40,051 nt of DNA, from the NCBI RefSeq assembly GCF_014230055.1, contig NZ_JACHVA010000133.1, positions 1-40,051 on the forward strand. Reading direction: 5' to 3'. The notes below the pieces were generated by a model. That model ran no database searches. It was given only the letters and a program-made list of their open reading frames with translations, and was not told where the DNA came from. Each line of letters begins with the position of its first letter. Position 1 is the stretch's first letter. This DNA comes from Puniceicoccus vermicola. GTDB lineage: Bacteria; Verrucomicrobiota; Verrucomicrobiia; Opitutales; Puniceicoccaceae. This document shows, piece after piece, positions 1 through 40,051 of the stretch. A program made the translations under genes and the position numbers.

Positions 1-572
1 GAGAGCTCCTTTTCGCTGCGACCGGGCCTGACCTCGAAGACCCGATTGTTGCCGAGGTCGCAGAAGGTGGTGCAAAAGCGGTTCTTTTTGCCCAGGGTAT
101 GCTCGTCGATTCCGAGCATCCGGGGGCAATCCCGGTTGGAACGTTTGCGCACCTCCAGCTCGGTGTGCTGGTGATAAATCCGTTCGACCGTAGCCTGCCC
201 GATTCGCTCCCTCTTGGCCAAAGTGCTCGCGCAGATCCCGTCTTCGTGGCGCTGGTGGACTTCCTTGCGAAAGAGCTCCGAGCTCTGGCGATAAGGACGG
301 ATGCCCGGAAGCGTGGGAAGGAAACTCCGCTTGCACCTCCAGCACCAGAAACGGCGGGTGTGCACCAACAAAAAAGTTGAACGAACATAACCACTTCGAT
401 GACGCACCTTCCGAAGATAACGGCCCTTACTGCGCGGCCCCGGGGCCGCGCAGTAAGGGCATCTCTCAGGCTCCCTCTCCAGAACCGCCTCCAACTCGTC
501 CAAATCCGATTTGCATCGCTGCGAGATCACTTCGTAGCCTGCTATTCCTGTTAGGTTATTCATTGGGGACAT
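1..572 (-). CDS. ISL3-family transposase, N-terminal part (cut by window edge)
   Basis: The minus strand is open from an ATG at 572 (alternative ATG at 563) to the window edge, giving 190 residues. A zinc-finger pair is visible: CPYC (C38, C41) and CWRC (C77, C80), the latter in RRFWCWRCKRSF. A helix-turn-helix-like stretch follows at about 113-135. The start of the catalytic domain is RMLGIDEHTLGKK, with D156 the likely first DDE acidic residue, followed by a DLGNNRVFEVRPGR strand. This order (zinc finger, HTH, DEH motif, D-L-x(5)-V-x-x-V-x-x-GR) is typical of ISL3 transposases, which cut and paste the element with a DDE nuclease. The remaining catalytic residues and the other IS end lie outside the window. 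The 12-bp inverted repeat at 563-599 overlaps the start region. Family assignment rests on motif recognition only. Confidence 0.8.
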   Translation of the reverse strand, partial: MSPMNNLTGIAGYEVISQRCKSDLDELEAVLEREPERCPYCAAPGPRSKGRYLRKVRHRSGYVRSTFLLVHTRRFWCWRCKRSFLPTLPGIRPYRQSSELFRKEVHQRHEDGICASTLAKRERIGQATVERIYHQHTELEVRKRSNRDCPRMLGIDEHTLGKKNRFCTTFCDLGNNRVFEVRPGRSEKEL

Positions 573-599
573 GATGGTCTTTGCCCCTCATGTCCCCAA
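563..599. repeat. 12-bp inverted repeat beside the transposase start
   Basis: TTGGGGACATGA (563-574) and its exact reverse complement (588-599) are separated by 13 bases. The left arm overlaps the two candidate transposase start codons. It could be a hairpin in the leader, a transposase binding site or part of the IS terminus. The partner end needed to define the IS boundary is outside the window, so its role is inferred. Confidence 0.6.
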
Positions 600-619
600 A
601 CTTTGAGGAAGACCGTCTC

Positions 620-940
620 ATGAACCCCGAACGAGCGAAGCATGCCCTGCGTAGCCCAACGGGCGAAGCACGGGCTTTTTGCTACGTTTACGTTCTTCGC
701 AGCATCAACCAGCCTGATCAGACCTACATAGGATTCTCACGAGATCTCCGCGAGCGGTTTCATCGCCACAACCAAGGCGATAGTCCTCACACCGCAAAGT
801 TCCGACCTTGGGAACTCGTTTCCTATTTTGCTTTTTCCTCCAAGGAAACCGCGATTGCCTTTGAGAACTACCTAAAATCCCATTCCGGAAAAACGTTTGC
901 CAAAAAGAGTTTATTTTCCCAGTTCCGTAACCTCGAATAG
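620..940 (+). CDS. GIY-YIG nuclease domain protein (UPF0213-like)
   Basis: This is a 106-residue protein made almost entirely of a GIY-YIG domain. The GIY strand is CYVYVLRS. The YIG strand is TYIGFSRDL, followed by the conserved Arg in RERFHRHN. The metal-binding Glu is in AIAFENYLKSHSG. Small single-domain members are predicted DNA-structure nucleases, but their substrates are largely unknown. The ATG at 620 is chosen because TGAGGAAGA at 604-612 gives a well-spaced ribosome binding site; an in-frame ATG at 581 has none. The first 18 codons precede the domain and contain a small palindrome (AGCCCAACGGGC) with AGCGAAGC-type repeats, so the N-terminus may come from a repeat element. It lies directly beside the ISL3 element but is not obviously part of it. 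Confidence 0.8.
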   Translation: MNPERAKHALRSPTGEARAFCYVYVLRSINQPDQTYIGFSRDLRERFHRHNQGDSPHTAKFRPWELVSYFAFSSKETAIAFENYLKSHSGKTFAKKSLFSQFRNLE

Positions 941-1007
941 CCCCCAATGCCCCGAAAAGTTGAAAACATCCTGGATGTCGATTATTTTCCCTCAACTTTC
1001 AGATTCA

Positions 1008-1568
1008 ATGTTTCGGACTTCGCACGTATTCACAAATCTCCTTCCCTTTTTCGCCTTCGCACGGCTTCCCCTCGCGGCGTTGGCTCTCATAACGGGAGTC
1101 CTCTTTCTTCCGCAGTCGGCTAAAGCCGTTGACTGGCAAGGTGACCCGGCAATCGCCTTAGCCGTTGGGCAATCGGATATACTCGACGGCGTGCAGCGCC
1201 CGACCCATTTTTCGGCAGAAGTGCGGGCACGGAATTTCACTCGTCTCCATCTCACTCCCGTTGCTGGAGCTGGATTCTCGAGCGATGAAGCATCCTTTCT
1301 CTATGCAGGGATGTACGCCGATATTTGGATACTGGATTGGTGGGCGATCACCCCGGGATTCGCTCCGGGCTTCTTCAACTCTGGCGACACGCTGAAGCTG
1401 GGGAGCAACCTCGAATTCCGAAGCAGCATTGAAACCTCCGTCCGATTCAAGAAGGGCATCCGCATCGGGCTTAGCTTTTCCCACATCTCCAATGGCGGAA
1501 TTTCTCATAAAAATCCCGGGACAGAGTCTTGGTCTTTCGTATGTATCTTTCCGATATTCGGGAAGTAG
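1008..1568 (+). CDS. pagL: PagL-like lipid A 3-O-deacylase
   Basis: This 186-residue exported protein has a long N-terminal hydrophobic segment ending in QSAKA, a plausible signal peptidase I site. The rest alternates like an outer-membrane beta-barrel and ends in Phe-rich strands. The signature is SHISNGGISHKNPGTES: His, Ser two residues later and Glu fourteen residues after the His. That spacing matches the His126-Ser128-Glu140 triad of Pseudomonas PagL. PagL enzymes sit in the outer membrane and remove the 3-O acyl chain of lipid A, changing how the cell surface is sensed. The ATG at 1008 is preferred because the signal peptide starts right after it; an ATG at 975 is also in frame. No strong ribosome binding site is visible. 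A nine-C run lies just after the stop. Confidence 0.8.
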   Translation: MFRTSHVFTNLLPFFAFARLPLAALALITGVLFLPQSAKAVDWQGDPAIALAVGQSDILDGVQRPTHFSAEVRARNFTRLHLTPVAGAGFSSDEASFLYAGMYADIWILDWWAITPGFAPGFFNSGDTLKLGSNLEFRSSIETSVRFKKGIRIGLSFSHISNGGISHKNPGTESWSFVCIFPIFGK

Positions 1569-1654
1569 CTCCCCCCCCCTCAATCCAGACCATGGGCCGT
1601 CTTTCCTATAGGGATAACCTCGATTAAACCCAAGGTTTTCGATACGGATGAAGG

Positions 1655-1990
1655 ATGGTCAGTTGGATCTATCTACTCATCTCGGTCGTCGCCGAAGCCT
1701 CCGGAACTGCAGCTCTGGTTGCCAGCAAAGGGTTTACCCGTCCGCTGCCTACCGCCTTAATGATCTGCAGCTATGTCGGAGCTCTCTTCTTCCTGTCCCT
1801 GACGATTCGAACCATTCCCGTCGGTGTAGCCTACGCCGTCTGGTGCGGGATCGGCATCGTTCTGATCTCCCTGATCGCCTGGATTTTCTTCGGCCAAAAA
1901 CTAGACTCTCCCGCAATCCTCGGGATCACCTTCATCGTCATCGGAGTCGTCATCCTTAACGCCTTCTCCAAGGCGACGCTGCACCATTAA
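1655..1990 (+). CDS. Small multidrug resistance (SMR) transporter, EmrE-like
   Basis: This is a 111-residue protein with four transmembrane helices. The membrane-embedded Glu falls at position 14 (ISVVAEASGT), the proton- and drug-binding residue of EmrE. The third-helix region IPVGVAYAVWCGIGIVLISL has the Trp equivalent to EmrE Trp63, and FFGQKLDSPAILGI also closely resembles EmrE. Family members work as antiparallel dimers in the inner membrane, exporting cationic compounds or guanidinium in exchange for protons. The AYAVW motif favours the EmrE/Qac branch over the guanidinium-exporter branch. An overlapping ATG at 1648 in another frame sits in the AAGGATGG context. The gene stands alone, followed by hairpin repeats. 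Confidence 0.9.
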   Translation: MVSWIYLLISVVAEASGTAALVASKGFTRPLPTALMICSYVGALFFLSLTIRTIPVGVAYAVWCGIGIVLISLIAWIFFGQKLDSPAILGITFIVIGVVILNAFSKATLHH

Positions 1991-2457
1991 TGGGGAGGAC
2001 CGTCTGCCGTAAGATGCAGCTTCAGCAAACGGATGCGATGGATGGGGCCGATACGCTGTGGCAGCCGATCCTACAAGTAGCCGCTCAGCTTTAGCTGCGC
2101 GGTCCTGCGGTCACGGGAGGTCCTCACGGGGAGACCGTCCGGAAATTCGCAATGGGGGCAGCTGAAGCTACTCCCCTACTACATCCGCTCAGCTGTAGCT
2201 GCGCGGTCCTGCGGTCACGGGAGGTCCTCACGGGGAGACCGTCCGGAAATTCGCAATGGGGGCCGCTGAAGCTCCTCCCCTACTACAATCCTCTCAGCTG
2301 TAGCAAACGCTCTTTACAGGCGCGGGGGACAGCGCGGCAGCCGATCCCAGTGATAAAGGAGATTCGCTGGGCAGGCCAATTCTCCGGCAACTCGATCCGT
2401 TTGATAGAAACCCACTGCTCCCGATCCGCTGGGCAGGTATGACCGAAGCCTCCTAGT
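1991..2457. repeat. Intergenic hairpin repeats, about 104-bp tandem unit
   Basis: No gene is supported here. A unit of about 104 bp starting at 2081 (CCGCTCAGCT) repeats at 2185 with few differences, and a third partial unit begins near 2290. Each unit carries two imperfect hairpins: CCGCTCAGCTTTAGCTGCGCGG and, on the far side, a G-rich arm with GCAGCTGAAGCT facing a CCCCTAC arm. A shorter module, GCAGCTTCAGCAAACGG, sits near 2021. The same unit type recurs at 32.8-33.2 kb and related modules at 6.5-7.1 kb. Open frames across it are repeat-derived. Confidence 0.75.
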
Positions 2458-3501
2458 CTACTTCCCTTTCAGCAATTCACCAATCCACCTTCGGTGGGGG
2501 CCGGACAGGGGTTCCTCTGCCAAGGCATCGAGAGAGACCCATCGCAGGCCCGCCTTTTTGGAAATCCGTCCCGGTTCGGGGACGACGTGGAACCACTCGG
2601 TGATCGACTCGTTACCGATGCCCCGTTTGCGCTTCGCGAAGGGGGTTGGGTCGGGCTTCCACGATTCAGGGAGGTCGGTCAACTCGGGGAGTTCCAGCAT
2701 TCCGGCGAGCCGTTTGGCCGTCGCAGGAATCTCTCGCAGCAAGACGGTCTTTCCTCGGACGGCCCAGGCACGCCGAACGGTTTTCTCGGTCTTCTTCGCT
2801 TTGACAATTCTTGGCAGCTCTCCAGCGATCCCTTGAGCGGCGCCGTGACAATGCTGCACCAGTGGACAGATCGTGCAGAGGGGTGAACGCGGAAGGCAGA
2901 CCACCGCACCCAGCTCCATCATTGATTCGTTATGCCGTCCTGGATGGTCCCGGTCGAGAAACTCTTCGGCTAGCGGCCCGAAGGCTTTGACGGCTTCGCC
3001 GGATGCCTTCCAAGTGGTCTCATCCGCCGAGAGGCGTGCCAGCACTCGGACGACGTTGCCGTCGACAACTGCGGCGGGCAGCCCTTGGGCGATACTGGTG
3101 ATCGCAGCCGCCGTGTAGCCGCCAATACCGGGCAGCTCCCGCCATCCCGCCAAATCATCTGGAATGCCCTCTTCGACGATCCTTTTGGCAAGCTTGTGTA
3201 GGTTTCGGGCGCGCGAGTAATACCCGAGTCCCTGCCAGAGTCCGAGGACCTCCCCTTCTTCGGCAGCCGCCAGCTCCGCGAATCCCGGGAAAGTGGTCAC
3301 CCACTTCTCAAAATACGGCAAGACGGTCGAAACCCGAGTCTGCTGTAGCATGAACTCCGAGACGACGGTCCGATAGACCGTTGTCTCGGTGCGCCACGGC
3401 AGAACCCGTGCGTTCTTTCCAAACCAGCGAGCCAGATCCTTCCGGGCCGCGGGCAGGTCCGCATTAGCCCAACGAGGCAAGCAGTCGTTCGATTTCGGCA
3501 C
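2458..3501 (-). CDS. mutY: A/G-specific adenine DNA glycosylase
   Basis: MutY removes adenine mispaired with 8-oxoguanine or guanine. The catalytic Glu is in SEFMLQQTRV. The helix-hairpin-helix is LPGIGGYTAAAI, followed by the catalytic Asp in VVDGNVVRVLARL. The [4Fe-4S] ligands have the family spacing C-x6-C-x2-C-x5-C in CLPRSPLCTICPLVQHC. A C-terminal NUDIX-like domain follows. The start is uncertain: no in-frame ATG lies near the conserved N-terminus. GTG at 3501 (347 residues) and TTG at 3480 (340 residues) both lie inside the end of valS, so mutY overlaps valS by 17-38 bases and is probably translationally coupled. A TTG at 3567 is unlikely because it would overlap valS by about 100 bases. 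Confidence 0.93.
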   Translation of the reverse strand: MPKSNDCLPRWANADLPAARKDLARWFGKNARVLPWRTETTVYRTVVSEFMLQQTRVSTVLPYFEKWVTTFPGFAELAAAEEGEVLGLWQGLGYYSRARNLHKLAKRIVEEGIPDDLAGWRELPGIGGYTAAAITSIAQGLPAAVVDGNVVRVLARLSADETTWKASGEAVKAFGPLAEEFLDRDHPGRHNESMMELGAVVCLPRSPLCTICPLVQHCHGAAQGIAGELPRIVKAKKTEKTVRRAWAVRGKTVLLREIPATAKRLAGMLELPELTDLPESWKPDPTPFAKRKRGIGNESITEWFHVVPEPGRISKKAGLRWVSLDALAEEPLSGPHRRWIGELLKGK

Positions 3502-6193
3502 GCTTCCGCTCGTTTTCTTCGAGTTGACGGCGAGCCCCCTCCACGACGGCTTCCGGGGCCTTATCAACGAAGGAAGAGTTTTCCAGACGCTTACGGGTCC
3601 CCATGATCACCTTGTCGAGCTTCGCAAGTTCCTTGTTCAACCGATCCTGTTCCGCTTCGACGTCGAGAGAAGAACTCAGATCGAGATGGAAAGTCCCCAG
3701 AGGCGTGACAATCGCCGGAGCGCCATCGGGAGACTCACTGACCGTCTCGATATCGGAAAATCCGCCAAGCGCTTCGATAACGCCGAAGACTTCGCGGGCA
3801 TCGCCGTCGAGGGTGAGCGTCGACTCTTCGACCATGATCTTCACATCCTTCTTATTGCTCAGTTGGTAGTCAGCCTTGAGAGAACGCAACAAGGTCACCG
3901 CCTCACGGATCTCGTCGACTTGGGCCACGGCCCCACGGTCGAGTTTCAAGCCGGCTTCGCCGAGAGCATTCTCCAGCTCGTCCGAGGTCATCGGAAGAGC
4001 ATCCTGAATGTGACTTCCTTTCTCGCCGAATCCAAGCAAGTGCCAGAGCTCTTCGGTGATGAACGGACAAAACGGGTGCAGGAGAAGCAGAGTCTGACGC
4101 AGGATCAGATCCTGAATGGCCAGACAAGTCGCCTGCGCATCCGGATTCCGAACCTTGCCCTTCGACACCTCGACATACCAGTCACAGAAATCATTCCAGA
4201 AGAAGGAATAAATGTGCTGGGTGATTCCGCTGAAGGAATACGCTTCGTATGCCTCATCGACCATGCGAATCGTGTCGAGCAAGCGGCCGAGAATCGATTG
4301 ATCCTGCAGGTCGAGCTGCTCGGTGTCGATCCGGCCCAACAGTTCGGGCACCGAATGGACGGCTTCCACCGAACCGGACATCTGGCGGAAACGGCATGCG
4401 TTCCACAACTTATTGCAGAAATTACGACCGAGAACCACGCGCTCGTTGCTAAAGCGGATGTCTTGCCCCTTCGGCGCGATACTCATGATCCCGAAGCGGA
4501 GACCATCGGCCCCAAACTCTTTGATCAGGTCGAGCGGGTCGGGAGAGTTCCCGAGGGATTTCGACATTTTGCGCCCATCGAGGTCGCGAATGATGCCCGT
4601 AAAATAGACATCGCGGAACGGGATGCGTTCCTTGATCTCCTCGACAGTCAGAGTCTTCTTTTCCTCTCCCGCGAACTCGAGCCCGGCCATAATCATGCGG
4701 GCGACCCAGAAGAAGATGATGTCCGGACCCGTGACGAGAGCCGAGGTCGGATAAAAGCTCTGATATCCCTTTTGAGACATTGCTTGCTCATCCGGCCAAC
4801 CGAGCGTAGCCAGCGGCCAGAGCCAGGAAGAGGCCCAAGTGTCGAGAACGTCGTCGTCCTGTTCCCAGTTCTCGGGATCTTGAGGACCGTCGACGGAAAT
4901 GTGCCAGTTCGCCGGATCGGAACGATCGGCATCCTTGCGATACCACACTGGGATGCGATGTCCCCACCACAGCTGGCGGCTGATGCACCAGTCGCGAATA
5001 TTTTCCAACCAGTGCAGGTAGGTCTTCTCCCAACGCTCGGGGAAGAACCGAATGTGGCCGTCGCGAACAGCGGCCTTCGCCTCCTCCACTTTGGGATATT
5101 TCAGGAACCACTGCTCGGACAGGCGAGGCTCGATCGGCACATCGGCCCGCTCGGAGAACCCAACATTATTTTCGTAGTCCTCCTCACGGATGAGAAGGTC
5201 CAGCTCCTTGAGCATGTTCGCGGCCGCCTTGCGGGCTTCGAAGCGATCCATGCCAGCAAACGGCTCGCCGGCGAGTTCGTTGATATGACCATCCGGAGTG
5301 AAAACATCGATAACCTCGAGGCCATTACGGTTGCCGATTTCGAAGTCGACCGGATCGTGGGCCGGAGTCACTTTGAGGACCCCCGTTCCAAATTCGCGAT
5401 CAATCGAATCGTCGGCTACAATCGGAATCGCCGCCTTCGGGAACGGACGCCAGACCTGCTTCCCGATCAAATGCTTGTAGCGCTCGTCCAACGGATGAAC
5501 GGCAACCCCCGAGTCCCCCATGATGGTTTCCGGACGGGTGGTGGCGATCTCGAGGTATTCCCCCGGAGTATCGACCAGCTCATACCGCATGTAGTAGAGC
5601 TTGCTCTTCTGCGGCTTCATGATCACCTCTTCGTCCGAGAGAGCGGTAAGGCTCGCCGGGCACCAGTTGACCATCCGTTTTCCACGGTAAATCATTCCTC
5701 GCTCGTAAAGGAGGACAAAGGCCTTGATTACGGCCTTGCTGTAATCCTCATCCAGCGTGTGGACCGTACGATCCCAGTCGCAGGAGGCCCCGAGCTTCTT
5801 CAGCTGCTGGAGAATGATGCCGCCGTGCTTGTCGCGCCAGTCGACCGCTTTCTCAAGGAACTTTTCCCGCCCGAGGTCGTGACGGGTCTTCCCTTCTTTC
5901 CGCAACTCCCGCTCCACTCGTGCTTGGGTGGCGATGCCTGCGTGGTCGGTTCCCGGCAGCCATAAGGCCGACTGACCGAGCTGGCGGTGACGCCGAATGA
6001 GGATATCTTGAATCGTGTTGTTCAGCACGTGCCCCATCGTGAGCACCCCCGTCACATTGGGCGGGGGAATCATGATGGTGTAGGTCTCGTCACCTTCTTC
6101 TGCCGCACCCGTGAAGCAGCCGTCCTGCAACCACTCCGCGTACAAGCGGTCTTCAACATCCTGTGGATCGTAAGCTTTGGGAATTTCAGCCAT
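3464..6193 (-). CDS. valS: Valyl-tRNA synthetase
   Basis: This 909-residue class I synthetase charges tRNA-Val. The HIGH-type signature is TMGH at 52-55 after PPPNVTGVL, and the zinc-free KMSKS loop is at 542-546 (GRKMSKSLGNS). The editing domain occupies roughly 190-350, including TTRPETIMGD and GTGVLKVTPAHD. The tRNA-binding SRQLWWGHRIPVWY is at about 405-418. A C-terminal coiled coil (about 850-909, ending in RAEIERLLASLG) is characteristic of bacterial ValRS. The ATG at 6193 has no clear Shine-Dalgarno. The gene appears to lead a two-gene unit with mutY. A very long open frame on the opposite strand is a composition shadow. Confidence 0.98.
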   Translation of the reverse strand: MAEIPKAYDPQDVEDRLYAEWLQDGCFTGAAEEGDETYTIMIPPPNVTGVLTMGHVLNNTIQDILIRRHRQLGQSALWLPGTDHAGIATQARVERELRKEGKTRHDLGREKFLEKAVDWRDKHGGIILQQLKKLGASCDWDRTVHTLDEDYSKAVIKAFVLLYERGMIYRGKRMVNWCPASLTALSDEEVIMKPQKSKLYYMRYELVDTPGEYLEIATTRPETIMGDSGVAVHPLDERYKHLIGKQVWRPFPKAAIPIVADDSIDREFGTGVLKVTPAHDPVDFEIGNRNGLEVIDVFTPDGHINELAGEPFAGMDRFEARKAAANMLKELDLLIREEDYENNVGFSERADVPIEPRLSEQWFLKYPKVEEAKAAVRDGHIRFFPERWEKTYLHWLENIRDWCISRQLWWGHRIPVWYRKDADRSDPANWHISVDGPQDPENWEQDDDVLDTWASSWLWPLATLGWPDEQAMSQKGYQSFYPTSALVTGPDIIFFWVARMIMAGLEFAGEEKKTLTVEEIKERIPFRDVYFTGIIRDLDGRKMSKSLGNSPDPLDLIKEFGADGLRFGIMSIAPKGQDIRFSNERVVLGRNFCNKLWNACRFRQMSGSVEAVHSVPELLGRIDTEQLDLQDQSILGRLLDTIRMVDEAYEAYSFSGITQHIYSFFWNDFCDWYVEVSKGKVRNPDAQATCLAIQDLILRQTLLLLHPFCPFITEELWHLLGFGEKGSHIQDALPMTSDELENALGEAGLKLDRGAVAQVDEIREAVTLLRSLKADYQLSNKKDVKIMVEESTLTLDGDAREVFGVIEALGGFSDIETVSESPDGAPAIVTPLGTFHLDLSSSLDVEAEQDRLNKELAKLDKVIMGTRKRLENSSFVDKAPEAVVEGARRQLEENERKRAEIERLLASLG

Positions 6194-6358
6194 AATAAAA
6201 AGCGATCTAGCCTAGCTCCCGGAACAGGAAATCCAAGTGATTTCCTCGCCAATTTCATCGGCCGAATATTTCAAAATTCGGCCCCTTCGCAAATTCCTCA
6301 CGATTTCTTCTCGACTCCGACCCCTAAAAACCCTTTTTCTCCTCCTTTCAGCAACCTA

Positions 6359-6444
6359 GCCCAGGTGGCGGAATTGGCAGACGCGATAGACTCAAAATCT
6401 GTTTCCCTTTGGGAGTGTGGGTTCGATTCCCACCCTGGGCACCA
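6359..6444 (+). tRNA. tRNA-Leu (anticodon CAA)
   Basis: This 86-base tRNA has a perfect 7-bp acceptor stem (GCCCAGG with CCTGGGC), discriminator A and an encoded CCA tail. The anticodon loop is CTCAAAA at 6391-6397, with anticodon CAA at 6393-6395, reading UUG. The long variable arm (around TTCCCTTTGGGAG) makes it class II, as expected for leucine. The T-arm loop is GTTCGATTC. It lies between valS (opposite strand) and a terminator. Confidence 0.97.
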
Positions 6445-6473
6445 GCTGATTGCCAGAGACCAGTAAGATTTCA

Positions 6474-6500
6474 AAGCCCTCTTTTCGGAGGGCTTTTTTC
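6474..6500 (+). terminator. Rho-independent terminator of tRNA-Leu
   Basis: AAGCCCTC and GAGGGCTT form an 8-bp stem around a short TTTTCG-type loop, followed directly by a T run. It lies 30 bases after the tRNA CCA end. Confidence 0.9.
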
Positions 6501-7191
6501 ATGCTCCCTGCCTGAGATGTGGGGTTACGGGTTTTCCGCGGGGAGTTGTCTGAGAGGCAGCGTCGACTGGTGAGGAGCTTCCCCCATTTCAGCTCGGCTT
6601 CGCTGAGACCGCTCCAACGGGCGAGAGCTGGAAGCTCACGCTACTTTCACGGTTCGTCGGGGTTCCCGCCGAAACTCCGAAGCCACATCCAAAATCGTAC
6701 CGTGCAGCTTTAGCAAACGGTCTCCCTGGGGACACGGGGCGGAGAGGCAGCGAAATGGGCGCAGCTGAAGCTGCGGCCCTACTTTTCGTCACCGCTCAAC
6801 TTCGGCTGCGCGGTCCCCTTCTGACGGGCGGAGAGGCAACGCCGGCTGCTGAAGAGCTTCCCCAATTTCAGCTCGGCTTCGCTGAGACCGCTCCAACGGG
6901 CGAGAGCTGGAAGCTCACGCTACTTTCACGTTTCGGCGTGGTTCCCGCCGAAACTCCGAAGCCATATCCAAAATCGTACCGTGCAGCTTCAGCAAACGGT
7001 CTCACTGGGGACACGGGGCGGAGGGGCAGTGAAATGGGCGCAGCTGAAGCTGCGGCCCTACTTTTCGTCACCGCTCAGCTGCAGCGGCCCCTTCTGGCCG
7101 GCGGAGAGGCAACTTCGGCAGCTTAAGCAGCCGGTCCCGGTTCACCTTGATCGTTATTCGATTGGTTTCGGTGCACGAAGTTTCACGGCTG
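6501..7191. repeat. Intergenic array of 279-bp hairpin repeats
   Basis: No gene is supported. Two neighbouring copies of a 279-bp unit are visible: ATGGGCGCAGCTGAAGCTGC occurs at 6755 and 7034, and the GAGCTTCCCC.ATTTCAGCTCGG module at about 6574 and 6853. The unit combines three hairpin modules: GCAGCTGAAGCTGC, GAGAGCTGGAAGCTC followed by CGCTACTTT, and GTGCAGCTTCAGCAAACGGTCTC. The two copies differ at scattered positions, so the duplication is not very recent. Open frames rich in Ala and Glu cross it in both directions but carry the same repeated peptide and no recognisable domain. Confidence 0.75.
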
Positions 7192-8139
7192 TCAGCCCCA
7201 GAAGAGTATCGCTCCCATGGAGATCAATGCGGTGGGGATCCAGAGGGCTACTCCTTGCGCTACCGGGCGCCAGCCTACTTTTTTGAGGATTTGAGGGCTG
7301 AGTCCGGTTCCGATGAGGAAGAGAGCTACACTCAGGGTGCGCTGGCTACCGTGGAAGATCATTTGCTCAACGGCCTCGCCTTGAGGCCCGAGCCAGGCGA
7401 TCGTGGCCATCGCCAGGAATCCGAGAATGAACCAAGGCATGGCTGCCTTGCGGTTGCTGTCCCCGTCTTCGGCTTCGGCTCCGGCCTTTTTCCGGCGATT
7501 CCGCACATAGGCAATCGCAAAGACCACTGGCACGATCCACAACGAGCGGGCAAGTTTTACGGTTGTGGCCAGAACCAAGGCTTCCGGACCGTAGGCCAGC
7601 CCCGCGCCGACGACCGAACTCGTGTCATGAATGGCGAGTGCCGCCCACCACCCGAATTGGACCTGAGTGAGACCGAAGAGGTGTCCTACAAACGGAAAAA
7701 GGAAGAGCGCGATCGCGTTGAGGAGGAAAACCACGCCAATCGCGGTTGCCGTATGGTGAGAACGCGGGCGTAAAACTCCCGAAACTGCCGCGATGGCGCT
7801 TCCCCCGCAAATGGCCGTACCGACACTGATGAGGACGCCTGTCTCTCCGGGAACTTTGAACAGCTTTGCCAATCCGATTCCTCCAAGGACAATGACGGTA
7901 ATCGAAACCAGGGTCACCCCCATCCCATCGATTCCCGCCCGCGCTACGGTTGGGAGGTCAATTCCCGCTCCCAGACCAATGATGGACAGCTGCAACAAAC
8001 GATGGGCCCAGCCTGTCCAGCGGATTGGATCGCGATTGGCCCCAATCTGGGCAACGAGAATCCCGAGAAGAAGTGAAAGCGCGCCGGTCGCCCCGAAGAC
8101 AAGCACCCACATCGCCCCGAAAGGAATCATCCACGCCAT
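7192..8139 (-). CDS. YeiH/UPF0324 family membrane protein (putative sulfate exporter)
   Basis: This 315-residue polytopic membrane protein has about nine to ten hydrophobic helices. Family-typical segments are LLQLSIIGLGAGIDL near the N-terminus, GTAICGGSAIAAVSGVLRP in the middle, AIHDTSSVVGAG, and a C-terminal LFLIGTGLSP. These glycine-rich motifs are the hallmark of the YeiH family, annotated as putative sulfate exporters with little direct biochemistry. The start at 8139 is supported by AAGGAG about 7 bases upstream; earlier in-frame ATGs would run into the regulator's promoter. It is divergent from a LysR regulator, the same pairing as yeiH-yeiE in Escherichia coli, so regulation by that LysR is likely. 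Confidence 0.88.
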   Translation of the reverse strand: MAWMIPFGAMWVLVFGATGALSLLLGILVAQIGANRDPIRWTGWAHRLLQLSIIGLGAGIDLPTVARAGIDGMGVTLVSITVIVLGGIGLAKLFKVPGETGVLISVGTAICGGSAIAAVSGVLRPRSHHTATAIGVVFLLNAIALFLFPFVGHLFGLTQVQFGWWAALAIHDTSSVVGAGLAYGPEALVLATTVKLARSLWIVPVVFAIAYVRNRRKKAGAEAEDGDSNRKAAMPWFILGFLAMATIAWLGPQGEAVEQMIFHGSQRTLSVALFLIGTGLSPQILKKVGWRPVAQGVALWIPTALISMGAILFWG

Positions 8140-8258
8140 CGTTCTCTCCTTCACCAATAATCGATCCATGAACGAGAGAATACACTGGAGGAGACGAAGA
8201 AGGGTAATCAACGTTTTCGATTTACCATCATTGATTTCTATACATACATAATTCCGGT
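8140..8258. promoter_or_regulatory. Divergent promoter region between yeiH-like and lysR genes
   Basis: This 119-bp AT-rich gap separates two divergent genes and must contain both promoters. The yeiH-like ribosome binding site AAGGAG lies at about 8146-8151. The stretch 8215-8250 is the most AT-rich part and is the natural place for a LysR-type T-N11-A operator, but no symmetric site stands out clearly. Confidence 0.5.
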
Positions 8259-9203
8259 ATGACGACGCAGCTCCCCCGACTGGATCCCGAATGGCTGACC
8301 ACCTTCCTTGCCATCTCCGAGCACGGCGGGGTTTTGGCCGCCTCACGGGCTCTGCACCTTTCTCAACCTGCTCTTTCCGCCAGGATTCAACGACTGGAGG
8401 ATGCGGTCGGCCAGAGCCTCTTTCACCGCACCAGCCAAGGGATGACCCTCACGGATGCCGGAAAACGGCTTCTACCCGTAGCCCGGAAGCTCCCGACTCT
8501 CCTTCGTGAAGCGCTGGAGACCGTCGACCCCGAAAACACCCTACCGCAAACGGCGCCCCTTCGGCTCTCTGCCAGCTCAACCCTCTCCGATTTTGTCTTC
8601 CCCACCCTGATCGCCGAATACGCACGCACCCACGCGATCGCCGGCGTGGAACTGCGCTCAGGCAATACGGATGAAGTTTTGGCCGCGGTCCGGAGTGGTC
8701 GAGTCAACCTTGGCGCAGTGGAGGGACTCACCCGCGCGGCCGGACTCCACCTCGAGCCATTTCTCCACGACGAGATCGTTCCCGTCTATTCGCCCGAACA
8801 CTTATCCAGTGAACTGATTCCCACGGTATCCAAAGCGGTCTCTCTTGAGACGTTACGCCAGCTCCCTTTGCTTTGGAGAGAGTACGGATCAGGGACCCGG
8901 CGGGTCATTGAGGATACCCTGAGCCATTCCGGAATCCGCATCCAAACCTTGAAGCCGCAATATGTTTTCGGGAGCACGATGGCTCTCAAGAACGCAGCGC
9001 TGGCGGGCCTGGGCATCGCATTTCTCCCGCGGCGGATTCTGCAACAGGAGCTCGCCTTGCACCGACTTTCCATCATGAACACCAAGGGCCTGGAGATTCG
9101 ACGAACGTTCAGCTGGGTTCTCCCCTCCGGAGATCTTCCACCAGAGCTGCATTCGTTCTATCAGTGGGTTCTCGCCCACTTCCACCAAGACGCCAATGTC
9201 TGA
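8259..9203 (+). CDS. LysR-family transcriptional regulator (YeiE-like)
   Basis: This 314-residue regulator has a winged HTH at about 10-68: WLTTFLAISEHGGVLAASRALHLSQPALSARIQRLEDAVGQSLFHRT, shown here in overlapping parts (GGVLAASRALHLSQPALS; RIQRLEDAVGQSLFHRT). A linker helix and a two-lobed substrate-binding domain of about 200 residues follow, containing RLSASSTLSDFVFP and AALAGLGIAFLPRR. LysR proteins bind as tetramers and respond to small-molecule co-inducers. The divergent YeiH-type gene suggests it controls sulfur-related or anion transport, as YeiE does in enterobacteria. That assignment comes from context, not from a specific residue. It is followed by a hairpin-rich intergenic region. 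Confidence 0.9.
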   Translation: MTTQLPRLDPEWLTTFLAISEHGGVLAASRALHLSQPALSARIQRLEDAVGQSLFHRTSQGMTLTDAGKRLLPVARKLPTLLREALETVDPENTLPQTAPLRLSASSTLSDFVFPTLIAEYARTHAIAGVELRSGNTDEVLAAVRSGRVNLGAVEGLTRAAGLHLEPFLHDEIVPVYSPEHLSSELIPTVSKAVSLETLRQLPLLWREYGSGTRRVIEDTLSHSGIRIQTLKPQYVFGSTMALKNAALAGLGIAFLPRRILQQELALHRLSIMNTKGLEIRRTFSWVLPSGDLPPELHSFYQWVLAHFHQDANV

Positions 9204-9282
9204 GGGGCTGCAACCATACGCCCAAGCGAAGGCCCCCTCTCCCGAATGGCACTAGTTTAAGAGGTTGTATGGAATCGGAACC

Positions 9283-9408
9283 TCCCCACCCCCGACATAG
9301 TCGGGGGTCGCACCCTCCTACTCGTAGGAGGGGAGTCAGAAAATTACAAAAAGACTCCTCCCCTGCTACAGGGGAGGGGGACCGTCGCCAGACGGTGGAG
9401 AGGTTCCT
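9283..9408. repeat. Inverted pair of two-hairpin REP-like units
   Basis: Two units of about 55 bp face each other. The right unit (about 9354-9408, plus strand) reads GACTCC, hairpin CTCCCCTG-CTA-CAGGGGAG, hairpin ACCGTC-GCCA-GACGGT, then GGAGAGGTTCC. The left unit (about 9283-9338) has the same layout on the minus strand, with different stem sequences: CCCCCGA...TCGGGGG and CCTCCTAC...GTAGGAGG. Stem lengths and the flanking GACTCC and GGTTCC tags are kept while stem sequences vary, which suggests selection on structure. Related units occur at 34197-34370. Confidence 0.75.
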
Positions 9409-9734
9409 CTTCAAAAGTCGCGAACATCAAAATTTTCCCGCTAAACCCCTTAAAATAGTGTCATTCGGCCCCCTCTCCCCCCGGCAAAGACCTCCAGAAT
9501 GAAGAGCCTCAAAAAGATTTAATTATGGGCAGCGGAAAGCGCTCCCTTAAATGATCGCGGGCAGGTTCAATCTGAGAACCTCATCCTTTGGAAGGATGAG
9601 AGAGCCAAAACAGAAAATGGAACTATCTGCGGAAATCATCTTTATTCGATTCTAGAAAATACTATGAAACCTATTTTCGGAAATTTTCCTCTTTTTCGAT
9701 CAGCCGATAATCGGATTTGATCAGCCGAACGACC
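9409..9734. other. Intergenic stretch without a recognised gene
   Basis: About 325 bases after the hairpin pair carry no supported gene. The region becomes AT-rich toward 9640-9715, which fits the promoter of the following gene pair. No clear -35/-10 pair or operator can be assigned by eye. Confidence 0.5.
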
Positions 9735-10316
9735 GTGAACCGTCTCCTACTATCCTTCTTTATCCTCTTGATCGCATCACAAGGCTTCGGCGAGAGCGAC
9801 GCCGACATCCTCGAGAATACCTCCGTCCTTCCCCCTGAGATTCCCGATCTGCTCACCCCGCACAAAGAGGAAATTCCGAGCACCTTCTCTCTCGTTGAGG
9901 ACGGAGAGATACTGGAAGTAATGGGCATGGATGAGAATCCGGGGTATATCACCAATCGATCGGAGACCTCGGCTCTGGCAGAACGCGGCGCTCTCTGCAG
10001 TTTCGCAGTCATTTATCAGGATGAAAAGGGAATCGCCCTCATCATCAACGGGATCTACTTCCGCGACAAAGAGGATTTCGAGCGATTCTGGAAGGACCAG
10101 GAGGAAAAAGATCTGCGCATCGTCGGGTTTCAGGGACCGGAACCCGATGGCTTTTGGCTCGTGCTCCTAGGCTGCGATCCCAAGCGGGAATATACTGAGG
10201 AAGAAGTGGAAACGATCAAAGGTGGGATGAAGCTCTACGAGAAACGATTGGAGCTTACTCAGCTCTTCAACACCTTCACTCTGAAACCGAAGCAGATCAA
10301 CTCTCCTGAAGAGTAA
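9735..10316 (+). CDS. Exported protein of unknown function
   Basis: I do not recognise a family. With GTG at 9735 the product has 193 residues and begins MNRLLLSFFILLIASQGFGESDAD, shown here only as far as needed: a short basic start, a hydrophobic core and a Gly-Phe-Gly cleavage region. A TTG at 9717 is the alternative start. The mature part is acidic and probably a compact alpha/beta fold (for example GIALIINGIYFRDKEDFERF), with a charged C-terminal helix. Only 26 bases separate it from the next gene, another exported protein, so the two probably form an operon. A periplasmic or outer-membrane role is inferred from the signal peptide alone. Confidence 0.6.
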   Translation: MNRLLLSFFILLIASQGFGESDADILENTSVLPPEIPDLLTPHKEEIPSTFSLVEDGEILEVMGMDENPGYITNRSETSALAERGALCSFAVIYQDEKGIALIINGIYFRDKEDFERFWKDQEEKDLRIVGFQGPEPDGFWLVLLGCDPKREYTEEEVETIKGGMKLYEKRLELTQLFNTFTLKPKQINSPEE

Positions 10317-10342
10317 GGAAGGATCCTCTAGTAGGACGATTC

Positions 10343-11446
10343 ATGATCGGGGCCGACTTCCAGCGAGAGAATCTTTCGTGCGCGATCGTGCAGGTATGTC
10401 GAATCAGAAGGCTCTTCCTGATCCTCGTTCTGATCGGATGGGCGAGTCACGCCAGCGCTCAGATTGTCGACGAAAGCTCCGGACGCCCGGTTCCAACATA
10501 TGAAATTGAAGCTCCCGAAAACGACAAGGTAGACGAATTCCACGAAATGGTTTCCGAGCAGGTCGAATCCGTGGCCGAGGGCCTCGACCATTACCTTGAT
10601 AACCTGATCGCCCCGGACCGCGAGGAGCGCTCAGCGATATTCGACAGTTATTTTGGCGATCGACGATTGAAGGCGGACGAGGAAGGCGAGAGCTACATCG
10701 CGATCGCTCCGCAGATCGAGTTTATCGATGGTCAATCGGTCGATACCGGCGTCGATTTCAAAGCGAAGATCGATCTGCCCAAAACGCAAAATCGTCTGAA
10801 ACTGATTGTCGACAATGTTCAGGAGGACAGCGAGCCGTTGACAGGGTTTAGCCGCTCAGAACTCCGTCAGGTTCCTGGGGCGGACGAGAGCGGCAATGCC
10901 TCTCTCCGATTTGCTCTCATCGACCTCATGAACTTCGACTTGGATTTCGACGCCGGTCTAGACCTCAAGCCGGAGCCCGTGCCGAAGTTCAAGTTACGGG
11001 GCCGCATGAGCTGGGAAGGAGAAGCCTGGCGCTTTCGCATCTCCCAATACCTGACCTACGAAGCCGATGACGGTTTTGGCGAAAAGAGCTCGATGGACAT
11101 GAGACGCTACATCGGAGACGCCTCTTGGGCAGAAGTGGACTTGGCCGTGGTCCGTTCTGAGACAAGCGCAGGTTTTGAATTCGGACAGGCGCTGAGCCTC
11201 TACCACCGGATTACCAACCGTCGAACGATTGGCTTCCGCACGGCAGTCTACTCTCAGACTGAGCCCTGGGCCCGTGTTGAAGCGGTACTCGTTCGACTCC
11301 CCTACCGACAGCAGATTTGGAAAGAATGGATGTATCTCAAGGTGGAGCCGGGAATCGATTTTAAGCGGGAACGAAATTTCAATCCCGACCCGCGAATCCT
11401 CTTCGAACTCGAATTTCTATTCGGCGAGCGCCTGAAAAAACTTTGA
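10343..11446 (+). CDS. Predicted outer-membrane beta-barrel protein of unknown function
   Basis: This 367-residue protein has a signal sequence RRLFLILVLIGWASHASA, followed by an acidic region and a helical stretch (about 55-90). The C-terminal 230 residues read as amphipathic strands, for example RGRMSWEGEAWRFRISQYL, FEFGQALSLYHRITNRRTIG and LFELEFLFGERLKKL. Similar conserved hypothetical proteins with a -LF(R/E)LE-LFG- ending are known in marine Gammaproteobacteria; I recall no function. ATG 10343 is preceded by TAGGA at good spacing but gives a long n-region; GTG 10388 would give a tighter signal peptide. It follows the previous exported protein by 26 bases, so joint expression and a shared envelope role are likely. 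Confidence 0.65.
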   Translation: MIGADFQRENLSCAIVQVCRIRRLFLILVLIGWASHASAQIVDESSGRPVPTYEIEAPENDKVDEFHEMVSEQVESVAEGLDHYLDNLIAPDREERSAIFDSYFGDRRLKADEEGESYIAIAPQIEFIDGQSVDTGVDFKAKIDLPKTQNRLKLIVDNVQEDSEPLTGFSRSELRQVPGADESGNASLRFALIDLMNFDLDFDAGLDLKPEPVPKFKLRGRMSWEGEAWRFRISQYLTYEADDGFGEKSSMDMRRYIGDASWAEVDLAVVRSETSAGFEFGQALSLYHRITNRRTIGFRTAVYSQTEPWARVEAVLVRLPYRQQIWKEWMYLKVEPGIDFKRERNFNPDPRILFELEFLFGERLKKL

Positions 11447-11512
11447 CCTCTCGATTTCGGGGCATCAATTGGATTGCACCGTCCCGGGCGAAAATCCTAT
11501 CTTTCGCCCCCC

Positions 11513-12172
11513 ATGATGAAAGTAGTCCAATGCTGGGATGACGGAGTGAACGACGACATCCGTCTGATCGAAATTTTGCGGAAGCACGAGGCCAAGGCTT
11601 CTTTCAATCTCAATCCAGCGACTCACGGTGATGTGCGCGAGGGTTGGTTTAGCGAGAAATGGAATAAGAAGATTGATCGGCTAGCCCGGTCAGAGCTCGA
11701 GTCCGTTTATGAGGGGTTCACGATTGCCAATCACTCCATGAGCCACCCCTTCCCCCTAAAAATCCCTCTCGACGATTGGCGCCGGGAAGTCATCGACGCC
11801 CGCAAGATTCTCCAGGATTGGTTTCAGGATCCTATTCACGGCTTTGTCTATCCCTACGGCCATCATGATCCGGCCACGGCCGATGTCGTTCGAGAAGCCG
11901 GTCACGTCTACGCCCGGACCACATTAAACGCGACTCCCTGCTACCCTCCGGCTGATCCGATGATGTTTCACGCCGACTGCCACTTCCACCATCCGGAGTT
12001 CTGGGAACGCTACTCGGCCGCAAAGGCCTCTGATTGCGGCGTCTTTTATTTCTGGGGACACAGCTTCGAAATCTGCACCGAAGAACAGTGGCAGGAATTC
12101 GATAGTCAGATTGCGCGGATCACTCAGGATTCCGACGTAGTTTGGGCAGAGCTACCTGAACTGTTTCTGTAA
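11513..12172 (+). CDS. Polysaccharide deacetylase (NodB/CE4-like)
   Basis: This 219-residue protein has the NodB-homology motifs. The metal-binding and catalytic Asp pair is VVQCWDDGVND near the N-terminus. The zinc-binding H-x3-H is NHSMSHP at about 75-81. The third motif appears as FVYPYGHHDPAT. A late GHSFEI supplies a plausible catalytic His. CE4 enzymes remove acetyl groups from amino sugars or xylan. The protein has no signal peptide, unlike most secreted members, so it may act on intracellular oligosaccharides. ATG 11513 (or 11516) is preferred over 11474 because the motif region begins immediately. Its last 28 codons and about 100 bases downstream are repeated at 12360-12544. Confidence 0.85.
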   Translation: MMKVVQCWDDGVNDDIRLIEILRKHEAKASFNLNPATHGDVREGWFSEKWNKKIDRLARSELESVYEGFTIANHSMSHPFPLKIPLDDWRREVIDARKILQDWFQDPIHGFVYPYGHHDPATADVVREAGHVYARTTLNATPCYPPADPMMFHADCHFHHPEFWERYSAAKASDCGVFYFWGHSFEICTEEQWQEFDSQIARITQDSDVVWAELPELFL

Positions 12173-13014
12173 GGGGTGCCCAGGAGAAACGCGTCTGGAC
12201 TCGCACTGGGGAGAACTACGCAGGAGAGAACGCGGACGACGCTTGAGAGAGCTGGAAGCTCTCACTACTTTGAGAGAACCCTTGCTTTCTAGGGGGGGCG
12301 GTGACTTCAATGAGTCTTCTACTTTTGGGGATGAAGCCGCGAAATATGTCCCGAGCAATAGTGGCGGGAATTCGATAATCAGATTGCGCGGATCACTCAG
12401 GATCCCGGCGTCGTTTGGGCAGAGCTACCTGAACTGTTTCTGTAAGGGGCAGCCAGGTGTGACGCGTCTGAACTCGCGCTGGGGAGAGCTACGCAGGAGA
12501 GAATACGGACGACGCTTGAGAGAGCTGGAAGCTCTCACTACTTTATCCCGTTCCAACGTAGGGGAGTAGCTTCAGCTGCCCCCCCGCGGACGATCGGCTA
12601 TTCCCCTCATTTCAGTACCACTTGCAAAGTCGGAACCGGCCAGCTTCGCGCACGACACACGAGAGAGCCGCTCCTGCGTGAGAGAGCTGGAAGCTCTCAC
12701 TACTTTATCCCCGTTCCAACGTAGGGGAGTAGCTTCAGCTGCCCCCCCGCGGACGATCGGCTAATTCCCTCATTTCAGACGAGAGAGCCGCTCCTGCGTG
12801 AGAGAGCTGGAAGCTCTCACTACTTTATCCCCGTTCCAACGTAGGGGAGTAGCTTCAGCTGCCCCCCCGCGGAGGATCGGCTATTTTCCTCATTTCAGCA
12901 CCACTTGCAAAGTCGGAACCGGCCAGCTTCGCGCACGGCGCACGAGAGAGCCGCTCCTGCGTGAGAGAGCTGGAAGCTCTCACTACTTTGAATACATCCT
13001 AGGGTTTCGGCTCT
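12173..13014. repeat. Array of GAGAGCTGGAAGCTCTC hairpins
   Basis: The palindrome GAGAGCTGGAAGCTCTC followed by ACTACTTT occurs at about 12247, 12520, 12682, 12802 and 12965. The spacings are 273, 162, 120 and 163 bp. Between copies lies a second module, GGGGAGTAGCTTCAGCTGCCCCCCCGCGG, given here as its core AGTAGCTTCAGCTGCCCC, in three near-identical copies, plus a CCACTTGCAAAGTCGGAACC module that is missing from the 120-bp spacer. The array lies between convergent genes (deacetylase and SGNH hydrolase). Apart from the deacetylase fragment no coding sequence is supported. Confidence 0.75.
12360..12445 (+). pseudogene. Duplicated 3' end of the polysaccharide deacetylase gene
   Basis: These 86 bases repeat the last 28 codons of the upstream gene at an offset of 273 bp, with the reading frame and TAA stop intact. 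The encoded tail is WREFDNQIARITQDPGVVWAEL, shortened here to its middle: DNQIARITQDPGVVW versus DSQIARITQDSDVVW in the intact gene. Changes are few and the similarity continues past the stop to about 12544. No start or catalytic domain is attached, so this is a gene fragment left by tandem duplication or by recombination between paralogues. Confidence 0.75.
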
Positions 13015-14058
13015 CTAGGGAGCGGCAACTTCAGCGCTGACCGTGACAAACTCGGAGACCGTTTCCTTGGCAATTTCCTGAAGGGAGGTCTTTTGCTCTT
13101 CGGTCATGCCTTTGGGCGCAAAAGTCACAGTAGTTGGATCGATACCGAAGAAGAACTCATTCCAAATGAGTCCACCGAGATATTCACCATTCTGATTGGC
13201 GTGAAAACCATCATTTCCGACATACCACTCCCCTTCCTTATTCTTTCTCCAAAAGAAAACATTGTGAAGACTCTTGCTCTGGTCTGGAAGGTTGTCCTTA
13301 TCCTCGGGATAGACCAACGTTTTCACATCGATATCGGTCGCTTCATAATCCCAGACGGGTGATTCCTTGGCATTCTGAAAAGCCGTTCCCACCGGAATGA
13401 GCTTCAATCCATATTCCTCCGCAACCTGGGTATAAGCGGCATGGAGCTTTTCGTACATCTCTTTTGGATCGAGCCCCCAATCCGTATACCGATAACTATC
13501 GATGCTGTGCGGCCAAGTCTCGTGAATGACGATCTCGGCGTCCGGTGCATACTGATGGATGTAATCAATCAGCTTTTCCGCGTATGGATAGTAAGTCTCG
13601 ATCTTGTAGCTCTTGGTGCTGACCTGCTGGATGGTCACATAGTCCCAAATGCCGTCCTGCAACATTTCCTTCAGGGAAACGTTCTTCTGGATCGTTTTCC
13701 CATTCATGTTGTAAGAATACTTCTTCCCATCTTCGGGATTGGCTTCATGCGCTTCGGCCAATTTCACGTGTTTATCCAAAGGGCACCCGCCGATGTAGGC
13801 ATAAGCGACATCGGCCTCGACCGACGGCTCCGAAGCGACGATCTGAGGAAGGAACCGCATCGCATTGCGAGTAAAACTGTTCCCGACCCCGAGGATCCGG
13901 ATCTTTCCGTCATCCCCTTCGGCACTGACGGAAGATACGAGCACCGCCAGGAGAAGAACAGACGCGACCGCCGCACTCGAAGAACGGAACGAAACCTTCA
14001 CGAAAGGTCTGAGTAGGCGAAACAGAATGGAACAATCAGGAGAAGCGTTCGATGACAT
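13015..14058 (-). CDS. SGNH-type hydrolase, DUF4886-like, exported
   Basis: This 347-residue protein starts at the ATG at 14058, just before a long signal sequence (SSSAAVASVLLLAVLVSSVSA). The nucleophile block is ILGVGNSFTRNAM, placing the catalytic Ser in GNSF. Further blocks are YIGGCPLDKH, YVTIQQVS, VIHETWPHS and a C-terminal GNDGFHANQNGEYLGG holding the Asp-x-x-His pair. This order matches DUF4886/SGNH hydrolases often found in carbohydrate-utilisation loci, probably removing ester groups such as acetyl from polysaccharides. The exact substrate cannot be read. Its 3' end touches the repeat array, and it has its own upstream gap of 110 bases with no copy of the palindrome found at the neighbouring promoters. 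Confidence 0.8.
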   Translation of the reverse strand: MSSNASPDCSILFRLLRPFVKVSFRSSSAAVASVLLLAVLVSSVSAEGDDGKIRILGVGNSFTRNAMRFLPQIVASEPSVEADVAYAYIGGCPLDKHVKLAEAHEANPEDGKKYSYNMNGKTIQKNVSLKEMLQDGIWDYVTIQQVSTKSYKIETYYPYAEKLIDYIHQYAPDAEIVIHETWPHSIDSYRYTDWGLDPKEMYEKLHAAYTQVAEEYGLKLIPVGTAFQNAKESPVWDYEATDIDVKTLVYPEDKDNLPDQSKSLHNVFFWRKNKEGEWYVGNDGFHANQNGEYLGGLIWNEFFFGIDPTTVTFAPKGMTEEQKTSLQEIAKETVSEFVTVSAEVAAP

Positions 14059-14168
14059 AGGCCCCGCAGTTTTCACGGAACCGTCGAACCGGGCCAGAAA
14101 AATTTCCAGCAATGTCGGCTAAGAGAAGCTGCTAATTCGATCGATCAGATTCTCTGATGGCAGAAATT

Positions 14169-14188
14169 CGGAGGTTCTTCGGCCTCCG
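14169..14188 (-). terminator. Hairpin directly after the GH2 gene
   Basis: CGGAGG and CCTCCG form a 6-bp stem around an 8-base loop, beginning one base after the GH2 stop codon. On the minus strand it is followed by AATTTC, a weak U tract. It probably ends the pseudopilin-unknown-GH2 transcript. Confidence 0.5.
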
Positions 14189-16012
14189 TTATGCTTTCTC
14201 AGGAAAGGTTTCTTTCTGAGAAAACTCCCGAGTCACGACCTCAAAGACCGGCTTTTTTTCACCATTCGGTCCAACCAGCCCCTTTCGATTCCAACCCTTC
14301 TGGAACCCATTCGCCCGCAGAGTGCTCCGGAAATCCTTAAGGGCCCACGGAGTCCAACCGCTGAGCTCACGGCAGCGTCCGAAAAGCGCGATCTGCTCTT
14401 CGTAAATGGCTTTCTGACTATCCAGATTCCAAAGTTCGTCCTCTTTTCCCGAGACTCCGAGCGGTCCTGCCGCTCCAAATTCCGTCACGAAGAGAGGCTT
14501 ACTTCCCACGACAATATTCGCCTCGGGAAGTTCCTGCAGGGGGGGACTATACCAGCCCCCATATTCATTCAGGCCCACTACATCGACAAACTCGTAGATC
14601 GAGTGGTCGACTGATTCCACATCATAGGCTTTCCCAGAATAGGGAGCATTGAAGGCGGCCGTACTGGGAATTCCCGGATCCATTTTCTTAATTGCCCGAA
14701 AGGCTTGCCCCATCGTCGACTTGCGCCCCGGCCGATCCCAAGTCTCGTTGGCCAAGGCATGGCAGAGGATACAAGGATGCCCTCGGCTCCCCTCCACCAT
14801 CCGCACAGCCAGATCATAGATCAACCTCTTCGTCCTCTCATCTTTGTAAGTGATCTCCCAATAAACGGGAATCTCATCCCAAACGAGAAGCCCCCGCTCG
14901 TCACACTCCTCGAGCCATTGCTCGTCGTAAGGATAGTGAGCGAGACGCAGGAAATTGCAGCCCGTTTCCTGTGCCAAATCGATGAGTTTACGAATATCCC
15001 GCGGGCTGCGCGGTTTGCCTCCTTGCGCACCGAGCCTTTCTTCATGCAGTGCGATTCCTTTCAGATAGAAAGGTTTGCGGTTCACTCGTAGCTCCGTGCC
15101 CTCCCACTCTACCTGCTTAAACCCAATTTTTTGCGCAATTGAATCCATCACCTCGCCTCCTTTCAGGAGCGTCACCTGAGCCTGATACAGGCGTGGGGAG
15201 CCGGGCTCCCATAGTTCAACCGCGAGATCCTTCAACTTCAGCCGCATCCCGCGCTTGGTTACCTTCTTCTCACGAAAGAAACCAATTTCAGGAATCTCGA
15301 TCCTGAGCATGCACTCTGATAGGTCCTCCCCTCCGTCGATGAAAAGCGAACACTTACCCTCGACAGTCGCACCGGAGCGATTCATCTCCAAGATTTGGGT
15401 TTGATGATAGGAAGCCTCACGAATAAACGTCTGCGGGGTGGAGACCAACCGGACGGACCGAATCAGTCCGCCGTAATTAAACCAGTCGTAGCGCTCGGAG
15501 GGGATTCGATGCGCCAGGCGTCGGGCGTCCACTCGGATCACCAGCAAATTTTCTTCTTTCAGCTTCTCTGGATTGATTTCGAACGAAAGTGGCAGAAACG
15601 GCATCTCAGCAGAACCGATCGGCTCCCCATTCCACCAAACATCGACGGCGTAATTCACTCCATCCAGCCGAAGAAAGACTCGTCCCTCATTCTGCCAAGC
15701 TTCAAGCTCCTTAGCGGTCAGCTTCACCCGCTTGGCATACCAGCCGAATCCCTCAAATAAGAGATACTCCTTTTCCTGCGTATTCCAATCTCCGGGGACC
15801 GAGATCTCGGAAAAGGCATCTACGTCGTACTCGATGGCTCGGTTGTCGAGTTTGGGATTCAACCCTTCGAAAACGTTTCGGCTCCTCTTGAGGCCAAAGG
15901 CTCCCATATTATCCGCGAAAAATCCCCATTTACCATCCAGCGAATAGCTCGGCCGGTCATTCAATTGGAGGTAACCCGCGTCTTTGGCGGAATTGCGTTT
16001 TTTATCTTTCAT
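14189..16012 (-). CDS. Glycoside hydrolase family 2 (beta-glucuronidase-like), cytoplasmic
   Basis: This 607-residue protein has the three GH2 domains. A sugar-binding jelly roll spans about 20-200 (SVPGDWN, VFLRLDGVNYAVDVWWNG, DWFNYGGLIR). An immunoglobulin-like domain spans about 200-300, and the TIM barrel runs from about 300. The acid/base is E423 in ANETW and the nucleophile E511 in LFVTEFGAAG. The length and the LNEYGGWYS block recall beta-glucuronidases, but beta-galactosidase or another exo-activity is possible. There is no signal peptide, so it should act on imported oligosaccharides. It is the last gene of an operon: 6 bases after the secreted unknown, which follows the pseudopilin by 9 bases. 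Confidence 0.92.
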   Translation of the reverse strand: MKDKKRNSAKDAGYLQLNDRPSYSLDGKWGFFADNMGAFGLKRSRNVFEGLNPKLDNRAIEYDVDAFSEISVPGDWNTQEKEYLLFEGFGWYAKRVKLTAKELEAWQNEGRVFLRLDGVNYAVDVWWNGEPIGSAEMPFLPLSFEINPEKLKEENLLVIRVDARRLAHRIPSERYDWFNYGGLIRSVRLVSTPQTFIREASYHQTQILEMNRSGATVEGKCSLFIDGGEDLSECMLRIEIPEIGFFREKKVTKRGMRLKLKDLAVELWEPGSPRLYQAQVTLLKGGEVMDSIAQKIGFKQVEWEGTELRVNRKPFYLKGIALHEERLGAQGGKPRSPRDIRKLIDLAQETGCNFLRLAHYPYDEQWLEECDERGLLVWDEIPVYWEITYKDERTKRLIYDLAVRMVEGSRGHPCILCHALANETWDRPGRKSTMGQAFRAIKKMDPGIPSTAAFNAPYSGKAYDVESVDHSIYEFVDVVGLNEYGGWYSPPLQELPEANIVVGSKPLFVTEFGAAGPLGVSGKEDELWNLDSQKAIYEEQIALFGRCRELSGWTPWALKDFRSTLRANGFQKGWNRKGLVGPNGEKKPVFEVVTREFSQKETFPEKA

Positions 16013-16018
16013 CGAGAC

Positions 16019-16714
16019 CTAATAATAAACCTGCTTCACATCAATGCGGTCATCATCATCCAACTCCTTCGTGATGAAAACCAAAGCCGAGCGCCCTGAA
16101 CGGACAGACCAGGAAGAAGAGTACGCCACCTTCAAATCATCAGGTTTCTCACTCACCTGAATCGCCATAGCGATCCTCTGTCCACCCGATTCAGGAATGT
16201 CGGTCTGAATCGTGTTTTCATCGCGGGGTGAGATTTTGAACCGCTCTTCCCCGAACTTCACATACACGGGGTATTCGGAAAGATTGATGAAACGATACTG
16301 ATTACGCTCGGCTCCGTCGCGGGAAAAGGGAACCGGAAAGATGCGGTAGGATACGGAGTCATCGCTTGGGTTTTCTACGAAAATGAGCAACTGCTCTTCT
16401 CCCGAAGTCGGACGAAATACCGCCGCGGTCTGCTCGATCGGATTCCCGAGGTCATCCTGACCCAGCACTCGGTAAAACCGAATCGGAAACGTTCCCCGAT
16501 ATTCGTTTGCGATCGAGGGAGCTCCATTGGGAATACGAAGCGAGAATTCCTCCCCATCGACATTCCGATAGAAGAGATCGCCGATGTATCGACTCCAACT
16601 CATGGTCGTGAATTTAAAATTCCGGACCTCATCGGACTGAGCGTTCAGCGAAGGGATTGCTAGAGGTCCACCCGTCACGAGAAGAACCAAGAGGAAAAAA
16701 ATTGGACGCGTCAT
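16019..16714 (-). CDS. Secreted protein of unknown function, partner of the pseudopilin
   Basis: This 231-residue protein has a clear signal peptide (PIFFLLVLLVTGGPLAIPSLNAQ, cleaved after LNA). The mature part looks all-beta, with short strands such as FSLRIPNG, QLLIFVENPS, YRFINLSEYPVYVKFG and SALVFITKELDDDDR. I recognise no family. It sits between the giant pseudopilin-like gene (9 bases) and the GH2 gene (6 bases), so it is almost certainly co-transcribed and may be an accessory or surface subunit working with the pseudopilin. That role is inferred from gene order only. Confidence 0.65.
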   Translation of the reverse strand: MTRPIFFLLVLLVTGGPLAIPSLNAQSDEVRNFKFTTMSWSRYIGDLFYRNVDGEEFSLRIPNGAPSIANEYRGTFPIRFYRVLGQDDLGNPIEQTAAVFRPTSGEEQLLIFVENPSDDSVSYRIFPVPFSRDGAERNQYRFINLSEYPVYVKFGEERFKISPRDENTIQTDIPESGGQRIAMAIQVSEKPDDLKVAYSSSWSVRSGRSALVFITKELDDDDRIDVKQVYY

Positions 16715-16723
16715 AAGTGAAAT

Positions 16724-19700
16724 CTAAATAGCATTGTCTTCGGACCAAGAGAACGAAACGACCTTGAATTTCCGCCCGAAGGGACTTGCGGGGAGGATAA
16801 AATCATCCATGTCCGCATCGGTAATGGTCCCCCCAGCAAAATCGGCAGGATCGGGAATCCGCTGAACAACCGCCTCGCACCAAACCCGGGAGGTAACGGA
16901 ATCGTTGATCGGGTTCACCACGTCTCCGTAAGCCCTGATTTTAAAGGTATCCGATCGCACGGTAAGAAGAGGAGCTAACTTCTGAAGAATGTCGCCCTGG
17001 AGAAGGTGACCCGGAAAACCCATACTGCTATGATCGTTCGCGGAAAGATTCTCATCCATCAAATTTTGAAATTCATCAAAGCTCACGACGACCTCGCCAT
17101 CGATATCTTCATTCGTAAAATCATTCAGTCCATTGTTCTGATCCAAAGCGGCTTGAAGAGCTCCCTTTTTGGCCCGCTCCGTATTGTTCAGCTCGCGATT
17201 AACGAAGGACGCAAGGGAGAGAAATGGACCTCGTTCCTTGATCTGATCGACGACGGCTTCCGCCAGGCTGGCAACCTCGCTTTCCGAAAGACTTCTAAAT
17301 CCCGCCCAATATTCTGGAGCGGTGGAAGCGTCACTGGAATCGAAACGGCCGCGGGAGTTCTGTTCGAACCGCGAATAAATCATCCCGGTTTCCAGAGAGG
17401 TCGAGTCGGCATCCGCTAGCTCTCCGTAGGTTGGAATCCGCAAATTAAAGGAACTTCCGAGAATCGCTTTCCAGGCTTCCAGAGAGGTCGAATTCACATT
17501 AAAAGCTCCGTTTACCCACATCTGAGACGCCGGCCGATAAACTGCGTTCTCAAAGCCTTGAGCAGAGGAATCGTCGACAATAATCTCGCCATAGCGCACC
17601 CCGTCCTGAACTTCGGAATCGATGAATTCCATTCGTGGGTTCAGAACCACGTCATCCAATGAGATCGATCCTCCGTTCAAGCCGTTAACGATGCCATCGC
17701 GTTCACTCTGATCATCTGGAATTCTCAAAGAGGAGAAGAAGAAACCATCCCAAAGGCGCTCGTTCACTCGATACGACCAATCGAAGAGCTTGAGACCGGA
17801 GACTCCTCCGTAATCTTCCACCTCGGTCGCGGAGAGCGGAATACGAAGAGATGCATAAGAGTTTCCGACAATATAGGAAGGATCGAATTGGTAGCGCCCA
17901 AGATTTGCGTGCTGCAACTGACCGAGCGATAGCAAGGGAGACCGGGGACGGTCGAAGAGGACAACCCGGAGATCTCCATCGCTCCCGATGCTGCTCCCCC
18001 AAAAACCTTGCTGCACCCCGTTGCTCGCCTGAATGGATTGAGGCGCGGCGCTGTTTCCGTTGATCACCCCACCCGAATAGGAAACCAAAAAAGGCCCTAG
18101 GTCAGAGGGGCTATCTCCGTCCCAATCGACGTCCCGATAAATCGCCCGAATATTCGTATCAAGGACGTTACGAATGTCATCATTTGCCACTGCATCATCT
18201 CCCTCATCGGCAGTGCGCAGGAAGAGAGAGATTGTTTGGAGACTATCCTGAGCAGAGGCAAATCCAAGCGAGGAAAAATAATTGTTGTAAGTAGCTAAAG
18301 GAGACGAGGCGCCGGGCTTCCAGAGATCCTGAGTTTGTTGGAAGGTTCGCTCCTTCGTCTTGGAATCGTAATAGAGTTTCATGGCTCCTGACTCCTCATA
18401 AGCTATGGAGATTGAAACGTCAGTCGTGTCTTTCTCCTGAACCGCTTTAGTGACTGCATCCCGTTCGCTCTGAGTCAGGCCCCATCTCGGATCGGAAGTG
18501 GGATCGTTGCCTGGGGCAATGTCTTCGAGAGAAACGGGTCCTCGTGTCGAAGCTACCGGCCCAAAGTTATCTCCATTGGGATAAGTGCCATTCAGCGGGA
18601 AACCCAATTCGCCGACTGAGTCCCAAGCTCGATCCAGCTTGTTGCTCTCGGCTTTGTCTCCCCTCTTCCCGTTGGGATCTAAATTTTCCTTTTTGCCATC
18701 TTTTGCTTCCGAAAAGCCGTCAAACGCCTGAAGCACGGTCTGACCGGGCCGGATGGTCGTACTGTCAAACTTCACGGAAAAATCGGCTCCGCTTCCCCTC
18801 GGGTAGACCTCAGCCTGATAGAACTCAACCGTCTCCGAGGAACCGTCCTCATAGCCAAAACTCAGTGTGATCTTTGGATTCAGCTGCCAAGAGAGCCCGG
18901 CATCCCCCAGTTCAATTCCCGTGTTGTAAGGATTGTAAATGCCAAAAACAGGAAGCAGCGTCAGGTAAAGAACTTCAGAGCCCCCGGAATAACGCTCGGA
19001 TCGAACCCGCAAGCCATGGGAAAAACGAATCTGCGAAATCAAGGGGGTAATCCAGCTCGTGAACTGATAACCGTCATATTCTGGGATTTGCGCAGTCCGG
19101 TCCGCTTGATAAGGAAGGATATCCCCTGAATGTGGCGAGGACTGAAGGTAGCCCGATCTCTCTAAATAGGGTAAATACTTATACTGACGGGTGCCGTTGG
19201 TGGACTCCTCTTCCCGACTCAATCGGATCCGGTGGACCTGTTCCTGCCCATCAACGGCGTCACGATAATGCTGATAATAGTCTCGCAATACCGCCCAATT
19301 GGGAGCTCCGCTCACGATCACTGAATCTTCAGCGAAGAAATAAGGCTCTGGACTCCTCGGATTCGCCGCCTCGTTCTCCGCTTCCGTTTCACTGGAATAG
19401 CGCTGATTCGGAAAGTGCTCGTCGAACGAGGCGTCAATCTCGAAGGCTTGGGTCAGGTCGCGTCGCAGCCCGCCGTTTTTGGCATCGGTCAACAGACCTT
19501 TCGAAAAGGTCGTAAGATCCCGCTCGCGAGCCAAACGAAACTCCTCTTCGTCCGGAACAGAGGTATCAATCCAGTTCGTGAAATCAGAGCCGAGGATGGC
19601 CAGTCGATCCAGCTTGGGTTCGTTAATCGGATAATCTCCCAAACGGTCAAGCGTCTCGATCCCGTTCCGTTGAGGAACGAGGAAAGATTGGCGAACCTCC

Positions 19701-20371
19701 TCAAAATCACTGGACCCATCGTTCGGATCTCGCAGATTTACCAAAGCCTTTTCGTTCTCCCCACTGACGTAATAGGCATAGTGACCCTGTCTCTGCCCAG
19801 CAGCATCCTCCAGTGAGACTTTCTTGGCAGTTATCCCGGGGATTGAAAAGTTCTCAACCTCCGGCTCGAGCTGGATCGCATCTTCCCCCAAGTCGGACAA
19901 CGGAGTGAGATAGTTTGGGTCGGTTGGCTTGAGCCCTTCATTTCCGCTGACGAGCCACCTTGCCGACTCCAGTCGAGCCTGGCTCGCGAGCGAACTCCAA
20001 TTCGCAATATCCGAATCCCAAATCCCTTCCCAATGAGGATTTTCCATCGAAGTCTCCGAAACTCCACCCGTGCCTGTAAAAATATCGGCCCGAGCCGTCG
20101 CCCGCTGATCCGGACCCGCCAAACGCTGCAACTCACCGATGCCAATCATCACGCTCAGATAAGCGTTTTGCCGAGCCGAAACCTGCTGCCTCTTATCTTG
20201 AGCTGACGCCTGTTCCACACTCGTCAGACTCATGAGTGCGACGAGAATCAGAATGATGAACGCCATCAAGGCAAGAGCGATGATGAGAGCAAATCCGTGA
20301 TCCTGGGCACCCGAGAATTGGGGTCTGGGCCAAAATCGCCGATCTACGGTGCTAGAACGATGTGGGGTCAT
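16724..20371 (-). CDS. Giant pseudopilin-like protein (GspK/PilX-type or Verru_Chthon cassette A-like N-terminus)
   Basis: This 1215-residue protein begins with a basic 26-residue leader ending QDHG, then FALIIALALMAFIILILVAL. That is a type III (prepilin) signal, with predicted cleavage between G26 and F27. Position +5 of the mature protein is Ile31, not the usual Glu; loss of Glu5 is typical of the GspK minor pseudopilin. Next comes a polar coiled stretch (SVEQASAQDKRQQVSARQNAY), then over 1,100 residues of Asp/Ser-rich, probably beta-rich sequence with no domain I can name. Large prepilin-like proteins of this kind are known in Verrucomicrobiota (Verru_Chthon cassette protein A). It leads the operon with a secreted unknown and GH2, and an 18-bp palindrome lies 92 bases upstream. 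Confidence 0.7.
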   Translation of the reverse strand: MTPHRSSTVDRRFWPRPQFSGAQDHGFALIIALALMAFIILILVALMSLTSVEQASAQDKRQQVSARQNAYLSVMIGIGELQRLAGPDQRATARADIFTGTGGVSETSMENPHWEGIWDSDIANWSSLASQARLESARWLVSGNEGLKPTDPNYLTPLSDLGEDAIQLEPEVENFSIPGITAKKVSLEDAAGQRQGHYAYYVSGENEKALVNLRDPNDGSSDFEEVRQSFLVPQRNGIETLDRLGDYPINEPKLDRLAILGSDFTNWIDTSVPDEEEFRLARERDLTTFSKGLLTDAKNGGLRRDLTQAFEIDASFDEHFPNQRYSSETEAENEAANPRSPEPYFFAEDSVIVSGAPNWAVLRDYYQHYRDAVDGQEQVHRIRLSREEESTNGTRQYKYLPYLERSGYLQSSPHSGDILPYQADRTAQIPEYDGYQFTSWITPLISQIRFSHGLRVRSERYSGGSEVLYLTLLPVFGIYNPYNTGIELGDAGLSWQLNPKITLSFGYEDGSSETVEFYQAEVYPRGSGADFSVKFDSTTIRPGQTVLQAFDGFSEAKDGKKENLDPNGKRGDKAESNKLDRAWDSVGELGFPLNGTYPNGDNFGPVASTRGPVSLEDIAPGNDPTSDPRWGLTQSERDAVTKAVQEKDTTDVSISIAYEESGAMKLYYDSKTKERTFQQTQDLWKPGASSPLATYNNYFSSLGFASAQDSLQTISLFLRTADEGDDAVANDDIRNVLDTNIRAIYRDVDWDGDSPSDLGPFLVSYSGGVINGNSAAPQSIQASNGVQQGFWGSSIGSDGDLRVVLFDRPRSPLLSLGQLQHANLGRYQFDPSYIVGNSYASLRIPLSATEVEDYGGVSGLKLFDWSYRVNERLWDGFFFSSLRIPDDQSERDGIVNGLNGGSISLDDVVLNPRMEFIDSEVQDGVRYGEIIVDDSSAQGFENAVYRPASQMWVNGAFNVNSTSLEAWKAILGSSFNLRIPTYGELADADSTSLETGMIYSRFEQNSRGRFDSSDASTAPEYWAGFRSLSESEVASLAEAVVDQIKERGPFLSLASFVNRELNNTERAKKGALQAALDQNNGLNDFTNEDIDGEVVVSFDEFQNLMDENLSANDHSSMGFPGHLLQGDILQKLAPLLTVRSDTFKIRAYGDVVNPINDSVTSRVWCEAVVQRIPDPADFAGGTITDADMDDFILPASPFGRKFKVVSFSWSEDNAI

Positions 20372-20463
20372 GAGATCTGGGGGGCACCACCTTCCGGTGG
20401 AAAGAGTAGGAATGAGAACTATTTAGAGAATACTTCTAAAAATAAGTGAGTAAAATCGCGAAT

Positions 20464-20481
20464 AGGTTAAGCTATTATCCT
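20464..20481. promoter_or_regulatory. Predicted LacI-family operator, pseudopilin-GH2 operon
   Basis: AGGTTAAGCTATTATCCT matches the consensus AGGTTAANCTATTAACCT with one change in the right arm. It lies 92 bases upstream of the pseudopilin start, in the gap after the beta-helix gene. Near-identical sites flank the beta-helix gene and the first lacI gene. Confidence 0.65.
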
Positions 20482-20519
20482 GAAAAATACTCAACAATCG
20501 TCGCGAGGACCGAGGACCT

Positions 20520-22673
20520 CTAGTCTTGCGGATGATAGTTTTCAGGAAACTCCGGCCACGTCATTGGCTTCTCGATGAGACTTCCCGTTTCGACCGCTCC
20601 TATGTCCGGCCCTTCGCCGACAAAATCATCATTAAAGTTCGGAATTCGTTCTCCTTGGTCAAATCCGGCAGTACCGGGACGGAGCCAGAGCCGTCCGTCG
20701 GTAGAGCGGTCGTAAACGGGGTCCGTGTGAATGCCATTCTCCTCCGCACCCGCCCGGACCATCAGCTGCCCAGTATAAAGGTCGTAGTCGTAATCATTGC
20801 TCGGAGTGAGCTGAGTATCCTTCACTGCCCAATCCGTTTCCTTCCGCATTTGAAAGATGTTGTTCCGGGAAGTGATGTTCTCCTGAAGCTTCTTGGGTGA
20901 GGTGAATACGATCCCAGACTGGGCTCCACTCGAGGGATCAGAAAACCCTTCGAAAGGCGGCGGTTGGAGCACCGTGTTGTGAAAAACAAAAATCTTTCCT
21001 TTCGTGAATTTCGGATTCTCATTTCCGATTTTCACCAAGTAGTGACCTCGATAGTCATTCGGATCGGTCCCGTGATGCTTCTGGGACACTCCATAGACAT
21101 TTCGGAAATAGTAAACCGGTCCGAGCGATGTTGAGGCTGAACCAATTGCACCGTAAGTCGTGTCGATATAGTTATCCCAAACTCGGACATTCATATTCGC
21201 CCCTTCGATCTCCACACCATCGTCCCAACAATGTGAGACGAAATTTCCGTAGACATCGCTGTCCCGATTGGGAAATCCTCCATAACTCGAGTTCGAGAAT
21301 TCTCCCATCGAATCGTTAAACATGTGCTCCATGTCAGAGTAGAACCGATTGTATCGGACGATGTAATGACCCTGCCCATGCCGCAGAGTAATCCCCTGCG
21401 GACCTTGCGGATGCCGACTGCCAGTGCCGGGACGTTTTTCCTGCCAGGAATTACTATCGCTCCGGGGATGATGGATTTCGTTGTTCTGAATGATAATGGA
21501 TTCAAGCACCTTCGAATTGCTATAAATCGCCGAATTGATGTTCTCGGCCTGACCGTCTGGACCGGTCTTCCCCCAATTCGATAGATCACAATCTTCAATG
21601 ACGACATGCTGCACATCGCTGAGGACGATCCCGTGACGAATGGCTCCTGTCAGATTGAGTCCCCGAACAATGACCCAGGAAGCGTCCACCCTCAGGTTCG
21701 CTTCGGCCTGATTGTTCGCATCCCAAAAAACTTCCGAACCATCCTCCGGCTCGTAAAGAACGTATCCATCCTCTTCGCTCCCGCCCTCATCGATCACGTA
21801 GGTCCCATCATAGGTGGAAGGTAGCTTTACGGTTCTCGCAATCCGGAAATCTTCCGACAAGGTGGCAAAATCAATCGTGCGCTCGATACCGCCCTGGAGT
21901 TGCAAGCGGGCCTCATACTCCGTCCCGGAATCGAGATAGACAATGCTGCCGCGATATTCCGCGAAATGCTCTTCGGCGGACCCTGTGTGATGTGTCGTAT
22001 CAAACCAAAGCGGCAAGGCCTGCATCCACTCCGACTCCCCTTTCTTACGGTATTCGACCTCAACGGATCGGTTTGCGGTGCCACCGGTTGGTTTCCAGTA
22101 GAGGCCAACCGAATGAAAGGTCGGAACGGCGCGGGGTCCGACCTCAGCTCCTTCGTAGATCACCGGCGGCAACTCTTCGAGAACCACATTCCGGAAGGCA
22201 GCGATCTTGTTCAAAACATCTTCACTCTGTTTCCAACGCAGCAGAATCTCTGCATGGTCGGCACCTGAGCTCTGGAAAACCTTCGTCACCGAATTCCAAT
22301 CCGAACCTTTATTCTTCTTCGTGTTCGAGCGACTCATTTCCTTTCCATCGCGGTAAAGCTTCACCTGAATGAATGCCAAATCCTTTTTATCGGCCCGAAT
22401 GTCTGCAGTCACTCGATACCGCGCCTCCGGCGTCAAGGAGACACGCTGCAAGACTTCGCCGAGGCGCCCCGTGGCCTTGACAACTTTGACCTGCATTCCC
22501 CCGCCGTCCATTTGAGAGAATTGCTGGGGTGAGCGTACATTCCAATCCGCCGGACGACCCTCCGACCAACTGGAGAAGTCTCCGTTTTGAAGAAGGTTGG
22601 CACTATAAAGGTTAGAGGCCAAAAAAAGTAGCGCCATTGAGCGCCAAAGGGTCTGGGCGAGGGTTGGTGTCAT
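20520..22673 (-). CDS. Secreted CBM-like / right-handed beta-helix protein (putative polysaccharide lyase or hydrolase)
   Basis: This 717-residue exported protein starts at the ATG at 22673, where a signal peptide (MALLFLASNLYS) begins shortly after. An N-terminal CBM4/9-like jelly roll (about 25-165) opens with ANLLQNGDFSSWSEGRPADW. A fibronectin-III-like domain (about 175-275) contains RSVEVEYRKKGESEW. The rest is a right-handed parallel beta-helix with repeating coils such as WVIVRGLNLTGAIRHGIVL, VVIEDCDLSNWG, IIIQNNEIHH and NVRVWDNYI. Such helices occur in polysaccharide lyases, epimerases and some hydrolases; the catalytic residues cannot be named here. It is divergent from the lacI pair and shares a palindromic operator with it. 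Upstream in-frame starts would overlap the operator and are rejected. Confidence 0.8.
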   Translation of the reverse strand: MTPTLAQTLWRSMALLFLASNLYSANLLQNGDFSSWSEGRPADWNVRSPQQFSQMDGGGMQVKVVKATGRLGEVLQRVSLTPEARYRVTADIRADKKDLAFIQVKLYRDGKEMSRSNTKKNKGSDWNSVTKVFQSSGADHAEILLRWKQSEDVLNKIAAFRNVVLEELPPVIYEGAEVGPRAVPTFHSVGLYWKPTGGTANRSVEVEYRKKGESEWMQALPLWFDTTHHTGSAEEHFAEYRGSIVYLDSGTEYEARLQLQGGIERTIDFATLSEDFRIARTVKLPSTYDGTYVIDEGGSEEDGYVLYEPEDGSEVFWDANNQAEANLRVDASWVIVRGLNLTGAIRHGIVLSDVQHVVIEDCDLSNWGKTGPDGQAENINSAIYSNSKVLESIIIQNNEIHHPRSDSNSWQEKRPGTGSRHPQGPQGITLRHGQGHYIVRYNRFYSDMEHMFNDSMGEFSNSSYGGFPNRDSDVYGNFVSHCWDDGVEIEGANMNVRVWDNYIDTTYGAIGSASTSLGPVYYFRNVYGVSQKHHGTDPNDYRGHYLVKIGNENPKFTKGKIFVFHNTVLQPPPFEGFSDPSSGAQSGIVFTSPKKLQENITSRNNIFQMRKETDWAVKDTQLTPSNDYDYDLYTGQLMVRAGAEENGIHTDPVYDRSTDGRLWLRPGTAGFDQGERIPNFNDDFVGEGPDIGAVETGSLIEKPMTWPEFPENYHPQD

Positions 22674-22816
22674 AAAGGTAATAAATTGCGTGTCCCGGAT
22701 GAAAAGGGAAACGATTGAGGTAAAGTTTGCAACGAGCGGGATAAGTGTCTGCGGACCAATCGTGAACTCCGATGGAAAAACCTTCTTGGGTTTGCAGGAA
22801 ACTGCGAATCCGGCAT

Positions 22817-22834
22817 AGGTTAAACTATTAACCT
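22817..22834. promoter_or_regulatory. Predicted LacI-family operator between beta-helix and lacI genes
   Basis: AGGTTAAACTATTAACCT is a perfect 7-bp inverted repeat (AGGTTAA / TTAACCT) around ACTA. It ends 45 bases before the first lacI start and lies 144 bases before the beta-helix start, so it could serve autoregulation and control of the secreted enzyme. Confidence 0.75.
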
Positions 22835-22879
22835 TCTCCACTCAGTCTTCCTCATTCCAACTTCTTCAGAATCCTAAAC

Positions 22880-23890
22880 ATGAATATGAAAGAGCTCGCC
22901 TCGCTCTGCGGAGTCAGTGTTGCGACCGTCTCGTATGCTCTGCGAGACGATACCCGAGTCTCCGAGGCCGTGCGCAAACGCATCGCTCAAAAAGCCCGCG
23001 AGGTTGGATATAAGACCAATCCCCAGAATTCAGCGCTAGTCCGTTATCGGAAGGGTTCCAGCGATGCTCTTCGCCCCCCCACAATTGCCATAGTCTATGC
23101 CCACGGGAAAACATCCCGCCGGAGTCAGCTCATTCAGCCGCATATCAAGGTCCTACGCCGCACGGTCAAACCCTACGGCTACCGGCTCAAAGAGTTCTTC
23201 CTCGGATATAAACCTGACTCGCAAGAAGAGCTTCTCGCCCAACTTCGTCGGGAAGAAATTCGGGGAATCGTTCTCGGCTGGGGCGAATGGCAGGATCGAA
23301 TGGAGGGGTTTCCCTGGGAAGAATTTGCTGTGGTTTCTGCCGAGAGGAATCAGATCCATCCTTCATTGGACCGCATTAGCATGAACCACTTCAGCGCCAC
23401 TGATGAGGCATTTCAACAGCTGGAAGAGAGCAAAGTATCCCGCATTGGCTTGATCTGCCACACGGATCTCCCTCTACGGGTGCGCAAAAATATCATCGGT
23501 TCTTATCGGATGAACGTCCACCGCCGCGACCATTGGGCCTCCGATATCCCACCCTACTTCTACACTCTTGGGGAGTCCCCCGAAGATTTCTTAGAGTGGT
23601 TTTCCCAATACCAGCTCGACGCCATCCTCTCGCACCGGATCATTGATCTCACATTTTTTAAAGATGGGGGCATCCGCTTCCCGCAAGACGCCCAATACGC
23701 AGTGATCGAAATCGATGACGGCGGCAAAGGAGGAGAATCCGGCGTGATCGGCCGCGATGACCTCGGCCGCGTCCTCGCTGAGACGATCGCCGCAAAACTT
23801 CACTACGATGAGCGAGTCAATCCTGAGACCGAGGGAAATCTGATCCTCGTTGACGGATACTGGCACAACGGCAGCACCACCAGCCAATAG
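22880..23890 (+). CDS. LacI-family transcriptional regulator 1
   Basis: This 336-residue protein has an N-terminal LacI helix-turn-helix: MKELASLCGVSVATVSYALR, then RVSEAVRKRIAQKAREVGYKTNP with the hinge region. The effector domain follows from about residue 65 (periplasmic-binding-protein fold; GIVLGWGEW, SMNHFSATDEAF, GLICHTDLPLRVRKNIIGSY). In Verrucomicrobiota such regulators often control polysaccharide genes by binding oligosaccharides. ATG 22880 or 22886 is possible. The second LacI paralogue starts 16 bases after its stop, so both are probably on one transcript. A perfect palindrome just upstream suggests autoregulation. Confidence 0.93.
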   Translation: MNMKELASLCGVSVATVSYALRDDTRVSEAVRKRIAQKAREVGYKTNPQNSALVRYRKGSSDALRPPTIAIVYAHGKTSRRSQLIQPHIKVLRRTVKPYGYRLKEFFLGYKPDSQEELLAQLRREEIRGIVLGWGEWQDRMEGFPWEEFAVVSAERNQIHPSLDRISMNHFSATDEAFQQLEESKVSRIGLICHTDLPLRVRKNIIGSYRMNVHRRDHWASDIPPYFYTLGESPEDFLEWFSQYQLDAILSHRIIDLTFFKDGGIRFPQDAQYAVIEIDDGGKGGESGVIGRDDLGRVLAETIAAKLHYDERVNPETEGNLILVDGYWHNGSTTSQ

Positions 23891-23906
23891 ATCTCTCAAC
23901 CCGATC

Positions 23907-24926
23907 ATGAGCACCCGCGTAACCCTGAAAACCATCGCCGAAGAATGCGGCGTCAGCACCGCCACCGTCTCCTATGCTCTGCGCCGCAGCAGTCGGATTC
24001 CCCAGTCGACCCGTGACCGGATCAGCAAGGTGGCGCAAGAACTCGGATATCGTCCCGACCCGAGCCTCTCATCGCTCGCCGCCCGCAAAAGCCGAGGGGT
24101 AAATGTTCCCTTCTACGCCTCCGTAGCCGTACTCCATCCCGACAATTCGGAATCGCGTGCTTCGCAGCTCTTCGCGACACACTGTCATCACTTCCGCGAG
24201 AAGATGCTCGAATTCGGCTGTTCAGTTTCCGACTTCGAGCTCGAGACGGATCACTACCGCACGGAACGAATCGCTCAGATACTCCAGACTCGAGGCATCA
24301 AGGGGATCCTCCTCGGCTGGGGGAAATGGCCCTCATCCATCCGCACATTTCCTTGGGATCAGTTCTCCGTCATCTCTACGGAGAGGACGGATCTCGGCCA
24401 GTCCGTCGACAAAGTCAGCATGAACCACTTTCACGCCCTCGACGATATTTTTGCCAAGCTGAGCAATCTTCCCTCCCGACGCTACGGCATGATCCTTCAC
24501 GACGATTGCCCCAAGACGACCCGCGAACACATCATCGGCGCGTTTCAGGCCAACCTCTTCGAGCGCCCCCATCTCAAAGGTGACGTCCCTCCCTACTCCT
24601 ACCATCTCGGGGAATCTGCGGACGGGATAAAAAAATGGTTTGAAACCTATCGTCCCGAAGTGGTGATCAGCCATCGCGTGATTGATCCCAACGTCTTTCA
24701 GGATGCTGGCATCCACTTCCCCGAAGTCCCGGTTATCGTCATTGAAATCGACGAGGAAAGCCCCGTTCAATTCTCTGGCTTTTACACCGAGGGTGAACTG
24801 GGAAGAACCGTCGCCACTCTCCTCGCCCGGAAAATCCGTAACGACGAAGTCCAGGAAACAATCCATCGCCCCCGGCTTACCCTCGTCAACGGCATTTGGC
24901 GCGACGGCGAGACACTAAGCATCTAA
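23907..24926 (+). CDS. LacI-family transcriptional regulator 2
   Basis: This 339-residue paralogue of the preceding gene has the HTH TLKTIAEECGVSTATVSYAL, followed by RIPQSTRDRISKVAQELGYRPDP. The effector domain matches regulator 1 block by block: GILLGWGKW against GIVLGWGEW, KVSMNHFHALDD against RISMNHFSATDE, and PPYSYHLGES against PPYFYTLGES. The pair therefore arose by tandem duplication. The recognition helices differ little (VSTATVSYALRRS versus VSVATVSYALRDD), so both may bind the same operators, perhaps as hetero-oligomers or with different ligands. ATG 23907 is chosen because the HTH follows at once. No separate palindrome is seen in the 16-base gap. Confidence 0.93.
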   Translation: MSTRVTLKTIAEECGVSTATVSYALRRSSRIPQSTRDRISKVAQELGYRPDPSLSSLAARKSRGVNVPFYASVAVLHPDNSESRASQLFATHCHHFREKMLEFGCSVSDFELETDHYRTERIAQILQTRGIKGILLGWGKWPSSIRTFPWDQFSVISTERTDLGQSVDKVSMNHFHALDDIFAKLSNLPSRRYGMILHDDCPKTTREHIIGAFQANLFERPHLKGDVPPYSYHLGESADGIKKWFETYRPEVVISHRVIDPNVFQDAGIHFPEVPVIVIEIDEESPVQFSGFYTEGELGRTVATLLARKIRNDEVQETIHRPRLTLVNGIWRDGETLSI

Positions 24927-25040
24927 GTAGTCTCCGAAGAGCTCGCAGTTTAAACCCCTGCCTCCAAGCGGGTCTCCCGCGGCCACAAAAGGTTTAAGAT
25001 TGCGAAAGTTCTCTCGGGCCAAGGGGGACAGACTGCAGAC

Positions 25041-25077
25041 AAAAAGGCCCCCACTCCTACCCCCAAGAGTGGAGGCC
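25041..25077 (-). terminator. Terminator of the GH57 gene
   Basis: On the minus strand GGCCTCCACTC pairs with GAGTGGGGGCC around a short G-rich loop, followed by TTTTTG. It lies 70 bases past the GH57 stop. The stem could also slow plus-strand transcripts from the lacI pair, but without a T run on that side. Confidence 0.75.
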
Positions 25078-25146
25078 CCGCCGGATCCCGACCTCATCTC
25101 TTCAAGACGAAGTCCGACCCGAAATGCCTCAAAAGCGATCAGCCTC

Positions 25147-26571
25147 TCAGACCTCAGAAGTCTTCTGGGAAAGCTCTCCGGTCTTCTCCCCGAAATACTC
25201 GAGAGCCATCAGCTCTTCCTCGACGGAGAGAATCTGGGTGCGCATGATACTCGGCGAATACAAAGATCGCTGATCAGCAATACCCGCGGCCTGCATGGCT
25301 TTTTCGAGCGAAGTATTGGCCTTCTTCAGGTCTTCAATACTCTCCTGCACATTGAATCGGCCAGGTGAGGTCGGCGCGGGAGGCCAACGGGAATCGGAAA
25401 CATAGGCCGAGGTCACTTCCCGCCGAGCCTGATCCACCCAACGGGCAGCCTCCGAGCCCTCTTCAAACTCATCCTTCAGGCGCTGGACTCCTTGAAAGAC
25501 CGCCATACAAACCGGATCCAGCACCCGGGCATGGGAGGTATTCAACCAGGCACGGGCCGTTCCACCATGCCAAGCGCTTCCTCTCTCGATTGTGGAAATC
25601 TGATTCTTCGATAGTTCGATGACCTCCGAACCTTCAATTAGCTCGGAGGGCGTCGCGAACTCGAAACCGCACTCGGAGGCCGTCTTGAGGAGCGCCTCAA
25701 AGCGATCCACGCTTTCCGGCTCATGCTCGAAAAAGCGGGCATGCCCAAACTGCTTCACATAAAAGTACGCACTTGTACCAATGTACTCGGCATCCTCCGC
25801 GTAAGGGATGATAAAGCTCCCCGATCCTTCCACTTTTGTCTTCCAAAAGCTTAACAATTCCTGGATCTCCGAAAGCGCTACAGGTTGGTCACGGGTGCCC
25901 TCGGTCGCTCCCATCAGATACCACAGCATCGGGTTGGCAAAGAAATCGACGCGGAAAAGGAGATTCAAACCGGAAGGCGTGCGCGAAACGTTGGTCAGGA
26001 AACGGTGATACTGCGGCTTGTCCTTAATATACTCGGCAATCCGGAACAACTTACTCTTATTGCTGTGACCGCGAACATCGTAGTCCAGACCCGTGGCTTC
26101 ACGAATTTCCGGAAAACTCAGGAAGAACGAATCACCATCCATCACGAGAGAGTCAAAACCCGCTTCCTGAAAAATCTCCGGAAGGAAATCCGCCCAGCTG
26201 CACTCTGGGTTCCAGCCCAGACGCGGACGGTGTCCCGTATATTTTTCCCAAGCGTCAAGACCGTCTTTCAAGCTAGCTAGACCCATTTCCGGGGGTAAGT
26301 TAGCCAGCATGATATGGGTAAAGGGAGAGCCAACTCCTTCGACCTGGCCCGCGTCCATCAACGCCTTCAATTGCTCAAGAACCTTGGGCCGGGTTTCGGC
26401 CATTACTTTCAATGTTTCTCCCGACGCCTCAAATCCGATCTTTATCCCGTTCTTCTCGACGAGGTCGAACAACGGGGCATAAGACTGATCGATGACCCAA
26501 GGGCGGCGGGCAGGATCCAACTGGCTATACTGAAGATTACCATGGGGAAGAAACAGGATTTTTGATTTCAT
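25147..26571 (-). CDS. Glycoside hydrolase family 57-like enzyme, cytoplasmic
   Basis: This 474-residue protein carries GH57 landmarks. The N-terminal strand is FLPHGNLQYSQL with His10. The nucleophile block is GWNPECSWADFLPEIF, with E123 the likely nucleophile. The fourth region is IIPYAEDAEYIG, with D260 the likely acid/base. GH57 enzymes act on alpha-glucosidic or alpha-galactosidic bonds by a retaining mechanism. The barrel is short and the C-terminal 140 residues are helical (REVTSAY, EDLKKANTSLEKAM), so this is a divergent subgroup whose substrate is unclear. There is no signal peptide. ATG 26571 is used because GH57 sequence begins directly. It is divergent from the Gfo/Idh/MocA gene, with a predicted operator between them. 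Confidence 0.8.
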   Translation of the reverse strand: MKSKILFLPHGNLQYSQLDPARRPWVIDQSYAPLFDLVEKNGIKIGFEASGETLKVMAETRPKVLEQLKALMDAGQVEGVGSPFTHIMLANLPPEMGLASLKDGLDAWEKYTGHRPRLGWNPECSWADFLPEIFQEAGFDSLVMDGDSFFLSFPEIREATGLDYDVRGHSNKSKLFRIAEYIKDKPQYHRFLTNVSRTPSGLNLLFRVDFFANPMLWYLMGATEGTRDQPVALSEIQELLSFWKTKVEGSGSFIIPYAEDAEYIGTSAYFYVKQFGHARFFEHEPESVDRFEALLKTASECGFEFATPSELIEGSEVIELSKNQISTIERGSAWHGGTARAWLNTSHARVLDPVCMAVFQGVQRLKDEFEEGSEAARWVDQARREVTSAYVSDSRWPPAPTSPGRFNVQESIEDLKKANTSLEKAMQAAGIADQRSLYSPSIMRTQILSVEEELMALEYFGEKTGELSQKTSEV

Positions 26572-26676
26572 TGTTCGGTTAAGGATTTGTAGAAGGGGTT
26601 CTGGAAGACGCTCACCTTCGAAGTGGCGCCAGGAAAGCCAGCATGATGGTAAAGAACTTCTAAACAAAGACAGGGG

Positions 26677-26694
26677 GAGTTAATCTATTAACCT
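26677..26694. promoter_or_regulatory. Predicted LacI-family operator between GH57 and Gfo/Idh/MocA genes
   Basis: GAGTTAATCTATTAACCT matches AGGTTAANCTATTAACCT except at its first two bases. It lies 53 bases before the oxidoreductase start and 106 bases before the GH57 start, in their shared promoter region. Confidence 0.65.
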
Positions 26695-26747
26695 TCAGCC
26701 TTCGCTCTTGGCTTCCTCTTCGTTAGAGCTAAAAATCTTTTCCTCTC

Positions 26748-27926
26748 ATGAATCAGACCCAGTCGAATCAAAACCTTCCTCAAGCCGCATTAATCGGAAT
26801 CAGCGGCTATGGACGGACTCATCTAAGAACCCTCGAAGCACTACAGACGGAGGGCGTTTTACAGATTGCCGCAGCCACCGTCGTCAATCGATCCGAGGAA
26901 GAAGAAAGCTGCCAGCGTCTGGAGAGCCAAGGCTGCCGCATCTACCCGGACTATGAAATGATGCTGAGAGAGGAAAAGGGTCGTATCGATCTTTGCTGTA
27001 TTCCGACAGGGATCGCTTGGCACCGGCCCATGACTCTGGCCGCACTCGAAGCGGGATGCCATGTTCTCGTCGAAAAGCCTGCGGCCGGAACCGTCGATGA
27101 GATCGACGAAATGATCGAAGCTCAAAAGGCCGCCGGAAAGATGGTCTTCGTCGGATTTCAGGATTTCTACCTCGATACGGTGATAGAAATCAAAAAGAAG
27201 ATCCTCGCCGGTCGAATCGGTGAGGTTAAATCGATTCGTTCAATCGGCAGCTGGCCACGTCCAAAGAGCTACTATACCCGCAACAATTGGGCAGGCAAGA
27301 TTCGCAGCAACGGACACCTCGTATACGATTCTCCCGCCAACAATGCCTTTGCCCATTACCTCATCGCCACGCTGAACTTTGCCGGTGAGAAAATGAGTTC
27401 CATCGCTTCCGCCAAGGAAGTCGAAGCAGAGCTTTATCGCCTTCCCGGCATTGAGACTTTTGACACCATCTCCGCGCGAGTCGTGACTGAGAACGGAATT
27501 GAGATCGACTACGCCGTCACTCACAAAGGAATTCGAACTATCGAACCGACCCTCGATATTCTCGGAACCGAGGGACGGATTCGTTGGAATTTCGACAAGA
27601 AGTTCACCATCTTCCCGGATGAAGAAGAAATCATCAGCATCGGGGCGGATTTCAGCCGCGAGTCGATGTTTCGCAAAGTGATCGAATCGATCCATACCGG
27701 AACGCATCAGGGATGCAGCCTCGAGATGGCACGGGAACACACGAAGCTCATCCAAACCATCCATCAGAAGTTCACGATTAGTGAGTTCCCCGCCGATTTA
27801 GTCCGGCAAGGGGAACTGGCAGGTGAAGCCTTCCCCCATGTAGAAGGCATCGAAGAAGCACTTGAAGAGATCTTGCGCAAAGGCGGGATGATCTCCGACT
27901 CCCTATCCGCGCAGCCCTCCGCGTAA
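26748..27926 (+). CDS. Gfo/Idh/MocA-family oxidoreductase
   Basis: This 392-residue NAD(P)-dependent sugar oxidoreductase has an N-terminal Rossmann fold with the glycine-rich turn ALIGISGYGRTHLRTL. The family-defining Glu-Lys-Pro is at 109-111 (HVLVEKPAAGT), with Lys110 the catalytic residue. The C-terminal alpha/beta domain, from about 130, holds substrate-binding elements such as GHLVYDSPANNAFAHYL. Members oxidise or epimerise sugars, uronic acids or inositols, and some assist glycoside cleavage by transient 3-oxidation. ATG 26748 follows a short leader. The neighbouring GH57 gene and shared operator suggest intracellular processing of oligosaccharides released by the secreted beta-helix protein. 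Confidence 0.92.
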   Translation: MNQTQSNQNLPQAALIGISGYGRTHLRTLEALQTEGVLQIAAATVVNRSEEEESCQRLESQGCRIYPDYEMMLREEKGRIDLCCIPTGIAWHRPMTLAALEAGCHVLVEKPAAGTVDEIDEMIEAQKAAGKMVFVGFQDFYLDTVIEIKKKILAGRIGEVKSIRSIGSWPRPKSYYTRNNWAGKIRSNGHLVYDSPANNAFAHYLIATLNFAGEKMSSIASAKEVEAELYRLPGIETFDTISARVVTENGIEIDYAVTHKGIRTIEPTLDILGTEGRIRWNFDKKFTIFPDEEEIISIGADFSRESMFRKVIESIHTGTHQGCSLEMAREHTKLIQTIHQKFTISEFPADLVRQGELAGEAFPHVEGIEEALEEILRKGGMISDSLSAQPSA

Positions 27927-27932
27927 TCACCG

Positions 27933-27965
27933 CGATTCCGGCTGACCGAACCGCAGTCTGTTTTT
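27933..27965 (+). terminator. Possible weak terminator after the oxidoreductase gene
   Basis: CGATTCCGG and CCGAACCG form an imperfect 7-bp stem (one mismatch, one bulge) around CTGA, with a TTTTT tract 8 bases further on. It lies between convergent genes. Confidence 0.3.
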
Positions 27966-28021
27966 AACGAGCCTCGGGACCCTCCCCTGCCCCCGATTCA
28001 GCCCGCAATCTTCGATGCCGC

Positions 28022-29359
28022 TCAACCAGCGGGAGAGTAAGCATCGGCGGGGGTCACAATACAACCCGTCAGGTCGAGGGGCCCCTTCAGCAAGGGGTCA
28101 TCGGTCGCGGTCATCCACTCGTCAAGCTGGGCACTCATCGTCGCGAGATCTGCAGCGTGATCTGGATCTTTGGCCAAATTGTTCGCCTCCGTGGGATCCA
28201 ATACCAGATCGTAGAGTTCCTCCTTCTTGGGGCCATGATCGGCCCACCCATGTTCGCAGAGATAAGTTTTGGCGAGTCCGTCATCGCAGTTGGGCAGAGT
28301 CACATGCGGACGCGGCTCATAGTGGCGAATATATTTCCATCGCTGCGAACGAACCGCACGCATGGGTTCATAAGCCGCATGGACGTTGACCTCAGAAAAC
28401 AAATACTCCCTCAACGAAGCATCGGGATTCTCCGCCAAAGCCTTCAGTGACTTCCCCTCCAACCGGTCGGGTGCCGGCAGATCCAGCAAGTCACACACCG
28501 TCGGGAAAATGTCCAAGTGAGAAACCATCGAATCCGTGACCTTGCCACCGACGAAGCCCTCCGGTCCGCGCAGGATCAGCATCACACCCGTTCCGTGATC
28601 GGTCAGGCGACACTTCATATCCGGAAACGCGATCCCATGATCAGTGGTGGCGATGACGAGAGTATTCTCAGCAAGGCCATTCCGATCAATCGCATCGATG
28701 ACCCGACCCGCAAACTGATCAAAGGTTTCCACACTGGCCATGTAATTGGCAAAATCCTGACGAGTTTCCTCGGTATCCGGCAGATGAGCCGGCGGCTTCA
28801 CGTAGGCCGGATTGGGAGTTTGAACCGTCGAGGGAAACTCGCCCTGCCCCGCTCGGTGCGGAGGGAAATATCCAACGTCGAGAAAGAACGGTTTTTCGTG
28901 ATCTCGCTCAAGAAACTCTTCGGCCGAACGGGTAATCACGTCGCAATCGTTCTCGTGTCGAGGCCAATAGAAGCCCTCTGCGTTTCGGTCGCGATCCAGG
29001 AATTCGTCGTATCCGGTCGTTTCCAAGGTCGCACTACCTTCCAGGGTAATGTGCTGAACCCCCGTCAAAGCGGTATGCCAGCCATTCTCCTTCAAAAAGT
29101 TTCCCAGCGTGTCTTCATAACGGTCCATCGCAAATCCACGGTGGGCCAGACCCAGCATCCCGTTCACGTGTGCCGACTGCCCCGAGAGGAGACAAGCGCG
29201 ACTCGGAGAACAGGTCGGATTCGCACAAAAAGCTTGGCGAAAGAGCATCCCTTCCTCTGCCAATTTTTGCAGGTTCGGAGTGGAAACACCGTATCCATAA
29301 GGTTGAACGTAACGACCCGCATCGTGGGCGTGAAGATAGACGACATTGAGGGGATTCAT
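28022..29359 (-). CDS. Type I sulfatase (S1 family, heparan N-sulfatase-like)
   Basis: This 445-residue alkaline-phosphatase-fold sulfatase carries the sulfatase signature CSPSRACLLSGQ. Cys50 is the residue converted to formylglycine, so a maturase (FGE or anSME) is needed; none is in the window. Metal-binding elements include the N-terminal LHAHDAGR and TTDHGIAFP. The opening HDAGRYVQPYGYGVSTPNLQ, together with NGMLGLAHRGF, resembles the sulfamidase-like S1 subfamily, so an N- or O-sulfated sugar substrate is likely. There is no signal peptide. ATG 29359 is preferred to 29371 because conserved sequence begins at NPLNVVYL. It is convergent with the oxidoreductase gene, and no copy of the LacI-type palindrome precedes it. 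Confidence 0.93.
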   Translation of the reverse strand: MNPLNVVYLHAHDAGRYVQPYGYGVSTPNLQKLAEEGMLFRQAFCANPTCSPSRACLLSGQSAHVNGMLGLAHRGFAMDRYEDTLGNFLKENGWHTALTGVQHITLEGSATLETTGYDEFLDRDRNAEGFYWPRHENDCDVITRSAEEFLERDHEKPFFLDVGYFPPHRAGQGEFPSTVQTPNPAYVKPPAHLPDTEETRQDFANYMASVETFDQFAGRVIDAIDRNGLAENTLVIATTDHGIAFPDMKCRLTDHGTGVMLILRGPEGFVGGKVTDSMVSHLDIFPTVCDLLDLPAPDRLEGKSLKALAENPDASLREYLFSEVNVHAAYEPMRAVRSQRWKYIRHYEPRPHVTLPNCDDGLAKTYLCEHGWADHGPKKEELYDLVLDPTEANNLAKDPDHAADLATMSAQLDEWMTATDDPLLKGPLDLTGCIVTPADAYSPAG

Positions 29360-29578
29360 CAGTATTCCCATTCAATACCGATTGGCACCCGAGGAGCAAA
29401 TCAAAGATGATAAATCGGTTCGAGTGGCATGCAGTTAAAGGTGCGGGGAGTTATGGAACGAAAGGATTCCAATGTCTTTGGCCTTCGGAAGCGCATTGCT
29501 TCAGGCTGCGTGCGTGAGCACAAGAACGCACCGAAAACGGCATCGCTTCTCGCCATCGATTTCCATACAACGCCGCCC

Positions 29579-30151
29579 ATGAAACATCGTTGCGAATGGT
29601 GCGGGACGGATCCCCTCTATGAAAAGTATCACGATCTAGAATGGGGCGTTCCCGTTTACGATGATCAGATCCTCTTTGAGTTCCTGATCCTCGAAGGCGC
29701 TCAAGCGGGCCTGAGCTGGCTAACGATCCTCAAAAAGCGCGAAAACTATCGAAAGGCTCTCGATGGATTCGACTGCAAAAAAATCGCTCAGTATGGAGAC
29801 CCTGACCGTAAGCGTCTCCTCGCCGATGCCGGGATCGTCCGCAATCGCCTCAAGATTGACGCGACCATCCGCAACGCTCAGGGCACCCTGGCGATCCAGA
29901 AAGAGTTTGGATCCCTCTCCCAATTTCTCTGGAGCTATGTCGATGGAACCCCTATCCAAAATCATTGGAAAGATATCTCTGAAGTGCCGGTCAGCACCCC
30001 GATCTCGGATCAAATGAGCAAAGACCTCAAAAAACGGGAATTCAATTTCGTCGGCTCCACGATCTGCTACGCTTTCATGCAGGCGGTGGGAATGGTCAAC
30101 GATCACACGGTCGACTGTTTTCGCCATGCCGAAGTGAAATCGAGGATCTAA
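29579..30151 (+). CDS. tag: DNA-3-methyladenine glycosylase I
   Basis: This 190-residue enzyme excises 3-methyladenine in base-excision repair. The zinc ligands of the Tag family are visible: Cys in KHRCEWCG near the N-terminus, His in EKYHDLEWGVP, and the C-terminal His and Cys in NDHTVDCFRH. The catalytic core includes FEFLILEGAQAGLSW and KRENYRKAL. ATG 29579 gives the normal family length; the frame is open upstream to 29429 but that extension has no family similarity. It appears monocistronic, converging on the AraC gene. Confidence 0.95.
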   Translation: MKHRCEWCGTDPLYEKYHDLEWGVPVYDDQILFEFLILEGAQAGLSWLTILKKRENYRKALDGFDCKKIAQYGDPDRKRLLADAGIVRNRLKIDATIRNAQGTLAIQKEFGSLSQFLWSYVDGTPIQNHWKDISEVPVSTPISDQMSKDLKKREFNFVGSTICYAFMQAVGMVNDHTVDCFRHAEVKSRI

Positions 30152-30213
30152 GACTCAGGGGGCAATCGCCTCCCAGGTTAGGATCTGACTTCTCGGGAGG
30201 CAGGCCAGTCCCG

Positions 30214-31077
30214 CTAATTCCTTTTCCTAAATTCAGAGGGAGAGGACCCAGTTTGTTTTTTAAACCAAGAAGAAAATTCGGATTGATGGCGAAACCCGGC
30301 CCCGAAAGCGATTTCCTTGACCTGTTGAGAGGAGGAAAGAAGTGCTCCTTTGACCTGAGCCAGGCGGCGCCTCTCAAAATATTGCTTCGGGGTCGTCCTG
30401 AAGGCGCTGAAAAAGATTCGATTCACCTGCGCGGCGCTTAGGCCAAACTCCTCAGCCAGATTCTCCAGGCGAAACGGGAGATGAAGTGGCTTTGCGTCGA
30501 CCCTCATTTTGATCTCCATGGAACGGGGATCATCGTTCTGCGGGAGGAAGAAAAGCTCCCCGCGTCGCTGCATCTCCCCCCATAGGCGAGCCAGCCACCG
30601 CTGAAAATTGCCCTGTAAATCGACGTAGCGTTCGAAATCCATCTCCTCCCATTGCAGCCGATTGTAGGCATGGGGATGGTGTTTCCGGATGGTCGCCAGC
30701 ATCGGTTGCATCAGCTCCCGCCATCCCCGGGTCTCGGATCGACTGAACCGGATGGGCACCCGAAGCTCAAAGAGGGCCTGGTCGGTAATCCAGCGAGCCT
30801 CAAAATGGATTGAGAGAATCCGGGCGTCCTCGGAGAATTGGCGTTCACTGGTCCCCGGAGGCAGGAGAACCCAATCGCCAGCAGAAATCCGGACCTCTTC
30901 TCCCCCTGCCGCCAACACCACCTCCCCCTGAAGTAAGCCCCAAGCGGTAAAATATCGATTAGAGACGCTCCTCTGGTTCGCCACCTGAGGAACTCCTTCG
31001 TAGACCCAGATCAATTGCGCATCCAGAAACTTCCACTCCCGGAAGGGTAACGGAGGCAGTGACTTGCTTTGACTCAT
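30214..31077 (-). CDS. AraC-family transcriptional regulator 1
   Basis: This 287-residue regulator has an N-terminal cupin-like sensor (AGDWVLLPPGTSERQFSEDARILSIHF) and a C-terminal double HTH. The first HTH is in ENLAEEFGLSAAQVNRIFFSAF and the second in VKEIAFGAGFRHQSEFSSWFKKQTGSSPSEFR, cited here by their cores GLSAAQVNRIFF and FRHQSEFSSWFKK. ATG 31077 is chosen; the frame stays open to 31734 but that part lies inside the divergent oxidoreductase gene. It shares a 75-bp divergent promoter region, with a large palindrome, with the FAD oxidoreductase, so it probably controls that gene in response to a sugar. It is a paralogue of the regulator at 33303. Confidence 0.92.
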   Translation of the reverse strand: MSQSKSLPPLPFREWKFLDAQLIWVYEGVPQVANQRSVSNRYFTAWGLLQGEVVLAAGGEEVRISAGDWVLLPPGTSERQFSEDARILSIHFEARWITDQALFELRVPIRFSRSETRGWRELMQPMLATIRKHHPHAYNRLQWEEMDFERYVDLQGNFQRWLARLWGEMQRRGELFFLPQNDDPRSMEIKMRVDAKPLHLPFRLENLAEEFGLSAAQVNRIFFSAFRTTPKQYFERRRLAQVKGALLSSSQQVKEIAFGAGFRHQSEFSSWFKKQTGSSPSEFRKRN

Positions 31078-31087
31078 GTAGGAAAAG

Positions 31088-31110
31088 TATAACTTTATTC
31101 TAAAATTATA
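31088..31110. promoter_or_regulatory. AT-rich palindrome between AraC gene and FAD oxidoreductase
   Basis: TATAACTTTA (31088-31097) and TAAAATTATA (31101-31110) are inverted repeats with one mismatch and a 3-base centre. They lie 10 bases before the AraC start and 42 before the oxidoreductase start. The site could be an operator or overlapping -10 elements of two divergent promoters. Confidence 0.5.
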
Positions 31111-31152
31111 AAACCTCTTTTCTTGGAACTTTCTGCCCGTTGCCGAAAGATT

Positions 31153-32721
31153 ATGTCCATGAATCATCCTGATAACCCTCTTCGCTATTACCGCCGCCCC
31201 GAGAAACAGCTCGATCTCAACCTCGACGTCGATCTCTGTGTTTTCGGAGGCAACTCCGGCGGGATTATCGCCGCCATCACCGCCAAACGCTATGGCCTCT
31301 CCGTCGCACTTCTCGAGCCCGGCTATCATCTCGGGGGTCTGACCGCGGGGGGCCTCTCGTATACCGACATTGGCAATAAGTTCGCCATCGGGGGCCTCTC
31401 CCGCGAATTCTTCCAGCGGATGGGAACCCACTACGGGCAGGATGAGTGCTGGCTTCAGGAACCCCACAAAGTTGACCAGACCTTCCGCCAATGGTTGGAG
31501 GAAGTCGGAGTCGAATGTCATTTCGAAAGCTTCGTCTCCGAAGTTGAGATGGCCAATAAGCGGATCGTTCGGATTAAAACCGAGAACGGTATCACCGTCT
31601 CCGCCAAGCAGTTCATTGACGCTACCTACGAAGGCGATTTGATGGCCAAGGCTGGTGTCAGCTACACCGTCGGCCGGGAAGACAACTCCACCCATGGGGA
31701 AACGCTCAACGGCCAGCAGATGCGCGACAAGCACCAGTTTGAGCTCGAGGTAGATCCCTACCTCATCGAGGGCAAGCCAGACAGCGGACTCCTCCCCTAC
31801 ATCGACGACGCACCCTACGAACAGGGTAAGGGCGACAAGCGAGTGCAGGCCTACAATTTCCGTCTATGCCTGACCGACGACCCGAACAAACAAATCCCCT
31901 TCACCGAACCCGATGGATACGATCGCAGTCGTTACGAACTTCTCGCCCGCTACTGCGAGGCCGGATTCGAGCCGACGCTGCAAAAGTTCGATCACTGCAT
32001 CAAACGGAAGTTCGACATGAACAATCACGGAGCCGTTTCTTCCGATTATATCGGGATGAATCACGACTTCCCGGAAGCCGACTACGCCACCCGTGAAAAG
32101 ATTTTCCAAGAACACGTCCAATGGGTGAAAGGCCTTATGTGGTTCCGCTTGACCGATCCGGTCGTGCCCGCGGTCTCCCGCGAGCGTTACAGCCAATTCG
32201 GCTGGTCCTGTGAGGATTTCGTCGAGACCGGAGGTTTCTCTCACGCTCTCTACGTCCGGGAAGCCCGCCGTCTCGTCAGCGATTTGGTCATGAACGAGAG
32301 CCACTGCATTGGGAAAGAGAAGGTGGAAGACGCCATCGGACTAGCCGCCTACACCATGGATTCTCACAATTGCCGCCGCCTTGTCATCGATGGAAAGGTG
32401 CGCAACGAGGGAGACGTTCAGGTAAAGTCGGGCCCTCCCTACCCCATTTCCTACCGGTCGATCATCCCGAAGCAGGGCGAGTGCGAAAACCTCTTCGTTC
32501 CCTTCTGCCTCTCGGCCTCCCACATTGCCTTTGGCTCCATCCGGATGGAACCGGTCTTCATGATCCTCTCCCAGTCCGCCGTCGAAGCGGCCATCATCGC
32601 CATGGAGAAGGACCTACGGGTCCAGGAAGTCCCCTACGACGCCCTCCGCAAGCGCCTCGTCGCCGCGAAGCAAGTCATCGACCCGGTTCCCCCAGTGAAG
32701 AACATCCAGGCGGGCGAGTAG
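31153..32721 (+). CDS. FAD-dependent oxidoreductase (FAD_oxidored type)
   Basis: This 522-residue flavoprotein has the dinucleotide-binding start DVDLCVFGGNSGGIIAAITA followed by VALLEPGYHLGGLTAGGLSY. The second conserved block is FIDATYEGDLMAKAGVSYTVGRE. The C-terminal flavin-contacting segment is CLSASHIAFGSIRMEPVFMI. These are the marks of the FAD_oxidored family, common in polysaccharide loci of Planctomycetes and Verrucomicrobiota and sometimes called xanthan lyase in databases, for which the sequence gives no support. There is no signal peptide, so it is probably cytoplasmic. The ATG at 31153 (or 31159) is used; a TTG at 31123 is open but overlaps the presumed promoter. The divergent AraC gene is its likely regulator. 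Confidence 0.88.
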   Translation: MSMNHPDNPLRYYRRPEKQLDLNLDVDLCVFGGNSGGIIAAITAKRYGLSVALLEPGYHLGGLTAGGLSYTDIGNKFAIGGLSREFFQRMGTHYGQDECWLQEPHKVDQTFRQWLEEVGVECHFESFVSEVEMANKRIVRIKTENGITVSAKQFIDATYEGDLMAKAGVSYTVGREDNSTHGETLNGQQMRDKHQFELEVDPYLIEGKPDSGLLPYIDDAPYEQGKGDKRVQAYNFRLCLTDDPNKQIPFTEPDGYDRSRYELLARYCEAGFEPTLQKFDHCIKRKFDMNNHGAVSSDYIGMNHDFPEADYATREKIFQEHVQWVKGLMWFRLTDPVVPAVSRERYSQFGWSCEDFVETGGFSHALYVREARRLVSDLVMNESHCIGKEKVEDAIGLAAYTMDSHNCRRLVIDGKVRNEGDVQVKSGPPYPISYRSIIPKQGECENLFVPFCLSASHIAFGSIRMEPVFMILSQSAVEAAIIAMEKDLRVQEVPYDALRKRLVAAKQVIDPVPPVKNIQAGE

Positions 32722-33278
32722 GCTCCGTCCACAACCGTGCCGTGCAGCAAACAGAAGCCAAGGAGGGGCCATGAGTCAGCATGCGTTTGCTGAAGCTGAA
32801 CCCCTACAGGAGTAACCGCTCAGCTTCAGCTGCGCGGTCCTGGGGATGAGGAAGATCTTCCTGGGTGCGGTCCGGAACCGACGCGATGGGGGCAGCTGAA
32901 GCTGCGCCCCTACAGGAGTAGCCGCTCAGCTTCAGCTGCGCGGTCCTGGGGTTGAGGAAGGTCTCCCTGGGTCCGGTCCGGAACCGACGCGATGGGGGCA
33001 GCTGAAGCTGCGACCCTACAGGAGTAGCCGCTCAGCTTTAGCTGCGCGGTCCTGGGGTTGAGGAAGGTCTCCCTGGGTCCGGTCCGGAACCGACGCGATG
33101 GGGGCAGCTGAAGCTGCGACCCTACAGGAGTAGCCGCTCAGCTTTAGCTGCGCGGTCCTGGGGATGAGGAAGATCTTCCTGGGTGCGGCTCGGAACCAAT
33201 CCTCGTAGCTTCCGCTGCACCCGCGTCGTCTCTCGGCCACTCCCATAACTCCCTCTGATCCACAAACCTTTACAAACG
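32722..33278. repeat. Four-copy 106-bp tandem repeat with paired hairpins
   Basis: No gene is supported. A 106-bp unit starting CCGCT repeats at 32816, 32922, 33028 and 33134, exactly in step. Each carries CCGCTCAGCTTCAGCTGCGCGG, a GGAAGRTCTTCCTGGGT-type module and a G-run arm, GCAGCTGAAGCTGC, CCCTAC hairpin. The copies differ mainly at a few alternating positions (CTTCAG or CTTTAG; GGGATG or GGGTTG), pointing to duplication in pairs. The unit is the same type as the 104-bp repeat at 2081. Confidence 0.8.
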
Positions 33279-33302
33279 GCTCAAAACTTAACAGTTTTGA
33301 GC
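33279..33302. promoter_or_regulatory. Perfect inverted repeat ending at the AraC 2 start codon
   Basis: GCTCAAAAC (33279-33287) and GTTTTGAGC (33294-33302) are exact inverted repeats around TTAACA, and the ATG follows at 33303. In mRNA the hairpin would occupy the ribosome-binding position; in DNA it could be an autoregulatory operator. No Shine-Dalgarno is otherwise visible. Confidence 0.6.
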
Positions 33303-34184
33303 ATGGCCTCCGCGCGTCCTGATCCCCACGAAACCTCCTCCCCCTCGGATTGGAAGGCGATTCATCCTCTTCTCGAGCGCTGCGCCATCGGCCCCCCTCA
33401 AGGTAGACGCGGCACCTTTCCCGGCGTCCTCTACACCATCTGCCAGATGCTACGGGGCTCGGTCGTCATGGAAAAGGACGGTTGCCGCGTCGAGGCCACA
33501 GCCAAAGATCCGGTCTGGATTCTCACCACCCCCGGGACCCGTACTCAGCATTTTTCCGAGGACGCCGAAATCATCTCCATCCATTTCGCTCCGGGCAACT
33601 CCGCCAACGGTGCCGAATGGAAAGGCCCGCCCATCGCTTGTGCCCAAACGGATGAAGCCTCTCGCCAAAGCCTCGAGAACCTCTGCACCCACCCCGCGGT
33701 CGCGCGTCTGAGCTTTGAGGAGCAAATCAACTTTGGCAGACTGGAATGGCAGCTCGACGAGTACCTCCAACTGCAAATCCTCACCCTCAACCTCTTTCGC
33801 CAAGCTCTCCGTCTCGCCGCCACAGTCGACCAACGATTCGAAATTCCCACAATCGAAGATCCCCGCGTGCGCTCCAGCCACCGCTACCTCGCCGGGCTCG
33901 ACATCCGCCAATCTTTTTCCCGCAACGATCTCGCCCTCCGCGCCGGCATCACCGCCGGCCAACTCGACCGTCTCTGGCGCCGGGAACTCGGCCTCACCCC
34001 CAATCAGTTCCGCGATCAGCAACGCCTTACCCACGCCTGCGAACAACTCCGCCAGGCAGACATCCCCATCAAAGCCATCGCCGCCGACCTAGGCTTCGTC
34101 CACCTCTCCCAATTCTCCAACTGGTTCCACACCCGCCACGGCGAATCCCCAAGAAGCTACCGCAAACGCCCCGGCACCAACTAA
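33303..34184 (+). CDS. AraC-family transcriptional regulator 2
   Basis: This 293-residue regulator has an N-terminal cupin-like sensor (WILTTPGTRTQHFSEDAEIISIHF) and a C-terminal double HTH cited by its cores: LALRAGITAGQLDRLWRREL and LGFVHLSQFSNWFHTRHGE, then SPRSYRKR. The sensor block matches AraC 1 (PGTSERQFSEDARILSIHF), so the two are paralogues. It stands alone between two repeat arrays, so the target genes cannot be named from context. ATG 33303 directly follows a perfect 9-bp inverted repeat. The second half is noticeably rich in C, with a strong third-position bias compared with AraC 1. Confidence 0.9.
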   Translation: MASARPDPHETSSPSDWKAIHPLLERCAIGPPQGRRGTFPGVLYTICQMLRGSVVMEKDGCRVEATAKDPVWILTTPGTRTQHFSEDAEIISIHFAPGNSANGAEWKGPPIACAQTDEASRQSLENLCTHPAVARLSFEEQINFGRLEWQLDEYLQLQILTLNLFRQALRLAATVDQRFEIPTIEDPRVRSSHRYLAGLDIRQSFSRNDLALRAGITAGQLDRLWRRELGLTPNQFRDQQRLTHACEQLRQADIPIKAIAADLGFVHLSQFSNWFHTRHGESPRSYRKRPGTN

Positions 34185-34531
34185 CCACCGACCACCGACT
34201 CCTCCCCCTGCATGCAGGGGAGGTGCTTCCATAGGAAGCGGAGGGGTTCCCGTCCACCGCCCACCGACAACCGACTCACCGACAACCGACTCACCGTCCA
34301 CCGACTCACCGACTCCTCCCCCTGCGAGCAGGGGAGGTGCTTCCATAGGAAGCGGAGGGGTTCCCGTCCACCGCCCAACGACAACCGACTCACCGTCCAC
34401 CGACTCACCGCCCACCGATAACCGAAAAACTGAAGCACCCGGTAAGTCCGACTTATGATTTTCAACCGGAGAGGAACGCCAATTGCTTCAAACCGCAACC
34501 TGTGTAGAATACAATGGTGAGGAGAAAATGA
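34185..34531. repeat. Two direct copies of a two-hairpin REP-like unit plus ACCGACTC microrepeats
   Basis: GACTCCTCCCCCTGC starts at 34197 and again at 34311. Each copy has a hairpin CTCCCCCTGC..GCAGGGGAG, a second hairpin GCTTCC-ATA-GGAAGC, then GGAGGGGTTCCCGTCC. Between and after the copies run short repeats of ACCGACAACCGACTC and ACCGTCCACCGACTC. The plan is the same as the inverted pair at 9283-9408. No gene is supported; the region from about 34430 is AT-richer and probably holds the promoter of the next gene. Confidence 0.75.
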
Positions 34532-35929
34532 ATGAACATCAGCAGCAAAGCAGATGAAACCGGTGCCCGCGGGTGGTCGCGGATTCCCAGTGTTTTCGGA
34601 ATCCAGAAGCGCACCCCAGCCGAGAAAGAGCAACAATCGCGCGAGCGCCACCTCCGGTCAATCCGCGAGGTGATCACCGCCTGTATCGAAGAGCGTGGCG
34701 GTCGGGTGGCCGCTTCGTTGTCAGCCGCGAAACTAGCGCAGCAATACCAAAAGTGGGACGATGCGGAGAAGGACATCTTCTACCACCTACTCCTCCACGA
34801 ATTTGATTGTGACGGGAAGAAAATCCGCGAGGCAGCCCAAAGTCTCTGCGAGACTCCGGAGGAACAAGTCCCTGAGAAGGCCTCTAGCCTCCGATCGCAA
34901 CTAACGCCTCCGCGGGTCGAACTCTTCCGCCAATGGACGATGATGCCGGCCGGAGTAAAGTTTCTCGTCGATCTTCGGGCAGACCTTCTGCCGGCAAAGA
35001 AAGAAAATCCCGACCTCAAACGTCTCGATAACGACCTCAAAGAAATCCTCAAGTCCCTCTTCAACGTCGGCATTCTGAAACTACAGCCCATGGGCTGGAA
35101 CTCACCAGCGGCCCTGCTGGAGAAATTGATCCGCTACGAGGCCGTCCACGAGATCCAAAGCTGGGACGACCTCCGCAACCGGCTGGATAATGACCGCCGC
35201 TGCTTTGGCTTCTTTCACCCGAACATGGCCGAAGAGCCCCTGATTTTCGTCGAAGTCGCCCTTTGCCGCGGCATCGCCGAAAGCGTCCACACCCTTCTCG
35301 ACACCGAGGCCAAAGTCCTCGATCCGGATTCCGCTGACACCGCTGTCTTCTTCTCCATCTCCAACACGCAGAAAGGATTAGCCGGAATCCCTTTCGGGAG
35401 TTTTCTCATCAAGCAAGTCGTCGACCGGCTTCAACATGACCTGCCGAACATCAAACGGTTCATCACTCTATCGCCCATTCCTGGATTCCGCAATTGGTTG
35501 GAAGGTGAAGAAGCTCCTCAATTCATCTCCCAGATCGATCCAAAAATCCTCGCCGCGGCCGGGATCCATGATCCCGAAGATGTCCCCGCATTCTTCCAGA
35601 ACTTCGACTGGGGCCAAGCCGACAAAGCGGATGAAGCCGTCCAGACCCTTCTCCGGGGCCTAGCCTTTCACTATCTCACCGAAGCCAAACGCCCCGGACG
35701 TGAAACAGCCCTGGACCCAGTGGCTCACTTCCACATCAGCAACGGCGCCCGCATCGAGCAACTCAACTGGGCCGCCAACGTCTCCGACCGAGGACTCCGC
35801 GAATCCTTCGGCCTCATGGTCAACTACCGCTATAAACTCGAACGCATCGAGAAACACCACGAGGACTACGCCAGCAAAGGCCTCATCCACACCTCGAGGC
35901 AACTAAAGCCCCTCCGCCTCAAATCATAA
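34532..35929 (+). CDS. Malonyl-CoA decarboxylase
   Basis: This 465-residue enzyme converts malonyl-CoA to acetyl-CoA and CO2. An N-terminal helical domain (about 40-170) is followed by a GNAT-like catalytic domain. Conserved blocks include CFGFFHPNMAEEPLIFVEVAL, cited by its core HPNMAEEPLIFVEVAL, FFSISNTQKGLAGIPFGSFL, FITLSPIPGFRNWL and the late DPVAHFHISNGARIEQLNW. The Ser in SISNTQ/SPIPGF and the His in PVAHFHISNGA correspond to the catalytic Ser and His of the family. GAGGAG six bases upstream supports ATG 34532. In many bacteria it lies with a malonyl-CoA synthetase and a dicarboxylate transporter; neither is present here. Confidence 0.93.
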   Translation: MNISSKADETGARGWSRIPSVFGIQKRTPAEKEQQSRERHLRSIREVITACIEERGGRVAASLSAAKLAQQYQKWDDAEKDIFYHLLLHEFDCDGKKIREAAQSLCETPEEQVPEKASSLRSQLTPPRVELFRQWTMMPAGVKFLVDLRADLLPAKKENPDLKRLDNDLKEILKSLFNVGILKLQPMGWNSPAALLEKLIRYEAVHEIQSWDDLRNRLDNDRRCFGFFHPNMAEEPLIFVEVALCRGIAESVHTLLDTEAKVLDPDSADTAVFFSISNTQKGLAGIPFGSFLIKQVVDRLQHDLPNIKRFITLSPIPGFRNWLEGEEAPQFISQIDPKILAAAGIHDPEDVPAFFQNFDWGQADKADEAVQTLLRGLAFHYLTEAKRPGRETALDPVAHFHISNGARIEQLNWAANVSDRGLRESFGLMVNYRYKLERIEKHHEDYASKGLIHTSRQLKPLRLKS

Positions 35930-36560
35930 TCGTACCACAGGCTGCTAGCCTGTGCGCAGTTGCGCGGCCCCAGCCCCATCGAAAACCTCACCCGAAATTA
36001 CGTGAGCTTACCGAGCATTCTCTCAGGTAGCGCGCCATGGCCTCATGGCGCACCCCGGTTCGAGCCAATCACCCCAGCCCGATGCCAAAACCAGAAATGC
36101 GGGTTGGGCCAACCCGCGCTACCTTCCGGATTCGTATCATACCTTCGCCTCCACAGAACGAATAGAGATGTCAGCTTTTTCTGCATCGATAGAAGACCGT
36201 AAGACCGATGATCGCCAACAGCGATTCACAAAATCGTACCACAGGCTGCCAGCCTGTGCGCAGTTGCGCAGCCCCAGCCCCATCAAAAACCTCACCCGAA
36301 ATTATGAAGGCTTTCCGAGCATTCTCTCAGGTAGCGCGCCATGGCCTCATGGCGCACCCCGGTTCGAGCCAATCACCCCAGCCCGATGCCAAAACCAGAA
36401 ATGCGGGTTGGGCCAACCCGCGCTACCTTCCGGATTCGTATCATACCTTCGCCTCCACAGAACGAATAGAGATGTCAGCTTTTTCTGCATCGATAGAAGA
36501 CCGTAAGACCGATGATCGCCAACAGCGATTCACAAATGTACCACAGGCTGCCAGCCTGTG
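35930..36560. repeat. Composite 302-304 bp repeat, two copies plus a partial third
   Basis: The unit starts CGTACCACAGGCTGC at 35931, repeats at 36235, and its first 20 bases appear again near 36537. Within each unit are three different perfect or near-perfect hairpins: ACAGGCT-GCC-AGCCTGT, GCGCCATG-GCCT-CATGGCGC and GCGGGTTGGGCCAACCCGC. The two full copies are almost identical, so the duplication is recent. Open frames spanning it simply translate the repeat. Confidence 0.8.
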
Positions 36561-36849
36561 TCCGCGCCAGAAGAGCCCCGCAAGAAGGCGATCCCCAAAA
36601 AAAAGGTTTTCTCCGGTAGCTTCTCCCGACAAAGGGCGATAGCGGAATCCCTATTGAGGCAGGATCTATCCGCAGATTGCGCAGATGGACAGAGATTCCC
36701 CCGACCTCTTAGTCCGAAATCTCTGAAAACTTGGGCCGTCTACAGCTCATTCCCTTTCCCTTTCTCCAGCCCCAAAAACAGCCATTCTCCTAGTTCCCGT
36801 CAGATTATTTTCGGAATGCCCAGAGCCTAGCCTCTAGGTGGGCCAGAGA
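36561..36849. other. Intergenic stretch with a degenerate repeat fragment
   Basis: No gene is supported. A CCGCAGATTGCGCAGATGG stretch near 36671 resembles a widespread short repeat (CGCAGATTACGCAGAT type). The rest is unremarkable and AT-rich toward the four-gene operon. Confidence 0.4.
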
Positions 36850-37353
36850 TCAGGACTTACGTCCCGCAACTCGACCTGTCTTGGCGAGAAGTGCTTGGAC
36901 CCTCGGTAAGGCCTCTCGCGGTTCTATCGAATCCCAAGGAATATAAAACGAAAGCCCCTTCTGAGGGACTAAGAAAACACCGCGGTCAGTTTCTTTCGAT
37001 TCAAGAAGGCCAGACAGCAGAATATAGCCATCGGAATTGTCGGATTGGATGCGGATGCGGTCATCGAAAAACTCGAACTTCACATATTTGCTTCCACCGG
37101 CGGTCAATCGCTTTTTGATCCAGCGCGACCGATAAGTCAGCGCATCGATCAGGTGAAATAGGCCTACCCCGACGACTGCAAAACCCAGGTATCGATGCCC
37201 CTCGAATCTAGTGAGAAGAATGAGACCGAGAATGATGATCAACACGCCAACTGGCACAGCAAACTTACGAAATCGAGATCTCGTAAGCATCCAATCGGAA
37301 TAATACTGAGCGAGGTATTCCCTATCGAAAGTCAGCTTGGAACGGGCGATCAT
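36850..37353 (-). CDS. YcxB-like membrane protein
   Basis: This 167-residue protein has two adjacent transmembrane helices (FAVPVGVLIIILGLILL and YLGFAVVGVGLFHLI), then a soluble part with KYVKFEFFDDRIRIQSDNSDG and GVFLVPQKGLSFYIPWDSI. The pattern of two helices followed by a beta-rich segment ending in a FxIPxxxF-like strand fits the YcxB-like family of unknown function. It is the last gene of a four-gene minus-strand operon, 16 bases after the preceding gene. No enzymatic residues are evident. Confidence 0.7.
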   Translation of the reverse strand: MIARSKLTFDREYLAQYYSDWMLTRSRFRKFAVPVGVLIIILGLILLTRFEGHRYLGFAVVGVGLFHLIDALTYRSRWIKKRLTAGGSKYVKFEFFDDRIRIQSDNSDGYILLSGLLESKETDRGVFLVPQKGLSFYIPWDSIEPREALPRVQALLAKTGRVAGRKS

Positions 37354-37369
37354 ATCTTGGTGAAAATGC

Positions 37370-37852
37370 TCAAGGGAGATGCCATTGAGCCGCGGAACAT
37401 CGCTGCGGCTGCTTTCCCTCTACCTTCTCAGGACTTGGTTTTTTTTTTCGGCTTCGGATATTTTCTACGATGAAAAAGAACCCAAATCCCACAAACGGAA
37501 TCCAACCATACATCTCTGGGCTGGAGAAATACCGCCGATCGACCAGAGCAAAACAGGCAAGACTCACCAACAAGGCGACCAGCATCGACCAGCCCAATCG
37601 TCTTCCGACCCCGTCTGTGATATGTTCAATCTCATTACCCCTACTCTTGTAGTATTCGTCCAGTAACGATCTTGCGAAGACAAACTTTTCTTTAGGCACA
37701 CCGATATCAATCTTCCTGGCGCCGTAAGCTCCGTTTACTGAGGAGCTTATTGTGCCTATTCTAGAAATCACTCTCGCATCAACCTTCGAAGATCTGAGAA
37801 GAGTAAGGATTTCTTCCTCACTATCGGGATGAACTTGACAAAGAGTTTTCAT
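37370..37852 (-). CDS. DUF2007-like domain membrane protein
   Basis: This is a 160-residue protein. The first 65 residues (EEEILTLLRSSKVDARVI, then KIDIGVPKEKFVFARSLLDEYY) look like the small ferredoxin-like DUF2007 fold, which often precedes a membrane part. Two transmembrane helices follow (LGWSMLVALLVSLACFALV and WIPFVGFGFFFIVENI). The start overlaps the GNAT stop codon by four bases (ATGA), a sign of translational coupling. The last 25 residues are basic and low in complexity. Function is unknown. Confidence 0.65.
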   Translation of the reverse strand: MKTLCQVHPDSEEEILTLLRSSKVDARVISRIGTISSSVNGAYGARKIDIGVPKEKFVFARSLLDEYYKSRGNEIEHITDGVGRRLGWSMLVALLVSLACFALVDRRYFSSPEMYGWIPFVGFGFFFIVENIRSRKKKPSPEKVEGKQPQRCSAAQWHLP

Positions 37853-38307
37853 GAGTCAGCACATCGGGGATTCGTATCGGGCGGCTGGTTCGAGTTAGTT
37901 TCAAATTCTTTGGAACGAGACATTCCTTCTTTTCTCTCCCATCCAAATTTCTCGTAAAGTCCATGTGCGTCCCGCGTCCCTAGAAGGCACTTTGTCGTTT
38001 GCAAGAGCGGATGGGAGACAATGCATGCCATCATCCATTTCCCCAATCCCTTTTTCTGAAATTCCGGAATGACGAACACGTCACCGAGCCAGGAGATGAC
38101 AACCTCGTCGGTGACCAATCGAGCAAATCCTATCTGGCGATCCAGATGGTACAAGCCAAAGCAAACGGAATTCTTGATCGCCTTTTCGATCTCGTTTCTC
38201 GTTCTCGAAGCTCCCCAGTACGAAGTCCGGAGGAATCCTTGAATCACGTCGATGTCCAACCGGGATTTGTCAGTGGATACCGTGAAGTTCTCTTTGGTCC
38301 AATTCAT
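37849..38307 (-). CDS. GNAT-family N-acetyltransferase
   Basis: This 152-residue single GNAT domain shows the family order: an N-terminal substrate helix (GFLRTSYWGASRTRNEIEKA), the strand CFGLYHLDRQIGFARLV, and the acetyl-CoA pyrophosphate loop in DVFVIPEFQKKGLGKWMM (Q-K-K-G-L-G-K). The C-terminal region has GLYEKFGWERKEG, the usual Tyr-Glu-Lys-Phe-Gly-Phe-like block. It transfers an acetyl group from acetyl-CoA to an unknown amine. It is the second gene in its operon and overlaps the next by four bases. Confidence 0.9.
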   Translation of the reverse strand: MNWTKENFTVSTDKSRLDIDVIQGFLRTSYWGASRTRNEIEKAIKNSVCFGLYHLDRQIGFARLVTDEVVISWLGDVFVIPEFQKKGLGKWMMACIVSHPLLQTTKCLLGTRDAHGLYEKFGWERKEGMSRSKEFETNSNQPPDTNPRCADS

Positions 38308-38363
38308 TATTTCTTCAAACTTCGAGATGTATCACCAAGTAGAGCGCGGAGAGGAGTTGATTC

Positions 38364-39044
38364 TTAGGCCTTTTTGCATTTTCCAGTTGGTTCGTGGTCA
38401 ATCGGAGTGAATTTCAAATCACGAGTCCATATATGGGCTTCAACGTAGGAGAAAACAAAGCTTCCCGGAGTATTCAGGCATCGCTCAATTGCCTTCTTGA
38501 TACCATATTCAACGTGAATTTCATGCAAATCCTGATAAGTGAAAAGCTTACCCCAGCAGGGCATTCTTTCTTCAGAATAATTCTCAGGAAGTGGAACTCC
38601 AAAGGCTGGTGCATCATGGTCAAAAAACTGAATCAAATGTGCGTGGTCTGGATACATGAATGTAACTTCGTCCTCGCGTAGGTCGGCTATTTCAATTCTG
38701 ACGCTTCCCGGGTTTGCATACAGACACGGGATCTCGTGGAAGTCGCCGAGCACCGCAAATACTGGTCTATGGGCAGGAGACTTTTGAAACTTCTCTTCAT
38801 ATAGCCGCATAAGCAAATCGTCGGCAGCCTTTCTCGATTTCATGAACTCCGGCCACATCTTGAATCGGCTCCATTTGATATCATTACTTAACTCAAATTC
38901 CCGAATTTTCTGCACCTCCTCGTCGTCGAGGTCACAGATGTTCAAAAATGGCCCTGCAGTCCGCTCAAAATAGTGGGTTAAATAATCCGGTATCGGATCG
39001 AGAGCCGAAGAAAACCGCGGTGGTTGGATGGATTCGTTTTTCAT
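38364..39044 (-). CDS. Conserved hypothetical protein, first gene of operon
   Basis: I do not recognise this 226-residue soluble protein. It has no signal peptide or membrane helix. Visible features are an N-terminal acidic segment (DLDDEEVQKIREFELS) and a charged helix region to about 95. A mixed alpha/beta part follows, with FAVLGDFHEIPCLYANPG, MYPDHAHLIQFFDHD and YGIKKAIERCLNTPGSFVFSYVEAHIW. The several His and Asp residues could bind metal but do not form a motif I can name. The gene lies 56 bases before the GNAT gene and is the likely operon leader, next to the degenerate recombinase region. Confidence 0.55.
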   Translation of the reverse strand: MKNESIQPPRFSSALDPIPDYLTHYFERTAGPFLNICDLDDEEVQKIREFELSNDIKWSRFKMWPEFMKSRKAADDLLMRLYEEKFQKSPAHRPVFAVLGDFHEIPCLYANPGSVRIEIADLREDEVTFMYPDHAHLIQFFDHDAPAFGVPLPENYSEERMPCWGKLFTYQDLHEIHVEYGIKKAIERCLNTPGSFVFSYVEAHIWTRDLKFTPIDHEPTGKCKKA

Positions 39045-39076
39045 TCGATTTCCCTATCGTCGAAGTCCTTTCACTC

Positions 39077-39153
39077 CTGCCTGAGGGCAGGGTTCGACTG
39101 TGGGTTCAAAGTCGAATGGTTATGGCGAATTGAACCCGCCTCGGGGCAGGCAG
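39077..39153. repeat. Interleaved inverted repeats upstream of the recombinase
   Basis: Three arm pairs are seen: outer CTGCCTG (39077-39083) with CAGGCAG (39147-39153); TTCGACT (39093-39099) with AGTCGAA (39110-39116); and GGGTTCAA (39102-39109) with TTGAACCC (39130-39137). The last two pairs interleave rather than nest, so they could form alternative or pseudoknotted structures. The role is unknown; a recombination or IS terminus site is possible. The rest of 39045-39325 has no supported gene. Confidence 0.6.
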
Positions 39154-39504
39154 CCGATTGTCCACCACCGCCTGGTTGAACGAAGCCGCTGCGCGGCAAT
39201 TTTTCAGGATGTGATCGTTTAGGAATCGGAGGGTGAAAAATGGGCCGCCAGCGGTTAAGCTGACGACCCTATGCATAATAAAAAAACTACGTCCTGTTGA
39301 GTATCAGCGTCACGCCTTCGGGTCAATGCTCCGTTTTGCGGAGTATTTGGAGTTGAAGGACTTTCGTCCCCGGACGGCGGCGAGCTACTACCGGGCGCTG
39401 CGGTTGATCGGGGAGCACTTCGGGAAGGATCCGGAGGTCTTGCCGGAGGAGGATCTTCGGAGCTTCTTCGTCTATCTGCGGCGGGACCGGAAGTGGGCGC
39501 CTAC

Positions 39505-39543
39505 CTGTCCGCCGTAGCCTTTGGCGTAGGAGGAAGAGCTGTC
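39505..39543 (+). mobile_element. Micro-insertion 1 in the recombinase, with CTGTC direct repeats
   Basis: CTGTC at 39505-39509 and 39539-39543 flank a hairpin-capable core that begins CGCCGTAGCC and ends GGCGTAGGAGGAAGAG. Deleting 34 bases joins the two reading frames exactly. The short direct repeat looks like a target-site duplication. Confidence 0.65.
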
Positions 39544-39985
39544 GGCAGTTTCTGGCGGCTGCGAAGCACTTTTACCGGGGGATGTTGGGCCGGGAGTATG
39601 CGAGCTTGGACCAGATCAAGGCTCGTGACCGGGAGACTTTGCCGACGGTGCTAACCCCGGATGAGGTGGCCCGGGTGATCTCGGCGGTGCCGCTGCTACG
39701 CTACCGTGTGCCGCTATTGCTGATCTACGCGAGCGGTCTACGAGTTCGCGAGTGCATCCACTTGACTATCGACGACATTGACGGTCCGGGGAGCCGGTTG
39801 TTCGTGCGCGACGGCAAGGGCGGAAAGGATCGCTACACGATCCTGGGCACTCCGGTCTACCGGGAACTGCGGAGTTACTGGAACCGGCACAAGAACCCGA
39901 AGTGGCTCTTTCCCGCGGTGGGACGCGGACGAGGCGACTCGGCCGGAGCGGCCTACCGCATGCACCGGGCCGACGAGCCGATGCT

Positions 39986-40037
39986 CACAGTCCCGCCGTA
40001 GGGGAATGAACGTAGTGAATCGGGAGACCCGCACAGT
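39986..40037 (+). mobile_element. Micro-insertion 2 in the recombinase, with CACAGT direct repeats
   Basis: CACAGT at 39986-39991 and 40032-40037 flank about 40 bases that begin CCCGCCGTAGG and end with the hairpin CGGG-AGA-CCCG. Deleting 46 bases restores the frame. It shares CCGCCGTAG with micro-insertion 1, so the two may belong to related repeat families. Confidence 0.6.
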
Positions 40038-40051
40038 TTGCGCACGCGCCT

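Follow-up and report, generated by a model that had tools for sequence, protein, structure and literature searches.

Giant GspK-like prepilins form a repeated gene pair with a secreted partner in Verrucomicrobiota and may act as polysaccharide-capturing pilus tips

Introduction

GspK caps the type II pseudopilus at its tip. In the Verru_Chthon cassette, by definition, gene A is accompanied by B, C, and D in tandem. In Bacteroidota, SusD is a locus-specific surface protein that is repeated across carbohydrate loci and encoded as one of a pair.

In ComZ of Thermus thermophilus, a large beta-solenoid domain is inserted into a GspK-like pilin fold; the protein is a proposed pilus-tip receptor in DNA uptake and binds the product of a neighboring gene, a pilin (accessible part of PMC6561018). 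PilB of Streptococcus sanguinis is a pilin that carries a bulky functional module and probably sits at the end of the filament, and lectin-like modules are reported among modular pilins (accessible part of PMC8179133). The Amuc_1099-1102 (MUL2) pilus was predicted to serve glycan attachment in Akkermansiaceae, in a study that shows fucoidan uptake and deals with selfish uptake (PMC13174399). The mucin loci of Davey et al. (2023) are treated in the accessible parts of PMC13174399 and PMC12418764. For Verruconatronum alginivorum, the accessible part of PMC13274419 reports 67 PulG-like pseudopilin homologs in one genome and one PulG-like pseudopilin in an alginate-induced operon. In keeping with the original prediction, our literature searches, conducted mostly without full texts, found no characterized example of a giant GspK-like prepilin; nothing was found under the name Verru_Chthon cassette.

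Here, we describe a giant prepilin-like protein encoded in a 40,051-nucleotide stretch of Puniceicoccus vermicola DNA, the whole of which is referred to as the window. Our main reading, to which we give a probability of about one-half, is that this protein and its paralogs act at the tip of a polysaccharide-capturing pilus of the Amuc_1098 type as substrate-specific receptors, each encoded in its own locus together with a small partner.

Results

The following features of the window are relevant here.

13015..14112, minus strand: DUF4886/GDSL-like protein, downstream of the GH2 gene and on the same strand as the giant
14189..16012, minus strand: GH2 glycoside hydrolase, 607 aa (Pfam); not detected at this place in other loci
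16019..16714, minus strand: partner, secreted 231-aa protein, predicted all-beta; homologs adjoin most giants
16724..20371, minus strand: giant GspK-like prepilin, 1215 aa (ORF, N-terminal motif, predicted structure)
20462..20477, unstranded: first palindrome site, ATAGGTTAAGCTATTA, ahead of the giant gene
20520..22841, minus strand: weak matches to CBM4_9 and a right-handed beta-helix; the real start is probably close to 22670
22815..22830, unstranded: second palindrome site, ATAGGTTAAACTATTA, ahead of both the beta-helix gene and the divergent LacI gene
22880..23890, plus strand: LacI-family regulator, divergent from the beta-helix gene
23907..24926, plus strand: another LacI-family regulator; coordinates follow the called start, the longest ORF beginning at 23850
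25147..26571, minus strand: 474-aa gene, with a homolog known from a relative's giant locus

The ORFs confirm the predicted tight tandem of giant, secreted protein, and GH2 gene, all on the minus strand with gaps of 9 and 6 bases. The 607-aa protein matched the GH2 domains PF02836 (4e-19) and PF02837 (2e-11), and no signal peptide was visible by eye, in agreement with its prediction as a cytoplasmic GH2 enzyme. As a conserved unit, however, the three-gene order had to be rejected: the window GH2 gave four BLAST matches at 1e-15, a threshold that more distant GH2 proteins could escape, among the other own-genome and the named loci, and none of them lay behind a partner. The gene order proposed for relatives is thus absent for GH2 and present for the other two genes and, judged from sequence, the conserved element is the giant plus its partner. 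Homologs of other window genes occur near giants elsewhere. A 55% identical homolog of the DUF4886/GDSL-like protein is encoded three genes away from another giant (locus L022), homologs of the beta-helix protein lie two genes off a giant (64% identical, L086) or adjoin one (61%, L089), and an 82% identical homolog of the 474-aa gene directly follows the partner in Cerasicoccus arenae (L087).

A palindrome common to the promoters of the giant and the beta-helix gene had been proposed, and ATAGGTTAARCTATTA indeed matches exactly at 20462-20477 and 22815-22830, the latter site being upstream of the beta-helix gene only if this gene starts at the ATG near 22670, which was chosen by eye. With up to three mismatches, three matches were obtained versus 0.05 expected; the third is the first site again, read on the opposite strand. 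No exact copy of the 14-base core was detected in 191 loci, apart from two that are pieces of the window. Because the core is absent from the other loci, the palindrome looks like a local operator, and exact core copies common to all giants are ruled out. The LacI-family regulator encoded at 22880..23890 is a candidate reader of this site.

The giant's N terminus (...AQDHG^FALIIALALMAFIILILVALMSLTSVEQ) bears the predicted prepilin motif G26/F27 with Ile at +5, the predicted cleavage falling between 20294 and 20293, and mature residues 2 to 60 are predicted to form the pilin helix. A G/F motif without Glu at +5 was present in all 28 visible N termini of own-genome giants. Among the named giants Glu5 was absent from 67/67 parsed N termini; the motif expression missed 13/80; in five of these Phe is replaced by Ser or Met, and in one Gly is replaced by Ala.

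The structure predicted for the giant (pLDDT 87.9) was compared with PDB chains using VIA, which realigned 990 of the best 1000 Foldseek chains. The four best chains were all GspK, namely 5vtm_X (Z 10.8, 221 residues aligned), 6utu_C (Z 10.7, 219 residues), 9a1f_T (Z 10.4, 256/295 residues), and 3ci0_K (Z 10.4, 238/280 residues), and the next row scored Z 5.2. Foldseek alone was weak (3ci0_K at rank 8, E 0.14), and a sequence search of the PDB with the giants' profile retrieved no GspK and only DNA polymerase III (E 3.5). The giant scored 10.8 bits against the curated GspK model NF037980, below the cut-off of 130 bits, and all PF03934 (T2SSK) matches in the own genome were under the cut-off. 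The assignment to the GspK type, which agrees with the original prediction, is therefore based on the VIA fold match and on the operon position in relatives described below. The GspK match is confined to the two ends of the protein and most of the middle is extra; residues from about 275 to 1082 mostly have no counterpart in short relatives, and the stretch 351-750 is variable among giants. An Ig-like region at about 413-681 (VIA Z 5.2, lamin) was set aside as too weak. Taken together, the structure model and these comparisons support well its classification among GspK-type prepilin-like proteins that lack Glu5, here enlarged by a very large insert. The giant would be processed as a prepilin and take a position at the filament tip.

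A further match, to TIGR02600 (Verru_Chthon cassette protein A), covered only residues 26-84 with 24 bits (cut-off 332.3). This model was matched by 6/27 giant paralogs at E<=1e-3, and its cut-off was reached at 0/25 own-genome giant places. In a domain search, no carbohydrate-binding domains were found in giants or partners.

The own genome holds 28 giant loci, including that of the window. A profile search of the genome contigs with alignment A1 gave at least 571 relatives among 587 stretches, of which 80 loci were kept, and a scan of the same contigs with the single window protein gave none. Giants or K forms were present in 37/144 genomes; numbers per genome are first-look candidates, about five per genome having been scored.

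In another family of the same order (f3), a run of prepilin-like genes precedes the gene in 9/10 genomes examined, as judged by eye from neighboring N termini, some of these genes being called short. Four of these nine genomes have a short form (402-422 aa), which lacks most of model positions 270-950, and five have a long form. Along the run in locus L192, the best scores were to GspG, GspG, GspH, GspI/Verru_Chthon B, Verru_Chthon C, and GspK, all under the cut-off except for the generic prepilin domain. We infer that a GspK-type subunit acquired an insert and a partner, moved out of its operon, and was amplified, mainly amid carbohydrate genes.

The large size of the giants and their variable stretch might suggest static adhesins or envelope scaffolds, anchored by the N-terminal helix and served by no uptake or secretion machine. 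Moreover, few GspG-J-type genes lie near them: two GFxxxE-type ORFs were counted in 540 kb around the own-genome giants and one in 218 kb of control DNA, and a motif search for prepilin genes in the window detected none. However, this interpretation appears improbable to us, considering the position of the relatives' gene behind prepilin genes, the G/F motif in every visible own-genome N terminus, and the GspK-like ends, for which a plain anchor has no need.

The partner, which has no name in Pfam or NCBIfam, has a homolog beside the giant in 25/28 own-genome loci, and leave-one-out identification placed it at rank 1 in 24/24 cases. In the named relatives, it is encoded by the next gene in 71/82 giants not at an edge, and three of the 11 partnerless giants are followed by a gap of 0.8-1.2 kb in which the gene was possibly missed. 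In family f3, it lies behind 0/4 short K forms and 3/4 long forms not at an edge. Giant and partner distances correlated with Pearson coefficients of 0.68 (23 pairs) and 0.75 (52 pairs), reached in 0/2000 permutations each; by rank the correlation was weak (Spearman 0.21 and 0.35). The second half of the partner matched HGSNAT, cytolysin domain 4, AlgF, and transthyretin equally (Z 7-10), so this fold is hardly informative. The closest folds of the partner gave no sign of glycan binding. The partner may bind the giant.

As for the predicted carbohydrate surroundings, an excess of sulfatases near giants was found: they made up 14 of the 182 proteins of at least 120 aa encoded within 6 kb of own-genome giants versus at most 1/133 control proteins, the controls stemming from hand-chosen stretches, mostly contig starts rather than random DNA, and being scanned for 133/144 proteins after 11 L185 proteins were dropped. 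Control DNA also carries carbohydrate genes (2 GH43, 1 GH1, and 3 Peripla_BP_3). This raises the question of whether the copy number reflects selfish duplication or hitchhiking of the pair in a CAZyme-rich background. The own genome has 68 loose sulfatase candidates, and several giants lie amid housekeeping-like genes (L048, L087, L107, and L207). Genome G045 has 19 first-look giant candidates and only seven sulfatase candidates, and several sulfatase-rich genomes of the phylum have no giants, so that the sulfatase number was rejected as a predictor of giants. Yet the local sulfatase excess, the open frames and conserved motifs maintained across divergent copies, and the putative operator common to the giant and a neighboring enzyme gene make selfish spread very unlikely in our view.

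The link to type II secretion put forward in the original prediction holds for the GspK fold and less so for the machine. With both secretins called at E<=1e-60, an Amuc_1098-type secretin was detected in 36/37 giant-bearing genomes and GspD in 21/37, counts that carry no phylogenetic correction; the curated cut-offs were passed by 14/144 (Amuc_1098) and 36/144 (GspD) genomes. The Amuc_1098-type secretin is also present in 59/107 genomes without giants. In family f3, it was found in 10/10 genomes with the gene and 0/4 without, a contrast noticed post hoc. The own-genome secretin scored 424 bits (curated cut-off 750) and belongs to an Amuc_1098/1100/1101-type cluster on contig C53 (L189), in which no giant was found within the 20 kb read.

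In place of this pilus, the giants might serve the type II pseudopilus as alternative GspK tips, each aiding export of the enzymes of its own locus. This would fit their GspK fold and the secreted appearance of many of their neighbors, and type II secretion could be used in the own genome because a single stretch of it encodes GspD, E, F, and K together with a GspI/J-like prepilin. That operon, however, already has its own GspK of normal size (350 aa). Furthermore, GspD is missing in 16/37 giant-bearing genomes, among them G116 and 14 of genus g20, i.e., all giant-bearing genomes of this genus, and all four f3 genomes without the gene have GspD, with neither a giant nor an Amuc_1098-type secretin at the thresholds used. 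Genome G108, the sole giant-bearing genome without the Amuc_1098-type secretin, also lacks GspD, and its two examined loci are broken. We thus consider a type II secretion tip rather unlikely, and the co-occurrence points to the Amuc_1098-type pilus as the probable carrier. A single prepilin peptidase match was found in the own genome.

Discussion

Under our main reading, the giant would be a GspK-type minor pilin with a very large insert and would act jointly with its small secreted partner, whose gene lies behind its own. Some Verrucomicrobiota would have copied this pair many times and set most copies in carbohydrate loci, so that such a locus supplies a filament tip of its own, induced through a local regulator. 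This tip, most likely mounted on an Amuc_1098-type type IV pilus, might capture a single class of polysaccharide on the cell surface and help to deliver it to periplasmic enzymes. It is tempting to speculate, as a tentative extension, that dozens of locus-specific tips, each a giant with its beta-sandwich partner, load onto one such pilus and pull chosen polysaccharides into the periplasm, thereby filling the role that SusCD has in Bacteroidota.

This bears on the capture and import of large sulfated polysaccharides and mucin by Verrucomicrobiota, Akkermansia among them. The pair occurs in many copies, most of them specific to their locus; it builds on a known pilus-tip fold and co-occurs with a pilus type implicated in glycan uptake, and thus offers direct genetic targets. 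If the tentative extension above is true, it would be a genetic marker of polysaccharide utilization loci in these genomes, helping to find such loci and to guess their substrates.

With GspK/XcpX, the giant shares a prepilin N terminus without Glu5 and the fold at its two ends, and its relatives hold the K position after G-G-H-I-J-like genes. Unlike GspK/XcpX, it is about four times longer, paired with a secreted partner, and represented by 28 loci in one genome, mostly without prepilin neighbors. The N-terminal 59 residues resemble Verru_Chthon cassette protein A (TIGR02600, NCBIfam), and the relatives' giant or K form follows genes matching D, B, and C under the cut-off, whereas the likeness is limited to this N terminus and the window gene has no cassette B, C, or D. 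The likeness to SusD is one of role only, a pair repeated across carbohydrate loci; no SusD was among the Pfam matches of 27 giants, and the genome gave no PF07980 match at E<=0.01.

The giants co-occur with the secretin of the MUL2 pilus type of Akkermansiaceae but lie outside that cluster, and the accessible main text of PMC13174399 names neither giant nor partner. The PulG-like pseudopilins of Verruconatronum alginivorum can be compared with the giants by description rather than by sequence (accessible part of PMC13274419). Like the giant, PilB is a pilin carrying a bulky module, which is appended C-terminally in PilB and inserted in the giant; an amplified family tied to carbohydrate loci is not mentioned for modular pilins in the accessible part of PMC8179133. 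As far as the accessible part of PMC6561018 describes it, ComZ likewise has an extra domain inserted into a GspK-like pilin fold, although its insert is a beta-solenoid, its polymer DNA, and its partner a pilin. If our main reading is true, the giants would join ComZ as a second example of a GspK-like tip that has become a receptor for uptake.

Genes of the window locus

ORF calling in the window agreed with the original prediction of three closely spaced genes, separated by 9 and 6 bases, and a palindrome search (up to three mismatches; expected count, 0.05) likewise upheld the palindrome claimed to be shared with the beta-helix gene. The features are as follows.

14189-16012, minus strand, GH2 protein, 607 aa
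16019-16714, minus strand, secreted protein, 231 aa ("partner")
16724-20371, minus strand, GspK-like prepilin, 1,215 aa ("giant," also used for homologs)
20462-20477 and 22815-22830, exact copies of the palindrome
20520-22841, minus strand, beta-helix protein
25147-26571, minus strand, 474-aa gene

The exact palindrome core was absent from the comparison loci outside the window. Homologs of the beta-helix protein (64% and 61% identical) lie near the giants of loci L086 and L089, and a homolog of the 474-aa gene (82%) lies behind the partner in Cerasicoccus arenae. Since these homologs adjoin giant loci elsewhere, parts of the window locus travel together. The GH2 gene did not co-travel when homologs at other giant loci were compared.

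The window also contains intergenic repeats at 12150-13000. At 12659-12898, a 120-bp unit occurs twice in tandem (97% match); other repeats are 160 bases long (around 12547-12989) or 122 bases long (starting positions 12150 and 12423; 91%). The short ORFs of this zone include several that read alike.

Fold and amplification of the giant

The giant carries the G26/F27 motif with Ile at +5. NCBIfam matches were restricted to its N-terminus and scored far below the cutoffs (Verru_Chthon cassette protein A, 24 versus 332.3 bits; GspK, 10.8 versus 130 bits), and the best Pfam match was no better than E 0.18. An AlphaFold model computed with 68 sequences (pLDDT 87.9, pTM 0.89) has an N-terminal helix at residues 2-60. 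When 990 of the best Foldseek chains were realigned, the top four were GspK (Z 10.4-10.8; 219-256 residues aligned), in alignments that extended to the two ends of the model, and the next row had Z 5.2. Foldseek alone gave a weak GspK match, possibly because the long insert splits the GspK domain. Conservation was high in columns 1-50, 1001-1050, and 1101-1150 (0.54-0.65 in both alignments), low in columns 351-750 (0.13-0.35), and fairly high again within the insert in columns 751-850 (0.41-0.50).

When the window giant was searched against the 143 contigs (5.2 Mb) of the P. vermicola genome, 78 matching pieces were obtained. Gene calling in 29 extracted neighborhoods yielded 30 matches, window included, of which four are contig-end halves counted as two genes; the genome therefore holds 28 giant loci, one truncated (L030, a 453-codon frame). 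All 28 visible N-termini have the Gly/Phe cleavage motif without Glu at +5, and complete giants have mature lengths of 1,020 to 1,271 residues. Prepilin ORFs identified by motif numbered 2 in 540 kb around the giants versus 1 in 218 kb of control sequence. A divergent pair (L048, 6218-9987) adjoins accB/accC-like genes, as judged by eye, a housekeeping setting, and is perhaps an old copy.

Pairing with the partner

Twenty-four of these loci have, directly behind the giant, mutually homologous genes for proteins of about 220-280 aa that look secreted. In a leave-one-out profile search that included 275 background proteins, each ranked first, with E values from 9e-57 to 2e-21. A 25th partner lies upstream of its giant (L032), and thus 25 of the 28 giants have one; none was found at L025, L030, and L034. 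Among the matches listed in a profile scan of genome contigs, 80 named loci were taken (Cerasicoccus, Coraliomargarita, Puniceicoccaceae, Rubritalea, Luteolibacter, Akkermansiaceae MAGs, Kiritimatiellota B12222, and others). They contain 85 giant ORFs; setting aside 3 at edges, 71 of the remaining 82 are immediately followed by the partner gene. Giant and partner distance matrices correlated in 23 own-genome pairs (Pearson 0.68) and in 52 pairs (0.75), a level reached in 0 of 2,000 permutations each, with modest rank correlations of 0.21 and 0.35. Overall, it is very probable (roughly 90%) that the giant is a GspK-type protein that has become oversized and amplified and is accompanied by a conserved partner.

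The window partner matched no NCBIfam or Pfam family at E<=1, and its 24-member own-genome family matched none below E 0.14. The predicted structure is all beta (pLDDT 90.7), with the PepT1/PepT2 extracellular domain as best fold (Foldseek E 7e-7; VIA Z 9.7-12.1); its second half also resembles HGSNAT, cytolysin domain 4, AlgF, and transthyretin. These modeled resemblances carry no functional message.

Several arrangements deviate from the simple pair. A Verrucomicrobiales MAG (L132, 1-15084) has three giant-partner sets in tandem, the third followed by two short partner pieces. At L105 (9962-16325), the pair precedes same-strand genes for a 263-aa, an ExbD-like 148-aa, and a TonB-like 343-aa protein (by eye), which may connect the pair with energy transfer at the outer membrane. 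In genus g20 (L198, L199, and L200), two giants are placed back to back, with a CTP-synthase-like gene (by eye) alongside; L198 has one weak partner match, and by eye a 227-aa gene of L199 (4379-5062) resembles the partner, although no match was obtained. The 812-aa form encoded at L208 (4163-6601, genome G134) has neither a partner nor a prepilin operon.

The GspK position in relatives

In f3, another family of the order to which P. vermicola belongs, 10 genomes were examined for gene surroundings; in 9 of them, the gene stands immediately behind several consecutive prepilin-like genes (by-eye GFTLxE-type N-termini; some genes called short, some J genes uncalled). At L192, the run scored as GspG, GspG, GspH, GspI or Verru_Chthon B, and Verru_Chthon C, followed by the gene at the GspK position, K (GspK 2e-8; Verru_Chthon A 1e-5). 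Parts of such a run also scored at L202 and L209, and a Verru_Chthon D/GspH-like gene lies upstream of the giant in two named relatives (L114 and L140). Four of the nine genomes have a short K of 402-422 aa, from which most of the stretch between model positions 270 and 950 (in the mature window giant, approximately residues 275-1082) is missing, and five have a long K of 826 aa (contig edge) or 962-1,094 aa. The partner follows none of the four short K genes versus three of the four non-edge long ones. In the tenth genome, with 19 candidates, the one examined (L212) is accompanied by a partner and by carbohydrate-type genes rather than by the operon. We infer that K acquired the insert and the partner, and subsequently became detached and multiplied.

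Surroundings and candidate machinery

The 182 proteins within 6 kb of P. vermicola giants include 14 sulfatases, 7 GDSL_2, 6 LacI, and 6 CBM9_1 matches. The 133 controls contain 2 GH43, 1 GH1, and 3 Peripla_BP_3, and at most one sulfatase, since this family was absent from those with two or more members. Neighbors appeared housekeeping-like by eye for the giants of L048, L087, L107, and L207. A profile search for SusD, positive in the Bacteroides control, found none in this genome.

In P. vermicola, a T2SS stretch scoring under the curated cutoffs encodes GspD, GspE, GspF, a GspK of 350 aa, and a prepilin resembling GspI/J; the genome also has a PilQ-type secretin, an Amuc_1098/1100/1101-type cluster, and one prepilin peptidase match. 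Among 144 Verrucomicrobiota genomes, 37 carry giants or K forms (E<=1e-10), 95 the Amuc_1098-type pilus secretin, and 112 the T2SS secretin GspD (both E<=1e-60); 14 and 36 genomes, respectively, exceeded the curated secretin cutoffs. GspD and PilQ of P. vermicola score far outside the Amuc_1098 threshold. Amuc_1098 occurs in 36 of the 37 giant- or K-bearing genomes versus 59 of the 107 others (positive; Fisher P = 5e-7), and GspD in 21 versus 91 (negative; P = 1e-3), both uncorrected for phylogeny. The sole giant-bearing genome without Amuc_1098, G108, also lacks GspD (E<=1e-60) and hence does not tell the machines apart; it is small (1.7 Mb), and its giants at the two loci examined (L196 and L197) are broken into fragments with in-frame stops. 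Within the 14 genomes of f3, Amuc_1098 is present in 10/10 with the gene and 0/4 without it, and GspD in all four of the latter. At the genus level, Amuc_1098 was found in 18 and GspD in 16 of the 18 giant-bearing genera.

Proposed role and comparison with known systems

The analysis itself shows the motif, the fold with its insert, the pairing, the amplification, the operon position in relatives, the gene context, and the secretin co-occurrence. The most likely reading is that giant and partner would form a substrate-specific tip on an Amuc_1098-type pilus. Giants would then be processed as prepilins, take a tip position, bind substrate, and support its uptake; for substrate-specific capture on this pilus, we consider the odds about even. 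A recent study predicted that this pilus (Amuc_1099-1102) serves glycan attachment in Akkermansiaceae, and showed fucoidan uptake (PMC13174399). Modular pilins are common in general (PMC8179133). One verrucomicrobial genome encodes 67 pulG-like pseudopilins, one in an alginate-induced operon, according to a 2026 report (PMC13274419); by their description, these fit the theme of the giants. The nearest worked-out case is ComZ, a GspK-like pilin which, like the giant, bears an insert, in this case a domain, and which is proposed to act as the tip DNA receptor of a competence pilus (PMC6561018).
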